A stretch of 47,101 nt of DNA, taken from the IMG/VR virus record IMGVR_UViG_3300046804_001641, positions 1 to 47,101 of that record; one strand, 5' to 3'. The position numbers and the translations under genes are program-made. The stretch is from a virus. Every line of letters begins with the position of its first letter. Within the stretch, counting starts at the first letter, position 1. The notes under the pieces were generated by a model. That model had not been told where the DNA came from. It did no database searches and saw only the letters and a program-made list of their open reading frames with translations. Positions 1 through 47,101 of this stretch are shown here, one piece after another.

Positions 1-3000
1 CTAGCATCAGCGACCACAATCTCAGTATCATACCAGTTCAGTGGTTGCGCTAGTTCTGTTGTTGCAGAAGCATTGATTCTGTAGTAACCAGTGTTGCCCA
101 ACATGTCGTTGAAAATACGGAAACCAATCTCGTTCTCCTGAGTATTCTCGCAGAACAGTGTGACCACTAGCACATCAGTTACGCCCATTGAAATAGAATC
201 AGCAAGCACCAGCGTGTTTCCGTTTTCAATGATAAAGTCGTAATTGGGTAGCAGTTTAACACCGCGCAATGTGACCCAAGTATAGCTCAAGTTGTTGACG
301 TCACGATCCAGTGTGAATCGCTTGGTTGTCAACGAGCTGGTTGTTGTGCTGTCAAATGCGTCAGCTTCGTAGCCCAGTGCATCATAACCCACAGTTGTGG
401 ATATGGTTGCGCTGGTGGTGCCCTGGAACACTTGTGTCCAGATTCTAGCACTGTCATGGTTGCTGAAGCTGACAACTTTGACTTCGTTAGGGTTGTTTAG
501 GTCGTAAACTGTGTTGGCAGTAGGCAACAGTGTGATCGTGTTAGCATCAGTAACAACAAAGTCTGCACCAGTTACTATTGATACCGCAACAATGGAGTTT
601 TCCACAGGTGTGTTAAACAACTGAACGCTACGTGTGGTCACGTGGTCGTTAGGTGTAACAACATAATCCTGGAAGATTTGTAGCAAGCGGCCGTCCACTG
701 ACACTTTAATGTCAGTGTCAGCAATACTGTCTGGCAGGTCTTGTGCTGTGGTGCTCACGTAGAACTTGTTAGTCAGTCCATCAGCAATCACATGCTTGGT
801 GTTGCTTGGGCGTAGACGCAGTCCACCAAATTCCACAATCACGTTGTCGCTTAGAGGAGACGCAGTGTAGATTGGAGAATCCAATGTTATACGATAGTCC
901 TGAGGGAATATGGGAGTGTAAGGATATGTGGGGTTGCTGGTAGTTACATTATAGAAATTGGTATTAATTTCCATGAATGTCTGTGTAGTACTGCTGCCAT
1001 TATTAAACAAGTAAACGTGAATTTGCTCGTTAGCTGATGGTGGTGTACTAAACACCAGCTTGGCGTTGGTCTCAGTAGCTTGGATACTGTAGTTGGTTGT
1101 TTTGACACCGTTAATTAGAACAAAACTACTGATACTGGTTGTTGACAATGTATCACCGTCAAATCCAGCAACTTCAAATCCTAGGCCATCATAGGTGTCA
1201 GTAACGACAGATTGTGTTAACCCAGACAACAGATCCAGTGGCACTGGCAAACGGAAGTCTGTCTTGGTACCGTTGCCGTAGTATTCCATGTTGGTGATTT
1301 CGTTAGCACCAGAACTACCAAACACATAGATATATAGATTGTCTTGTGGTCCCAGCGGATCCACTAGTGTAATTGTGCGGTTGACAAAATTTTGTGTAAA
1401 GTTCAAACCAGGACGTTGGTAACCCAATTGCTTGCTGTAAACAAAAATAGTGTCGTTTAGGCTGCCTGGCTGATCGTAACTGAATGTGTCTTCACCAGTC
1501 TGGCTGGCAAAACTGTGGATACGAATCTCGGGGCCTGCACCATTGTTATCGTAGTCAGAGCCAGGAGTTGAATACACTTTCATGTCCAGTGTATCAAATG
1601 CCTGTCCAGGCACCAGTTCTTCTGGTGCATGGCTGTTGTAAGTGTCAACAAACTTGGCACCGTCAATAATCAAGTCTTCAGCTCTTGTGCCCAGTGCCAC
1701 ATCAGCAAATGAACCATAGTAACGACTGTCATAAGTGATGTTGTCGCTGATGCTGAATGTCAATACTGCACCATTGCTGATGGTCTGCTCAGTGTCCATC
1801 TGTACATAGCTGTTGCCGTTGATAATCACTGATGGTGATATCACTGTAGCAGGAATAGTGCCAGTGCCAGTAATGGTCATACCAGCAACAATACCCACGT
1901 TGCTGGCCACAGTCAGGTACTTGGTAGCACTAACATTGCCCACCATAGTGGTGGACACAGATGTGGTTCCCACAAAGCCAGGACCAAAAACTAGGTCTGC
2001 TGGGTAATCAATACCGTCAATAATCTGTCCAAAGTCGTAACTGCTGACAGTGACAGTGCTATTAGCTGAGATTGTCTGTGCATGATCCAGTGTTGCGTGT
2101 ACTACACCGCCAATATTGGCAAATCCTGTTACCACGCTGGGCACTAGGTTGGCACCAGTAAACTGCATACCCACATGCACATTACTGATATTGGATACAC
2201 GAACATTGGCATTTGCTGTAACGCTAGACAACACAGTCACGTTAAACGTGTCCACGGTCAAGCCTGGTTGACCAGCGCCAGCATTATACAATGCCGCGAT
2301 GCGATCGTTGGTATTTGACAACAATTCCTGATCGTATGGCTCTAGGTTGTCACCACTGAAACTGCTGCCACTGGTAAATGTGTTGGCAACAATGTAAATG
2401 CCGTGGTCGTATGTGACCAATGTGTCAGTGGTGTAGTGCGTATTGGCAAACCAGGGATACACTTGTGTCTTGTATGTCAGACGGTCAAACTTCAGTGTGG
2501 TATTGAAACTGCGAACTTTGCTGTTCTTCAATACTGCATAAGCTCTAGCGTCAGATCCAGAACCACCATCAATAATAATTGTGGGGTTGCTGGTATAACC
2601 GTCACCAGATTTGGTAACAACGATTTCTCTTAGAGAGCCACCGCTGACCACTGCATACGCTTCAGCACCAGTACCGCCACCACCAGTTATAATGATGTCA
2701 GGGTTTGACACGTAGCCAGTGCCAGCATTTTCAATAATGATGCTGTCCACTCGCATGCCGTAATTTTGATACCAGCTGATGTATTCAGGCTGTGTCCATT
2801 TGATGCTATCAGTAGATTCTTCACCACTGGGGCTTCTGTAGCGACCCAATGTAGTATCGTAATATGCTGGCACGTCAAAGTCTGTGACGTCGCCGTTGTA
2901 ATAGTCATTGCCTTCGTAATCCAGCACGTATTCGCGCAGGATAGTTCTGTAGGGCTTAACTTCTTCTATGTACTGTTGTAGATAGGTCTGGTTGTCGTTC

Positions 3001-6000
3001 TGGTAGTTGTTGAACTGTGCCAGTTTACGGATCTTGTGTAGTACACTGATGAAGCTGGTCTTGAACAACCAGTCCACTTGTTTTTGTTCACTCAGTACAT
3101 AACGGAAGAACACAAACAGGAAGTTGCTGAGTTCTGATTTCAATGTCTTGACAAAGATGTCGTAACGGATGCCGTTTAGGATGTTCTTGACAACAATTGG
3201 CAGTGTTGTTGATGCATTCAAGTAGTCAGCATCCACTTGCACTGTGCCGTTCTGTAAGGCAATACTGGTGTATGTGGTGCCACTCAACTGATACAGTTCC
3301 CACTGGCTGCGGCCGTTGTTTAGAACTTTAACGATTGCACCATCTTTGGCAGACAAGCTGACCAGGTCTTTATATTCAGGCACTGTGTGGTTGACCACTG
3401 TAGTAGCACTGAAGCCTTCTGAATAGTAGTCGGCATATGACCAAGCATTCATAGTGTCGTATGCTTGCACATCGTCAGTGATTACCCAAGTGTCGCCAGT
3501 GCCATTTAGTTCGTAAATGGTCCAGAAGCCCTGTAGGCTGCTGTCTTCTCTTACTAGCACTAGTGTTCCTGGTGTGTAAGCATCCACGTTTAGATAGCTG
3601 AGATCCAACAGGTTGTCCACATCAATATCCCAACGTCCGCTGGCTGCTGTGGGCACAGGGGTCTTGTCAACCCAGTAGTTCAAGTTGATCAGTTCGCTAA
3701 TTGGGTGCTTCATGAACAACAGGTTACACCAGTTGATCAGGTTGACCACTGCGGCTTCACGTTCCACAACCATACTCTGGCGTGGTCTGAACGATACACC
3801 ATATTTGTCTGCAACTGGCAAGTTGGTGTCAGGTACTGCTTTGTCTAGACTGTCATATCCAGCCAGACTGTCCAGCATCTTGCGCCAGATCTTGTCAGGA
3901 ATGTCAATATCTGGGTTGCCCTCTTGTAACAATGTGTATTCGCTGTGGATTAGATCGTAATTCTTTTGCACATCGTAGTCAATGTGTAGTACCGCGTTGT
4001 CTGCCGCAATGTAGCTGTCCACGTTGTATAGGCCTACTGTGCTGGCATCCAGTAAGACTGCGTATTCCACGCCTTGTCCATTGGGATCAGCAATCATGTT
4101 GGTGATCTCAGCAATGCTCAATGTCTTCTTGTTGCTGGATTGTGCAGTAATTCCTGATACCCAGTAGTAGTAGTAAGTGGTCAAAACACCTGATACTGGG
4201 TTAACTAAAGTTTCCACCACATATTTGGTATCCGCAGGGTTCTTAACTGTACCAGCACCAGTATATTCGCTAGGCAGTTGGATACTCTTGACCCACTGAT
4301 AAACGTTCACGCTACTACCTGGGAACATCATACCCCAGTTGGTGCTACGGTAAGTGAAATCGCCCTGCTCGTAGTCGATAAACTTACAGGCACTCACGTC
4401 CCACCAGATCTGACCCACTTGTGCATCGCCCCAAGTCAGTGCAGTATCGTAGATACCGCTGGAACTGGTGTTGTAATTGTATCGTGCTGGATCGTAGCTG
4501 GTAATATAATCAATATTCTCAGCAGCTTCACCAGCAATCTTACCCTTGCCTGGGTCGATGTAATCCAGTGTGACCACTTTCTTACCACTTACTTTGTTGT
4601 AAATGTACAAGTTGTTAACATAGTCTAGATCAACACGAGCTTCCTGGTTACGTAAACGTGTCCAGCCTTTGGTGCCAGTAGTATTGGTAAACTTGAACAC
4701 TAGGCCTGCATTGTTGCCGCCTAGATCGTCTTGTGGTGCGCCAATCAGCACTGTGTCTCCAGCAGTGGCAATGGATGCACCAAATTTATCGCCTGCACTG
4801 ATGTCTGAATTGCATAGTTGTTGTGTAAAACCAAACAAGCTGGGGTCTGCGGCAGTGTTACCAGGCTTGTCCAAGTAATCAAACACATATACACTACCGC
4901 CGTTGACCACTGGATCAGTGAATCGGATGGTGTTGGTGTCTAGGACGGTGGCACCACTGTCAAATGTTGTTGGCAAATATGTTGTACCGCCAGTACCAGT
5001 AACAAACAATGTGGCTGAATCGTCAGTCACAAAGATCTTTTCACCAAATTTGGCGTTGCTGGATGGCAATGGGTTATTAATTGTCTGGCTCAAAACGTAG
5101 ATGTCCAAGCCTAGTGCAGTTAACGGTGCTGTGTTATTACCTGGTAATATCTCTAGGCGGTTGAATCCACGCACTGTGTCGCTAGTAATATACAGTTGGT
5201 TGCTGACATTGCTAGCAGTTACACCAGGAATTGCCTTGTTGTTAATGTCGCTAATAACTGATGTCAGTGTAGTACTTGTGAATACCACTTCGTATCCATT
5301 GATACGTAAGCTGTGACCTGCTGTCACGGTGGGATTGGTCACTGTGCCAGTGATTTCTGCATAAACACGGCCCTGATTTGTATATCGGTACACTGAACCA
5401 CTGTCGCCATAAGCGCCGTCGTTAGCTGGACTGCCCACATATAGAGTACAGTTGTTGTTACAGATCTCAACGCCTGTACCAAACTTGTTGTCAACAACGC
5501 CAGTAGTCTCCGACAACTCTTTGAACTGTACTAGATTGTTGGTGTCAATAGTGATCACCTTACCAGCCGCAATGACTGGACTGAATGTGAATGTGCTACC
5601 CACTAAAGTGAAGCCAGACGTTACAACTGTGCCGTCAATGTACACTGTGTACTTGCTAGTAGGTGTGCGGTGTGTTGTGAATGCGGCTGTGACGCCGTTG
5701 GCAACAAAGTTTTCAGTTGTTTTATCAAAAATGTATACTGCACCTGAGTTGCTGACGCTGCCAGTATCGTGGTTTGGAGCACCCACAATCAGTTGGCGTC
5801 CATCTGTCGAACAGGCCACACTGTAACCAAACAGGTCGCCACTGGCGCTGTCTGATCCTGTCACGCTGACGTTGCCAGTGTGTGCTGAATATGTGCTACC
5901 GTTCTTGTAGTATGCGTACACCTTGTTGTTACCAGGAGCACCAACATACAACCAGCTGCCGTCGTCACTTACTGCCAAGCTGTAACCAAATTGGTCACTT

Positions 6001-9000
6001 GCTGAACCGTTGATGTTCTGAGTGCGTGTGTACACATTGCCTGAACGGCTGTACACTGTAACTGCACCAGCACTGCTGGTCGCTGTGGGATCGCCCACAA
6101 TCACTAGGTTGGCTGTGCTAGTAACGATAGTTGCACCAAAGCCGGCGGCGCCAGCAATGTTACTGCTCAATGCACTGGCGTCTTGTACAAACTGTCCGTT
6201 GATATTGGTGTATGTGACCACTTTACCAGTACCATCTGCAGGAGCACCAACTAGTGCTACGGTCTGGTCACTGCTGATTGTCACGCTGGAACCAAATGTG
6301 GCTAAGTTTACGTTAGCTGTGCGTGTAATTTCACCATTTGCAGTCCAGGCATCTTGTTTCTTGTATACTGCCCAGTTGCCATCAGTATCGTCAGTGTCAA
6401 TAAACACTAGGTCGTCAGGCTTCCAGCCATGTGTTGGTGTAAAGCTGGCAACGTCAGACAAGTAATCATATCTAACGCTGTTAAACTTCATCAAGTAACT
6501 GTGTGCGATGTCATTTAGTGCTTCAAAGCTGGACAAATCGTAATTTTCCAGTGTTACGGTGAAGCTGTAGATGTCGTTAATGCTGTCTACTCTAAACACA
6601 CCATCAAAAATACTCTGGCTGTTACGCAATACCACAATGTCACCAGCAATTAAGTTGTGCTGATTGTTACATTGCATGATCACCTGCTGTGTTCCAGCCT
6701 CAGCTGTTACAATATCAGTGATATTGACATCAGTTTCTGTAACACGGTATACATTCCATTTACGGTCAAAGTCTTTGGCTACCCATACCAGAGCACCAAC
6801 TGAGATGCTAGTTAGGCTGGCGTTTAAATTGGTGTAATCAGCAAGATCAAATACAGTTAAATCAATGTCATCTAGACGTGGGTAACCCGCAGTGATTAGA
6901 CCTGCTGAGTTTTCGTAATCATACTGTACGGTGTTAAACAAATTCTCAGTATATGTTGTGGGCCACTTGTATAGATCTGACTTCTTGTAGCTGACAATCT
7001 TGTCGCTGTATACACCCGAGTTGGCAATAAACTCCAGATAGCTGGGTGTGCCAGCAAATTCAGTCTCAGGTAGTTCCACTTCCACATACTGGCTGCTGTC
7101 CAGTGCGCCAAACTCACCAGTGCGTACTGCCCATTCTTCGTATAGGTTGATGTTACCACTAATCTTGTCAAAGTTAGCAGTGGTCAACGCATTAACGCTG
7201 TTTAGTGTGCCCTTCTCTTTGATGTAGCCCTGATATAGTTTCAATTGGCTAACGTCAGTAACACCCAGTTCTTCCAGGTATGCACGTTTGCTGAATCCAA
7301 TCAGCGCCTTGCTGTGATTGGTAAAGTCTGATTCTAGATTGACGTCATTGACATCATAGAATGTCTGGAACACACCTGACTTGTTGTTCAAGTTGGGCAA
7401 CATGGTAGCATTGCTAATATCAGCATCAACTTCTGCCCAGCCGTTGATCTGGAAGTTGTCAGTGCCCGCTAGATCACTCAGCGCAGTGTAAGGTGTCTGA
7501 TTGTATATGACAATGTCACCCTTGTTGTAATCGGTATTTGGATGCCATTCCGTAGTAGTTTGCTGGTTCAAAATAAAACCAGGAGTATTGGGCGAGCCGT
7601 TCCAGTCGGCTGTCTTGTAGCCCACAAACTTCATACGGTACTGACGGTTGCCCAGCTCGGGCTTGTAAATGATGTCGTTAAACACAGTGACATTATTAAA
7701 CACAAAAATGTGTTCATACTGTACCAGATGCAACTCAACAAAACCAATAACACCCTGCTCCAATGTGACAGAAGTGGAGTTATTTCCGTTCTGGTCAATT
7801 AGGCGACTGATACGATATTGTGTTTTGGGGCGAATCTTGAAAGTGTTGTCCAGGATCTTGCTACCCACAGCAGTATTGTCCACTGCATCAATAACATAAT
7901 TTGTTGAGATCAGATTGAGAGTATCAATGACTGGGCTGAACACAATTACTGAGTTTTCGACCCAACCCTGTGCGCTCCAGTGTAGGAATTCTTTAGCACT
8001 TAATAGCCAGTTGCGTGTTTCGCCCAGGTCATTAATGGGTTGGTTAAACACAAAGCCCTGGCTCTTTAGGTAACGCTCGTAGCTGACGAAGAAGTCCACC
8101 ACCTGTTGTTTGGTTTTAAATTCGTATCCATATGGCACAGTCAGTTTGATCTTTTCGTAATCTTTGTAGATCAGTGCCTTTTGGTTACCCACTTTAATTG
8201 TGTATGCATCGCTGTTAACACGGCTGGGGATAATAGTAAAGTATGGATTGTTGTAATCGTAACCTTCCACGCGATATCCGCCAGCAGATTTGACTACAAT
8301 GACCGCACTGTAGTTGACCTTCTTGATTGGCACGCTCTTGTACAAGTGAATGTCAAAATCTTCGTCAGGTACAATAACACTGCTGTTGGTGCTTGTGGGG
8401 CTGGCTTGTTCTGCCAATACCTTGATGTAATTTTTATCTGTGAAGCCAGCAAACTTGTGAACCAGGTTCACGTCGATGTTTGCCACATCAGTTTTTAATG
8501 TTGTTAATGGGTCAATACCCAATCCGCGAATGTAATCAGCTACCCAGTTGATATAACCAGCATTGCTGACTTCTGTTCCGCTGGACTTGTCACCATTAAT
8601 AAATGCATCAGCAACAGTCAGGCGAGTGTTGGTCAGCTTGTTAGTCCATTGATCGCTAACTGTATTTTTGTAATAGTTGTAAGTGTCTAGGAACTTGGCA
8701 AAGTACTGTGCAGGCTTCATTAGAGCAAGTGCAACTTGCACATCAAATGCATAATCACTGCTCTTGGTCCAGGCACTTTCTACTGGACCACCGTCGCCCA
8801 CTACCCAGCTGGCGCTGACAGTGTTGGTGTTTAGTGACAACACCACACTGCTGTTAGGCCCAAGCAATGTACCATGCTCATCAACGGGAATAATAGTGCT
8901 CAACCCTGGACGAGCATACATGTCATTGATGTATTCGCCAGTGTCGTTAAGTTGGTCTGGTCCGTGTAGAATGCGACCTGCTTCTAAGTCTGCCCACAAC

Positions 9001-12000
9001 ACTGTGTTACCGCTAGTGTAAGGTGCTGGGCCATACTCAGCTTCCCACCACCAGGGTTTCTCGCTGAAGCCCAGCATTTCCCATGCGTGGGTGTGTGGGC
9101 GATCAGTGTCATAGTAGTACTGGTAAATCTTTCTCCAGCCGCCTGGCAAGTAGTTGCCGTCAATCTTGTTGGTGCTGGCTCGGTAGTTCCAGGTAAAGTC
9201 GTCACCATTCTTGAAGTCTGAGTTGGTGCTGAAATCCAGTCTGTTGTTGCCTACCCATGTTAAGAAACGGTTGGCAATGATCTGATTGAACTCAGCCAGT
9301 GTGTAGTCGGTATTACGGAACTTGCCTGGGATAATTTCGTGTATGTCCAGACGAGACGCATCGTATTTGACCTTGATGTTGTTGTAAATGCGGTTTTCCA
9401 ATTCAAGGATAACTGCATCACGGAAATCGTTAAATGCTGGCGTAATGCTACCGTCGTGACCCTGGATAACATTCATTGACGTTCTGTATGTGTCGTCTAG
9501 ACGCAGTTCAGGAATGAAGCTGGGGTACATGCCCATTTTGGTGGGTGTTTCGGGAATCCAGCTGCCGTTGGTATTGTTATAATCCACCACAGTCAACACA
9601 TCGCCTGCAACCAGTGTGATGTTGTCAATATTAATGGTTATTGCAGGTCGATCGCTGTTAAATGTAAAGTCACGGCCTAGTATCAGTTGCTCACCATTGC
9701 GGTACACCAGCACACTGCGCTTGCTGGGTTTGAACGGGTCGTAAATGGCAGCAATGTCATAAATCTGTTCTACTGTGGTGATGTTGTAGGTGATTGTTTC
9801 CTTCTGATCGCCGTAACCCAGCATGTCACTGTAATAGAATGGGAATGAGGAATCTTTAACCTGGTTAATATAAGATAATGCTTCGTCAACTGCGCTAATT
9901 GGATCCATGTGATCCAAACCAGACAAGGTTTCTAACGACAACAGGAATCTATTTTTAAATTTAGCGTATTCGCGCTGTGCGTATGTGATACTGTTTACAA
10001 AACTGTAATCAGGATGTGTCAAGAACAGTTGTGCAAATGTTACTGGAGAGCTGTGTTGTAGGATTTTACCACCAACGTTTTTAATGTTGATATCTCGCAA
10101 ATTACTGCTACCAGGGAACACACCAGCGGATAAGGTGCTATTGGTAAAGCACTCGTTCACGTGGTTACGCAATTGGCCCAGTGTCAGGTCAGTGAAGTTA
10201 AAGTTGATACCATTGTATTCCAGGTTTTGTGGAATACTGTAATAGCTACTGGTAGCAGGTGTGCTGTTGTAGATCAAAATATCAATTTTGTCACTAACAG
10301 CAAATGTATATTCTAGATTTAGATATGTCTTGCCACGAGCAGTATAGGTGGTTGCCAGGCTGTTGCTTACTGGCACGTTGTTGACATACACTAGCAAATT
10401 CTTGACAGTGGTGTCAGCGTCAGGCGCACTGTCAATTTCAAATGCAGTGCCCATGTCAGTTGTGTAGATATAGGTGTATTGTTGGAACTGTTTGGTTGGT
10501 GTAGCAACCTTTTGCCACAAGTTCTTCTCTTGATAGTTGGTTCTATCCATGTACTTGTGTACATACCCAGTCTGTAACGCAACAGTTCCTAAATCGTATG
10601 TAAAACTACGAGTGCTAAAGAAGTTCTCAAATACAATATCACCAATGTTGTTAAAGTTGCGATAGGTTAATGGGAATCCCAAGTTCGCATCGTCGGCGCC
10701 AGTACCCACTTTGTATCCGAACAACTCAGTACCGATAAAGTCAGTACCAGGATACACTGTAGTGTCACCAAAACTGTTTCCACTCTGGTCAAACACATCG
10801 AACAATGGTGCCTGGTTAATGTTAGTTTTGATCTGACTTAGTGCCCATTCGGTGCCGTTAAACCAGTAGGTATTACCCTTGCGTGTCGCACCAAACAACA
10901 CAGTCAATTGGTCATATATGGCAATCTCGCCGTCATCTGCTAGTACCAAATGTATCTGTGTGCTGCCGTCATCTTCTGGGTCAACTAGATTGACCACGTA
11001 AATCTTGTTGCGTACATTGTCGTCCAGGTCTGCTGAGAATATTACTCGCATGCCGTTGGTCAATGCGTAGCCATCAATAGTGTAACTGGCTGCACCTTCC
11101 ACATTGCTGAACGCATCTGTTTGTGAAATGTCAAATAGGTCAATGTTGGCCTTGGCCAGCTTGCCTGAATTAAACAACTGCAAGTCGGCATCAAATTCAA
11201 CGATTGGTCGGTTGGCACGAGCTGCCTGGTCAATAATTGGAATAAAGTTGTTGTATACCGCAGTGGCATTGATAACGTCAATATGGAACCAACGGTTGCC
11301 ACGACTCCACACGTTGCGGTCCTGGCTGGCTCGGTTGATTGTCAGGTAATCTTTACCTTGTGGGCTGCTCTGACTTTCGTCATATGCACTGCTGTCAAAT
11401 GCCACACTGTCAAACGGAACTTCCACGTTGTCCAGGAATCCTTCAGGAGTAATCAGTTCAGCAACTGGTACCAGTTTAATTGCACGACCCACGCCCTCAA
11501 CATAGAACTCTTTGTTCTGATAGTAAGTAGGACTTACTGAATTATCAAACAACACTTTTAGGCCATTGGTAAACACTACGCCAGAATTGGTTGTGTAGCT
11601 GCTTTTACCAATGATGTCAGCATCCACATCAACAGTGGTTGTAAACAAGTCGTCTAGAATTCTGATAGTACCATATGCGTCAGGATTACTACTGTCCTGA
11701 TAGTACAGTGTAGTTTCAGGTGCAGTGATAACTGGTACGCGAGTTAGATTGTAGTCGCCAGCAATAGAATAGTATTCTAGGTTGCCAAACTCGGTGCCTT
11801 CTTTAACACGAACTTTTTCACCAGCATCTACGTTGACTAGCCAGTCTAGACGGATGTAAGGATTAGCTGGGTCAGTAACACGATCCACACGCAAACGCCA
11901 CACGCTCACACGGTAGTCAGGATCAACATAGCCTGATCCATCATAAGGCAATGTTGTGTAATTTACAGTAGGGTCAGGATTTGTGCCCACAGCCCACAGT

Positions 12001-12902
12001 TCAGTATTGTTAGCTTGTTCTAGGAACACAATGGTCTTGCCGTCGATATTACGTTGACCATCAATATTGCCCACCGCAGACATGAAGGCATCATAGTTCA
12101 CGTTGGCAAGATCACGATAGTTCAAACGTGTTGCAAGATCGGGTGAATACTTTAATGGCAAGTCCAATAGATAGTCTTGTGCATCCTTGACAGGCACGTT
12201 AAATGTCAGTGTACCAGCAATGATACCGTTGTTAACTACGCCCAAGATCTCACGGCTGCTGACGTTGTCTTGATATGACTTTGTGCCAGATACACCTGGT
12301 TCAGTCTGGATCCAGAACTTGCTGCCGATCTGATCGACAGTGAATGTATAAGTGCCACCGCGCTTTAGGCTGATGGTGGGATTGAATGTGCCAATGTTGT
12401 TAAATGTATAGTTGCCATTGGTACGATCTAGGCTGGTGTTGATAGTGGTGCCAAAGTCCAACGAAGCGTTGGTAATGGATACGCGGTCAGGACCAGCAGG
12501 CAACCAGTAGTACTGGCTGAAGTTTACAAACTTGTCGTAGTCAATTTGTCCGTCAAAGTTATAGTATTCATCGTTGAACAAACGGCTGTGGTTATCAGTC
12601 TTACCATTATAAAATTTAATTTTAGCAATTAAGTCGGGATATGAATTTACATAACTGAGTTTGTCATACTCATCACGAATAACCACACTGGGCTCCAGCT
12701 GATAGTTCTGTCGTGTGGCGTCGGACTCTAGTACATATGGATCGTCAGTCTTGTAGTTAGGTAGAATTTTTCTACCTACAAATCCAGAGATCTTCTTGAG
12801 TTTAGGCTCTGATATTAATTTGTCTACAGTGGCAGATAAAAACTTCTTGTTAGTTTCGGTTTGGAAAAACTCAGGAAGTAAATCAAGAGACCTTATTGGC
12901 AT
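1..12902 (-). CDS. Giant baseplate/tail structural protein in the gp7 position, C-terminus beyond the window
   Basis: The reading frame starts at ATG 12902-12900 (MPIRSLDLLPEFF) and is still open at base 1, giving at least 4300 codons. I read the frame at several places (bases 1-420, 1500, 5100, 6240-6660, 10440, 11700) and found no stop. It follows gp6 by 17 bases in the same operon, where T4 has gene 7, so a role in the outer baseplate wedge or attached fibres is inferred from position. T4 gp7 is 1032 residues, so this is at least four times longer. Visible parts: an aromatic-rich N-terminal region (FSQYYWLP near residue 140), a tryptophan-rich motif KPWWWEAEYGPAPYTSGN near 1285, two W/Y-rich segments resembling carbohydrate-binding modules near 1785 and 3480, seven FG-GAP repeats at about 2195-2745, and two tandem GYxSNPxIIIxGG repeats near 3390-3450. 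The family name is uncertain; that it is a virion protein is likely. Confidence 0.85.
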   Translation of the reverse strand, partial: MPIRSLDLLPEFFQTETNKKFLSATVDKLISEPKLKKISGFVGRKILPNYKTDDPYVLESDATRQNYQLEPSVVIRDEYDKLSYVNSYPDLIAKIKFYNGKTDNHSRLFNDEYYNFDGQIDYDKFVNFSQYYWLPAGPDRVSITNASLDFGTTINTSLDRTNGNYTFNNIGTFNPTISLKRGGTYTFTVDQIGSKFWIQTEPGVSGTKSYQDNVSSREILGVVNNGIIAGTLTFNVPVKDAQDYLLDLPLKYSPDLATRLNYRDLANVNYDAFMSAVGNIDGQRNIDGKTIVFLEQANNTELWAVGTNPDPTVNYTTLPYDGSGYVDPDYRVSVWRLRVDRVTDPANPYIRLDWLVNVDAGEKVRVKEGTEFGNLEYYSIAGDYNLTRVPVITAPETTLYYQDSSNPDAYGTIRILDDLFTTTVDVDADIIGKSSYTTNSGVVFTNGLKVLFDNSVSPTYYQNKEFYVEGVGRAIKLVPVAELITPEGFLDNVEVPFDSVAFDSSAYDESQSSPQGKDYLTINRASQDRNVWSRGNRWFHIDVINATAVYNNFIPIIDQAARANRPIVEFDADLQLFNSGKLAKANIDLFDISQTDAFSNVEGAASYTIDGYALTNGMRVIFSADLDDNVRNKIYVVNLVDPEDDGSTQIHLVLADDGEIAIYDQLTVLFGATRKGNTYWFNGTEWALSQIKTNINQAPLFDVFDQSGNSFGDTTVYPGTDFIGTELFGYKVGTGADDANLGFPLTYRNFNNIGDIVFENFFSTRSFTYDLGTVALQTGYVHKYMDRTNYQEKNLWQKVATPTKQFQQYTYIYTTDMGTAFEIDSAPDADTTVKNLLVYVNNVPVSNSLATTYTARGKTYLNLEYTFAVSDKIDILIYNSTPATSSYYSIPQNLEYNGINFNFTDLTLGQLRNHVNECFTNSTLSAGVFPGSSNLRDINIKNVGGKILQHSSPVTFAQLFLTHPDYSFVNSITYAQREYAKFKNRFLLSLETLSGLDHMDPISAVDEALSYINQVKDSSFPFYYSDMLGYGDQKETITYNITTVEQIYDIAAIYDPFKPSKRSVLVYRNGEQLILGRDFTFNSDRPAITINIDNITLVAGDVLTVVDYNNTNGSWIPETPTKMGMYPSFIPELRLDDTYRTSMNVIQGHDGSITPAFNDFRDAVILELENRIYNNIKVKYDASRLDIHEIIPGKFRNTDYTLAEFNQIIANRFLTWVGNNRLDFSTNSDFKNGDDFTWNYRASTNKIDGNYLPGGWRKIYQYYYDTDRPHTHAWEMLGFSEKPWWWEAEYGPAPYTSGNTVLWADLEAGRILHGPDQLNDTGEYINDMYARPGLSTIIPVDEHGTLLGPNSSVVLSLNTNTVSASWVVGDGGPVESAWTKSSDYAFDVQVALALMKPAQYFAKFLDTYNYYKNTVSDQWTNKLTNTRLTVADAFINGDKSSGTEVSNAGYINWVADYIRGLGIDPLTTLKTDVANIDVNLVHKFAGFTDKNYIKVLAEQASPTSTNSSVIVPDEDFDIHLYKSVPIKKVNYSAVIVVKSAGGYRVEGYDYNNPYFTIIPSRVNSDAYTIKVGNQKALIYKDYEKIKLTVPYGYEFKTKQQVVDFFVSYERYLKSQGFVFNQPINDLGETRNWLLSAKEFLHWSAQGWVENSVIVFSPVIDTLNLISTNYVIDAVDNTAVGSKILDNTFKIRPKTQYRISRLIDQNGNNSTSVTLEQGVIGFVELHLVQYEHIFVFNNVTVFNDIIYKPELGNRQYRMKFVGYKTADWNGSPNTPGFILNQQTTTEWHPNTDYNKGDIVIYNQTPYTALSDLAGTDNFQINGWAEVDADISNATMLPNLNNKSGVFQTFYDVNDVNLESDFTNHSKALIGFSKRAYLEELGVTDVSQLKLYQGYIKEKGTLNSVNALTTANFDKISGNINLYEEWAVRTGEFGALDSSQYVEVELPETEFAGTPSYLEFIANSGVYSDKIVSYKKSDLYKWPTTYTENLFNTVQYDYENSAGLITAGYPRLDDIDLTVFDLADYTNLNASLTSISVGALVWVAKDFDRKWNVYRVTETDVNITDIVTAEAGTQQVIMQCNNQHNLIAGDIVVLRNSQSIFDGVFRVDSINDIYSFTVTLENYDLSSFEALNDIAHSYLMKFNSVRYDYLSDVASFTPTHGWKPDDLVFIDTDDTDGNWAVYKKQDAWTANGEITRTANVNLATFGSSVTISSDQTVALVGAPADGTGKVVTYTNINGQFVQDASALSSNIAGAAGFGATIVTSTANLVIVGDPTATSSAGAVTVYSRSGNVYTRTQNINGSASDQFGYSLAVSDDGSWLYVGAPGNNKVYAYYKNGSTYSAHTGNVSVTGSDSASGDLFGYSVACSTDGRQLIVGAPNHDTGSVSNSGAVYIFDKTTENFVANGVTAAFTTHRTPTSKYTVYIDGTVVTSGFTLVGSTFTFSPVIAAGKVITIDTNNLVQFKELSETTGVVDNKFGTGVEICNNNCTLYVGSPANDGAYGDSGSVYRYTNQGRVYAEITGTVTNPTVTAGHSLRINGYEVVFTSTTLTSVISDINNKAIPGVTASNVSNQLYITSDTVRGFNRLEILPGNNTAPLTALGLDIYVLSQTINNPLPSSNAKFGEKIFVTDDSATLFVTGTGGTTYLPTTFDSGATVLDTNTIRFTDPVVNGGSVYVFDYLDKPGNTAADPSLFGFTQQLCNSDISAGDKFGASIATAGDTVLIGAPQDDLGGNNAGLVFKFTNTTGTKGWTRLRNQEARVDLDYVNNLYIYNKVSGKKVVTLDYIDPGKGKIAGEAAENIDYITSYDPARYNYNTSSSGIYDTALTWGDAQVGQIWWDVSACKFIDYEQGDFTYRSTNWGMMFPGSSVNVYQWVKSIQLPSEYTGAGTVKNPADTKYVVETLVNPVSGVLTTYYYYWVSGITAQSSNKKTLSIAEITNMIADPNGQGVEYAVLLDASTVGLYNVDSYIAADNAVLHIDYDVQKNYDLIHSEYTLLQEGNPDIDIPDKIWRKMLDSLAGYDSLDKAVPDTNLPVADKYGVSFRPRQSMVVEREAAVVNLINWCNLLFMKHPISELINLNYWVDKTPVPTAASGRWDIDVDNLLDLSYLNVDAYTPGTLVLVREDSSLQGFWTIYELNGTGDTWVITDDVQAYDTMNAWSYADYYSEGFSATTVVNHTVPEYKDLVSLSAKDGAIVKVLNNGRSQWELYQLSGTTYTSIALQNGTVQVDADYLNASTTLPIVVKNILNGIRYDIFVKTLKSELSNFLFVFFRYVLSEQKQVDWLFKTSFISVLHKIRKLAQFNNYQNDNQTYLQQYIEEVKPYRTILREYVLDYEGNDYYNGDVTDFDVPAYYDTTLGRYRSPSGEESTDSIKWTQPEYISWYQNYGMRVDSIIIENAGTGYVSNPDIIITGGGGTGAEAYAVVSGGSLREIVVTKSGDGYTSNPTIIIDGGSGSDARAYAVLKNSKVRSFNTTLKFDRLTYKTQVYPWFANTHYTTDTLVTYDHGIYIVANTFTSGSSFSGDNLEPYDQELLSNTNDRIAALYNAGAGQPGLTVDTFNVTVLSSVTANANVRVSNISNVHVGMQFTGANLVPSVVTGFANIGGVVHATLDHAQTISANSTVTVSSYDFGQIIDGIDYPADLVFGPGFVGTTSVSTTMVGNVSATKYLTVASNVGIVAGMTITGTGTIPATVISPSVIINGNSYVQMDTEQTISNGAVLTFSISDNITYDSRYYGSFADVALGTRAEDLIIDGAKFVDTYNSHAPEELVPGQAFDTLDMKVYSTPGSDYDNNGAGPEIRIHSFASQTGEDTFSYDQPGSLNDTIFVYSKQLGYQRPGLNFTQNFVNRTITLVDPLGPQDNLYIYVFGSSGANEITNMEYYGNGTKTDFRLPVPLDLLSGLTQSVVTDTYDGLGFEVAGFDGDTLSTTSISSFVLINGVKTTNYSIQATETNAKLVFSTPPSANEQIHVYLFNNGSSTTQTFMEINTNFYNVTTSNPTYPYTPIFPQDYRITLDSPIYTASPLSDNVIVEFGGLRLRPSNTKHVIADGLTNKFYVSTTAQDLPDSIADTDIKVSVDGRLLQIFQDYVVTPNDHVTTRSVQLFNTPVENSIVAVSIVTGADFVVTDANTITLLPTANTVYDLNNPNEVKVVSFSNHDSARIWTQVFQGTTSATISTTVGYDALGYEADAFDSTTTSSLTTKRFTLDRDVNNLSYTWVTLRGVKLLPNYDFIIENGNTLVLADSISMGVTDVLVVTLFCENTQENEIGFRIFNDMLGNTGYYRINASATTELAQPLNWYDTEIVVADA
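2545..2740 (-). repeat. Two tandem GYxSNPxIIIxGGGxG repeats within the giant protein
   Basis: Two copies of about 32 residues lie side by side: GYVSNPDIIITGGGGTGAEA and GYTSNPTIIIDGGSGSDARA, each followed by a short alanine/valine strand and a turn. Glycine-rich units of this type are common in virion proteins of aquatic T4-like phages and are usually beta-stranded. Boundaries are approximate. Confidence 0.7.
4668..6320 (-). other. Seven FG-GAP repeats (predicted beta-propeller domain) inside the giant protein
   Basis: Seven consecutive repeats fit the FG-GAP pattern (FGxSVxxxxDGxxLxVGAP then GxVYxF): FGSSVTISSDQTVALVGAP, FGATIVTSTANLVIVGDP, FGYSLAVSDDGSWLYVGAP, FGYSVACSTDGRQLIVGAP, FGTGVEICNNNCTLYVGSP, FGEKIFVTDDSATLFVTG and FGASIATAGDTVLIGAP. 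The first FG lies at residue 2203 and the last at about 2707. Four units have a following blade strand such as SGAVYIFDK. Seven is the number that closes an integrin-alpha-type propeller. These domains usually bind proteins or glycans, so a host-surface or fibre-docking role is a reasonable inference. Repeats 5 to 6 and 6 to 7 have longer inserts than the others, and repeat 6 lacks the AP of the GAP motif. Confidence 0.8.
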
Positions 12903-12919
12903 ATTATTCTCATTCTCAT

Positions 12920-15900
12920 TTAGTTAGTAGTATTTACTATGTTGCCGGTCCAGCCCAATTGCGTTGCTGTGATAGAACTAATTACAGTAACATCATCCAC
13001 TGTGGCACAGTTAATAAAAATCTCATCTGGGTTGCAAGTGATCTGATACATGCTACCGAATACGTTATTGTTGCGTGGTACTAATACCACACTGCTGACA
13101 TTGGGGGCCATGACCTTGTGCAAGTAAGCACTCAGTTCACTAAAATAGAATGTGTCGCCAAAGTCCCAGTTGGTAATGGCAAAGTAATTGTTCAAGGCGC
13201 TGATTAAACGACTCTTGATCTCATTATCGCTGACATTAATATTGGGGTTCTTAACCACTTTAAATTCTGCTTGTAAGTTGCTTGGTGCTTTGTTACCAAA
13301 CAATGGTTTAAATCTAGCAGTACTAAAAATAATAGTATCGCTAATGGGCTTGTAATCGTTTAAGCCCTGGAATTCTGTTTGCAGTTCTTCTGCTGTGGGT
13401 GCTGTGGGTTCTGCAATCACTTGTGTGGTGTCTTTAGCGTATGCACGATAGTCAGCATCAAACTGTTTGGTCAACACATACATGTCCATGATGTTGTTGG
13501 GACTGGGATCAATACGACGATTGTTAGGACTATTGTGGCGGTATTGGAAGTACAAGTCCTGGCGGCCTGTGCGCCAGATGTAATCGTTAGTTACAGCTAC
13601 ATTGCTGGTGCCGCCTGTCACTGTTAGTGAGTACATGGCAGCATTGGCATTTGCATAGAACAACTGACCATCGTCATAGCTGGCAATGTTGGCATTGATC
13701 TGTGCCACGTTGGCATAAGATGTTACCACTGTGCCATTGTCAATAGGAGCATAACGACTGAATGTATCATAAGTGTCGGTATCTTTAAAGAACACCAGCT
13801 TGTCATTGGGGTTGGCATCGGGCGCAACCACTGTGGTAAACACATCAGGATCATCAGGTATACCGTCGTTGTTGCTGTCAGCATAAGTTACTTTGATCTT
13901 GGTGTTGTCTTCGTAACCGTCACTTTCAATCACGTTGTCATAAACATACAACGGAATGGGATTTAGGAATTTGTCAGTGCTGTCTGGCTGTTTGTTTACG
14001 CTCAACACCTTGATGTTGTCGTTAATGATGTTGCCAGTCTTGGGATCAAAAATCTTAACACGGTTGTCAAAGTAGAAGCGAGTTTCCAACACGCTTTCAA
14101 AGTAGAAAGTCAAATTGCGATAAGTGACTGTGTATTGTTGATTTACGTTGGTAAACTTTAATAGCCAGCTGGAATCCAGTGCAGTACTACTGGTATCGCC
14201 AGCATAGGCCTCGCTGAAGTCGCTAGTGGTATCCAGGTTCTCGTTAGTAACAATCTTCCACTCAGCTAGTTCAGTATCGTATCTCAAACCAAACTGGCGA
14301 TACAACTGGATGCTCTCTAGCACCTGTTGTTCCACCTCAGTTGTCAACACATTGCTGAACTTGGGGATAATTTCGCTAACAACTGCACCAGTGGGAATAT
14401 TGTCACTTAGGATAACTGCACCATCGCCGCTGGGCAAAATACCAGTGCTGCCATTACCCTGGCTAGTACCGTCATCAGTTACTGAAACCACGCTGGTCCA
14501 GATAACATCACGTTCACCCTCAGCAGTAGCAGTGCCAGATACCAGCACGTTTCGGCTGTTAAAATAGTAACCTGCAGGCGCAGTAAACTTGATCATCGCG
14601 CCTGTGGTAATATACTTCTTATTATCGCTCACATAAGTGCCCAACTGTTGAGCAACATATGAAGATGATACTGAATTGTATCCACGGAAATAACCAGTAC
14701 TCTGATTAGTATCAATTGATACCTTAGCCCAGGTTACTGGCCCAGTGTATGGGGAGCCTAGTGTTATTGTGTAACGGCCAAATTCTTCATAGAAGAAGTT
14801 GCGGACTTCTTTGCTTCGCAACACATCTAAAACCTGGTTACGGATAACTGTGCTGATGTCAGTTACAGTGTTAAATGTAAACGTAAATGAGCCGTCAGTG
14901 ACATCACGATAGAACAAACCATCTTGTCCAAAAATGTTAGTGCTACTGTACTTGCCTGTGGTATCCACAACGTCCAAGTAACGGCTGATACCTGAGCTGG
15001 TACGGTTGACTGTTTTGACACGCAGGATGTTGTTGTACTGTGCGTATGGGAAGATATTGTAGTCTTCACCGTTGACCATACGGTTCTGTGTATAGTACTG
15101 TTGTGGTGCTCGAGTCTTGATATCCTCTAGAGCTTCACGGCTGCTGGCATTGCTGACTGTGCTCTGCAAGCTGGCAGTCAACGTTAGTGTTTCAATACGA
15201 CCTGCGCGGCTGAAGTAGGGCACTGACAACGAAATGTTTTGCATTTCGTCAGGAGTAATCTTGTAAGACAAACCGTTGCTCTGGCGGAAGAACAGACGAT
15301 ATGTGCCTACTGGAATCTCAGCAAACACACCGTCGCCAAATACCAGATCAATCTGGTCGTTGCTACGGCTGCTGATTTCAAAAATCTTACGTGTGGTCTG
15401 ATTTAGCGAATTGTATACTACGTTGTTGCTGGCCACGCTGGGCACTGATGTCCAGGTTTCCTGCACACGGCCAGTGGAATCCATCTTGTACAACCAGACG
15501 TCTGAGTTGTTGATGTTGTCGTAGTTGATGTTGACCACGCGGTTGGGTAGACTTTCAGTTAACGTAAAGTCAATATTGTTCAGTTGGCCTTGCTTAAAGA
15601 ACAGGAACCAGCCAGTGTTGACACTGCTGTTGCCCTGGTTGTCATTCTTGTAGAGCATGTTGAAAGTACCACGTGGCTGTGGATCTTTCTCATAAATGTA
15701 TGTTTTGTCATAGCTGGTGCCGCTGACTGCTTCGAATGGAGTGTCTACACCGTCCACGCGAGCGTTGAACGTCAACGCTGGAATGGCGTTGCTCAGGATG
15801 TTCAGCTGGTACTCTTGTGTCACCACGTTGTTAATGGTGTTAGTATGTGCTGATTTGCCCACCAGCTGACTGTTTACTAGGGCAGCATTGATGATGGCGT

Positions 15901-16372
15901 TGAACTGTTCGTGCCAGTTGGCATTGGTAACATCGTTCCAGGTGACGCCCACATCAGCAATGTTGTTGCCTTCAGTGTCAGTTACAGTTTCCGATGTGCG
16001 AATGGTATCAATTTTTAGGAAACCGCTGGCAGGCACGTTGCGCTTGGGTGTGTAGCTGATCAGTTTGGCCAGCTTGAGAATACTGTCGCGGCGCTCGGCC
16101 GTGTCTAGGAAGTTTTCACGGGCATTCAGGTCGGTGCGGAATGCCAAGCTCTGACCCAGGAACGCAATCAGGTCGATCAGAGCGATAAATTCGGAACTTT
16201 CAGTAAAGTCGTTAAAGTCTTCAGGATAGTAAAGACGCAAGTAGTCAATCATGCTCTTGCGAATGGTTTCAAAGTCGTAGCTCTGGAAGTTGGCTTCGCG
16301 GAAAGTCGTGTAGAGTGTGGTCCAGTCCTGGGCCGCTAATAGTGATGTCTGACGTGATGTGGTGGATGCCAT
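12920..16372 (-). CDS. 6: Baseplate wedge protein gp6
   Basis: This 1150-residue protein is the T4 gp6-type wedge component, which forms the ring around the hub and drives the sheath-contraction switch. The N-terminal 130 residues carry the family signature: a helical start (DWTTLYTTFREANFQSYDFE), then YLRLYYPEDFNDF and ALIDLIAFLGQSLAFRTDLN, followed by RENFLDTAERRDSILKLAKL. The C-terminal third holds the conserved sequence around SDTIIFSTARFKPLFGNKAP and a long beta-rich end. T4 gp6 is 660 residues; the extra length lies mainly in the middle and looks like beta-rich insert domains. The gene follows gp25 by 47 bases that contain a late-promoter-like element, and precedes the giant gene by 17 bases. 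The start ATG has a weak AGGTAAAG ribosome site. Confidence 0.93.
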   Translation of the reverse strand: MASTTSRQTSLLAAQDWTTLYTTFREANFQSYDFETIRKSMIDYLRLYYPEDFNDFTESSEFIALIDLIAFLGQSLAFRTDLNARENFLDTAERRDSILKLAKLISYTPKRNVPASGFLKIDTIRTSETVTDTEGNNIADVGVTWNDVTNANWHEQFNAIINAALVNSQLVGKSAHTNTINNVVTQEYQLNILSNAIPALTFNARVDGVDTPFEAVSGTSYDKTYIYEKDPQPRGTFNMLYKNDNQGNSSVNTGWFLFFKQGQLNNIDFTLTESLPNRVVNINYDNINNSDVWLYKMDSTGRVQETWTSVPSVASNNVVYNSLNQTTRKIFEISSRSNDQIDLVFGDGVFAEIPVGTYRLFFRQSNGLSYKITPDEMQNISLSVPYFSRAGRIETLTLTASLQSTVSNASSREALEDIKTRAPQQYYTQNRMVNGEDYNIFPYAQYNNILRVKTVNRTSSGISRYLDVVDTTGKYSSTNIFGQDGLFYRDVTDGSFTFTFNTVTDISTVIRNQVLDVLRSKEVRNFFYEEFGRYTITLGSPYTGPVTWAKVSIDTNQSTGYFRGYNSVSSSYVAQQLGTYVSDNKKYITTGAMIKFTAPAGYYFNSRNVLVSGTATAEGERDVIWTSVVSVTDDGTSQGNGSTGILPSGDGAVILSDNIPTGAVVSEIIPKFSNVLTTEVEQQVLESIQLYRQFGLRYDTELAEWKIVTNENLDTTSDFSEAYAGDTSSTALDSSWLLKFTNVNQQYTVTYRNLTFYFESVLETRFYFDNRVKIFDPKTGNIINDNIKVLSVNKQPDSTDKFLNPIPLYVYDNVIESDGYEDNTKIKVTYADSNNDGIPDDPDVFTTVVAPDANPNDKLVFFKDTDTYDTFSRYAPIDNGTVVTSYANVAQINANIASYDDGQLFYANANAAMYSLTVTGGTSNVAVTNDYIWRTGRQDLYFQYRHNSPNNRRIDPSPNNIMDMYVLTKQFDADYRAYAKDTTQVIAEPTAPTAEELQTEFQGLNDYKPISDTIIFSTARFKPLFGNKAPSNLQAEFKVVKNPNINVSDNEIKSRLISALNNYFAITNWDFGDTFYFSELSAYLHKVMAPNVSSVVLVPRNNNVFGSMYQITCNPDEIFINCATVDDVTVISSITATQLGWTGNIVNTTN

Positions 16373-16390
16373 GTCTTTACCTGTTTAACA

Positions 16391-16398
16391 TATTTATT
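16391..16398 (-). promoter_or_regulatory. T4-type late promoter -10 (AATAAATA) before gp6
   Basis: On the minus strand the sequence reads AATAAATA, one base from the T4 late consensus TATAAATA. It sits in the gp25-gp6 gap. The expected transcript start near 16384 leaves a leader of about 12 bases before the gp6 ATG. Confidence 0.5.
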
Positions 16399-16419
16399 TG
16401 GTACAATAATATGCTATTT

Positions 16420-16797
16420 TTATGCGACAGTGAGCTTTTGGCTGTCTCTGTCAAAGTTCAAGTACATGACCTGACTCTGATCGTATTCGGAATATTGTAA
16501 ACGAAGCTCTATCTGAATACCATGATCAAACTCAGTGATATTGATATCGTTTATTTGTAGTCGTGGATCGTAGCTGGCAATGCGCTTGACGTCGTCAGTC
16601 AGCACTGATTTTACGTCATCGGTCAGGTTTTCAAATAGCAAACTCCAGATCACAGTGCCAAAGTCAGGGTTCATCAGCTTCTCACCTTTTTTAATGTGGA
16701 AGTGATTGATCAGATCCTGTTTGATCAGTTCTGCATCTGTCAGTTTGAATTTTTTATTGGCAGCAACGGTGCTGAAACCACGATAAAGAGTACGCAT
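16420..16797 (-). CDS. 25: Baseplate wedge protein gp25 (GPW/gp25 family)
   Basis: A 125-residue protein, close to the 132 residues of T4 gp25. This family is the conserved sheath-initiating lysozyme-like wedge component found in contractile tails and type VI secretion systems. Typical features are visible: an N-terminal DAELIKQDLINHFHIKKGEK, then MNPDFGTVIWSLLFENL, a core VKRIASYDPRLQINDINI, and a closing beta-strand (MYLNFDR). It lies between the gp5-like needle and gp6 in the operon, matching the close association of gp25, gp53 and gp6 in the T4 wedge. The start ATG follows an AGGATT ribosome site, and a TAAATA element lies about 25 bases upstream. Confidence 0.95.
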   Translation of the reverse strand: MRTLYRGFSTVAANKKFKLTDAELIKQDLINHFHIKKGEKLMNPDFGTVIWSLLFENLTDDVKSVLTDDVKRIASYDPRLQINDINITEFDHGIQIELRLQYSEYDQSQVMYLNFDRDSQKLTVA

Positions 16798-16821
16798 CTG
16801 TAATCCTAGAGACTATAGATG

Positions 16822-16829
16822 TATTTAGT
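16822..16829 (-). promoter_or_regulatory. Late promoter-like element (ACTAAATA) before gp25
   Basis: On the minus strand the gap between the gp5-like gene and gp25 reads ACTAAATA. The predicted transcript start near 16815 gives a leader of about 18 bases that still includes the gp25 ribosome site. Confidence 0.4.
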
Positions 16830-16843
16830 TGTGATTTCAGCCG

Positions 16844-18967
16844 TTAATTTGATGACGTGGATGGCGTGGTTGTAGTTGTCACTGGGTTGCCAGAACCGTC
16901 AACAACTGGGCGGCCGCTGCCGTCAGTCACTGCTGTGGTTGTGGATCCAGCTTGTGCATTAGCTAGACACTGCTTGACTATGTCAACGTGCTTGGCAATC
17001 TGCGCTGCCACCATGGCCACTGTGACAAAGCCCGCTTTGCCACCTGGATCAAATGCTGGGTTGGCCTTGTATTCACGGCTGCCGCCCTGCCAGATCACAA
17101 AGTCGTCGGGCTTGCCTACGGCTGCGGGCCAGAGAATAGTCAAGTAGATGTCTACTAATCGTGGGCTGGGTGCCTTTTTGTTCAGCTTGTTAACTTCAAA
17201 GTACTTCTGCACATACGTACACTGTTCCACACGACTCATCATACGCAGTGCATCAGTGGTTGTGCCAATCGCTTGTGCCGCAGGACCACCGAACTGAATC
17301 AGTCCAGTATAGCCTAGACTGTTACGGATCCAGGGGTCAAATGTGGCTGCTGACTCCAAATGCATACAGGACAGCATGTCAATATAGTTCAGTTTGAGGT
17401 TGGTACTGATTTCCTGCACTTTACTGATAAACGCCTTGTCAGACGCCCAGGGTGCTGGTTCACCACGGAACTTGCCGCGATCCACTTTGTTCTTGTTGGC
17501 TGCTGGCAATGTGGTAGTTGTACTGCTACCAGTAGTTGTTGCTGGTGCTGCCGACACTGCTGTTGATGTTTCAGCATTGGCTCTCTGGATCGTGGGAGTC
17601 TGATTGCTCTGCCCAGTTCTGTTACTTCTAGAATAGGGTTCGTGTGTGGGTGCCTCAGTAACAATACTTTCAAATTGTTCAGTAGCTGTCCAGATACCAG
17701 CCGCGTTGGGTTTGACATCTGGATGTGTGATCTTGGTGAATTCTTGCAGTTGTTCCACAGTGGCAGTGTTTTCGTCGTTCATGTTGATGTTAGAACCTTC
17801 AAGGTTCATATCACCCACACACTGTATTGTGCCAGTTGCGCCCACTAGTAAATCGTAATTGGCAATGCTAGCAATAGCAATCTTTTCACCCTGTACTTGG
17901 TATGCTAATGTCGCCAAATGTTGTATTGTCTGTGACTCCACTTCCACTTTGATACCCGCATACTGGTTGATGTTTCTACCGGCATGCATGTTAATATCTC
18001 TATTAGAGTGCAAATTCAAGTCACCCTTGGTACGCACGTTTATTCCGCTCTGGGCATAGACTTCAATTTTGCCGTCAGCACTGAATTCCAACCAGCTCTT
18101 GCCGCTGGCATGGCTGATATAGATCACTTCGCCACTGTCGTGCATGACAATCTGATGGCCACCACTGGTACGTAGACGCATTTGTTTGTCAGTGCCGTCC
18201 TCAGAACCGTCGTCCATAAAGAACGTGTGCCCACCCACACGGCTGGTGACAATATTTCTATTTAGGTCCACACTGAGTGGACGCCCTGGTGTGCTTATAC
18301 CGAATACATAGCTGGGCGTTTCACGTTGACTGCTACTGGTGTTGGTGCCACGAATTGTGTCTTTAATCAAGCCCTGGTTGATTAACAACCGAGCTTGTAA
18401 CTCATGCACTGGTTTAGGTAGTTTAAGGAAATCCCCCTCCAGCGCGGCTGCCACAGTGTTATCATTGTATTCCACAACAGGGGCAGTGTCCAGTTCTTTT
18501 ATTTCGTCTTTAAGGGCGGGATTAACAGTACCCTTCTCCAGATTGGTTGCTGAAGAAAGTCCTGGTACCATGTAATGATTGGTTCTATCTGGCAAACAGG
18601 CAAAGTAATATCCCTTGTTAGGGTTACCGTTTACAAAGATACACAACACTAGCACACCTGGATCTGGTGGAGTCATCCACATACCATAACTGTGCTTGCT
18701 GGTGGTAAAACTGTTGGTTGTTCGGTTTTTATTTTCGGTATAGCCAAAAAACGGGCTAGCATAAGTCACTTTACGCCAGCTAGTATCATTGTCTTCATCG
18801 TTGCCGCCCAGTTCAGGAATAAAAACCGCCACGCGGCCCAGCTTCATAGGGTCGTTGACATTTTTAACCTTGCCGACATAAGGGCCTGGGTCAATTTTAG
18901 TTCCTGGTGCTTCGTCGGGTCTTGCCCAAAAGGGCATCCGATTGCCGACACGATCATCTAATGGCAT
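16844..18967 (-). CDS. 5: Baseplate hub needle protein gp5-like, with C-terminal lytic transglycosylase-like domain
   Basis: This 707-residue protein is the cell-puncturing needle. Domains in order: an OB-fold of the gp5/VgrG type at about residues 25-130 (GPYVGKVKNVNDPMKLGRV to NPNKGYYFACLPD); a glycine- and histidine-rich linker; a triple-stranded beta-helix at about 280-400 with repeats such as INVRTKGDLNLHSNRDINMH; a threonine/alanine-rich linker; and a domain at about 498-665 with the goose-lysozyme/SLT signature (MHLESAATFDPWIRNSLGYT followed by GLIQF), whose glutamate near 537 would be catalytic. In T4 gp5 the lysozyme lies between the OB-fold and the helix and is of a different family, so the order here is rearranged. 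The tail of the protein is low complexity (T, S, G). Its ATG overlaps the preceding stop (TAATG), indicating coupled translation. Confidence 0.88.
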   Translation of the reverse strand: MPLDDRVGNRMPFWARPDEAPGTKIDPGPYVGKVKNVNDPMKLGRVAVFIPELGGNDEDNDTSWRKVTYASPFFGYTENKNRTTNSFTTSKHSYGMWMTPPDPGVLVLCIFVNGNPNKGYYFACLPDRTNHYMVPGLSSATNLEKGTVNPALKDEIKELDTAPVVEYNDNTVAAALEGDFLKLPKPVHELQARLLINQGLIKDTIRGTNTSSSQRETPSYVFGISTPGRPLSVDLNRNIVTSRVGGHTFFMDDGSEDGTDKQMRLRTSGGHQIVMHDSGEVIYISHASGKSWLEFSADGKIEVYAQSGINVRTKGDLNLHSNRDINMHAGRNINQYAGIKVEVESQTIQHLATLAYQVQGEKIAIASIANYDLLVGATGTIQCVGDMNLEGSNINMNDENTATVEQLQEFTKITHPDVKPNAAGIWTATEQFESIVTEAPTHEPYSRSNRTGQSNQTPTIQRANAETSTAVSAAPATTTGSSTTTTLPAANKNKVDRGKFRGEPAPWASDKAFISKVQEISTNLKLNYIDMLSCMHLESAATFDPWIRNSLGYTGLIQFGGPAAQAIGTTTDALRMMSRVEQCTYVQKYFEVNKLNKKAPSPRLVDIYLTILWPAAVGKPDDFVIWQGGSREYKANPAFDPGGKAGFVTVAMVAAQIAKHVDIVKQCLANAQAGSTTTAVTDGSGRPVVDGSGNPVTTTTTPSTSSN

Positions 18968-21900
18968 TAGAGTTCTTCTCCGTATTCATTAATACTTACC
19001 TCTTCAGCTTCAACCAGATCTTCTTCCAGTCCACTAAAAGTATCTGCGTAGAATAGGTCAGCATCATCATCTTGCACTGCCTTCTCTTCTTCCCCATCTG
19101 GGTAAGCAAAAGCTTCTTCGTCCACATTAACTGGTTCAAGATAGTTGTCTTCAGCTGCCTGACGAGCTGTCTCAAAAGGATCTTCACCAGACACATTAAT
19201 AAACTCCCCAGCTTCTTTGAGTGATTTGGTGCCAGACGATGCTAGTGTGGCCACGGCATCACCAGCACTGCCTGGTATTGACTTAACTGCAGAACTCACT
19301 TGTGCTTCTACTCTGCTTACTGGGTTGTCATCTGCTTTCTTGGCTGCTGGTGTTTCACGAGCGCCTGTGTTCTTGGCCGCATCAGCCACTTGCACATCAC
19401 CACTGTCATATTGATCACCCAGCACACGGATACAATTCAACTTCTGTGTGAACTTGCCACCTTCAAAGTCATGTGACACTGTCAATACTTTGTAAAAACC
19501 AGTGAATGCACTCTGCATGGACTTGTCCATTTGCCCGTCTTTGCCCGACTGCATGAGACCAGTAACTGGGTCCCAGTCCACAGGAGTAATAAATTTGGCC
19601 AGGATATATACTTCACCATGATCCAGCACAATGCTCTTGGTTTTGTCATTTACCCAGTTTCTGTTCTTGGGCGCTTCTTCAATTTCACCGTCCTTGATAC
19701 CGCCCATAAAAATCTCGTCCTGCTTGAGCCAGGCTGGGTCGCCAACAATGCTTAGATCCAGCGTGATCATGTCTGCACCACGTTTGACTAGATATTCAAA
19801 CAAACTTTCTGCAACCACTGTTTTGGGATCGCTATTGTTGGACGAGTTGCGGGTGGCTGAGTTGTTACCAATAGGTTCCAGTCGACGCACCAGCATGGCT
19901 TTGTTGGTACTAGGATCGTCTTCCACTTTACTGGTCTCGCTGTCAGGTTTACCGTCAGCAGCCTGTGTTGTTGTAAAATATTTCAATGTATCAGGAGTGA
20001 ACGCTGTGAAAAATCCAGTATCAAACTTGATGTCAAAATTCAGCACATCCACGTTGTGTCCAGTGTAGATGTAGTTGTATTCTTTTACTGGTCCTGGTAT
20101 CTTGCCTTTGGGCGCACCAGGAAAGTCGTTCTGATAGATGGTGTAAGGACGCACAATGTATTTTAACTTGAGTGCGTAGGTGTTTCTGATAGTATCGTAT
20201 TCACCAATGTTGACCTTGGTGGTGATTCTGTACCAATTTAGGGGGCCATCTGTTTTTAGATTGGATGATGCAGACTTGATGTCTGTGCCAGCTTGCGGAT
20301 CATTCAATTGGTCACGAATGTACTTGCTCTGTCGTACAATTCGGTTGATCACTTCCAGCACACTGTCACCACCGCTGATACTGTGTGTGACGTTTTTGTA
20401 GTCCACTTGTTCTTTAGGCTTGCTCTTGTCATGTTCGTCACCAGGCTTGCCCTGTTTGGCATCAGTGGCTTGGACATATTCCTGTGCAACAATTTCCGAC
20501 TTGGCAATGTCAGGATGGATATCAAATTCCACTTCATCCACAACACCTTTGGCTTTTTCACGCTTGAGTTTTTCTTGCCATACTTTAAATGCACCAGCAT
20601 ACCCTGACTGCCCGTTGGTGCTGGCAGTGGATTTCCAATTTTTTAACTCAGCTTCAATTTTGTCCTTGTCTTCCTGTTGCATACCACCAGTCTCATCATA
20701 CTGCGATAGCTCACGAGTGTATTTTTTCTCCAGCTCTGCACGTTCACCTTCTTCAGCTGCTTTAAGATCGATCTTGCCTGCGTTGAAGAACTCACTCACA
20801 GTATTGGCTACGATGTTGTAACTGCCTGTTGCGCGGCCCAGTCGCTGACCAAATGCCTGATGGTTATAGGGAATTGCCTGTACTTTGTATTCAGCACCCT
20901 GTTGGTTTACTGTGAAGTCAATGCTGATAATTTTAATAGGGAAATATTTACTGGGTACTTCAGGAACAGGTGCGTGTACTTTGCCCCTGTCATCCCATCC
21001 AATAAAATCGATCTGAATTAGGAAGACCATCTCTGTCCAGTTTTGTATTTTTAACTTTTGTGCCAATATGAACAAACGCTCTAGTAGAGTGACACCATAG
21101 GGTTCAATAATGGTAAAGTTCATAGTCAGTGCGTTACTGCCACGACTCTCAGCATTAAGACCCACGATGGATTCCATTTTGAAATCCTTAAAGAACATGT
21201 CCTCTTTAAAGTTACCGTCACGTACAAACTTGGCATCAGCGCGACCACCGCTGGCTATTAGCACATGTTTAGGCACATAGTCAGGCAGTTTACCACTAGC
21301 GAGATCGTTGTAATGCTGTAGGTCAATAGAGTGCAAACTCAGATTGTAAGTGTAACTGGCATAATTCAATAGCGAGTTGGGTAGTGGTTCAATCTTTTGT
21401 GGCTTGCCTGAATTAACTGAAGTGTCTTTACCACTGGAAACTTTACTATCACCAGTTACAGTTTGTGCTTGTGCTGTGGATTTATCAGCAGTTGGTTCAG
21501 TGGGCTCAGTTGGACCACCCAGTTGTTCCAGTTGTTCAGACTCTGCAGGCTGTTCCCCATCCTTGATTGCTTTGGCTTCTTCGTCAGTTACCAGTAACCC
21601 ACTATCTGTTTTAGTCCAGCCTTCTTTGTCAGTGGGTGCTTCGGGCGCACTTGCAGGAACAGTTGCGGGCGCAGCCGTTGGTGCAGTTGTTTCTTTACTA
21701 GCAGTGGCAGCTTGGCCAGCAGTAGAGCCAGCGTCTTTTTTATCGGCAGATGCTTGTGACGCAGCCAGTTGTGCATCAAATCCTGACGCCAGTTCTGACG
21801 ACAGTGACGGAATTTCTGCTAATGCAGCCTTTTGAGAATCTATTTGTTTTTGTAGTTCTTCAACTCTAGCTCTTGCTCGCTCTCGACTGTTTACCCAAGC

Positions 21901-22155
21901 ACCACCATCTGCGGCTCTGGGGTTAGTAGGATCGGCATCAATTTTAGCTTGGTTATCAAGAAAGGATTGTTTAGCTGCTTGTTGAGCACCTTCGTATTCA
22001 TTAATTAAATTTTCAGTACTGTTTTTATAACGATTAAGTTGAGCCTGTGCATCTGCAAGTGATGTAAATGTGCCAACAACTGCTACACTGTTGTTACTGG
22101 CGACCACTTGCAGTGTTACACCACCATACTTTGTATCAATGTAATTTACTGCCAT
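18967..22155 (-). CDS. Large baseplate hub structural protein, gp27-like by position
   Basis: A 1062-residue virion protein between gp53 and the gp5-like needle, where a gp27-type hub ring carrying the needle would be expected. N-terminal residues 1-140 are helical with a predicted coiled coil (RARARVEELQKQIDSQKAAL). Residues 140-260 are an alanine, proline, threonine and glutamate-rich linker, probably disordered. The folded core begins at NSLLNYASYTYNLSLHSIDL and contains TMNFTIIEPYGVTLLERLF and WTEMVFLIQIDFIGWDD; a charged helical insert follows near 450-560. The last 70 residues are strongly acidic. I recognise the core as a type common in aquatic T4-like phages but cannot prove homology to gp27. 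One base separates its ATG from the gp53 stop, and its stop overlaps the gp5-like start. Confidence 0.7.
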   Translation of the reverse strand: MAVNYIDTKYGGVTLQVVASNNSVAVVGTFTSLADAQAQLNRYKNSTENLINEYEGAQQAAKQSFLDNQAKIDADPTNPRAADGGAWVNSRERARARVEELQKQIDSQKAALAEIPSLSSELASGFDAQLAASQASADKKDAGSTAGQAATASKETTAPTAAPATVPASAPEAPTDKEGWTKTDSGLLVTDEEAKAIKDGEQPAESEQLEQLGGPTEPTEPTADKSTAQAQTVTGDSKVSSGKDTSVNSGKPQKIEPLPNSLLNYASYTYNLSLHSIDLQHYNDLASGKLPDYVPKHVLIASGGRADAKFVRDGNFKEDMFFKDFKMESIVGLNAESRGSNALTMNFTIIEPYGVTLLERLFILAQKLKIQNWTEMVFLIQIDFIGWDDRGKVHAPVPEVPSKYFPIKIISIDFTVNQQGAEYKVQAIPYNHQAFGQRLGRATGSYNIVANTVSEFFNAGKIDLKAAEEGERAELEKKYTRELSQYDETGGMQQEDKDKIEAELKNWKSTASTNGQSGYAGAFKVWQEKLKREKAKGVVDEVEFDIHPDIAKSEIVAQEYVQATDAKQGKPGDEHDKSKPKEQVDYKNVTHSISGGDSVLEVINRIVRQSKYIRDQLNDPQAGTDIKSASSNLKTDGPLNWYRITTKVNIGEYDTIRNTYALKLKYIVRPYTIYQNDFPGAPKGKIPGPVKEYNYIYTGHNVDVLNFDIKFDTGFFTAFTPDTLKYFTTTQAADGKPDSETSKVEDDPSTNKAMLVRRLEPIGNNSATRNSSNNSDPKTVVAESLFEYLVKRGADMITLDLSIVGDPAWLKQDEIFMGGIKDGEIEEAPKNRNWVNDKTKSIVLDHGEVYILAKFITPVDWDPVTGLMQSGKDGQMDKSMQSAFTGFYKVLTVSHDFEGGKFTQKLNCIRVLGDQYDSGDVQVADAAKNTGARETPAAKKADDNPVSRVEAQVSSAVKSIPGSAGDAVATLASSGTKSLKEAGEFINVSGEDPFETARQAAEDNYLEPVNVDEEAFAYPDGEEEKAVQDDDADLFYADTFSGLEEDLVEAEEVSINEYGEEL

Positions 22156-22156
22156 T

Positions 22157-22459
22157 TTATAGACCCAATGCGTTGACTAGGGTTTCCTTTTTAGGAATAA
22201 AAATAGTTGTACCTTCTTTAAAGTCCCAGATTGGGTCAGTAATGGTGTTGGGATTACGCATGGCAAACACCCACCACAATCTTGAGTCACCGTACAAGTC
22301 ATAACTCAATAGGTCTGGACGATACCGATAGACGCCGTTGATTGTGATAGACACATCATCCAACAATTTGGGAATGGGTCTGGGCGTCATCACGTCCATG
22401 AAGTTGCCGTACATCTCAGTAGAGTAGTAGGGACTTGCTTTGCTATATGATACTGCCAT
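22157..22459 (-). CDS. 53: Baseplate wedge protein gp53
   Basis: A 100-residue protein with the gp53 core: an N-terminal SPYYSTEMYGNFMDVMTPRP segment, YRPDLLSYDLYGDSRLWWVF with its characteristic tryptophans, and a C-terminal LysM-like end (WDFKEGTTIFIPKKETL). In T4, gp53 (196 residues) clamps adjacent wedges together with gp25 and gp6. This version is about half the length, close to the LysM-containing core alone. It sits one base downstream of the gp48-like stop and one base upstream of the large hub gene, so the three are translationally coupled. Confidence 0.9.
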   Translation of the reverse strand: MAVSYSKASPYYSTEMYGNFMDVMTPRPIPKLLDDVSITINGVYRYRPDLLSYDLYGDSRLWWVFAMRNPNTITDPIWDFKEGTTIFIPKKETLVNALGL

Positions 22460-22460
22460 T

Positions 22461-23708
22461 TTAGATGAATCCCTTGCTGATTAATCCGCCTGCGGCGAAT
22501 GTTTTGAAGTCGAAGTTGTCATGTATCAACTTGCGGCTGTACACTGGCTGTAATGTGATGTTGATCTGACTGTTGGTGGGCATTCGCACTTTGTTATTTT
22601 GTACATTGATGGACACATAGTCCACGTCCTGTGGCATGGTGTGCTGGAAACTGGTCAACACACAAGGTACATGTGGGAAATACAATTTGCCATAACCGTT
22701 TAGGAACAACACTGGGGGCGGTGCGCCAGCATTCTGGCTCTTGCCATAAAACATTTTGGTGGCTGATCGGAAAAACTGGATAGCTGCCATCACATACTGT
22801 CCCTCGGCCTGATTTTGCACAGTAAAGTCACCAGCAATAGTGATTGCTTGCACTTCAGAATTGTTATAAAAGTAGTTGGTATAGTTGCTGTGTGTCAGTG
22901 ACTGACTCTGATAACCAGCACTGTGTTGCACAGAAATTGTCGGAGTGTAGGGAAACACTACACCCAGTGTGGGTGCTAGTGGTTTTAGCAGATTGTTGCT
23001 GGGATCTTCATACAGTATTCCACTGCCCTGACCCACACTGATTTTAATACGCCAGTCTTCCTCAACTGTTTTGGTACCACCTTTAAAGTCAGACATTTTA
23101 TAATTGACCGCAGGGCTGCCGCCAACTGAGATGCCTTTGCTAGTTAAGAAACTCTTAGCACTGTTAAGCCCACCTTTAATTTTGCTAGTCAGACTTTCTA
23201 ATCGTAAATTCTTGGGATCTAGACCAGCAGTCGCGCTCTGCCCCTTATTACCAGAGGGCAATTCGCCCACTAGGCTACGAGTGCCTGCACTGCCGCCCGT
23301 GCCTTCACCATCCCAACCGTTGGGATTTTCATCGCCGTACAGATACTGAGACTCACCAGTGTCAGTGTTGTCGCTTAATAGTACTGGATCTTCTTCGTTA
23401 ATATCAGGGCTGAGGCTGTTGTATCCTTCGCGATCGGCACCAGGGGGTGGACGCAAGTTGCCGTATTCGTCATACTGTTGATATTCTTCGTAATTGTCGT
23501 CGAAGCCCACAAACACTGGATTGTTGTTTTCATCCAGCTGATAACCCGGCATCAGGTTGCCTTCATCATCATAAGGCACGTCGTAGCTGGAGTCCACATT
23601 ATCAGGAACAGTCGTGGTGGGTTCTTGGCCACCAGTGTTGTCAGGTGGCGCTCCTTCTACTGGTACTATGTTACCAAGGGGATTATCTAATTCAAAATCG
23701 TCGGACAT
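22461..23708 (-). CDS. 48: Baseplate tail tube cap protein gp48-like, with long disordered N-terminus
   Basis: First gene of the minus-strand baseplate operon, 415 residues. The C-terminal half (from about residue 205) matches the gp48/gp54 tube-initiator family: DWRIKISVGQGSGILYEDPS, FPYTPTISVQHSAGYQSQSL, then QNQAEGQYVMAAIQFFRSAT with KMFYGKSQ, and a closing DVDYVSINVQNN. In T4, gp48 caps the hub and is the platform on which the tail tube polymerises. The N-terminal 200 residues are unusual: acidic, rich in D, E, G, P, N and Y, with two similar units (DEGNLMPGYQ and DEYGNLRPPP), and probably unfolded. T4 gp48 is 364 residues. The start ATG at 23708 has a weak GGAAA site and a minus-strand late promoter 62 bases upstream. 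Confidence 0.85.
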   Translation of the reverse strand: MSDDFELDNPLGNIVPVEGAPPDNTGGQEPTTTVPDNVDSSYDVPYDDEGNLMPGYQLDENNNPVFVGFDDNYEEYQQYDEYGNLRPPPGADREGYNSLSPDINEEDPVLLSDNTDTGESQYLYGDENPNGWDGEGTGGSAGTRSLVGELPSGNKGQSATAGLDPKNLRLESLTSKIKGGLNSAKSFLTSKGISVGGSPAVNYKMSDFKGGTKTVEEDWRIKISVGQGSGILYEDPSNNLLKPLAPTLGVVFPYTPTISVQHSAGYQSQSLTHSNYTNYFYNNSEVQAITIAGDFTVQNQAEGQYVMAAIQFFRSATKMFYGKSQNAGAPPPVLFLNGYGKLYFPHVPCVLTSFQHTMPQDVDYVSINVQNNKVRMPTNSQINITLQPVYSRKLIHDNFDFKTFAAGGLISKGFI

Positions 23709-23748
23709 TCACGTTTCCAGGTTTGGCTAAATCAGTAAGCATAATTAC

Positions 23749-23777
23749 TTGACATGCACTTGTTTTAATTATTTATT
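23749..23777 (+). promoter_or_regulatory. Host sigma70-type promoter driving gp55-gp47-gp46
   Basis: A perfect -35 TTGACA (23749-23754) is followed after 17 bases by TTTATT (23772-23777), which matches 4 of 6 bases of TATAAT. The predicted start near 23784 places the ATG at 23814 within a normal leader and makes the ATG at 23787 unlikely. This fits expression of gp55 before late transcription. Confidence 0.5.
23770..23777 (-). promoter_or_regulatory. T4-type late promoter -10 (AATAAATA) for the baseplate operon
   Basis: The minus-strand sequence AATAAATA lies in the divergent gap. The inferred transcript start near 23763 gives a 55-base leader to the gp48-like gene. It overlaps the host-type promoter read in the other direction toward gp55. 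Confidence 0.55.
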
Positions 23778-23813
23778 TGTAGTAATATGTATGTGTTTTA
23801 TACAGGGAGAGCC

Positions 23814-24686
23814 ATGCGCCACAATTACTTAAACAACCGAGACATACTGAAAGAGATCCACAAGAGCAAGAGTACATACTGTAGTTTTCAAAAGGCAGAA
23901 TATGCACAATTCGACCTGATTGTGCATGACATTTCAGAAATCAACAAGAAAGCGGTAACAGAAGCCCGCAAAAACCGCGCTGATCGACTGGCACGAGACG
24001 CATACGATGTGGCTGTTGCCCTAGCACAAGAGCAAAAGACCGACAAACCCAAGCAGGATCAGTTCGCCATCAAACACACTGACATCAGCAAAATGGACCT
24101 GATTTTTCGTGTGATGACCTGGGATCACATTCCCATCGTGGAACCCAAGAAAGTGGAAGTGGAAGAGGACTCACTGCTGGAAACCGAATACGACGACGAA
24201 CCCGTGGTGGCTGCGCCCACCAAATACGTCAAAGTGAACTTTCCACCATTCCAGCATTGGAAGTTCAAGGAAGAAGACAGCGACGAACTTATATGTGTGG
24301 GCAAAAGCCACTGGCTGGGCGGGGTCAAGACGGGCAAATACAGCCGAGACCATGGCGCCATGACCAACAAGCTGGCACTGATGTTTATGAAACTGTGCGA
24401 GCGATATGCCACACGTAGCAACTGGCGTGGGTATACCTATAATGATGAAATGCGTTCGCAGGCTTTGCTACAGTTATCACAGATTGGCTTACAGTTTGAC
24501 GAATCCAAATCGCAAAACCCCTTTGCCTACTACACAGCCGCAATCACCAACTCGTTTACACGGGTGCTCAATATCGAGAAGCGCAATCAAAACCTCCGAG
24601 ACGATATTTTACAAATGAACAACCTGAATCCCAGCTACACTAGACAGAATGAATGGTCCGGTGGGGGCTCGCATTCCGACGATTAA
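23814..24686 (+). CDS. 55: Late-transcription sigma factor gp55
   Basis: Sigma factor that redirects host RNA polymerase to late promoters of the TATAAATA type. The C-terminal third carries the conserved gp55 region: WRGYTYNDEMRSQALLQLS, then NPFAYYTAAITNSFTRVLN and EKRNQNLRDDILQMN, corresponding to sigma region 2. The chosen ATG at 23814 (MRHNYLNNRDIL) has a GGGAGA ribosome site 4 bases upstream; an in-frame ATG at 23787 lacks one. At 290 residues it is longer than T4 gp55 (185). The extra N-terminal part is charged, with a helix rich in R, A and K followed by an acidic stretch (KKVEVEEDSLLETEYDDEP). It leads a plus-strand operon, with gp47 starting 17 bases after its stop. Late promoter elements that could be its targets occur throughout the window. 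Confidence 0.92.
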   Translation: MRHNYLNNRDILKEIHKSKSTYCSFQKAEYAQFDLIVHDISEINKKAVTEARKNRADRLARDAYDVAVALAQEQKTDKPKQDQFAIKHTDISKMDLIFRVMTWDHIPIVEPKKVEVEEDSLLETEYDDEPVVAAPTKYVKVNFPPFQHWKFKEEDSDELICVGKSHWLGGVKTGKYSRDHGAMTNKLALMFMKLCERYATRSNWRGYTYNDEMRSQALLQLSQIGLQFDESKSQNPFAYYTAAITNSFTRVLNIEKRNQNLRDDILQMNNLNPSYTRQNEWSGGGSHSDD

Positions 24687-24703
24687 CCCTATAAACTAGA
24701 TAG

Positions 24704-25720
24704 ATGACTAATTTATTCAAGAAAGCCGCACTCTTCACAGATATTCACCTGGGGCTGAAAGGCAACAGTCTGACACATCTTGAAGACTGTTGGAAATTTG
24801 TTCAATGGGCCACAGAGAAAGCCAAAGCTGAAGGTTGCGAGACCGCAATGTTTTTGGGGGACTGGCACAACAACAGAGCCAACATCAACATCGTGACTCT
24901 CAATTACAGTCTCAAATGCCTGGAGCATCTTAATGCTAACTTTACTACTGTTTACTTCATACCTGGGAATCACGACCTGTATTATCGCGATAAGCGTGAT
25001 ATTCAGAGCGTCGAATGGGCGAGGAATCTCCCGAATGTACAAATCGTTAACGATTGGTTTTCTGCTGGTGATGTTGTTATTGCACCTTGGCTGGTGGGCG
25101 ATGATCACAAGCGAATCCCCAAGCTACGAGGAAAGTACATGTTTGGGCACTTTGAACTGCCAGGCTACTTGATGAATGCCATGGTGGAAATGCCCGAGCA
25201 TGGAGAAATCCGTCGTGAACATTTTGAAAACTTTGATCATGTGTTCACTGGCCATTTCCACAAACGACAGACTAAAAAGAACATCACGTATATTGGCAAC
25301 TGTTTCCCACACAACTATGCTGATGCTGGCGATGACGAGCGCGGCCTTACTATTCTAGAATGGGGCAAGGCTCCCGAGTATCATGCCTGGCCTGATCAGC
25401 CCAAGTATCGTGTGTTCAAACTGAGTGATGTGCTGAACAATGCTGACGCCATGCTGAAAGCCAACATGCACGTTCGTGTCAATCTGGACATTGACGTCAG
25501 TTATGAAGAAGCCAACTTTATCAAAGAGACTTTTGTGGACACGTACAAATTACGTGAGATCACTCTAATTCCCATCAAGGACGACTCGCTGAGCGTGGCT
25601 GTGTCTGATGGTGAGCTGAAATTCGAAAGCGTGGACAGTATTGTGACCAGTCAGCTGTCGGAAGTCAGCAGTGATCATTATGATCCCAAAATCCTGCTGG
25701 AGATTTACCGTAGCCTATGA
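24704..25720 (+). CDS. 47: Recombination endonuclease subunit gp47 (Mre11/SbcD-like)
   Basis: A 338-residue calcineurin-like metallophosphoesterase, the nuclease half of the phage Mre11-Rad50 complex that resects DNA ends for recombination-dependent replication. All metal-binding motifs are visible: DIH at 13-15, GDWHNN at 52-57, GNHD at 88-91, GHF at 148-150 and GHFH at 183-186. Length is essentially that of T4 gp47 (339). Its last codon overlaps the start of gp46 (ATGA at 25717-25720), as expected for subunits made in fixed ratio. No key residue is missing. Confidence 0.96.
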   Translation: MTNLFKKAALFTDIHLGLKGNSLTHLEDCWKFVQWATEKAKAEGCETAMFLGDWHNNRANINIVTLNYSLKCLEHLNANFTTVYFIPGNHDLYYRDKRDIQSVEWARNLPNVQIVNDWFSAGDVVIAPWLVGDDHKRIPKLRGKYMFGHFELPGYLMNAMVEMPEHGEIRREHFENFDHVFTGHFHKRQTKKNITYIGNCFPHNYADAGDDERGLTILEWGKAPEYHAWPDQPKYRVFKLSDVLNNADAMLKANMHVRVNLDIDVSYEEANFIKETFVDTYKLREITLIPIKDDSLSVAVSDGELKFESVDSIVTSQLSEVSSDHYDPKILLEIYRSL

Positions 25721-27486
25721 TTAGAATCAAGAATTTAACTGTACGCAATTTCATGAGTGTGGGCAACACCACACAAGCAGTGGACTTTGACCGCAAGGAC
25801 CTGACACTGGTGCTGGGTGAGAACCTGGACCTGGGTGGTGATGATTCAGGAGCTCGCAATGGCACTGGTAAAACCACCATTATTAACGCACTCAGCTATG
25901 CTCTTTATGGGCAAGCACTGACCAACATCAAGAAGGACAACCTGATCAACAAGACCAATGCCAAGAACATGTTGGCCACGCTGACATTTGAACGCAATGG
26001 TATTGAATACAAGATCGAGCGTGGGCGCAAGCCCAACGTGATGAAGTTCTATGTGGGCGGCAGTGCCACTAACGAGGACGACCATGGGCAAGGTGACAGT
26101 CGTGAGACACAGGTGGACATTGAGAAGGTGCTCAACATGAGTCACGACATGTTCAAGAACCTGGTGGCACTGAACACATATACTGAACCGTTCCTCAGCT
26201 TGAGCGCCAACGATCAGCGTACTATTATTGAACAACTGCTGGGCATCACCATGCTCAGTGAGAAAGCTGACGCACTGAAAGAACAAAACCGTCAGACCAA
26301 AGAGCGTATTACTGAAGAAGAATTCCGTATCAAAGCTGTGCAGGATGCCAACACACGTATCCAGAATCAGATTGACTCGCTGATTCGCAGACAAACGCTG
26401 TGGACTAAAAAACACAGCGACGATGTGGCCAAGTTGCAGAGAAATTTTGACGATCTACAACACATTGACATTACTGTTGAGCTGACAGCGCACAAAGCAC
26501 TGACTGCTTTTAATCAGAAACAAAAAGACATCAGCGATGTCACTGCCGCAGTACGCAGAATTGAACTGGACGTGGCTCGTGAAGAAAAGGCAGCGGCACG
26601 ATTACTCAAAGAGATAGCCAGCCTAGAGAATCACACATGTCATGCGTGTGGACAAGAGCTACACGACAAAAATCAGACTGAAGTACTGGCTACCAAGCAG
26701 GCAGAATACAACGAGATCAACCAGCAGATTGTGGATGCACGTTCGCAGATGCAGGAACTGAATCTAGCATTGGCTGAAATGGGCACTGCTGGTCTAGCAC
26801 CCAAAACTTACTACGATCACGAAGCTGATGCACTGAATCACAAATCCAGCCTGGACAATCTGCAACAGCTGATTGATCAGAAAATGGCTGAGCATGATCC
26901 CTACAAGGATCAGATTGAAGAAATGCAGACTCAGGCGCTGGAAACTATTGATTACGAGGCAATGAACACGCTGACCAAACTGCGTGAACATGAAGATTTC
27001 CTTATTAAATTGCTAACCAGCAAGGATTCCTTTATACGTAAACGCATCATTGATCAGAATTTAAGTTACTTGAACAACCGTCTAGCACACTATCTGGATG
27101 CTATCGGACTACCCCATCAGGTGCAATTCAAGAACGATTTAACTGTGGAAATCACAGAACTAGGGCGCGATCTGGACTTTGATAACTTGTCCAGAGGCGA
27201 ACGAAATAGGCTGATTCTCAGCTTGTCATGGAGTTTCCGTGATGTCTGGGAAAGCCTGTACGACCAGATCAACTTGTTGTTTATTGACGAAGTTGTGGAT
27301 TCTGGTATGGACAGCTCGGGCGTGGACAATGCCCTGGCTATACTGAAAAAGATGAGCAGGGACAGAAACAAGAGCGTTTGGCTGGTTTCACACAAAGACG
27401 AGCTGTCTAGTCGTGTGCATAACGTGCTGACCGTGACGAAATCCAACGGTTTCACTGAATATGCCACCTGCACTACAATAACATAA
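25717..27486 (+). CDS. 46: Recombination endonuclease subunit gp46 (Rad50/SbcC-like ATPase)
   Basis: A 589-residue SMC-like ATPase partner of gp47 (T4 gp46 is 560). In order: Walker A GARNGTGKT at 45-53, a long coiled coil, a zinc hook CHACGQ at about 308-313, the second coil, the ABC signature LSRGERNRLILSLSW, Walker B LLFIDEVVDSGMD and the switch histidine in WLVSHKDEL. Together with gp47 it binds DNA ends and powers resection. Translation is coupled to gp47 through the ATGA overlap. All catalytic elements are present and the protein appears complete. Confidence 0.96.
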   Translation: MIRIKNLTVRNFMSVGNTTQAVDFDRKDLTLVLGENLDLGGDDSGARNGTGKTTIINALSYALYGQALTNIKKDNLINKTNAKNMLATLTFERNGIEYKIERGRKPNVMKFYVGGSATNEDDHGQGDSRETQVDIEKVLNMSHDMFKNLVALNTYTEPFLSLSANDQRTIIEQLLGITMLSEKADALKEQNRQTKERITEEEFRIKAVQDANTRIQNQIDSLIRRQTLWTKKHSDDVAKLQRNFDDLQHIDITVELTAHKALTAFNQKQKDISDVTAAVRRIELDVAREEKAAARLLKEIASLENHTCHACGQELHDKNQTEVLATKQAEYNEINQQIVDARSQMQELNLALAEMGTAGLAPKTYYDHEADALNHKSSLDNLQQLIDQKMAEHDPYKDQIEEMQTQALETIDYEAMNTLTKLREHEDFLIKLLTSKDSFIRKRIIDQNLSYLNNRLAHYLDAIGLPHQVQFKNDLTVEITELGRDLDFDNLSRGERNRLILSLSWSFRDVWESLYDQINLLFIDEVVDSGMDSSGVDNALAILKKMSRDRNKSVWLVSHKDELSSRVHNVLTVTKSNGFTEYATCTTIT

Positions 27487-27527
27487 ATTTTAATTCCCCA
27501 TCATGGCACACTAAGTAACATACACAT

Positions 27528-28049
27528 ATGACAAGTCCACAAAAAGCCAAAGGCAATAGCTATGAGCGCACAGTCGCTCAACATTTAACCAAGCTGTACG
27601 GAGAATCGTTCATTCGAGCTCCAGGCAGCGGGGCTTATGTGGGCGGCAAAAACCAGGCAAGAACACAATTCCTGCACGAGGGACAGATAAGAAGCTTTAA
27701 GGGTGATATCGTTCCTGGTCAAAGTTTTGGTGCTCTAAATGCCGAATGCAAGTCATATGCTGATTTTCCCTTTCATCAATTATACTCAGGCTCAATTAAA
27801 ATCTTGGAAACATGGCTCGACCAACTTATGGATGTAGCAGACGCTGGCGATTTTAATATACTCTTTATGAAGTTTAATCGTAAAGGTTCCTATGTGGTGG
27901 TTCAGGCTAAAGCATTGGTTCACACTGGCGATACACAAAACTTCACAACATATAACTCCCCAAAACATGGCACCTGGTTGTTCCTCGGATACGACCAATT
28001 TTTTGAACATAATACAGAACGGTTTAAAGAGCTTTGCGCTAAGGCGTAA
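27528..28049 (+). CDS. PD-(D/E)XK nuclease, possible Holliday junction resolvase
   Basis: A 173-residue protein with the layout of archaeal-type Holliday junction resolvases and related PD-(D/E)XK nucleases. An N-terminal helix with KGNSYERTVAQHL supplies E13, followed by a basic loop with GSGA, then KGDIVPGQ with D60 and AECKSYADF with E73 and K75, the E-x-K pair. It lies 41 bases after gp46, so a role in processing recombination intermediates made by gp46/gp47 is a sensible inference. T4 uses the unrelated endonuclease VII (gp49) for this step; if this is the functional replacement it would be non-orthologous. It could also be a general structure-specific or DNA-end nuclease. Confidence 0.75.
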   Translation: MTSPQKAKGNSYERTVAQHLTKLYGESFIRAPGSGAYVGGKNQARTQFLHEGQIRSFKGDIVPGQSFGALNAECKSYADFPFHQLYSGSIKILETWLDQLMDVADAGDFNILFMKFNRKGSYVVVQAKALVHTGDTQNFTTYNSPKHGTWLFLGYDQFFEHNTERFKELCAKA

Positions 28050-28059
28050 ACGCACCCGT

Positions 28060-28368
28060 TAACAGACTACGTGCTGGGCGTCGTGGCTCAGCCCCATTGA
28101 GATTGTACAGGTTGTGCTGTGCTGTCGGAACTTGGGTGTCGCAGTAAAGGCTAACTTAGGCTAAATGATCTGGGCTCTGTGAAAAAGATACACCCCAGGC
28201 TGGATATGTGTTTGCTAATCAAGGCATATATCGGGTTCCGTCAGGATCGAAACTAGAGTAGGGGGTACAGGCTGACCGCCTCCGTGTTGTAAAACAATCT
28301 CTTCTGATTAGTATGTGTAAAGCACTCAGATGATGCTCTGTCACTTTTTCGCCTGGCTTCAGGCGAAA
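28060..28368 (+). ncRNA. Candidate structured RNA in the only long gene-free gap
   Basis: The gap 28050-28460 has no convincing reading frame but several stems that fit one RNA on the plus strand. These are: CTGGGC/GCTCAG near 28074-28091; CTGGG/CCCAG at about 28170-28198 with an inner GTG/CAC; an 8-base stem GATATGTG/CATATATC at 28203-28232; and GTCAG (28240-28244) with CTGAC (28272-28276), interleaved with GGGGG (28261-28265) and CCTCC (28279-28283) as a possible pseudoknot. It ends at a 9-base hairpin (28347-28368). I compared it by eye with tmRNA, RNase P, 4.5S and 6S RNA and could not match it. Strand and limits are inferred from position after the plus-strand nuclease gene. Confidence 0.4.
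28347..28368. terminator. Strong hairpin, possible terminator of the gp55-nuclease transcript
   Basis: The 9-base stem TTTCGCCTG / CAGGCGAAA has a four-base loop. No T-run follows on either strand, so it may act as an RNA 3'-end stabiliser rather than a classic intrinsic terminator. Confidence 0.4.
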
Positions 28369-28442
28369 TATGACTACATCTAGATGATACGAATCCCAAA
28401 GGATGTAAAAAGAAAAGAATGTATGAGCGAAAGCGAATACAT

Positions 28443-28461
28443 AGACTTACGTAGTAAGTCT
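28443..28461. repeat. Perfect inverted repeat at the stop of the minus-strand island
   Basis: AGACTTAC and GTAAGTCT are separated by three bases. The repeat touches the TGA stop (28463-28461) of the frameshift extension reading frame and lies where the convergent transcripts meet, so it may define the 3' end of the gp26-like mRNA. There is no T-run. Confidence 0.45.
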
Positions 28462-28679
28462 CAAAAGAATGGAAGTCCAGACTTTTTAGTTGTTTCCATG
28501 TTGTCTTTAACTATCTTGCTGATAAGTTCGCGTTCCTGTTGGGATAAACACATGGCATCGTCGTAACTGAGTCCACCACGCATGTACCAGGTCATACGCA
28601 ATGCATCATCTTTAAAGGCTTTTGATTCTTTGTCGAACTGATCCAGCAGTCCCACGATGCTCTCATTGTCTAATGTCAA
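28461..28679 (-). CDS. Tail assembly chaperone extension (gp51-position), expressed by -1 frameshift
   Basis: A 72-codon frame ending in METTKKSGLPFF, with the core MTWYMRGGLSYDDAMCLSQQ followed by ERELISKIVKDN. Read alone it has no ATG start; only a TTG (28679-28677) overlaps the gp26-like stop. The frame is also open upstream, and an in-phase slippery heptamer lies 12 bases before that TTG. After a -1 shift it continues from gp26-like residue 282 through RSRL into this sequence, giving a fusion of about 358 residues. It follows the gp26-like gene as T4 gene 51 follows gene 26, but T4 gp51 is 249 residues, so orthology is unproven. Beside the tape measure gene, a G/GT-type chaperone role is the best explanation. 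The zero-frame protein and the fusion would both be made. Confidence 0.7.
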   Translation of the reverse strand: MTLDNESIVGLLDQFDKESKAFKDDALRMTWYMRGGLSYDDAMCLSQQERELISKIVKDNMETTKKSGLPFF

Positions 28680-29536
28680 AAGCCTTGAGCGAAAAAACGA
28701 GCGTAATCGAATTCAATCTCCAGTTTGAATTCTTTTTCACAAGCTGAACACTTGCTATCAATGGGTTTAACACCCAGTTCTTTGGCGTTTTCTTCCATCC
28801 TTTCCTGCACTGTACGCATAATAGTGCTGGGTGAGTTCACGTAGAACTCACGAATGAAACGTGGATTTGTCACCACCTGATTGTCCTCAGTAGTGATACT
28901 TTCAGTGCTGTTAGCAACATTATCAATACCCAGATCAGTCATAGACTTGGTGTAATCTTCTAGACGTTTCTGACGAACTTCAGATTTAATAGTATCATCT
29001 ACCATAGTGTTGATGATCTTTTGCTGTTCATATGCTACCAGGCTGGCTTTGCTGGCCTGCAGGTAGTTCATGGGTTTCAGTTTGATAGCTAGTCCGCTGG
29101 TCTCTACTGGTTCACGATAGTTGGGCATACGGATTCCACCCAGCACTGATGCCAGGTCAATGTCGTAGTCGTGTTCTTCAGAGCAGTGTGGGCATTTGCT
29201 GCTCACTGACATACTGGGTCCGTAGCTGGCAATGCGAATAGCCAACAACGTGCTGTCCACGTCCACTGTGGGCATTTTCCAGGCGTCCTTGACGTTGGGC
29301 GCACAACTTTCAATTACTTTAACCACGCTGGTGCCGTTCAACAACGCATCGGGTGTGCGTAATGTGATTTCGTCTTTGGTGGTCATGGGAAAGATGGGAA
29401 TTTCCCCAGTCGCGGGCAAATCCAGTGATCCGTCGGGCCAATAACTGCCTTCGCTAGTCAATTTGACATATAATGCGGGTTGGCGAAAGTGTTTCGCTAA
29501 TGGGTTTACTGCTGGTGTTGCACTTGGTTGAGTCAT
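28676..29536 (-). CDS. 26: gp26-like baseplate hub / tail assembly chaperone protein
   Basis: A 286-residue protein of the T4 base plate protein family (gp26 type). The start is set at ATG 29536 (MTQPSATPAVNPLAKHFRQP), since the upstream part of the open frame crosses the promoter region and does not look like protein. Core features are LYVKLTSEGSYWPDGSLDLP, FPMTTKDEITLRTPDALLNG and a SYGPSM turn, typical of this family. It has two cysteine knuckles, CPHC at 115-118 and CSAC at 263-266, likely sharing a zinc ion. Near the C-terminus the sequence DYARFFAQGF ends the zero frame, and the two Phe codons form the slippery site for the longer fusion. Divergent from the tape measure gene, with interlocked late promoters between them. 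In T4, gp26 is needed for hub assembly but its molecular role is poorly defined. Confidence 0.85.
   Translation of the reverse strand: MTQPSATPAVNPLAKHFRQPALYVKLTSEGSYWPDGSLDLPATGEIPIFPMTTKDEITLRTPDALLNGTSVVKVIESCAPNVKDAWKMPTVDVDSTLLAIRIASYGPSMSVSSKCPHCSEEHDYDIDLASVLGGIRMPNYREPVETSGLAIKLKPMNYLQASKASLVAYEQQKIINTMVDDTIKSEVRQKRLEDYTKSMTDLGIDNVANSTESITTEDNQVVTNPRFIREFYVNSPSTIMRTVQERMEENAKELGVKPIDSKCSACEKEFKLEIEFDYARFFAQGF
28691..28697 (-). promoter_or_regulatory. -1 ribosomal frameshift slippery site T TTT TTC
   Basis: The minus strand reads CGT TTT TTC GCT in the gp26-like frame, placing T TTT TTC exactly in X XXY YYZ phase. Both Phe codons re-pair perfectly after a -1 slip. It lies four codons before the zero-frame stop, and the -1 frame is open through to 28461. 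Downstream there is only a weak 4-base stem (TCAA/TTGA). Confidence 0.7.
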
Positions 29537-29547
29537 TTCTACAGTCC

Positions 29548-29555
29548 TATAAATA
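29548..29555 (+). promoter_or_regulatory. Consensus T4 late promoter (TATAAATA) for tape measure and head genes
   Basis: An exact match to the T4 late -10 consensus. Start near 29562 gives a leader of about 30 bases to ATG 29592 and excludes the ATG at 29556, which abuts the element. Confidence 0.75.
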
Positions 29556-29570
29556 ATGGATACTACCACA

Positions 29571-29578
29571 TATTTATT
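29571..29578 (-). promoter_or_regulatory. Late promoter -10 (AATAAATA) for the gp26-like operon
   Basis: Minus-strand AATAAATA with predicted start near 29564, giving about 28 bases of leader to ATG 29536. It faces the plus-strand TATAAATA 15 bases away, so the two promoters interlock. Confidence 0.5.
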
Positions 29579-29591
29579 GGCACAAACCCCC

Positions 29592-32500
29592 ATGGATGAT
29601 AAAGAATTAGACGCAGAAATTGAAAGACTCAAGCGGGTCAGCACTAGCCTGCGTGAAAGCATGGAAACTCTTCAGAAGGGTCTTGACGGCACCAAGAAGA
29701 GTAAAGAGCAATTGGTCAAACTGGGCAAGGCTGCCGAAGCACAAATCAAGACTTACGAAGATCTTGGTGAAAGCCTGATCTCATTACGTGAGCAAGTTAA
29801 ACGCACGACCAACACTCAGGAACGAGCTGAAAAGGAAGAAAAACTACGACGTCTAGAAGCACAAAATGCTCGTGACAAAGCCGAGGAAGGATTCCGCCAG
29901 GGTTTAGGAAAAATGACTGGTGCGTTGCTGACTGGTATCGCTAACACGTTTGTTGGTGGTGTCAAGGCTGCACTGAGCGGCAGTGATGGTATTACTGTTG
30001 CTGCCGAGTTCATGAAGGGTGGGCTGGACACAGCTAACAATGCTGCTCAAGCTGGCGCAGGTGCGCTGAAAGATTTCGGTGCTGCCACTGCTGGTGCTGG
30101 TGGTAAGATTGGTAAATTTGGTGTCGCTGCCAGTATAGCTGGTTCTGCAATTGGTTATCTAAGCAACCAGATGACAGAACTGGCCAAGGCCGGTATCAAC
30201 TTCATGATCACCCAGACCACCAAGCTGATGGGCGACTTCGTCCAGTTGAGTCAGGCGGGTGTAGTGTTTAGTGGTGGCATGCTGGCCATGGCCAATACTG
30301 CGCTCAACGGCGGTATGACCCTAGATCAGTTCAGCAAGGTGGTATCTGCCAACCGAGCTGAACTTACCAGTCTAGGTATGAGCATGGGCGATGCCAGCAA
30401 GCGCATGAGTGGTGCCATGGCTGCTGGTGGTACTGCCATGCGTAAAGGCTTATTTGCACTGGGTATGACAGTGGAAGAGCAGGCAGACACTGTGGCCAAG
30501 ACCATGGCTATTATGTCAGGCCCTGCACAACGACTGAAAGCCAACGATGCTGAAGTTGCCAAGCAGACTGAAGATTATGCTAAAAACTTGAAACTGTTGG
30601 CAGCACTGACTGGCGAAGACATGAAGGCTAAGTCAGATGCCATCAGGAAAGAAAACGACACTCTGGCATTCCAGCAAAAGCTGGATGAAATGAACGAAGG
30701 CCAACGTCTAGAATTACAAAAAGCCATGGAGGGTATGACCGAGAGTCAACGCCGTGCGCTACGTGAGAACATGATCTATGGTACTGTTATCAGTAAAGAC
30801 ATTGCCATTTCACAAGCCACCAACTCGGGTGTGGCCAAAACTAACCAGGAGTTTGCAGAAGCTCAACGTGCTGGTGCGCTGTCGGCAGAGAAGGCTCGAG
30901 ATATTCAAGCCAAGAACGCTGACGAAACATATAAACAGGCCATGGGCAACAAGGCACTTGCTGCCGCAGCCATGGCAGGTAACCAAGCTGCATCTGATGC
31001 AGCCAAATCACAGTTGAGTGACGCTCAATATCAGAGAAAACTTAGTGCGGCTGCTACTGAGGAAGAAAAGAAAAAGATCGAAGACGAATATAAAGCCGGT
31101 AAAGAAGGTAAGAATACTGCTGCCGAACTGATGCAAATCAATCAGGACTTTGCTAAGGAGATGCAAAAGATTGCAGTTGGAGCTCTGCCAGCTTTTGCTG
31201 ATGCACTAAAATCAGTGCTTAACAATGTTAGAGCGTCAGTGCTAGAGGCAGTTAAAGGTGCAGCCAATTCGACAGGTATGCCTGCCTGGTTGGCTCCACT
31301 GTTGGGCGTGGCCACAGCATTGCTACAACTGTTGCCATTGTTAATTAAAAGTAAAACTGCTGAGACAGTTGCTGGCGGGGCTCAAGCCGCAAAAACAGCC
31401 TATGCAAAAACGGGTAGTATTCTAGCAGATAACGCTCTAGCAAGGGGTGATACAAAAGGGGCGGCACGGACTGTTGGAATAGAGGCGTATAACAGAGCGC
31501 ATATTGGGTCTAAAGGCACAACTATTGCAGAAAGACACGCAGAAGGTAGAGCCGCGGAATTAAAAGCAAGAAAAGAATTCTTTGATAACCAACGTGCTGC
31601 CAGAGCCGGTGCTGGTACTGGTGCGGCACCAGCTGGCGGTAAAGGAGTTATGGGTGGCGGCGGTGGCATTGGTGAGACTCTGCAGAGTCTTGCTAAAGGT
31701 GTCAGTGCTTTTGCCACACCACAAGCTGCTCTTGGATTAGGTGCAGTTACACTAGCTATTATTGGTCTAGCCAAAGCCTTTGAAGTGGCCAGCCCGGGAT
31801 TTGAAGCGTTTGGTAAAATGGTTGGTGAGATAATTGAATCCACATTTACTGGACTATCTACAATTATTCCACCAATGGCAGACGCAATTAAACAAGCTGT
31901 CGAGGCAGTGGGCGGTGTGTTAACTAGAGTGTTTGAGGGTATAAAATTGGTAATCCCACCAATCACTACACTGATTACCAGTGTGATCAAGTCAATGGGC
32001 GAAACAATGGGTGTAATATTCAATGGTATAAAAGATACAGTACCACCCATCCTGAATGCCATTGGCGATACCTTTACTAAATTTGGCAACGCGGCAGTCG
32101 CAATATTTAAACAGGTGGGTGAAACTGTCACATCAGTCATCAACTCGTTAACTGGATCTATCATTAAATTGAGTAATGACACCAACCCAGTCAGATTGTT
32201 GGAAGTGGCTGGGGCTATAACTGCACTGGGTGCCGCATTTATACCATTTGGTATAGGTGGTGCCCTAGCTGGATTGTTCACCGCAGGCGGTGGATTCAGT
32301 CAAATCATTAAAGACCTAACTGCGTTTGGTAATCTAGATCCAGTTAAGCTGGCGCAAGTGGCAGAAGCATCTAAAAAGCTAACTGACAGTCTACCCAGTG
32401 CCGCCCAAATGGCTGCAATGGCAGCATCAGGATATGTTTCCAAACTGACTGGTGGTACTCCCAGTGGTGCTGGTTCAAATACACCAGCAGCTACACCAGC

Positions 32501-32702
32501 ACCCAGCTCGTCTAGTTCTGCTAGCACACCATCGTCAGCCAATGCTGCCAATAACAACACTGCTGGTGGAAATGACACTCTTTCAGTTATGAAGGAAATG
32601 CGCGATGCAGCCAGATCACAACTGACCATCCTGGAACGCACTGTTCGTGCGGCAGAAGAGACACTAGCAGTTAACAAGAAGATATTGAGTGCCACACACT
32701 AA
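29592..32702 (+). CDS. 29: Tail tape measure protein (gp29-like role)
   Basis: A 1036-residue, helix-rich protein with the composition of tape measures. It has a charged coiled coil at about 1-110, a glycine/alanine-rich hydrophobic region near 120-210, and a long helical middle rich in K, E, A and M. Three strongly hydrophobic segments follow (WLAPLLGVATALLQLLPLLI, LGLGAVTLAIIGLAKAF and AGAITALGAAFIPFGIGGAL). A tandem 29-residue repeat lies at about 750-840, and a disordered S/T/P/A linker precedes the C-terminal helix. Start 29592 (MDDKELDAEIERL) is chosen because the late promoter lies at 29548-29555; no clear ribosome site is visible for either candidate. T4 gp29 is 590 residues. If each residue spans about 0.15 nm, the tail would be near 150 nm. 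The gene neighbours the gp26-like chaperone and the portal. Confidence 0.75.
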   Translation: MDDKELDAEIERLKRVSTSLRESMETLQKGLDGTKKSKEQLVKLGKAAEAQIKTYEDLGESLISLREQVKRTTNTQERAEKEEKLRRLEAQNARDKAEEGFRQGLGKMTGALLTGIANTFVGGVKAALSGSDGITVAAEFMKGGLDTANNAAQAGAGALKDFGAATAGAGGKIGKFGVAASIAGSAIGYLSNQMTELAKAGINFMITQTTKLMGDFVQLSQAGVVFSGGMLAMANTALNGGMTLDQFSKVVSANRAELTSLGMSMGDASKRMSGAMAAGGTAMRKGLFALGMTVEEQADTVAKTMAIMSGPAQRLKANDAEVAKQTEDYAKNLKLLAALTGEDMKAKSDAIRKENDTLAFQQKLDEMNEGQRLELQKAMEGMTESQRRALRENMIYGTVISKDIAISQATNSGVAKTNQEFAEAQRAGALSAEKARDIQAKNADETYKQAMGNKALAAAAMAGNQAASDAAKSQLSDAQYQRKLSAAATEEEKKKIEDEYKAGKEGKNTAAELMQINQDFAKEMQKIAVGALPAFADALKSVLNNVRASVLEAVKGAANSTGMPAWLAPLLGVATALLQLLPLLIKSKTAETVAGGAQAAKTAYAKTGSILADNALARGDTKGAARTVGIEAYNRAHIGSKGTTIAERHAEGRAAELKARKEFFDNQRAARAGAGTGAAPAGGKGVMGGGGGIGETLQSLAKGVSAFATPQAALGLGAVTLAIIGLAKAFEVASPGFEAFGKMVGEIIESTFTGLSTIIPPMADAIKQAVEAVGGVLTRVFEGIKLVIPPITTLITSVIKSMGETMGVIFNGIKDTVPPILNAIGDTFTKFGNAAVAIFKQVGETVTSVINSLTGSIIKLSNDTNPVRLLEVAGAITALGAAFIPFGIGGALAGLFTAGGGFSQIIKDLTAFGNLDPVKLAQVAEASKKLTDSLPSAAQMAAMAASGYVSKLTGGTPSGAGSNTPAATPAPSSSSSASTPSSANAANNNTAGGNDTLSVMKEMRDAARSQLTILERTVRAAEETLAVNKKILSATH
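31851..32111 (+). repeat. Three tandem 29-residue repeats in the tape measure protein
   Basis: Units begin GLSTIIPPMADAI, GIKLVIPPITTLI and GIKDTVPPILNAI at exactly 87-base spacing (31851, 31938, 32025). Each is an amphipathic helix with a conserved PP turn, ending in VF or IF. A degenerate unit may precede (31764) and another follow (32112). The DNA copies have diverged. Confidence 0.75.
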
Positions 32703-32705
32703 TTG

Positions 32706-32713
32706 GGTAAATA
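32706..32713 (+). promoter_or_regulatory. Late promoter-like element (GGTAAATA) before the portal gene
   Basis: TAAATA occurs just after the tape measure stop; predicted start near 32720 and portal ATG at 32733. The first two bases differ from consensus. Confidence 0.4.
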
Positions 32714-32732
32714 GAATAACAGAGAACAAATT

Positions 32733-34451
32733 ATGACCTGGAGAAAGTATTTTAAAACCACATCGCCTGCTAACGTAAGCCCAATTTCTGGGCAAGGTTC
32801 AGCGGCACAAAGCGGTGTGGGATACCGAAACTATCAGAGTCAACTACCAGAAGTGTATGTTGGCCACCCCAACCGTACTGAGCGTTACAACCAGTATGAG
32901 CAAATGGACATGGATTCAGAAGTGAACTCGGCACTGGACATTCTGGCCGAGTTCTGCACACAAATCAACACAGACAACGAGACTGCTTTTGAAACAGTGT
33001 TTCATGAAAAGCCCACAGACTCAGAAATTAAAATTATCACTGAACAGCTGAAGCAGTGGTACAGCCTAAACAAACTGGACAAGCGCATCTTCAAGATTGT
33101 GCGTAACACACTCAAGTATGGTGACCAGGTGTTCTTGCGTGACCCAGAAACATTTGAATTGTACTGGGTGGAAATGAGCAAGGTCACCAAAGTGATCGTA
33201 AACGAAAGCAAGGGCAAAGAGCCCGAGCAGTACGTGATCAAAGACATCAACCCCAACTTCCAAAACCTAACTGTTACTGCGGTGTCCACTAGTGACACAT
33301 ACACCAACCACCCACAAGTGGGCGGACCCAGCGGCAGTTACATACAGCCCAAAACACCTTACAGCGGTGGATCACGTTTTACTCATGCACAAAACGAAGC
33401 GGTCGTTGATGCAGAACACATTGTTCACTGTAGTCTAACCGAGGGTCTAGACGTCAACTGGCCTTTTGGTAACAGTATTCTAGAACAGATTTTTAAAGTA
33501 TTCAAGCAGAAAGAACTGCTGGAAGACAGTATCCTGATCTATCGTGTGCAACGTGCGCCCGAGCGCCGTATCTTTAAGATCGACGTGGGTAACATGCCAG
33601 CACACATGGCCATGGCATTCGTGGAACGTGTAAAGAATGAAATCTGGCAGCGCCGTATTCCCACTCAGACTGGTGGCGGCACCAACATGATGGATGCCAC
33701 ATACAATCCATTGTCAATTAACGAAGACTACTTCTTCCCACAGACTGCTGACGGTCGTGGTTCTAGTGTGGAAACACTGCCTGGAGGTCAGAACTTAGGT
33801 GAGATCGACGACTTGCGTTACTTCACCAACAAGCTGTTCCGTGGCTTGCGTATTCCATCCAGCTATTTGCCCACTGGTCCAGAAGATGGCACCATGACTG
33901 TTAACGACGGTCGTGTGGGCACAGCACTGATCCAGGAATGGCGCTTTAACCAATACTGTATGCGTTTGCAGAAAATGATTGGTGAAAAGCTGGACGAAGA
34001 GTTCAAAATGTTCATGAAGTGGCGCGGTATTAATATTGACAACAGTATTTTTACTCTGAAATTCACTGAACCACAGAACTTTGCACAGTACAAACAAGCT
34101 GAAATTGACTCAGTTCGTATTGGTACATTTACCCAATTGGAAGCATTTCCTTACCTGAGCAAGCGTTTCTTGCTAACCAGATACCTGGGCTTGAGCGAAG
34201 AAGAGATGCAGAAGAACGAGGAAATGTGGGCCGAAGAGCAGGGCGACGCTGAAAGTTCACCAGCCAACCAGGCTGACTTACGTAGTGTGGGTATTACTCC
34301 TGGCGGTCTGGAAACTGACATGGCCAATGTGGCGCCCCCAGCTGAAGGTGAAGCTGGCGGTGAAGCACCAGCAGGTGAAGTACCTGGTAACACTGGCGCC
34401 GCACCAGCAGCCGCCGCAGCCAGCGTGGGCGCACCAGCCCCAGCCGCATAA
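32733..34451 (+). CDS. 20: Portal vertex protein gp20
   Basis: A 572-residue T4-type portal (T4 gp20 is 524). It forms the dodecameric ring through which DNA is packaged, nucleates prohead assembly and binds the neck. Family features are clear: LPEVYVGHPNRTERYNQYEQ with MDSEVNSALDILAEFC near the N-terminus, the stem and wing core RVQRAPERRIFKIDVGNMPA, then YFTNKLFRGLRIPSSYLPTG and RVGTALIQEWRFNQYCMRLQ. The extra length is a C-terminal tail of about 60 residues rich in A, P, G and E. It is the first gene of the head cluster, whose order 20-67-68-21-22-23 matches T4. Confidence 0.96.
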   Translation: MTWRKYFKTTSPANVSPISGQGSAAQSGVGYRNYQSQLPEVYVGHPNRTERYNQYEQMDMDSEVNSALDILAEFCTQINTDNETAFETVFHEKPTDSEIKIITEQLKQWYSLNKLDKRIFKIVRNTLKYGDQVFLRDPETFELYWVEMSKVTKVIVNESKGKEPEQYVIKDINPNFQNLTVTAVSTSDTYTNHPQVGGPSGSYIQPKTPYSGGSRFTHAQNEAVVDAEHIVHCSLTEGLDVNWPFGNSILEQIFKVFKQKELLEDSILIYRVQRAPERRIFKIDVGNMPAHMAMAFVERVKNEIWQRRIPTQTGGGTNMMDATYNPLSINEDYFFPQTADGRGSSVETLPGGQNLGEIDDLRYFTNKLFRGLRIPSSYLPTGPEDGTMTVNDGRVGTALIQEWRFNQYCMRLQKMIGEKLDEEFKMFMKWRGINIDNSIFTLKFTEPQNFAQYKQAEIDSVRIGTFTQLEAFPYLSKRFLLTRYLGLSEEEMQKNEEMWAEEQGDAESSPANQADLRSVGITPGGLETDMANVAPPAEGEAGGEAPAGEVPGNTGAAPAAAAASVGAPAPAA

Positions 34452-34454
34452 ATA
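34447..34454 (+). promoter_or_regulatory. Late promoter-like element (CATAAATA) at the portal stop
   Basis: One base from TATAAATA and overlapping the portal TAA. The predicted start falls at the ATG of the next gene (34460), so it would make that mRNA nearly leaderless or serve the prohead core gene further on. Confidence 0.4.
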
Positions 34455-34459
34455 AAATT

Positions 34460-34699
34460 ATGATACTATCAGAATTCACTTCAGCTAACGCCATGTTGCC
34501 CGTTTTCCAGAATGAGGAAGACGACAACTCCACTCTGAAAGTTTCAGACGTTCGTAAAACCCGTCTAACATTGCTACAGCTGAACAAGCTACGCAAAATG
34601 AATGATGTGCGTGAATATGAGCGTGAAAAGAAATTGGATTCAGTTAGCAAGCAATACAAAGCGGCAGCGCCTGAAGGCGGCGCAATGCCTGGTCTTTAA
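34460..34699 (+). CDS. Small prohead core protein, gp67 position
   Basis: A 79-residue protein between the portal and the larger prohead core gene, where T4 has gp67 (80 residues), an internal core component cleaved by gp21. The middle is a basic helix, LTLLQLNKLRKMNDVREYER, followed by EKKLDSVSKQYKAAAPEGGA. I recognise the type from aquatic T4-like phages but sequence similarity to T4 gp67 itself is not evident by eye. The ATG lies 8 bases after the portal stop and has no clear ribosome site, suggesting coupled translation. Confidence 0.6.
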   Translation: MILSEFTSANAMLPVFQNEEDDNSTLKVSDVRKTRLTLLQLNKLRKMNDVREYEREKKLDSVSKQYKAAAPEGGAMPGL

Positions 34700-34756
34700 T
34701 TATCTCCTAAGAAACCTTCAAAAAACACGCATTTAACGCAGTTTTTTTAACTACGC

Positions 34757-34764
34757 TGTAAATA
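34757..34764 (+). promoter_or_regulatory. Late promoter-like element (TGTAAATA) before the prohead core gene
   Basis: Located in the 95-base gap before 34795. Predicted start near 34771 leaves a leader with a good TTTAGGAGA ribosome site. Confidence 0.45.
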
Positions 34765-34794
34765 GATTACAAGCCATAGTTTTAGGAGACCCTA

Positions 34795-35892
34795 ATGAAT
34801 AAATTTGAAAGTTTAATTGAGCACATCATCAATGGCGATGAAAACCGTGCCCGTGCAATTTTCCACGACATCGTCGTAGAACGTAGCCGCCAGATTTACG
34901 AGTCTTTAGTTGACGAAGACACAACTGAAGAAGATATCGAACAAATTTCCGACGAAGTTGATGCAGACCACGAAGGCGTTGAGCCCAAGTTGGAAAGCAT
35001 TATCACTGCTGAGGATGCAAAAAGTCTAATGGATTGGGTAGACAGCGGCATTGCCGAAGGTCTTGACCCAGCTTTGCTAGAAAAAGTTAGCCAATTCTAC
35101 GGTGTTGGCGTACAAGAAGGTCTAACCACCAAGCTAGAAGAAAACGCTGACAACCTATTGAACATTGCTTACGGCGGTGTTGCAGAGGCTGACGACGAAC
35201 TAGACATGGGCGGCGAAATGGACATGGACATGCCCGGCGCTGAAGAAGGCGGCGAAGGCGAAGAAGGTATGGAAGGTGGTGAGGGCGAAGAAGGCCTAGA
35301 AGACCGCGTTCAAGACCTAGAAGACGCTCTAGACGACTTGCAAGCTGAATTTGATGCCCTAATGGCTGACGAAGCTGGCGAAGAAGAACACAATGACGGC
35401 GAAAGCGATCCTGATTTCGGCGGTGAAGAAGGTGGAATGTTTGGTGGCGAAGAAGAGCCAGCAGAAGAAAGCCTAGCTAACTTCCCAGCTACAGAAAGCA
35501 AAATCCCCGCTAACCAACGCAAGAGCGACATTGACATCATGCGTGAATACGTAGAGAAAGTCAGTTCTCCTTCTAACACAGAAGGTCAGACAGTTGGTGG
35601 TAACAGCAGTAGCAAGCCTACAGTAAATGCTACATCTATCGTTGCAGGTAAGAACGACATGGGTGGTACATCTGCTAACATCGCTAAAGGTGGTACAGAA
35701 CAAGCTCCTGACGGACAATCTGCTACTAAGAAGCCATCTAATCAGTACACAAAAGGCCAAGGCAACCTAAAGGGCGCTGGCAGCTTTGAGAACGTACCTG
35801 GTGCTAAAGCTGGTAACACTTTCGCTAAGAAAGAAACTGCTAAGACAGGCGAAGAAGGTGGTGTAAACAAGACCACTCCTTTGGCCAAGTAA
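34795..35892 (+). CDS. 68: Prohead core protein, gp68-like, with acidic insert
   Basis: A 365-residue protein. The N-terminal 50 residues (MNKFESLIEHIINGDENRAR, then AIFHDIVVERSRQIYESL) match the prohead core gp68 type, and its position between the gp67-like gene and gp21 fits. A conserved helical part continues to about residue 130. A very acidic glycine-rich segment follows at about 135-225 with repeats of EEGGEGEEG, interrupted by a predicted coiled coil (LEDALDDLQAEFDALMADEA). The C-terminal 130 residues are glycine, lysine, threonine and asparagine-rich. T4 gp68 is 141 residues, so most of this protein is extra. In T4 the core is digested by gp21 and acidic peptides remain in the head, so the acidic insert could have a similar fate. 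Confidence 0.75.
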   Translation: MNKFESLIEHIINGDENRARAIFHDIVVERSRQIYESLVDEDTTEEDIEQISDEVDADHEGVEPKLESIITAEDAKSLMDWVDSGIAEGLDPALLEKVSQFYGVGVQEGLTTKLEENADNLLNIAYGGVAEADDELDMGGEMDMDMPGAEEGGEGEEGMEGGEGEEGLEDRVQDLEDALDDLQAEFDALMADEAGEEEHNDGESDPDFGGEEGGMFGGEEEPAEESLANFPATESKIPANQRKSDIDIMREYVEKVSSPSNTEGQTVGGNSSSKPTVNATSIVAGKNDMGGTSANIAKGGTEQAPDGQSATKKPSNQYTKGQGNLKGAGSFENVPGAKAGNTFAKKETAKTGEEGGVNKTTPLAK

Positions 35893-35905
35893 GGACTAAA
35901 CGGCG

Positions 35906-36532
35906 ATGACTTTAATGCTTCGTGAACATTTGTCGTTCGACAACGCCAAGATGGTTGTCGAATCGACAGATGAAGGCAAAACACTGAAAATGGAAGGCAT
36001 TTTCATTCAGGGTGGTGTACGTAACGCTAACGAGCGTGTATACCCTGTGAATGAAATTCGCCAGGCCTGCGAAAACATCAACAAGCAAATTGGTGATGGT
36101 AACAGTGTTTTGGGCGAAGTGGACCATCCCGAAGGTTTGAACATCAACCTGGACCGTGTCAGTCACTGCATTGAAAAAATGTGGATGGACGGTCCCAACG
36201 GTTATGGTAAACTTAGAATTATCCCCACACCAATGGGTCTGCTAATCAAAACCATGCTTGAAAGCAAAGTCAAGCTGGGTGTTAGCAGCCGTGGTAGTGG
36301 AAACGTAAATGAAGGCACTGGCCATGTCAGCGATTTTGACATTGTCACTGTTGACATCGTGGCACAACCTAGTGCCCCTAATGCATACCCCCGTGCAGTA
36401 TACGAAGGTTTACTGAATATGCGACATGGGCACAGGGTATTCGATATGGCTCGTGAAGCCAATGTAGATCAAAAAGTGCAGAAGTATTTGAAAGAGCAGG
36501 TAACTCGCTTGATCAAAGACTTGAAAGTATAA
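35906..36532 (+). CDS. 21: Prohead core protease gp21
   Basis: A 208-residue serine protease that matures the prohead by cleaving core and capsid proteins (T4 gp21 is 212). Catalytic elements fit the family: H74 in EVDHPEG, S127 or S128 in GVSSRGSG, and acidic residues in DFDIVTVD at 143-150. An N-terminal MEGIFIQGGVRNANERVYP strand is also typical. The start at 35906 has AAGGA about ten bases upstream; an in-frame ATG at 35915 is possible. It is followed 10 bases later by gp22, so both are probably made from one mRNA. Confidence 0.95.
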   Translation: MTLMLREHLSFDNAKMVVESTDEGKTLKMEGIFIQGGVRNANERVYPVNEIRQACENINKQIGDGNSVLGEVDHPEGLNINLDRVSHCIEKMWMDGPNGYGKLRIIPTPMGLLIKTMLESKVKLGVSSRGSGNVNEGTGHVSDFDIVTVDIVAQPSAPNAYPRAVYEGLLNMRHGHRVFDMAREANVDQKVQKYLKEQVTRLIKDLKV

Positions 36533-36542
36533 GGAGAAACAG

Positions 36543-37649
36543 ATGTTAGATGCTATCAAACCATTAGTAGATAATGGCATCGTAAACGAGGAAACTCGTG
36601 CAGCAATCACGGAAGCCTGGGAGATCAAACTCGCCGAGGCCAAAGAACAAGTTCGTGCTGAGTTGCGTGAGGAGTTTGCGACCCGCTATCAACACGACAA
36701 AAGTGTAATGGTTGAAGCTCTAGACAAGATGGTTACTGAATCTCTAGCAAACGAGTTGGAAGAGTTCGCTCACGATAAGCGCAAACTAGCTGAAGACCGC
36801 GTCACCTTTAAAAAGATGATGTCGGAATCTGCTGGCAAGTTCCAGAACTTTGTAGTCGAAAGTCTAGCAAAGGAAATCAAGGAACTACGTGCTGATCGCA
36901 AAATCCAACAGGAATCATTCCAGAAGTTAGAAGCTTTCGTTGTTAAAGCCCTAGCTGAGGAAATCCAAGAGTTCGCTAAAGACAAGCAAGCTGTTGTTGA
37001 AACTAAAGTACGCCTAGTAGCAGAAGCCAAGAACAAATTGGCCGAACTACAAGCTAACTTCGTACAACGCTCAGCAAAGCTGGTTAAAGAATCAGTTGCC
37101 CAAAATCTAGAAGCTGAACTATCTCAGCTGAAAGAGGACATCCAAACTGCTCGTCAGAACATGTTTGGCCGTCGCCTGTTCGAAGCTTTTGCTTCTGAAT
37201 ACACTATGACTCACCTAAATGAGAACCAGGTAATCAGTAAGCTAAAGGCCCAAATCCAGAAAAAGGATATGGCCCTAGCAGAAGCTCGCAAACAAGTCCT
37301 GGAAAAGGCTCGTTTAGTTGAACACAAAAACAAAGAGATCAAAGTGATCAGTGAGCAAACTCAACGCACTACAAAGTTGAATGAGCTTATGAAACCACTA
37401 AACAAAGAGAAGCAAGCCATTATGGGTCAGCTTCTTGAATCAGTGCAGACTGACAAATTGCAAGCTGCATTTGAAAAGTATCTTCCAGCCGTTCTGGAGA
37501 CCAAAGGCCAAATGTCATCAGCCCCACAAAAGCAGGTGATTGCCGAGAGTCGTACAGCCGTAACTGGAGACAAAGCTGCTAAAACGGCGCCTATCACCGA
37601 TGACGACAATAACGTCATTGAAATTAGACGTCTAGCAGGGCTAAAGTAA
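36543..37649 (+). CDS. 22: Prohead scaffold protein gp22
   Basis: A 368-residue, almost entirely helical protein (T4 gp22 is 269), the main internal scaffold removed by gp21 before DNA packaging. It is rich in K, E, A and Q with clear heptads across about 20-290, and has repeated segments: FVVESLAKEIKELRADRK and FVVKALAEEIQEFAKDKQ are two copies of one unit. The C-terminal part ends in NNVIEIRRLAGLK. The ATG has an AAGGAGAAAC ribosome site. Position before gp23 is conserved with T4. Confidence 0.93.
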   Translation: MLDAIKPLVDNGIVNEETRAAITEAWEIKLAEAKEQVRAELREEFATRYQHDKSVMVEALDKMVTESLANELEEFAHDKRKLAEDRVTFKKMMSESAGKFQNFVVESLAKEIKELRADRKIQQESFQKLEAFVVKALAEEIQEFAKDKQAVVETKVRLVAEAKNKLAELQANFVQRSAKLVKESVAQNLEAELSQLKEDIQTARQNMFGRRLFEAFASEYTMTHLNENQVISKLKAQIQKKDMALAEARKQVLEKARLVEHKNKEIKVISEQTQRTTKLNELMKPLNKEKQAIMGQLLESVQTDKLQAAFEKYLPAVLETKGQMSSAPQKQVIAESRTAVTGDKAAKTAPITDDDNNVIEIRRLAGLK

Positions 37650-37668
37650 GTAAATAGGAGAAACTTAA

Positions 37669-38871
37669 ATGAAACAAGCACTACTAGAAAGCCGCTGGGG
37701 AGAGACCAAAGACGCCCTGTTAGAAGGACTACAAGGTTCTCGCCGCACCAGCATGAGTGTTATCTTAGAAAACACTCGCAAGCACCTAGCTGAATCCGCA
37801 ACTGCTGGTTCAACTTCAGCTGGTAACATCGCGACTTTAAACCGCGTGATTCTACCAGTTATCCGCCGTGTTATGCCCACTGTTATCGCTAACGAAATCG
37901 TTGGTGTACAGCCCATGACTGGCCCTGTGGCCCAAATCCACACATTGCGTGTACGTTACGCAGACCAAATGACCGATAGCTCAGGCTTCGGTAACAGCAC
38001 AGCACCTGGTGATGAAGCTCTAAGCCCATTCAAGATTGCTGCCGCTTACTCTGCACAAGCACAAGCTGCTGGCGGTTCTACTGCTACTAGCTACCGCGCT
38101 GCCGCAACTAGCGCCCTAGAAGGCAATCCAGGTCAACGTATCAACGTTCAGATCTTGAAGCAAGTTGTTGAAGCTAAGACACGTAAGTTGTCTGCACGTT
38201 GGACATTTGAAGCCGCTCAAGACGCACAGTCTATGCACGGCCTAGATGTTGAAGCAGAAATCATGGCAGCTTTGGCACAAGAGATTACTGTTGAAATCGA
38301 CCAAGAGATCATCGGTAGCCTACGTAGCCTAGCCCCAACTGAAGAAGCATACGACCAAGCTGCTGTATCTGGTACAGCTACATTCGTTGGTGACGAACAC
38401 GCTGCTCTAGCTGTTCTAATCAACCGTGTTGCTAACAAGATTGCCGCACGTACACGTCGCGGTGCTGGTAACTGGGCAATCGTAAGCCCACAAGCTCTGA
38501 CAATTCTACAGAGCGCAACAACAAGTGCATTTGCACGTACAACCGAAGGTACTTTCGAAGCACCTACAAACACTAAGTTTGTTGGTACATTGAACGGTGC
38601 TATGCGTGTTTACGTTGACAGCTATGCTCCTGACAACACACCAGTATTGGTTGGTTACAAGGGTACAAGCGAAGCTGACGCAGCCGCATTCTACTGCCCA
38701 TACATTCCATTGATGAGCAGCGGTGTTGTTCTAGACCCAGCAACATTCGAACCAGTCGTGGGCTTCATGACTCGTTACGGATATGTTGAGTTGACAAACA
38801 CAGCATCTTCTCTAGGTAACGCAGCCGACTACCTAGGCGAGATCACAATCGCTAACGCTAGCTTCCAGTAA
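37669..38871 (+). CDS. 23: Major capsid protein gp23
   Basis: A 400-residue T4-type major capsid protein of the HK97 fold (T4 gp23 is 521). Signature regions are VGVQPMTGPVAQIHTLRVRY near 85, RKLSARWTFEAAQDAQSMHG, then DVEAEIMAALAQEITVEIDQ, and the C-terminal YCPYIPLMSSGVVLDPATFE. The N-terminus has a possible gp21 cleavage point after HLAE (residue 42), giving a shorter propeptide than the 65 residues of T4; this is inferred. The ribosome site AGGAGAAAC is strong. Codon use is distinct: by hand count about 16 of some 29 leucines are CTA and only about 2 CTG, unlike gp46 or gp47. A strong terminator follows at 38902-38926. No gp24-like vertex gene is seen in the window. Confidence 0.96.
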   Translation: MKQALLESRWGETKDALLEGLQGSRRTSMSVILENTRKHLAESATAGSTSAGNIATLNRVILPVIRRVMPTVIANEIVGVQPMTGPVAQIHTLRVRYADQMTDSSGFGNSTAPGDEALSPFKIAAAYSAQAQAAGGSTATSYRAAATSALEGNPGQRINVQILKQVVEAKTRKLSARWTFEAAQDAQSMHGLDVEAEIMAALAQEITVEIDQEIIGSLRSLAPTEEAYDQAAVSGTATFVGDEHAALAVLINRVANKIAARTRRGAGNWAIVSPQALTILQSATTSAFARTTEGTFEAPTNTKFVGTLNGAMRVYVDSYAPDNTPVLVGYKGTSEADAAAFYCPYIPLMSSGVVLDPATFEPVVGFMTRYGYVELTNTASSLGNAADYLGEITIANASFQ

Positions 38872-38901
38872 TCACTTACTGGTCGCAACAGGCGATTATA
38901 C

Positions 38902-38926
38902 AAAAACCCGCTTCGGCGGGTTTTTT
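38902..38926 (+). terminator. Intrinsic terminator after gp23
   Basis: Stem ACCCGC / GCGGGT with a TTCG loop, extended by A-T pairs, followed by six T. Confidence 0.92.
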
Positions 38927-38945
38927 GTTGACTGAATATTCGCAC

Positions 38946-38953
38946 ACTAAATA
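38946..38953 (+). promoter_or_regulatory. Late promoter-like element (ACTAAATA)
   Basis: Just downstream of the gp23 terminator. The leader to 39012 includes a 6-base hairpin (TGTAGC/GCTACA, 38958-38973) and an AGGAG ribosome site. Confidence 0.5.
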
Positions 38954-39011
38954 TTCTTGTAGCAACAGCTACAGCTCGTGTTTAACACACATACACACAA
39001 AGGAGAAAAAT

Positions 39012-39239
39012 ATGAGCAAAACACCTTACGAGATCCGTCTCGAACTTTTGACCTTGGCCAAGGAAATCCTTTCAGCGCCAATCTACGAAAAACGCAGTCA
39101 ACTACAGAATGAATATCATTCCAAGCTAACTGATGCTAACCGTAGTACACTTCCGTTTCCAACTATGCCTGATTTTCCATCCACCACGGATATCATCGCA
39201 CAGGCTGAGGCACTGAAGAAGTTTGTAGACCAGGCGTAA
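39012..39239 (+). CDS. Small conserved protein downstream of gp23
   Basis: A 75-residue protein starting MSKTPYEIRLELLTLAKEIL. The start is placed at 39012, which has AGGAG seven bases upstream; a longer frame reaching back to 38925 would cross the terminator and promoter. The N-terminal helix, a hydrophilic middle and a closing TTDIIAQAEALKKFVDQA make up a small helical protein of a type I recognise from the same place in aquatic T4-like phages, with no known function. It has its own promoter and terminator, so it is a single-gene unit. Confidence 0.8.
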   Translation: MSKTPYEIRLELLTLAKEILSAPIYEKRSQLQNEYHSKLTDANRSTLPFPTMPDFPSTTDIIAQAEALKKFVDQA

Positions 39240-39243
39240 AAAT

Positions 39244-39265
39244 GAAAGCCCCGCAAGGGGCTTTC
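39244..39265 (+). terminator. Intrinsic terminator
   Basis: GAAAGCCCC / GGGGCTTTC with a GCAA loop directly after the stop at 39239; the T-run is short and lies partly inside the stem. Confidence 0.8.
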
Positions 39266-39287
39266 TTGTGGCTATACAAGCAACTGG

Positions 39288-39295
39288 CATAAATA
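39288..39295 (+). promoter_or_regulatory. T4-type late promoter -10 (CATAAATA)
   Basis: One base from consensus. A terminator begins only about 40 bases downstream and there is no reading frame between them. Confidence 0.5.
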
Positions 39296-39301
39296 ATTTA
39301 A

Positions 39302-39364
39302 AATAACAAAGACTCTCAATGGGATGGGAAGACAGGGCCCCCGGCAGCAATGCTGGGGGTTTTC
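39302..39364 (+). ncRNA. Candidate short late RNA between promoter and terminator
   Basis: A transcript from the CATAAATA promoter would start near 39302 and end at the hairpin 39338-39359, giving about 60 bases: an unstructured A-rich 5' end then the terminator stem. No coding potential is seen. It could instead be only a relic of gene loss between two transcription units. Confidence 0.3.
39338..39364 (+). terminator. Intrinsic terminator
   Basis: Nine-base stem CCCCCGGCA / TGCTGGGGG (one G-T pair), loop GCAA, followed by TTTTC. Confidence 0.9.
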
Positions 39365-39372
39365 TGTTTTCA

Positions 39373-39380
39373 GCTAAATA
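39373..39380 (+). promoter_or_regulatory. Late promoter-like element (GCTAAATA)
   Basis: Follows the terminator and precedes the structural gene at 39468. The identical octamer recurs at 41031-41038 before the first fibre gene. Confidence 0.5.
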
Positions 39381-39409
39381 GATAGTACGACTTACACAGG
39401 GTAAGTTTT

Positions 39410-39448
39410 ATGCGGAAGTTCAACCGCGTACGGCCTAGAACGCCGTGA
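39410..39448 (+). CDS. Possible 12-residue leader peptide with tandem hairpins
   Basis: ATG to TGA encodes MRKFNRVRPRTP in the leader of the next gene. The same bases fold into GCGG/CCGC and ACGGC/GCCGT hairpins, the second followed by TTTTT. The ribosome site (CAGGG) is weak and translation is unproven. Confidence 0.25.
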   Translation: MRKFNRVRPRTP

Positions 39449-39467
39449 TTTTTAAGGAGAAAATAAA

Positions 39468-40469
39468 ATGGGACGTCCTCTAAACAAGAAATATTTCGGT
39501 AACCGCAACCAGGGTACCGGTGGTTACGAAGTAACTGGTAACCTATCTAACAGCCAAAACTATGCTGACGATCGTATCGGCGGTGAAGGCGTTGACTATA
39601 TCAACTGGTCAACACTAGGTGCTTTCCGTGGTAACGGTACATTTGGTATCACTGGCCTAGCATTGCCAGCACCATCCCTACCAGGCGGTGTGCAAGCAAC
39701 TTGGACCTTGCTATTTGAAGTTGAAGGTGTTTCAACTGGTGCAGGTAAAACTAACCTAGCAGTTGGCGACACTTTTGGCCACGCAAGCATTCCTGGATTG
39801 ATCGCTAAAGTAACTGACCTGAGTGGTGCTAACGCGGTATTCAGCGTAACAGCCTCTGGCGCTAGCCGTGGTAACGCACTTGCTTATGCTTCATTATTGG
39901 CAGACACACAGGGCCTAACATTAACAAAGATTGCTGGTAGTGGTACTGCTAGCACGTTCCTAGTTGACTTAAACTACCGCGTCAAGTCAGCCGCTATTGT
40001 TGAAAAAGGTTCTGGTTACACTGGTACAGAAACATTCACAGCAGTTGTAACAGGTAACGGCGGTTCACAGACTGCTCCAGCAGGTACACTAGTGTTGACT
40101 ACTGACAGCGGTGCAGTTGGTTCATCAACTAACCAAGAAAACGCTATCATCATGTACGCTAACACAAGTGGTTCAGGTTCTACAGGCCTCGCCGCTGACG
40201 TTATCAAACAAGTGAACACACGCACTTACAAAGTCAAAACATCTGACGGTATTGGTAAAGTAAAACTAAGTACTGATTCTACACCTGCTACAGGTTATGC
40301 TTATATGGTTGCCACTTCTGCATCTGGCGCAACTTATTATGTTACCAAGCTGACAGCACACCGAGCTACACTGGTTGCCAAGACTGGTGACGAGGCACTG
40401 GACGGTATGTCAGTACAGTGGACATTGGGTTCACCAACTGGTTCTATTGTACAGATCGAAAATGCCTAA
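39468..40469 (+). CDS. Virion structural protein (MGRPLNKKYFG family)
   Basis: A 333-residue protein starting MGRPLNKKYFGNRNQGTGGY, an N-terminus I recognise from abundant structural proteins of marine and freshwater T4-like phages. The rest is glycine, threonine, serine and alanine-rich beta structure, with a GSGYTGTETFTAVVTGNGG unit like those in the giant baseplate protein. It has its own promoter, a strong AAGGAG ribosome site and a terminator, consistent with high expression. Codon choice resembles gp23 (many CTA leucines). A capsid decoration or tail-surface role is possible; nothing in the sequence decides between them. Confidence 0.75.
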   Translation: MGRPLNKKYFGNRNQGTGGYEVTGNLSNSQNYADDRIGGEGVDYINWSTLGAFRGNGTFGITGLALPAPSLPGGVQATWTLLFEVEGVSTGAGKTNLAVGDTFGHASIPGLIAKVTDLSGANAVFSVTASGASRGNALAYASLLADTQGLTLTKIAGSGTASTFLVDLNYRVKSAAIVEKGSGYTGTETFTAVVTGNGGSQTAPAGTLVLTTDSGAVGSSTNQENAIIMYANTSGSGSTGLAADVIKQVNTRTYKVKTSDGIGKVKLSTDSTPATGYAYMVATSASGATYYVTKLTAHRATLVAKTGDEALDGMSVQWTLGSPTGSIVQIENA

Positions 40470-40490
40470 GCATTGACGACTTAACGGAAC

Positions 40491-40520
40491 AGGGTTACTG
40501 CAAAGTAACCCTTTCTGTTT
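40491..40520 (+). terminator. Intrinsic terminator
   Basis: AGGGTTACT / AGTAACCCT with a GCAA loop, then TTCTGTTTT. The third terminator in this region with a GCAA tetraloop. Confidence 0.9.
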
Positions 40521-40528
40521 TGAAAGCA

Positions 40529-40536
40529 AATAAATA
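40529..40536 (+). promoter_or_regulatory. T4-type late promoter -10 (AATAAATA)
   Basis: Directly after the terminator; predicted start near 40543, leaving an AGAGAG ribosome site before ATG 40559. Same octamer as the baseplate and gp26-like promoters. Confidence 0.55.
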
Positions 40537-40558
40537 AACAATAACCAGAGAGTATTTT

Positions 40559-40999
40559 ATGGCAGCTATTAAACGCATTAATTCAGGATCATACAGCATC
40601 GTTCTTGCCGATGGCACTAGCAATCTGAATATCACTGCTGGAAATGTGGCAATCACAGGCAACTTAACTACATCTGGCTCACAAGTATTAAAATCAAGTA
40701 TTAGCGGAACAAACATCACTACTCTAGCACTGGACTTTTCCAATGGCGGGGATTCTCTAGTGCATCGCAAGTGCATCCAGGACGTGACTGTCAGCTATTC
40801 CAATGTACAAGCTGGGCGAGCAATTGATGTGGTTATCCAGAACGCCACCAGCGCCAACGTGACTATCACACTGCCCAATGCACATAACAACCTGAAGTCC
40901 AACAACTTTTCTATAACTCAAAATACTGTGGCTAGCATGAGATTCTTAAGTTTTGATACCAACAGCGCCAACGTGGCTGTTTCTATCAATAACAGCTAA
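40559..40999 (+). CDS. Small virion structural protein
   Basis: A 146-residue beta-rich protein. The N-terminus (INSGSYSIVLADGTSNLNIT then AGNVAITGNLTTSGSQVL) resembles the opening repeats of the two downstream fibre proteins, while the C-terminal 80 residues form a separate beta domain (VQAGRAIDVVIQNATSANVT, then MRFLSFDTNSANVAVSINNS). This suggests a fibre accessory or adaptor that shares the fibre attachment module. No catalytic motif is visible. It has its own promoter upstream, and a further promoter follows before the fibre gene. Confidence 0.65.
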   Translation: MAAIKRINSGSYSIVLADGTSNLNITAGNVAITGNLTTSGSQVLKSSISGTNITTLALDFSNGGDSLVHRKCIQDVTVSYSNVQAGRAIDVVIQNATSANVTITLPNAHNNLKSNNFSITQNTVASMRFLSFDTNSANVAVSINNS

Positions 41000-41030
41000 T
41001 CGTTGCGCGATAGCAAAAGTAATTCTGATA

Positions 41031-41038
41031 GCTAAATA
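41031..41038 (+). promoter_or_regulatory. Late promoter-like element (GCTAAATA)
   Basis: Predicted start near 41045, giving a leader of about 45 bases to ATG 41089. Probably drives both fibre genes, since no TAAATA is seen before the second. Confidence 0.5.
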
Positions 41039-41088
41039 CATAAACTGGTTCGATTTATGCAGGACCACAGAAGTTATGGAAAATTGAC

Positions 41089-43686
41089 ATGGCGAATACC
41101 AATTTCGTAGTAAAAAATGGCCTAACCGTAGGCAATTTAACCGTTGATGCAAACGGCGTAGTCGCCACATCCGGTAATATCTCTACCACTGGAACATTTT
41201 TAGGTAATATTACTGGAACTGGTAACAGCAGCATTGCCAACTTATCCGTAACCAGTAACGTAGCAAGTACCAGCAAGACCACAGGCGCACTGATTGTAAC
41301 AGGCGGTGTGGGCGTTAGCGGCAACCTGCAGGCTAACGCAATTTATACAGACAACCATTTGTTCGCCAACGGCGTGAACATCTTAACAACACTGACCTCT
41401 AGTGTTGACACTGTCAGTAACGCACTGAGCGTTGAGACGGTAAATCGTGTCAGTGCAGACAACGCACTAAGCGTCAGAGTTGATACAGTCAGCAATGCAG
41501 TTAGTATTGTAAGTCAAGCCCTATCAGTTGAGACGGCCAACCGCATATCTGCAGGCAATGCTCTAAGCGTTCGCATTGATACACAAAGTAATGCCATCAG
41601 CGTTCTAAGCCAACAGGTATCAGTACTGAGTGTACAAATTAACACTGTCAGCAATGCGGTATCAGTTGTAAGTCAGGCATTGAGTGTTGAGACTGCTAAC
41701 CGTATTTCGGCAGTCAATGTTGTAAGCAATGCAGTCAGCATTGTCAGTCAAGCCCTATCAGTTGAAACGGTAAACAGAACTAGTGCAGATAATGCACTGA
41801 GTGTTCGTATTGACACCGCCAGCAACGCAGTCAGCATTGTAAGCCAAGCCTTATCAGTTGAAACAGTAAACCGTGTCAGTGCTGATAACGCACTGAGTGT
41901 TCGTGTTGACACTGTTAGTAACGCAGTATCTATCGTCAGCAACGCACTGAGCGTTGAGACAGCAAACAGAATTTCCGCAGACAATGCCTTAAGCAATTTA
42001 ATTAGCGCATTGAGCAACTCAATTTCAGTCACATACGTCCACAAATCGGGCGACACGATGACTGGCAACTTGTTGGTTCCTAACCTACAAGTAACAAGTT
42101 CACTAAACAGTTCATCAACATCAAGTGGCGCATTAGTTGTCACTGGTGGTGTTGGTATTGGTGCCAACCTGAACGTGGGTGGTATTGGTAACTTCTACAG
42201 CAACGTTGTAATTACTGGTAACCTGATTGTTCAAGGTAATACCACAGTTGTTGGTAGCAACAACTTTGCCACAACCGACAACGTGATGGAGCTTCATGCT
42301 GCCAACATTGCCAATGTTGCACAACCCTGGACACTAGACGACGGTAAAGATATCGGTTTCCGTTTCCACTATTACAAGTCTGGTGCCGACAACAATGCCT
42401 TCCTGGGATTTGCCAATGACACCAGTTACCTAGAGTGGTATGGATCAGGTGCTGAAGGTGTTAATACTTTTACTGGTACCTATGGTACATTCAAGACTGG
42501 TAATTTGATTCTAACTGGCGATGCCACCATCAATGGTGTCAGCGTATTAGCAAGATTTGATACACTAAGCAATGCCATTTCAGTCGTAAGCCAAGCAGTA
42601 TCAGTAGAGACCGCAAATAGAACATCAGCTGATAACGCATTAAGTGTCCGTATCGACACAGTCAGTAATGCGGTCAGTATTGTAAGTCAGGCACTGTCAG
42701 TTGAGACCGCAAATAGAACATCAGCTGATAACGCATTAAGTGTTCGCATTGACACTGTCAGTAATGCAGTATCAGTTGTTAGCAATGCACTAAGCGCAGA
42801 AATTGTCAACCGTATCAGTGCAGATAATGCACTAAGCAATTTAATCAGTGCAGAGATAGTCAACCGTACCAGTGCTGACAACGCCCTAAGCGTTCGTATT
42901 GATACTGTCAGCAATGCAGTATCACTTGAAATTGCAAATAGAACAAGTGCAGATAACGCATTGAGTGTTCGCATCGATACAGTCAGTAATGCGGTATCAG
43001 TAGTAAGTCAGGCCCTATCAGTTGAAACTGCCAACCGAATTTCAGCTGTAAACGTGGTCAGCAACGCAGTGAGCGTTGAGATTGCCAACCGTACTAGTGC
43101 TGATAATGCCCTAAGTGTAAGAATTGATACCGTCAGCAATGCGGTGTCCATTGTCAGCAATGCATTAAGCGTAGAGACGGCAAATAGAACAAGTGCTGAC
43201 AATGCACTGAGCGTTCGCATTGATACAGTCAGTAATGCGGTATCACTTGAAATTGTCAACCGTACTAGTGCAGTAAACGCATTGAGTAACAGCATCAGTG
43301 TTACATACGCACCCAAGGCCAACCCTGCATTTACTGGCAATGTCACAATTAACACCAGCAGTAGCTTTAGTGCTAATGCGGTAACAGCCGCTGGCGTAAC
43401 ACAGACTCAGATTGACAGTTTCCCAATCACAGATTTCAGAACAGTTAAATATATTGTTCAAGTATATGACAACGGTGGTACTGTTAAGTATCACAGCAGT
43501 GAGATTTTAATCGTACATGATGACACCAGTGTTTACATGGTAGAGTACGGCGAAATAACATCAAACGGAACGATCGGAACCTTTACGGCCACTATCCAGA
43601 CCGGTATTGTGAAATTGTTGTTTACTGGATCAGCTTCTGGTACCAACAAGACCGTCAAAGTACAAAGGACAGCAGTTGTGACCTAA
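41089..43686 (+). CDS. Long fibre protein 1 with coiled-coil repeats
   Basis: An 865-residue fibre-like protein. In order: an N-terminal module (MANTNFVVKNGLTVGNLTVD) with TGALIVTGGVGVSGNLQ, a repeat region at about 105-315, a globular module at about 365-485 (LDDGKDIGFRFHYYKSGADN onward), a second repeat region at about 490-735, and a C-terminal beta domain (SFPITDFRTVKYIVQVYDNG to VKVQRTAVVT) of a kind common in marine phage structural proteins. The coil is built from a 32-residue unit with ALSV-type positions spaced 14, 11 and 7 residues, the mix of heptads and hendecads expected for trimeric fibres. Polar T, S and N residues are frequent. It probably binds host surface or links other fibre parts; which appendage it belongs to is unknown. 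Confidence 0.75.
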   Translation: MANTNFVVKNGLTVGNLTVDANGVVATSGNISTTGTFLGNITGTGNSSIANLSVTSNVASTSKTTGALIVTGGVGVSGNLQANAIYTDNHLFANGVNILTTLTSSVDTVSNALSVETVNRVSADNALSVRVDTVSNAVSIVSQALSVETANRISAGNALSVRIDTQSNAISVLSQQVSVLSVQINTVSNAVSVVSQALSVETANRISAVNVVSNAVSIVSQALSVETVNRTSADNALSVRIDTASNAVSIVSQALSVETVNRVSADNALSVRVDTVSNAVSIVSNALSVETANRISADNALSNLISALSNSISVTYVHKSGDTMTGNLLVPNLQVTSSLNSSSTSSGALVVTGGVGIGANLNVGGIGNFYSNVVITGNLIVQGNTTVVGSNNFATTDNVMELHAANIANVAQPWTLDDGKDIGFRFHYYKSGADNNAFLGFANDTSYLEWYGSGAEGVNTFTGTYGTFKTGNLILTGDATINGVSVLARFDTLSNAISVVSQAVSVETANRTSADNALSVRIDTVSNAVSIVSQALSVETANRTSADNALSVRIDTVSNAVSVVSNALSAEIVNRISADNALSNLISAEIVNRTSADNALSVRIDTVSNAVSLEIANRTSADNALSVRIDTVSNAVSVVSQALSVETANRISAVNVVSNAVSVEIANRTSADNALSVRIDTVSNAVSIVSNALSVETANRTSADNALSVRIDTVSNAVSLEIVNRTSAVNALSNSISVTYAPKANPAFTGNVTINTSSSFSANAVTAAGVTQTQIDSFPITDFRTVKYIVQVYDNGGTVKYHSSEILIVHDDTSVYMVEYGEITSNGTIGTFTATIQTGIVKLLFTGSASGTNKTVKVQRTAVVT
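41395..43300 (+). repeat. Coiled-coil repeat arrays of fibre 1
   Basis: Two arrays (about 41395-42035 and 42550-43300) of 96-base units encoding variants of ETANRTSADNALSVRIDTVS. Units are often shortened by 21, 33 or 42 bases, always keeping frame and heptad or hendecad register. The opposite strand shows long open frames caused by this composition, which are not genes. Confidence 0.85.
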
Positions 43687-43738
43687 TACTTTTATTCATT
43701 ATTAGTATTGGGTCCGCTTTAGTGGAGAGTGAAACTAA

Positions 43739-46700
43739 GTGGCAATTAACAAAGATTTCGTCGTCAAGAATGGCATTTCAGTTGCGGCTGATGCCAACGT
43801 TGCTGGTAACGTAAATATCACCAGCAATATCAGTAGTACCAGCACCAGCACGGGTGCATTAAAGGTCACTGGCGGCGCAGGCATTACCGGAAACGTTAAT
43901 ACAGGTGCCATTTACACAGACAACTATTACTGGGCCAATGGTACACCATTCGTCAGTAGTGCATTCAAATATACCGCATCCAATACCGCGCCCACTAGTC
44001 CCAGCAACGGTGACGAGTGGTTCAATACAGACACCAATACATTGTATGTTCGTGCCAATGACGGCACCAGCTCATTCTGGTTAGACTTAACCACAACCCC
44101 ACAAGTTACATCGACGCCCAATCTGTCGATCACTGACTCCACTGCCAGCGGTAACCTGACAACTGGTGCATTAACTGTTGCTGGCGGCGCTGGCATTTCT
44201 GGTAATTTACGGGCCAATGCAGTCTATACAGACAATTATTACTATGCCAACGGCGTGGCATTTAGCCCAGATGCTATCAGCAACACACTGAGTATTGAAA
44301 CTGTAAACCGTGTAAGTGCAGATAATGCACTGAGCGTTCGCATCGATACTGTCAGCAATGCAGTGTCCATTGTCAGCAACGCATTGAGTGTTGAGACGGT
44401 AAACAGAACAAGTGCTGACAATGCACTGAGTTTGCGTATTGATGCAATCAGCAATTATGCGTCAGTAACCAGTCAACAACTGTCAGTTGAGACTGCCAAT
44501 AGAACGTCCGCAGATAACGCACTGAGCGTTCGTGTTGACACTGTTAGCAATGCAGTGTCTGTTGTTAGTCAGGCACTATCACTCGAAACAGTTAACCGAA
44601 CAAGTGCTGACAATGCACTGAGTTTGCGTATTGATGCAATCAGTAACTATGCGTCAGTGACTAGCCAACAGTTGTCCGCTGAAATTGCCAACAGAACATC
44701 GGCTGACAATGCACTGAGTGTTCGCGTTGACACTGTTAGCAATGCAGTGTCAGTTGTCAGCCAGGCCCTGAGTGTTGAAACAGCCAACCGTATCAGCGCA
44801 GTTAATGTGGTTAGTAATGCAGTGTTAGTTGTCAGCCAGGCCCTGAGTGTTGAAATCGCAAACAGAACGTCGGCTGACAATGCGTTAAGTGTCAGAATTG
44901 ATACCGCAAGCAATGCAGTCAGCATTGTTAGCCAGGCATTGAGTGTTGAAACCGTAAACAGAACGTCAGCCGACAATGCACTGAGTGTTCGTGTTGACAC
45001 TGTTAGTAATGCAGTAAGTAACGAAATATCCAATCGCATCAGTGCTGATAATGCGCTGGGTTTAAGAATTGATACTGTCAGCAATGCAGTCAGTATTGTA
45101 AGCCAAGCACTGAGTGTAGAAACTGTCAACCGCACTAGTGCAGATAATGCACTGAGCGTTCGTGTTGATACGGTCAGTAATGCCGTTTCAATTGTCAGTC
45201 AGGCACTGAGTGTAGAAACTGCTAATCGCATCTCAGCAGTCAATGTGGTCAGTAATGCACTATCAGTTGAGATAGCAAATAGAACATCAGCTGACAATGC
45301 ACTAAGCAATCTGATTAGTGCATTAAGCAATAACATTTCTGTTAACTATGCCCGTTTGAGTGGTGCAACATTCAGCGGCAACGTTACTATTGCAGCCAAC
45401 TTGGTCGTCAGTGGCAATACTACGATTATTGGTAGTAACAATTACGCCACCACTGACAACATTATTGAATTACATACACCCAATGTGGCCAATATTGCAC
45501 AACCTTGGAGTGTAGACGACGGTAAAGACATTGGTATTAGAATTCACTATTACAAGTCAGGTGCTGATAACAATGCTTTCCTTGGCTTTGCAAATGATAC
45601 CAGTTACCTAGAATGGTATGGATCAGGTGCAGAAGGTGGTAATGTCTTTACCGGTACTTACGGCACATTTAAGACTGGTAACCTAATCTTAACTGGCGAC
45701 GCTACTATTAGCGGTGTCAGTGTGTTGGCAAAGCTGGATTCATTAAGCAATTCTATATCAGTTGTCAGTCAAGCCCTATCAGTTGAGACAGCCAACCGCA
45801 TTAGCGCGGTTAACGTGGTCAGCAATGCAGTTAGTATCGTAAGTCAAGCCCTATCAGTTGAGACAGTCAATCGCGTAAGCGCAGATAACGCATTGAGCGT
45901 TCGAATTGATACAGTCAGCAATGCCGTATCAGTCGTAAGTCAGGCATTATCAGTAGAAACTGCTAATAGAGTATCAGCAGTAAACGTAGTCAGTAACGCA
46001 TTATCAGTTGAGATAGCAAACAGAATATCCGCAGACAATGCCCTAAGTAATCTAATTTCTGCGCTGAGTAATAGTGTATCAGTCACGTATGCACCCAAGG
46101 CCAATCCCACATTCACTGGTACACTAACTGGCGACATCATTGCGTCTACAAATAATGGCAACGGTACTAACTTTAAAGTTGGTGATGACATATGGATTGG
46201 TGATGTTAACCAAGCCAATGCCTTGCGTCTGACAGGCCAACAAGATGGTACTCAGGGTTACATTATATTTGGTAACAGTAACACTCAGACATTGGGTCGT
46301 AGTGGCACTGGTGCATTAACATATCAGGGCGCATTTACAGCACAGGGTGGTATTCAGAATACTCCAATTGGTAATGCCACTGCCAGCACTGGTGCGTTCA
46401 CCACATTAACAGTAAATGGTGTGAACGTCGCCGCGGCAATTGATACGATCAGCAATGCGGTTAGTATTGTCAGTCAGGCACTGTCAGTTGAGACAGCAAA
46501 TAGAACATCAGCTGACAACGCACTGAGTGTTCGCATTGACACAGTCAGCAATGCAGTATCAATCGTTAGCCAGGCACTGTCAGTTGAGACAGCAAATAGA
46601 ACATCAGCTGACAACGCACTGAGTGTTCGCATTGACACAGTCAGCAATGCAGTGTCAGTTGTAAGTCAAGCATTGAGTGTTGAGACTGCCAATCGGGTGT

Positions 46701-47101
46701 CAGCAGTTAATGTGGTTAGTAATACTCTAAGCGTTGAAATAGCTAACCGTATCAGTGCTGATAATGCATTGAGCAATTTAATTAGCGCACTGAGTAACAG
46801 TGTATCAGCCACATACGTAAACAAGACAACCGCAGTAGTCAACAACCAATTGGTTGTTGTTGCCCCATCACCAGTAACTGAAGGTGGCCAGATTGTTCTA
46901 GCTTGGGCTAACATTTCAGGTATCACTGGGCAAGCTAACAGCACCTGGAACATTGATGTCGATGGCACCAATAGCCTGCGCTTCTTCTATCAGAATGCCG
47001 CAGGTGCGACTGCTGTACCACTTTCGATTACACAATCCAACGGTAACGTTAACGTTTTAGGTAACATACTGGCATCCAATTACTATTGGTCCAATGGCGT
47101 C
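43739..47101 (+). CDS. Long fibre protein 2, paralogue of fibre 1, C-terminus beyond the window
   Basis: The frame starts at GTG 43739 (VAINKDFVVKNGISVAADAN), preceded by GGAGAG about nine bases upstream, and stays open to the right edge: 1121 codons. The start aligns with fibre 1 (FVVKNGLTV). Two TGAL-VTGGAGI modules with YTDNYYWANG or YTDNYYYANG follow, then coiled-coil arrays at about residues 180-535, 665-780 and 900-1020. A globular module at about 550-660 is nearly identical to that of fibre 1, and further beta modules sit between coils. The gene lies 52 bases after fibre 1, and a small hairpin (TCCGC/GTGGA) overlaps its ribosome site. Probably the shaft of a trimeric fibre; the receptor-binding tip would lie to the right of this window. 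Confidence 0.8.
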   Translation, partial: MAINKDFVVKNGISVAADANVAGNVNITSNISSTSTSTGALKVTGGAGITGNVNTGAIYTDNYYWANGTPFVSSAFKYTASNTAPTSPSNGDEWFNTDTNTLYVRANDGTSSFWLDLTTTPQVTSTPNLSITDSTASGNLTTGALTVAGGAGISGNLRANAVYTDNYYYANGVAFSPDAISNTLSIETVNRVSADNALSVRIDTVSNAVSIVSNALSVETVNRTSADNALSLRIDAISNYASVTSQQLSVETANRTSADNALSVRVDTVSNAVSVVSQALSLETVNRTSADNALSLRIDAISNYASVTSQQLSAEIANRTSADNALSVRVDTVSNAVSVVSQALSVETANRISAVNVVSNAVLVVSQALSVEIANRTSADNALSVRIDTASNAVSIVSQALSVETVNRTSADNALSVRVDTVSNAVSNEISNRISADNALGLRIDTVSNAVSIVSQALSVETVNRTSADNALSVRVDTVSNAVSIVSQALSVETANRISAVNVVSNALSVEIANRTSADNALSNLISALSNNISVNYARLSGATFSGNVTIAANLVVSGNTTIIGSNNYATTDNIIELHTPNVANIAQPWSVDDGKDIGIRIHYYKSGADNNAFLGFANDTSYLEWYGSGAEGGNVFTGTYGTFKTGNLILTGDATISGVSVLAKLDSLSNSISVVSQALSVETANRISAVNVVSNAVSIVSQALSVETVNRVSADNALSVRIDTVSNAVSVVSQALSVETANRVSAVNVVSNALSVEIANRISADNALSNLISALSNSVSVTYAPKANPTFTGTLTGDIIASTNNGNGTNFKVGDDIWIGDVNQANALRLTGQQDGTQGYIIFGNSNTQTLGRSGTGALTYQGAFTAQGGIQNTPIGNATASTGAFTTLTVNGVNVAAAIDTISNAVSIVSQALSVETANRTSADNALSVRIDTVSNAVSIVSQALSVETANRTSADNALSVRIDTVSNAVSVVSQALSVETANRVSAVNVVSNTLSVEIANRISADNALSNLISALSNSVSATYVNKTTAVVNNQLVVVAPSPVTEGGQIVLAWANISGITGQANSTWNIDVDGTNSLRFFYQNAAGATAVPLSITQSNGNVNVLGNILASNYYWSNGV
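44265..46805 (+). repeat. Coiled-coil repeat arrays of fibre 2
   Basis: Three arrays (about 44265-45345, 45735-46085, 46435-46805) of the same 32-residue unit as fibre 1, separated by beta modules. Variants include DALS-LRIDAISNYASVTSQQ not seen in fibre 1. Confidence 0.8.
46475..46653 (+). repeat. 83-base perfect direct repeat with 96-base period
   Basis: Bases 46475-46557 and 46571-46653 are identical. They are one coiled-coil unit apart, so unequal recombination would change fibre length by exactly 32 residues without breaking the frame. Confidence 0.85.

Follow-up and report, generated by a model that had tools for sequence, protein, structure and literature searches.

A predicted integrin-like beta-propeller inside a giant baseplate-operon protein of uncultured jumbo phages

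We describe an array of seven FG-GAP units, predicted to fold as an integrin-type beta-propeller, within a giant tail-baseplate protein whose source is an uncultured jumbo phage (IMG/VR record IMGVR_UViG_3300046804_001641); the window analyzed is a stretch of 47,101 nucleotides of this record. Computation has shown the motif, its fixed position in the protein, the predicted fold and the distribution over one phage clade. As a whole explanation, we propose with moderate confidence that the propeller was acquired once and is an outward-facing binding module of the baseplate, most likely an accessory adhesin. If this is true, the baseplate machinery throughout an abundant, uncultured jumbo-phage clade would contain an integrin-like adhesion fold, in a fixed socket with differing contents.

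Giant Protein and Its Operon

The giant protein is encoded on the minus strand (3..12902) by a reading frame interrupted at the contig end, and is at least 4300 aa long. It belongs to the virion structural protein family phrog_10938 (1122.8 bits). Its immediate upstream neighbor encodes a gp6-like baseplate wedge subunit of 1150 aa (12920..16372, minus strand; phrog_10646, E 3.1e-301; phrog_219, E 5.2e-24), and a gp25-like wedge subunit of 125 aa (16420..16797, minus strand; phrog_261, E 8.9e-17; phrog_43, E 1.6e-14) completes the operon order gp25-gp6-giant. Orthologues of the giant were found in PA5oct, Phosso, Atu_ph07, SCTP-2, and RaK2; those of PA5oct, RaK2, Atu_ph07, and Phosso are virion structural proteins, and PA5oct has the same gp25-gp6-giant operon, with its giant orthologue annotated as detected by ESI-MS/MS. 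The adjoining wedge genes and these orthologues agree with the initial annotation, which had placed the repeats inside a phage baseplate protein.

T4 gp7 may itself have a propeller-like domain. When family profiles were aligned with single T4 sequences by hhalign, nothing above 15% was obtained for gp7 or gp8, and comparison of the giant with T4 gp6-gp11 and cyanophage gp7/gp8 by BLAST and hhalign gave no link except a Gly-rich repeat. The only link of the giant to T4 gp7/gp8 is its position after gp6. The fold of aa 1-1160 was predicted with a pLDDT of 86, and among the matches listed for this model there was no gp7-like, gp8 or other convincing whole-chain match, the best being a cupredoxin-like stretch (Z 10.4, 97 residues) and a CBA120 TSP4-like stretch (Z 8.6, 64 residues); the lack of a convincing match of these 1160 N-terminal residues to a known baseplate protein fold was counted against the proposed explanation. 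In the model, the domain at aa 1033-1109 resembles residues 187-250 of CBA120 TSP4 (Z 8.6, rmsd 1.9).

FG-GAP Units and Predicted Fold

Seven FG-GAP units are found at 4668-6320 on the minus strand, which corresponds exactly to aa 2195-2745 of the giant, with FG motifs at aa 2203, 2255, 2305, 2358, 2474, 2619 (FGEKI), and 2707. Among Pfam families, FG-GAP_2 (PF14312) was matched with 84.1 bits against a cut-off of 23 (E 7.5e-24), and only four stretches exceeded the threshold singly. The FG-GAP family proposed for this check in the initial annotation, PF01839, was absent from the Pfam output at E <= 1 and was dropped in favor of PF14312. An HMM trained on relatives, from which the window was left out, recovered all seven units with 16.8-55.7 bits, each at E <=2.6e-7; this test is partly circular, because the ancestor of the HMM was seeded with the blades of the window. 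Locally shuffled relatives (80 proteins) gave 0 to 2 matches, and 100 shuffled copies of the giant gave 0 to 1, the best with 6 bits. By sequence alone, the family profile matches integrin alpha-6 (6.1e-5) and alpha-M (~5e-4). The seven-unit array reported in the initial annotation has thus been confirmed as real by the motifs, the HMM and the nearly empty shuffles. A Ca-binding reading, which had also been proposed for checking, was rejected on the DxDxDG counts; such loops occur in 14 of the 1622 family blades (6 in shuffles) and in none of the window's blades.

The AlphaFold2 model of the propeller has a pLDDT of 87.4 and a pTM of 0.82; four rows (L313, L308, L100, and L137) were left out of an alignment prepared for folding. 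Foldseek matched the model to integrin alpha with an E of 2.8e-12, and in the best superposition on integrin alpha the model gives Z 39.4 with an rmsd of 2.5 A over 347 residues. Superposition spans model residues 200-766 and covers whole seven-bladed integrin-alpha rings (Z 38-39), which independently confirms the seven-unit array. Ring closure is predicted from this superposition on the whole ring. The integrin-type propeller of the initial annotation therefore holds at the level of the model, and we assign the region, as predicted, to the integrin-alpha-type seven-bladed beta-propellers of the FG-GAP_2 sub-family without Ca loops.

Blade Map and Inserted Domains

All features described below lie on the minus strand. 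The N-side flank, aa 1985-2192 (6327..6950), is conserved up to the first blade, and its match stops at aa 2182-2192 in nearly all of the ~75 relatives mapped by BLAST. Motif, HMM, model, and superposition define blade 1 (aa 2193-2246, 6165..6326, FG at 2203), blade 2 (aa 2247-2297, 6012..6164, FG at 2255), blade 3 (aa 2298-2349, 5856..6011, FG at 2305), blade 4 (aa 2350-2400, 5703..5855, FG at 2358), blade 5 (aa 2463-2512, 5367..5516, FG at 2474), and blade 7 (aa 2696-2748, 4659..4817, FG at 2707). Blade 6 (aa 2613-2695, 4818..5066, FGEKI at 2619) is defined by HMM and model, and bears a conserved TTFD...D...T.F.D loop in which D2648 and D2655 are invariant in alignment A2. The C-side flank, aa 2749-3020 (3843..4658), is conserved in all relatives (alignment A1).

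According to the model, the propeller is interrupted by extra domains in blades 4 and 5 (aa ~2401-2462 and ~2513-2601) and by a long loop in blade 6. The strand order of the model places the blade-4 insert (aa 2401-2462, 5517..5702) between the third and fourth strands. In the PDB, the profile of this insert (A9) matched regions of phage tail fibers and depolymerases that are N-terminal or serve in docking (6w4q, a tail fiber, E 7.9e-8; 23sh, 1.4e-6; 9k4a, 3.8e-5; 8vbx, 5.6e-4). Phage_T7_tail (PF03906) was detected in 3 of its 22 members, with a best E of 9.4e-4 and no match in the window's copy, and hhalign related the insert to aa 1030-1112 of the same giant at 96%. The blade-5 insert (aa 2513-2601, 5100..5366), placed likewise by strand order, is Flagellin_IN-like; PF07196 was found in half of its members (10/20, best E 3.7e-6), and the window's copy had no match.

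Relatives and Clade Distribution

A single-protein search with the propeller for close relatives returned only an overlapping contig. Profile searches with the C flank collected at least 586 encoded relatives in IMG/VR. Four or more blades are present in 177 of 214 distinct relatives (seven units in 88, six in 66, and mostly five in the remainder), and all blades testable for position (1056/1056) lie inside the slot, a loop between two conserved domains of the giant into which the propeller is inserted. The tree assigns the propeller to a single uncultured clade, with 3 changes vs. 28 in shuffles, and the propeller has been inherited with the protein across a divergence to ~40% flank identity. 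So low a number of changes on the tree led to the rejection of a rapidly swapped host-range domain as a simple reading. The exceptions within the clade, both with the flanks kept, are L067, in which the slot is empty (~42 aa, as in L071), and L062, in which it holds a YHYH domain. Several compact clade members have all or most blades in a short slot (474 aa in L118, 407 in L093, and 395 in L060).

Slot length varies widely among the ~75 relatives mapped by BLAST, and the length of the flanks does not. Conservation is lowest in the slot, with 58% vs. 72% in the preceding core when the C flank is at 74%, and the parts between blades diverge faster than the blades (57% vs. 66%). No cultivated relative compared has the propeller in the slot. 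Since it occupies the same place in most relatives and is carried by no cultivated relative compared, the propeller counts as a conserved feature of a large phage group that has gone unstudied, and the cultivated phages have probably given a misleading impression. With hundreds of relatives in IMG/VR, the socket can serve as a clade marker and as a defined piece of ~560 aa for ligand-binding tests.

Possible Roles

We propose that a single insertion, at the root of a large clade of uncultured T4-like jumbo phages, placed the propeller in a loop of the giant after gp6, and that it would thereafter have been inherited as part of the giant, being lost (L067) or replaced by YHYH (L062) only rarely. 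The propeller may sit exposed on the outer face of the baseplate wedge and act in binding, most likely as an accessory adhesin holding the baseplate to a host-surface ligand, and the variable domains projecting from the blades might shape what it binds. The low conservation of the slot, the faster change between blades, and the presence of propellers in other phage baseplates (PMC4901313) were counted for a binding role; counted against an adhesin were that the propeller exceeds its surroundings in variability only to a moderate degree and is passed on with the protein, whereas host-range determinants are typically swapped fast, and that the T7-fiber-like domain of blade 4 fits fiber docking equally. 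The propeller probably touches the host or holds fibers, both roles having been suggested in the initial annotation, and each is backed by circumstantial evidence. More tentatively, the clade-defining propeller might be a hub for adhesion or docking, from whose neighboring blades a T7-fiber-like docking domain and a flagellin-IN domain are extruded, and the slot might be a socket with interchangeable content (the propeller, YHYH, Gly-rich repeats, or nothing) by which uncultured jumbo phages retool the baseplate.

Were the propeller a rigid hub on which tail fibers or spikes dock through the domains of blades 4 and 5, which we regard as rather unlikely, the relation of the blade-4 insert to N-terminal regions of tail fibers and depolymerases (6w4q, 9k4a, 8vbx) and to the TSP4-like domain at aa 1033-1109 would be accounted for, and vertical inheritance with blade conservation near the flank level would suit an internal partner. 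However, domains of the T7-tail type are widespread among the structural proteins of phages and do not necessarily dock anything, and insert-mediated docking is not the ancestral role, because the compact clade members have no room for the inserts. It is still less probable that the propeller is a ligand-free spacer, filling space or making wedge-to-wedge contacts in an oversized baseplate. Its inheritance with the protein and a slot variable in length between constant flanks are in line with this, but a slot that is the least conserved part, and that is empty or holds YHYH inside the clade with the flanks kept, is unusual for a load-bearing contact. A chance or low-complexity resemblance with no real propeller, to which the mere four single Pfam stretches might point, has a negligible probability and is refuted as far as computation reaches by the confident model with an integrin-alpha Z of 39, the retention in 177 relatives, and the nearly empty shuffles.

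Comparison with Known Systems

A literature search, which left subscription papers mostly uncovered and is thus weak evidence of absence, gave no paper pairing FG-GAP with phage and baseplate; within the same coverage there was none on phage FG-GAP with cyanophage or on beta-propeller with baseplate wedge. The initial annotation knew of no T4 baseplate protein with such a propeller, and this novelty is weakened, since FG-GAP is not new to phage baseplates: the 7022-aa 'gp8 baseplate wedge' of the T4-like Synechococcus phage S-MbCM6 (AFD02696) is likewise a giant whose gene comes right behind gp25 and gp6, contains repeats of FG-GAP_2 (E 1.8e-40), and has a Gly-rich repeat in common with the window's giant (aa 3384-3470 of the latter). 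In contrast, neither BLAST nor hhalign located the conserved core and flanks of the window's giant there, the S-MbCM6 protein also bears YHYH, LamG, and Reelin-type domains, and its FG-GAP block seems to be an independent acquisition.

Integrin-like FG-GAP proteins also occur in Atu_ph07, AP-J-162, and Phosso, phages with an orthologous giant, AP-J-162 encoding a stand-alone integrin-like hemagglutinin (PMC11242549). In Atu_ph07 (a 409-aa frame) and Phosso (frames of 3702, 3182, 429, and 398 aa) FG-GAP is found in separate stand-alone genes, whereas their giant wedge-operon proteins have none. The orthologous giants PA5oct gp355, RaK2 gp465, Atu_ph07 gp180, and Phosso 294 share the operon position and the conserved slot flanks but lack the propeller, the slot being short in RaK2 and of other sequence in Phosso and Atu_ph07. 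Baseplate beta-propellers thought to bind host glycans are known in phiKZ gp131C and the RBP of Staphylococcus phage phi11, the latter with a GlcNAc-sized cavity (PMC4901313); these are of other propeller types (five-bladed in phi11) and belong to separate peripheral proteins, not to a wedge-operon giant.

The closest likeness in fold is to the integrin alpha propellers (alpha-M, 9t3y; alpha-5, 4wk2), which share the seven FG-GAP blades (Z 38-39, rmsd 2.5-2.6 A) and a sequence profile match. The phage propeller differs from them by an identity of only ~17-20%, by the lack of Ca-binding loops, and by having no known integrin beta partner or cell-adhesion role. In integrins the I domain sits between blades 2 and 3, whereas blades 4 and 5 of the phage propeller each carry their extra domain between strands three and four.

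Giant protein and its operon

The genes of the window, an IMG/VR virus record of 47,101 bp, include those for a T4-like major capsid protein (PF07068, E 4.9e-101), a portal and further tail and baseplate proteins, and related contigs of 221-338 kb suggest a jumbo phage. Wedge genes of the gp25 and gp6 types lie on the minus strand, and after them comes a giant ORF of at least 4300 aa (3-12902 (-)), within which the contig ends. Because the N-terminal 1160 aa of its product matched no known baseplate fold in a structure search with the predicted model, the baseplate assignment has been based on operon position and orthologue annotation. Orthologues are present with identical operon order in PA5oct, Phosso and Atu_ph07, and with less complete synteny in RaK2 and SCTP-2; the PA5oct record carries a note of ESI-MS/MS, i.e., the protein was found in virions.

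Other features were also recorded. A T4_baseplate protein (PF12322, E 2.5e-16; 28676-29662 (-)) is separate from the wedge operon. Two adjacent long proteins (41089-43686 and 43739-47101 (+)) have common weak matches to phrog_27397, phrog_697 and a spectrin-repeat model, which suggest coiled-coil paralogues. The giant includes a carbohydrate-binding module 5/12 (PF02839, E 1e-6; aa 1785-1808, 7479-7550 (-)), with weaker matches of this type in the PA5oct, Atu_ph07 and Phosso orthologues, a predicted, interrupted cupredoxin-like stretch (aa 146-416, 11655-12467 (-); rusticyanin Z 10.4, 97 residues), and a Gly-rich repeat common to phrog_460 and phrog_1922 (aa 3384-3470, 2493-2753 (-)), of which the S-MbCM6 giant has many copies.

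Seven-bladed propeller

Seven FG motifs are found at 4668-6320 (-), i.e., aa 2195-2745 of the giant, where the initial annotation had proposed an integrin-type propeller of seven FG-GAP repeats. The Pfam search matched FG-GAP_2 (PF14312, E 7.5e-24), with only four stretches passing singly, and did not report PF01839, the profile named in that annotation. An HMM of the family, from whose training set the window was excluded, detected each of the seven units (E 2.6e-7 or lower) and gave almost no match on shuffled sequences. Since this HMM was originally seeded from the window's own blades, structure was taken as the independent test. An AlphaFold2 model of aa 1985-3050, built with 54 relatives (pLDDT 87.4, pTM 0.82), has seven four-stranded blades by strand order. 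Nearly all PDB matches listed for it are integrin alpha propellers (Foldseek E 2.8e-12), including propeller-only chains, e.g., 4wk2, of which residues 1 to 452 were aligned, and superposition on integrin alpha gave Z 39.4 and rmsd 2.5 A over 347 residues. By sequence alone, the region's profile matches integrin alpha-6 (6.1e-5) and alpha-M (about 5e-4). Model, superposition and profile matches thus bear out the proposed propeller; the expected Ca-binding loops were looked for in the blades and are absent.

The third-to-fourth strand hairpin is interrupted by small inserts in blades 4 (aa ~2401-2462) and 5 (aa ~2513-2601), again by model strand order. The profile of the blade-4 insert matches N-terminal parts of tail fibres and depolymerases (6w4q, E 7.9e-8; 23sh, 1.4e-6; 9k4a, 3.8e-5), and the insert is also related to a domain of the same chain (aa 1030-1112), whose predicted structure resembles CBA120 TSP4 residues 187-250 (Z 8.6, rmsd 1.9, 64 residues). 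Weak Foldseek matches of aa 1033-1109 (9576-9806 (-)) include other tailspike and fibre N-terminal regions. Of 20 members, 10 match the Flagellin_IN motif in the blade-5 insert, at best with E 3.7e-6. Compact family members have neither insert, and therefore both are regarded as later additions.

Distribution and evolution

The propeller occupies a slot between two stretches conserved by BLAST, the N flank (aa 1985-2192) and C flank (aa 2749-3020). This slot is about 560 aa in the window's giant, short in RaK2, and filled with other content in Phosso and Atu_ph07; no blades were found in the giants of the cultivated orthologues compared. Profile scans of IMG/VR yielded at least 586 relatives, and 320 loci (the best 80 of each scan, a sample biased toward the queries used) gave 214 distinct proteins including cultivated ones. 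Four or more blades were present in 177 of these, and all 1056 blades with both flanks visible lay inside the slot. Gly-rich repeats similar to that at aa 3384-3470 fill the slot of four relatives (L102, L105, L106 and L117).

On a C-flank tree of 95 rows, which does not give the direction of change, the propeller required 3 changes, versus 28 with shuffled labels: a single origin and two changes within the clade. Inside the propeller clade, the slot is empty in one relative (L067) and holds a YHYH domain (PF14240, E 5e-31) instead in another (L062, 3272-4351); in the third exception (L091), the contig breaks off inside the propeller. One gain and two losses is the simplest reading. For pairs with C-flank identity of 70-80%, identity was 58% in the slot, 72% in the preceding core, 69% in the N flank and 65% downstream; within the slot, blades were 66% and between-blade parts 57% identical. 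From the tree changes and slot identities, the module is therefore considered inherited and faster-evolving, and it is probably an exposed part of the giant.

Possible roles

Beyond its fold, place and distribution, which are shown by computation, the propeller would be exposed and bind something. We favor adhesion, at about even chances, because of the fold, because the slot is variable and can swap the propeller for a YHYH domain, a domain that has been linked with recognition of the host by T4-like baseplates (PMC7029224), and because propellers of other types, phi11 RBP and phiKZ gp131C, sit at phage baseplates (PMC4901313). The blade-4 insert and vertical inheritance speak for a fibre-docking site, which we consider less likely than adhesion, and a spacer is the least likely of the three roles.

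Comparison with known phage proteins

Phage proteins with annotated FG-GAP repeats are already on record for nt-1, S-TIM5 and UFOVP1367. A literature search, covering few subscription journals, found no papers on the module in the giant or its clade distribution. The S-MbCM6 gp8 giant, adjoining gp6, carries FG-GAP repeats like the window's giant. AP-J-162 and Atu_ph07 encode integrin-like hemagglutinins, which are also known FG-GAP phage proteins. Phosso is a jumbo phage unusually rich in FG-GAP, with 42 FG-GAP_2 matches (PV764938.1, about 48,300-68,900 and 92,400-94,000), mostly in two frames of 3702 and 3182 aa and none in its orthologous giant.

Follow-up and report, generated by a model that had tools for sequence, protein, structure and literature searches.

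Tail assembly chaperones of the lambda type are made as a short form, gpG, and a -1 frameshift fusion, gpGT, and a passage of PMC5009743 describes the tail chaperone frameshift as widely conserved "except T4". For T4-like phages, passages in PMC10885494 and PMC12846349 cite Vladimirov, Gautam and Davidson (Virology 2022) for the identification of the tail assembly chaperones; as cited there, some T4-like phages have a short chaperone gene together with a fused one (PMC10885494), and poly-T -1 signals are known in T4-like chaperone genes (PMC12846349). The equation of gp26/gp51 with G/GT is thus not new and, going by these passages, was already published in 2022. T4 gp51 is essential, and its function has been described as unknown; passages of a T4 review name gp26 and gp51 as hub assembly chaperones, with gp51 absent from the particle, and give genetic support for gp26 as a hub component. 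According to a passage of PMC3037559, gp51 is absent only from Aeh1 among 26 T4-like genomes, and cyanophage and marine vibriophage gp51 is about one fifth of the normal length, lacking the first ~200 residues. For phage Adele (Vandenendeviridae, Andersonviridae), the -1 shift is described as taking place at the T-rich sequence GTTTTT, close to where the short form ends, with the open frame kept in every genome aligned by its authors (PMC12846349, in the part seen). The literature searched, partly represented by such passages, yielded no description of the site reported below in jumbo phages or cyanophages, which is weak evidence of absence.

The window analysed here is a stretch of 47,101 nucleotides, positions 1 to 47,101 of IMG/VR record IMGVR_UViG_3300046804_001641, and carries a gp26-like gene next to a divergent putative tape measure gene (Table 1). 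With a probability of about 0.88, we read this locus as one gene that would yield two tail assembly chaperones through a -1 frameshift, the counterpart of T4 gp26/gp51. The gp26-like protein matched PF12322 T4_baseplate at 61.3 bits (E=1.4e-16; cut-off 24.5) and phrog_150, "baseplate hub", at E=1.2e-17, the query in both scans being the 283 aa from 29527 rather than the full 286 aa. The heptamer T TTT TTC lies in phase with the gene and is followed in the zero frame by four sense codons, GCT CAA GGC TTT, and then TGA. The first-pass annotation had placed this heptamer at 28697-28691, four codons before the stop, with a -1 frame open through it to 28461 and a fusion of about 358 residues, all of which agrees with the sequence (282 + 76 = 358). 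A conserved, in-phase X XXY YYZ heptamer within an overlap, as expected of -1 programmed frameshifting, is present. Across the 19 window genes scanned (9,422 codons), the in-phase T6 heptamer is unique; counting every X XXY YYZ type, there are 18 in-phase heptamers.

Table 1. Features of the gp26-like locus (window coordinates)
Feature	Position	Strand	Remarks
gp26-like gene, short form	28676..29536	-	286 aa; ATG 29536, TGA 28678-28676; PF12322 T4_baseplate
Slippery heptamer T TTT TTC	28691..28697	-	In phase with gp26-like frame; kept in relatives
-1 frame extension	28461..28691	-	76 residues past the FF codons, stop included; open frame and conserved residues
Predicted frameshift fusion (long form)	28461..29536	-	358 residues (282 zero-frame + 76)
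Stem 5' arm AAGGCTTTTGA	28676..28686	-	Holds gp26 stop codon; 4-nt spacer after heptamer
Stem 3' arm TCAAAAGCCTT	28615..28625	-	Pairs with the 28686-28676 arm
Divergent neighbour, putative tape measure protein	29556..32702	+	1048 aa; phrog_1535, phrog_305

Compared with these systems, the locus has, at the sequence level, the lambda-type arrangement of a short form and a -1 fusion, and it differs from lambda gpG/gpGT in its U-rich slip site with a downstream stem. No chaperone sequence family shared by lambda gpG/gpGT and the window protein was found in Pfam at E<=1. The lambda tape measure gene lies downstream in the same direction, whereas the window candidate, separated from the gp26-like gene by 19 bp, is adjacent but divergent; it matched phrog_1535 and phrog_305, "tail length tape measure protein", at E=7.2e-7 and 2e-5. 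T4-like gp26 and gp51 belong to the same PF12322 family and comprise, as in the window phage, a short protein and a longer one extended at its C-terminus; T4, however, encodes them in two paralogous, divergently oriented genes and lacks a heptamer where gp26 ends, whereas the window has a single gene with a predicted frameshift and a downstream stem. The likeness to the Adele group, which represents different phage families from the window phage, is at the level of the signal.

A tblastn search with the gp26-like protein returned 82 phage records, with identities of at most 32% among the 60 matches listed, mostly to jumbo T4-like phages. The order portal, large divergent neighbour, gp26 and small frame is common to Phosso, XbC2, GAP32, PA5oct, PBECO4 and RaK2, in which the divergent neighbour is annotated as a structural or hypothetical protein; the portal-divergent neighbour-gp26 order was not found in Atu_ph07. 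A first attempt to find a conserved stretch across all 19 jumbo proteins gave none.

The heptamer and the -1 overlap are kept across relatives, as assessed by the alignment check that the first-pass annotation had suggested. In a first look, all 14 loci with a visible gene end, the window included, had TTTTTTC in phase, with 73-83 aa encoded in the -1 frame, three of these loci (L005-L007) being one identical sequence. For the IMG/VR survey, jumbo-type loci, meaning loci retrieved with proteins of that group on contigs that are mostly fragments, were taken as the best 80 of 577, the best 80 of 569 and one scan with 32 relatives; 192 loci were fetched, and two (L115, L225) in which no stop was reached were dropped. 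All 190 remaining loci had an in-phase slippery heptamer (187 TTTTTTC, 2 TTTTTTT and, in L251, AAATTTT), so that the T6 type was present in 189/190, and the -1 frame ran at least 35 codons beyond the stop in 187, the other 3 hitting the contig end. Among cyanophage-type loci, the best 80 of 599 relatives in IMG/VR, TTTTTTC was found in 80/80, at a distance of 13 nt from the stop codon's end, and the -1 frame stays open in 79, the exception (L054) being cut by the contig end ~40 nt on. Over the whole survey, 269 of 270 loci thus have the T6 heptamer in phase, the loci being drawn from sets that overlap with one another and with deposited phages (L194 is GAP32 and L226 is Atu_ph07).

Deposited records inspected at the gene end carried the heptamer in 22 of 27 cases. 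It reads TTTTTTC in 20 (Atu_ph07, Phosso, XbC2, GAP32, PA5oct, PBECO4, RaK2, S-SCSM1, S-CAM8, Bakedbeans, SCTP-2, Vibrio 2.275.O, Munch, Hallingskeid, BF, LR756511, Aeh1, ACP17, P-HM2 and D482) and TTTTTTT in RAS14 and XacN1, and the -1 frame is open in all of the 22 except S-SCSM1. In S-SCSM1 (L019, 2175-2374), TTTTTTC is present and the conserved downstream frame is displaced by one more base (+1 or -2), which reflects either a genuine -2 shift or an error in the sequence. The heptamer was not found in T4, phiAS4, Cygsa01, STML-13-1 and LR756508. T4 and phiAS4 have a separate long gp51 gene instead. In Cygsa01 (L022, 1798-1982) and STML-13-1 (L317, 2293-2465), ATT TTC replaces the heptamer and the -1 ORF is kept, so that the pattern named by the first-pass annotation as contradicting a frameshift, two frames kept with no slippery site, is seen in this minority only; perhaps these two distant phages make the long form in some other way. 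LR756508, an uncultured large-phage relative of gp26 (L031, 2210-2512), encodes a comparable C-terminal motif in the +1 register. In RaK2 (L016, 3825-4046) and PA5oct (L014, 3831-4058), the -1 extension carries no gene annotation.

Downstream of the heptamer, the window can form an uninterrupted stem of 11 bp (-21.9 kcal/mol, z -2.41; 2/200 shuffles equally good). The typical spacer between a heptamer and a stimulatory structure is 5-9 nt. A structure of this kind, common at frameshift sites and not obligatory, is present here, slightly closer to the heptamer than is typical. Segments 3' of the heptamer folded more stably, at -10.4 kcal/mol, than control segments taken from the same genes, at -7.4 kcal/mol (n=162), a comparison with a small GC bias (0.412 vs 0.381) and among related sequences, for which the p-value is not independent. 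Within the window's group, the stem beat all 15 codon shuffles in 53 of 74 loci, 49 of the 74 being in the same register, and in two further sets it did so in 10/11 and 38/61, the latter mostly in other registers. The corresponding figure was 1/15 for RaK2-like loci, which show no such stem, and 17/79 for cyanophage-type loci, a weak signal. Since the stem is found in the window's group and most closer relatives, little in cyanophage-type loci and not in RaK2-like ones, the stem is lineage-specific, whereas the heptamer is general.

Covariation was assessed in 64 aligned sequences, in which 10 of 12 pairs had changes on both sides; 62 cells had changed on both sides, against 25.8+-3.8 after shuffling, a value reached in 0/500 shuffles, and slid registers gave at most 36. 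A tree-aware test, for which the column pairs listed in full were 18/80, 21/77 and 15/83, gave same-direction changes of 4.4/5 (columns 21/77) and 1.1/4 (18/80) with none opposite, and was not significant, supported independent changes being too few. RNAalifold run with no structure given predicted no consensus fold. In the window phage and most of its closer relatives, slippage is probably stimulated by this stem, which begins ~4 nt past the heptamer. Two other candidate elements were rejected: an upstream Shine-Dalgarno-like stimulator (8/163, against a background of 11%) and a known RNA family at the slip site, where the single match, to a microRNA, was at chance level (E=0.81).

Among the 164 distinct ORFs of the 190 jumbo-type loci, 163 end with NNT TTT TTC/T; elsewhere in the same ORFs this form encodes only 2 of 44 FF pairs, and NNT TTT TTC occurs once in 42,626 codons, a rarity that rules out retention of the heptamer merely because FF is required. 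In the -1 frame, R follows straight after FF in 158/163 and L or I occupies codon 4 in 159/163, and codons 1-4 are free of ATG, GTG and TTG in 157/163. This pattern argues for FRAMESHIFTING, not two genes, because a start of its own would leave the first -1 residues free, and yet they are conserved from the slip site onward. The competing idea, that the downstream frame is a separate small gene reached by coupled translation or re-initiation at the gp26 stop, can call on the own starts assigned by annotators in Phosso, XbC2, PBECO4 and D482, on the -1 ORFs that persist alongside ATT TTC in Cygsa01 and STML-13-1, and on an ATG, GTG or TTG near the stop (-30 to +15 nt) in 79/163 loci, although an ATG lies there in only 22/163. 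In the window itself, the first-pass annotation's remark that the downstream frame has no ATG holds up to the first in-frame ATG at 28595, but not as a lack of start codons: there is a GTG at 28655 and a TTG at 28679, the latter overlapping the gp26 stop, with an AAGG just upstream that is too close for a good ribosome site. A separate gene would leave the near-universal in-phase T6 heptamer of the survey unexplained, and T4-type gp51 is a continuous protein that includes the gp26 domain; we hold this alternative to be unlikely.

Slippage of the polymerase on the T run, giving mixed mRNAs, is a slightly less probable alternative still, suggested by the homopolymer nature of the site. Transcriptional slippage usually needs runs longer than those seen here; of the 163 distinct loci, 162 have six Ts and one has seven. 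Nor would slippage during transcription call for a reading phase in which two tRNA-Phe can re-pair at -1, or for C as the next base, which is seen in 99%, and the stem in the window's group suits ribosomal stimulation. As for a chance open frame, a sequencing error or a dead or mis-assembled gene end, the 76 codons stay open in 0.5% of mono-nucleotide shuffles and a lone case would not decide the matter, but conservation in relatives is much stronger evidence than single-sequence chance figures: persistence of the extension across the surveyed jumbo-type and cyanophage-type loci rules out an accidentally open frame, and together with the 22 deposited records it makes error of this kind exceedingly improbable. 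The proposal of the first-pass annotation that a -1 programmed frameshift joins the gp26-like gene to the downstream frame is accordingly upheld by the conserved heptamer and overlap and by a -1 frame constrained from the slip site.

In the frameshift reading, the majority of ribosomes would terminate at 28676 and release a G-like short form of 286 aa, the presumed counterpart of T4 gp26, and some would slip one base back on T TTT TTC, where each tRNA-Phe could pair anew with TTT, and go on for 76 more residues to yield a GT-like long form of 358 aa, the presumed counterpart of T4 gp51. By analogy with lambda, the short form, being common, would cover the tape measure protein, and tail tube subunits would be brought in by the scarcer long form. 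The sequences themselves show the heptamer, coding in the -1 frame, conservation, homology of the gp26 part and covariation in the stem, whereas frameshifting in cells, its efficiency and its stimulation by the stem are inferred; the support for a frameshift is about the most that sequence alone can give. We presume that the window-type extension is homologous to the C-terminus of gp51, and a chaperone function of the gp26-like products appears likely from their homology to T4 gp26/gp51, the neighbourhood and prior work.

The relation to T4 was examined through the two T4 proteins. Against PF12322, gp26 scored 215.6 bits over residues 1-206 of 208 and gp51 scored 177.5 bits over residues 1-201 of 249; gp26 ends in KEFFELL, and gp51 extends ~48 residues beyond the matching point. 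By sequence, T4 gp26 and gp51 are paralogues, with gp51 the longer, consisting of a full-length gp26 paralogue and an extension. The first-pass annotation had implied that T4 gene 51 lies downstream of gene 26, which is not the case: the two genes diverge, with 26 on the minus and 51 on the plus strand. Its description of the downstream frame as being in the gp51 position fails for T4 and is apt for P-HM2 and D482, whose records place a short gene, named gp51 or "hub assembly catalyst", in the -1 frame; the gp51 annotated in P-HM2 corresponds to the final part of the -1 extension.

Profile comparisons gave probabilities of 98.6% for the jumbo fusion against the cyanophage fusion, 98.6% for the cyanophage fusion and 77.3% for the jumbo fusion against T4-type gp51, and 96.5% for the cyanophage extension against the gp51 C-terminus, the gp51 profile being built from 12 sequences, one of them (L314) truncated. 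The jumbo extension alone matched weakly (19.5% against the gp51 C-terminus and 14.1% against the cyanophage extension), which means that it is mostly the gp26 part that carries the fusion-level scores, although the fusion alignments cross the extension in the same register. On these profiles, cyanophage extensions are firmly linked to gp51, and what ties the jumbo extension to it is mainly position and the gp26 part.

In Aeh1, a member of the Straboviridae, TTTTTTC is followed by a -1 extension of gp26 (L316, 2244-2426), so that the gp51 reported as absent from this phage may be present in this form. Frameshift extensions would thereby offer an explanation both for the short gp51 of cyanophages and marine vibriophages and for the absence in Aeh1. 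A frameshift site in Aeh1 indicates that the frameshift survives inside the family of T4, and its retention in almost all surveyed distant relatives as well as in Aeh1 suggests that T4, with its two paralogous genes, is the derived case. We lean, with modest conviction, towards a broader scenario in which a frameshifted gp26/gp26-51 gene was ancestral to the T4 supergroup (jumbo phages, cyanophages, vibriophages and Aeh1) and T4-type phages swapped in duplicated genes, one short and one fused and long; in the window lineage, a co-evolving stem on the stop codon would set the ratio of long to short form, and T4 gp51 would be a long-form tail chaperone. Beyond the work of Vladimirov et al. (2022), as far as it is represented in the citing passages, this analysis adds the breadth across jumbo groups, the codon-level constraint, the lineage-specific stem and the case of Aeh1.

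AlphaFold2 modelled the 286-aa short form with a mean pLDDT of 92.9 (71 sequences) and T4-type gp51 with a pLDDT of 85.4 (8 sequences), the C-terminal part of the latter being helical. Fold searches of the PDB with these two models returned no match at E<=0.001, and Pfam scans of the gp26-like protein and of T4 gp26 and gp51 gave no tail-chaperone family at E<=1. The genetic support cited for gp26 in the T4 hub, together with the CBB record, which labels its relative "structural protein", speaks against a chaperone role, being unexpected for a chaperone absent from virions.

Several public annotations overlook the long form or give the extension a start of its own. The stem-loop and its natural variants provide a series for testing how the ratio of the two products is set.

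Elsewhere in the window, a giant reading frame of at least 4298 codons (3-12899, minus strand) runs off the left end of the record, and an open frame of at least 1120 codons (43739-47101, plus strand) runs off its right end. A freshwater-2 RNA (Rfam RF02980; 71.3 bits, gathering threshold 49.9), a cis-regulatory motif, was detected at 39390-39470 on the plus strand; it lies downstream of a gp23-like capsid gene and ends over the start of the ORF at 39468-40469.
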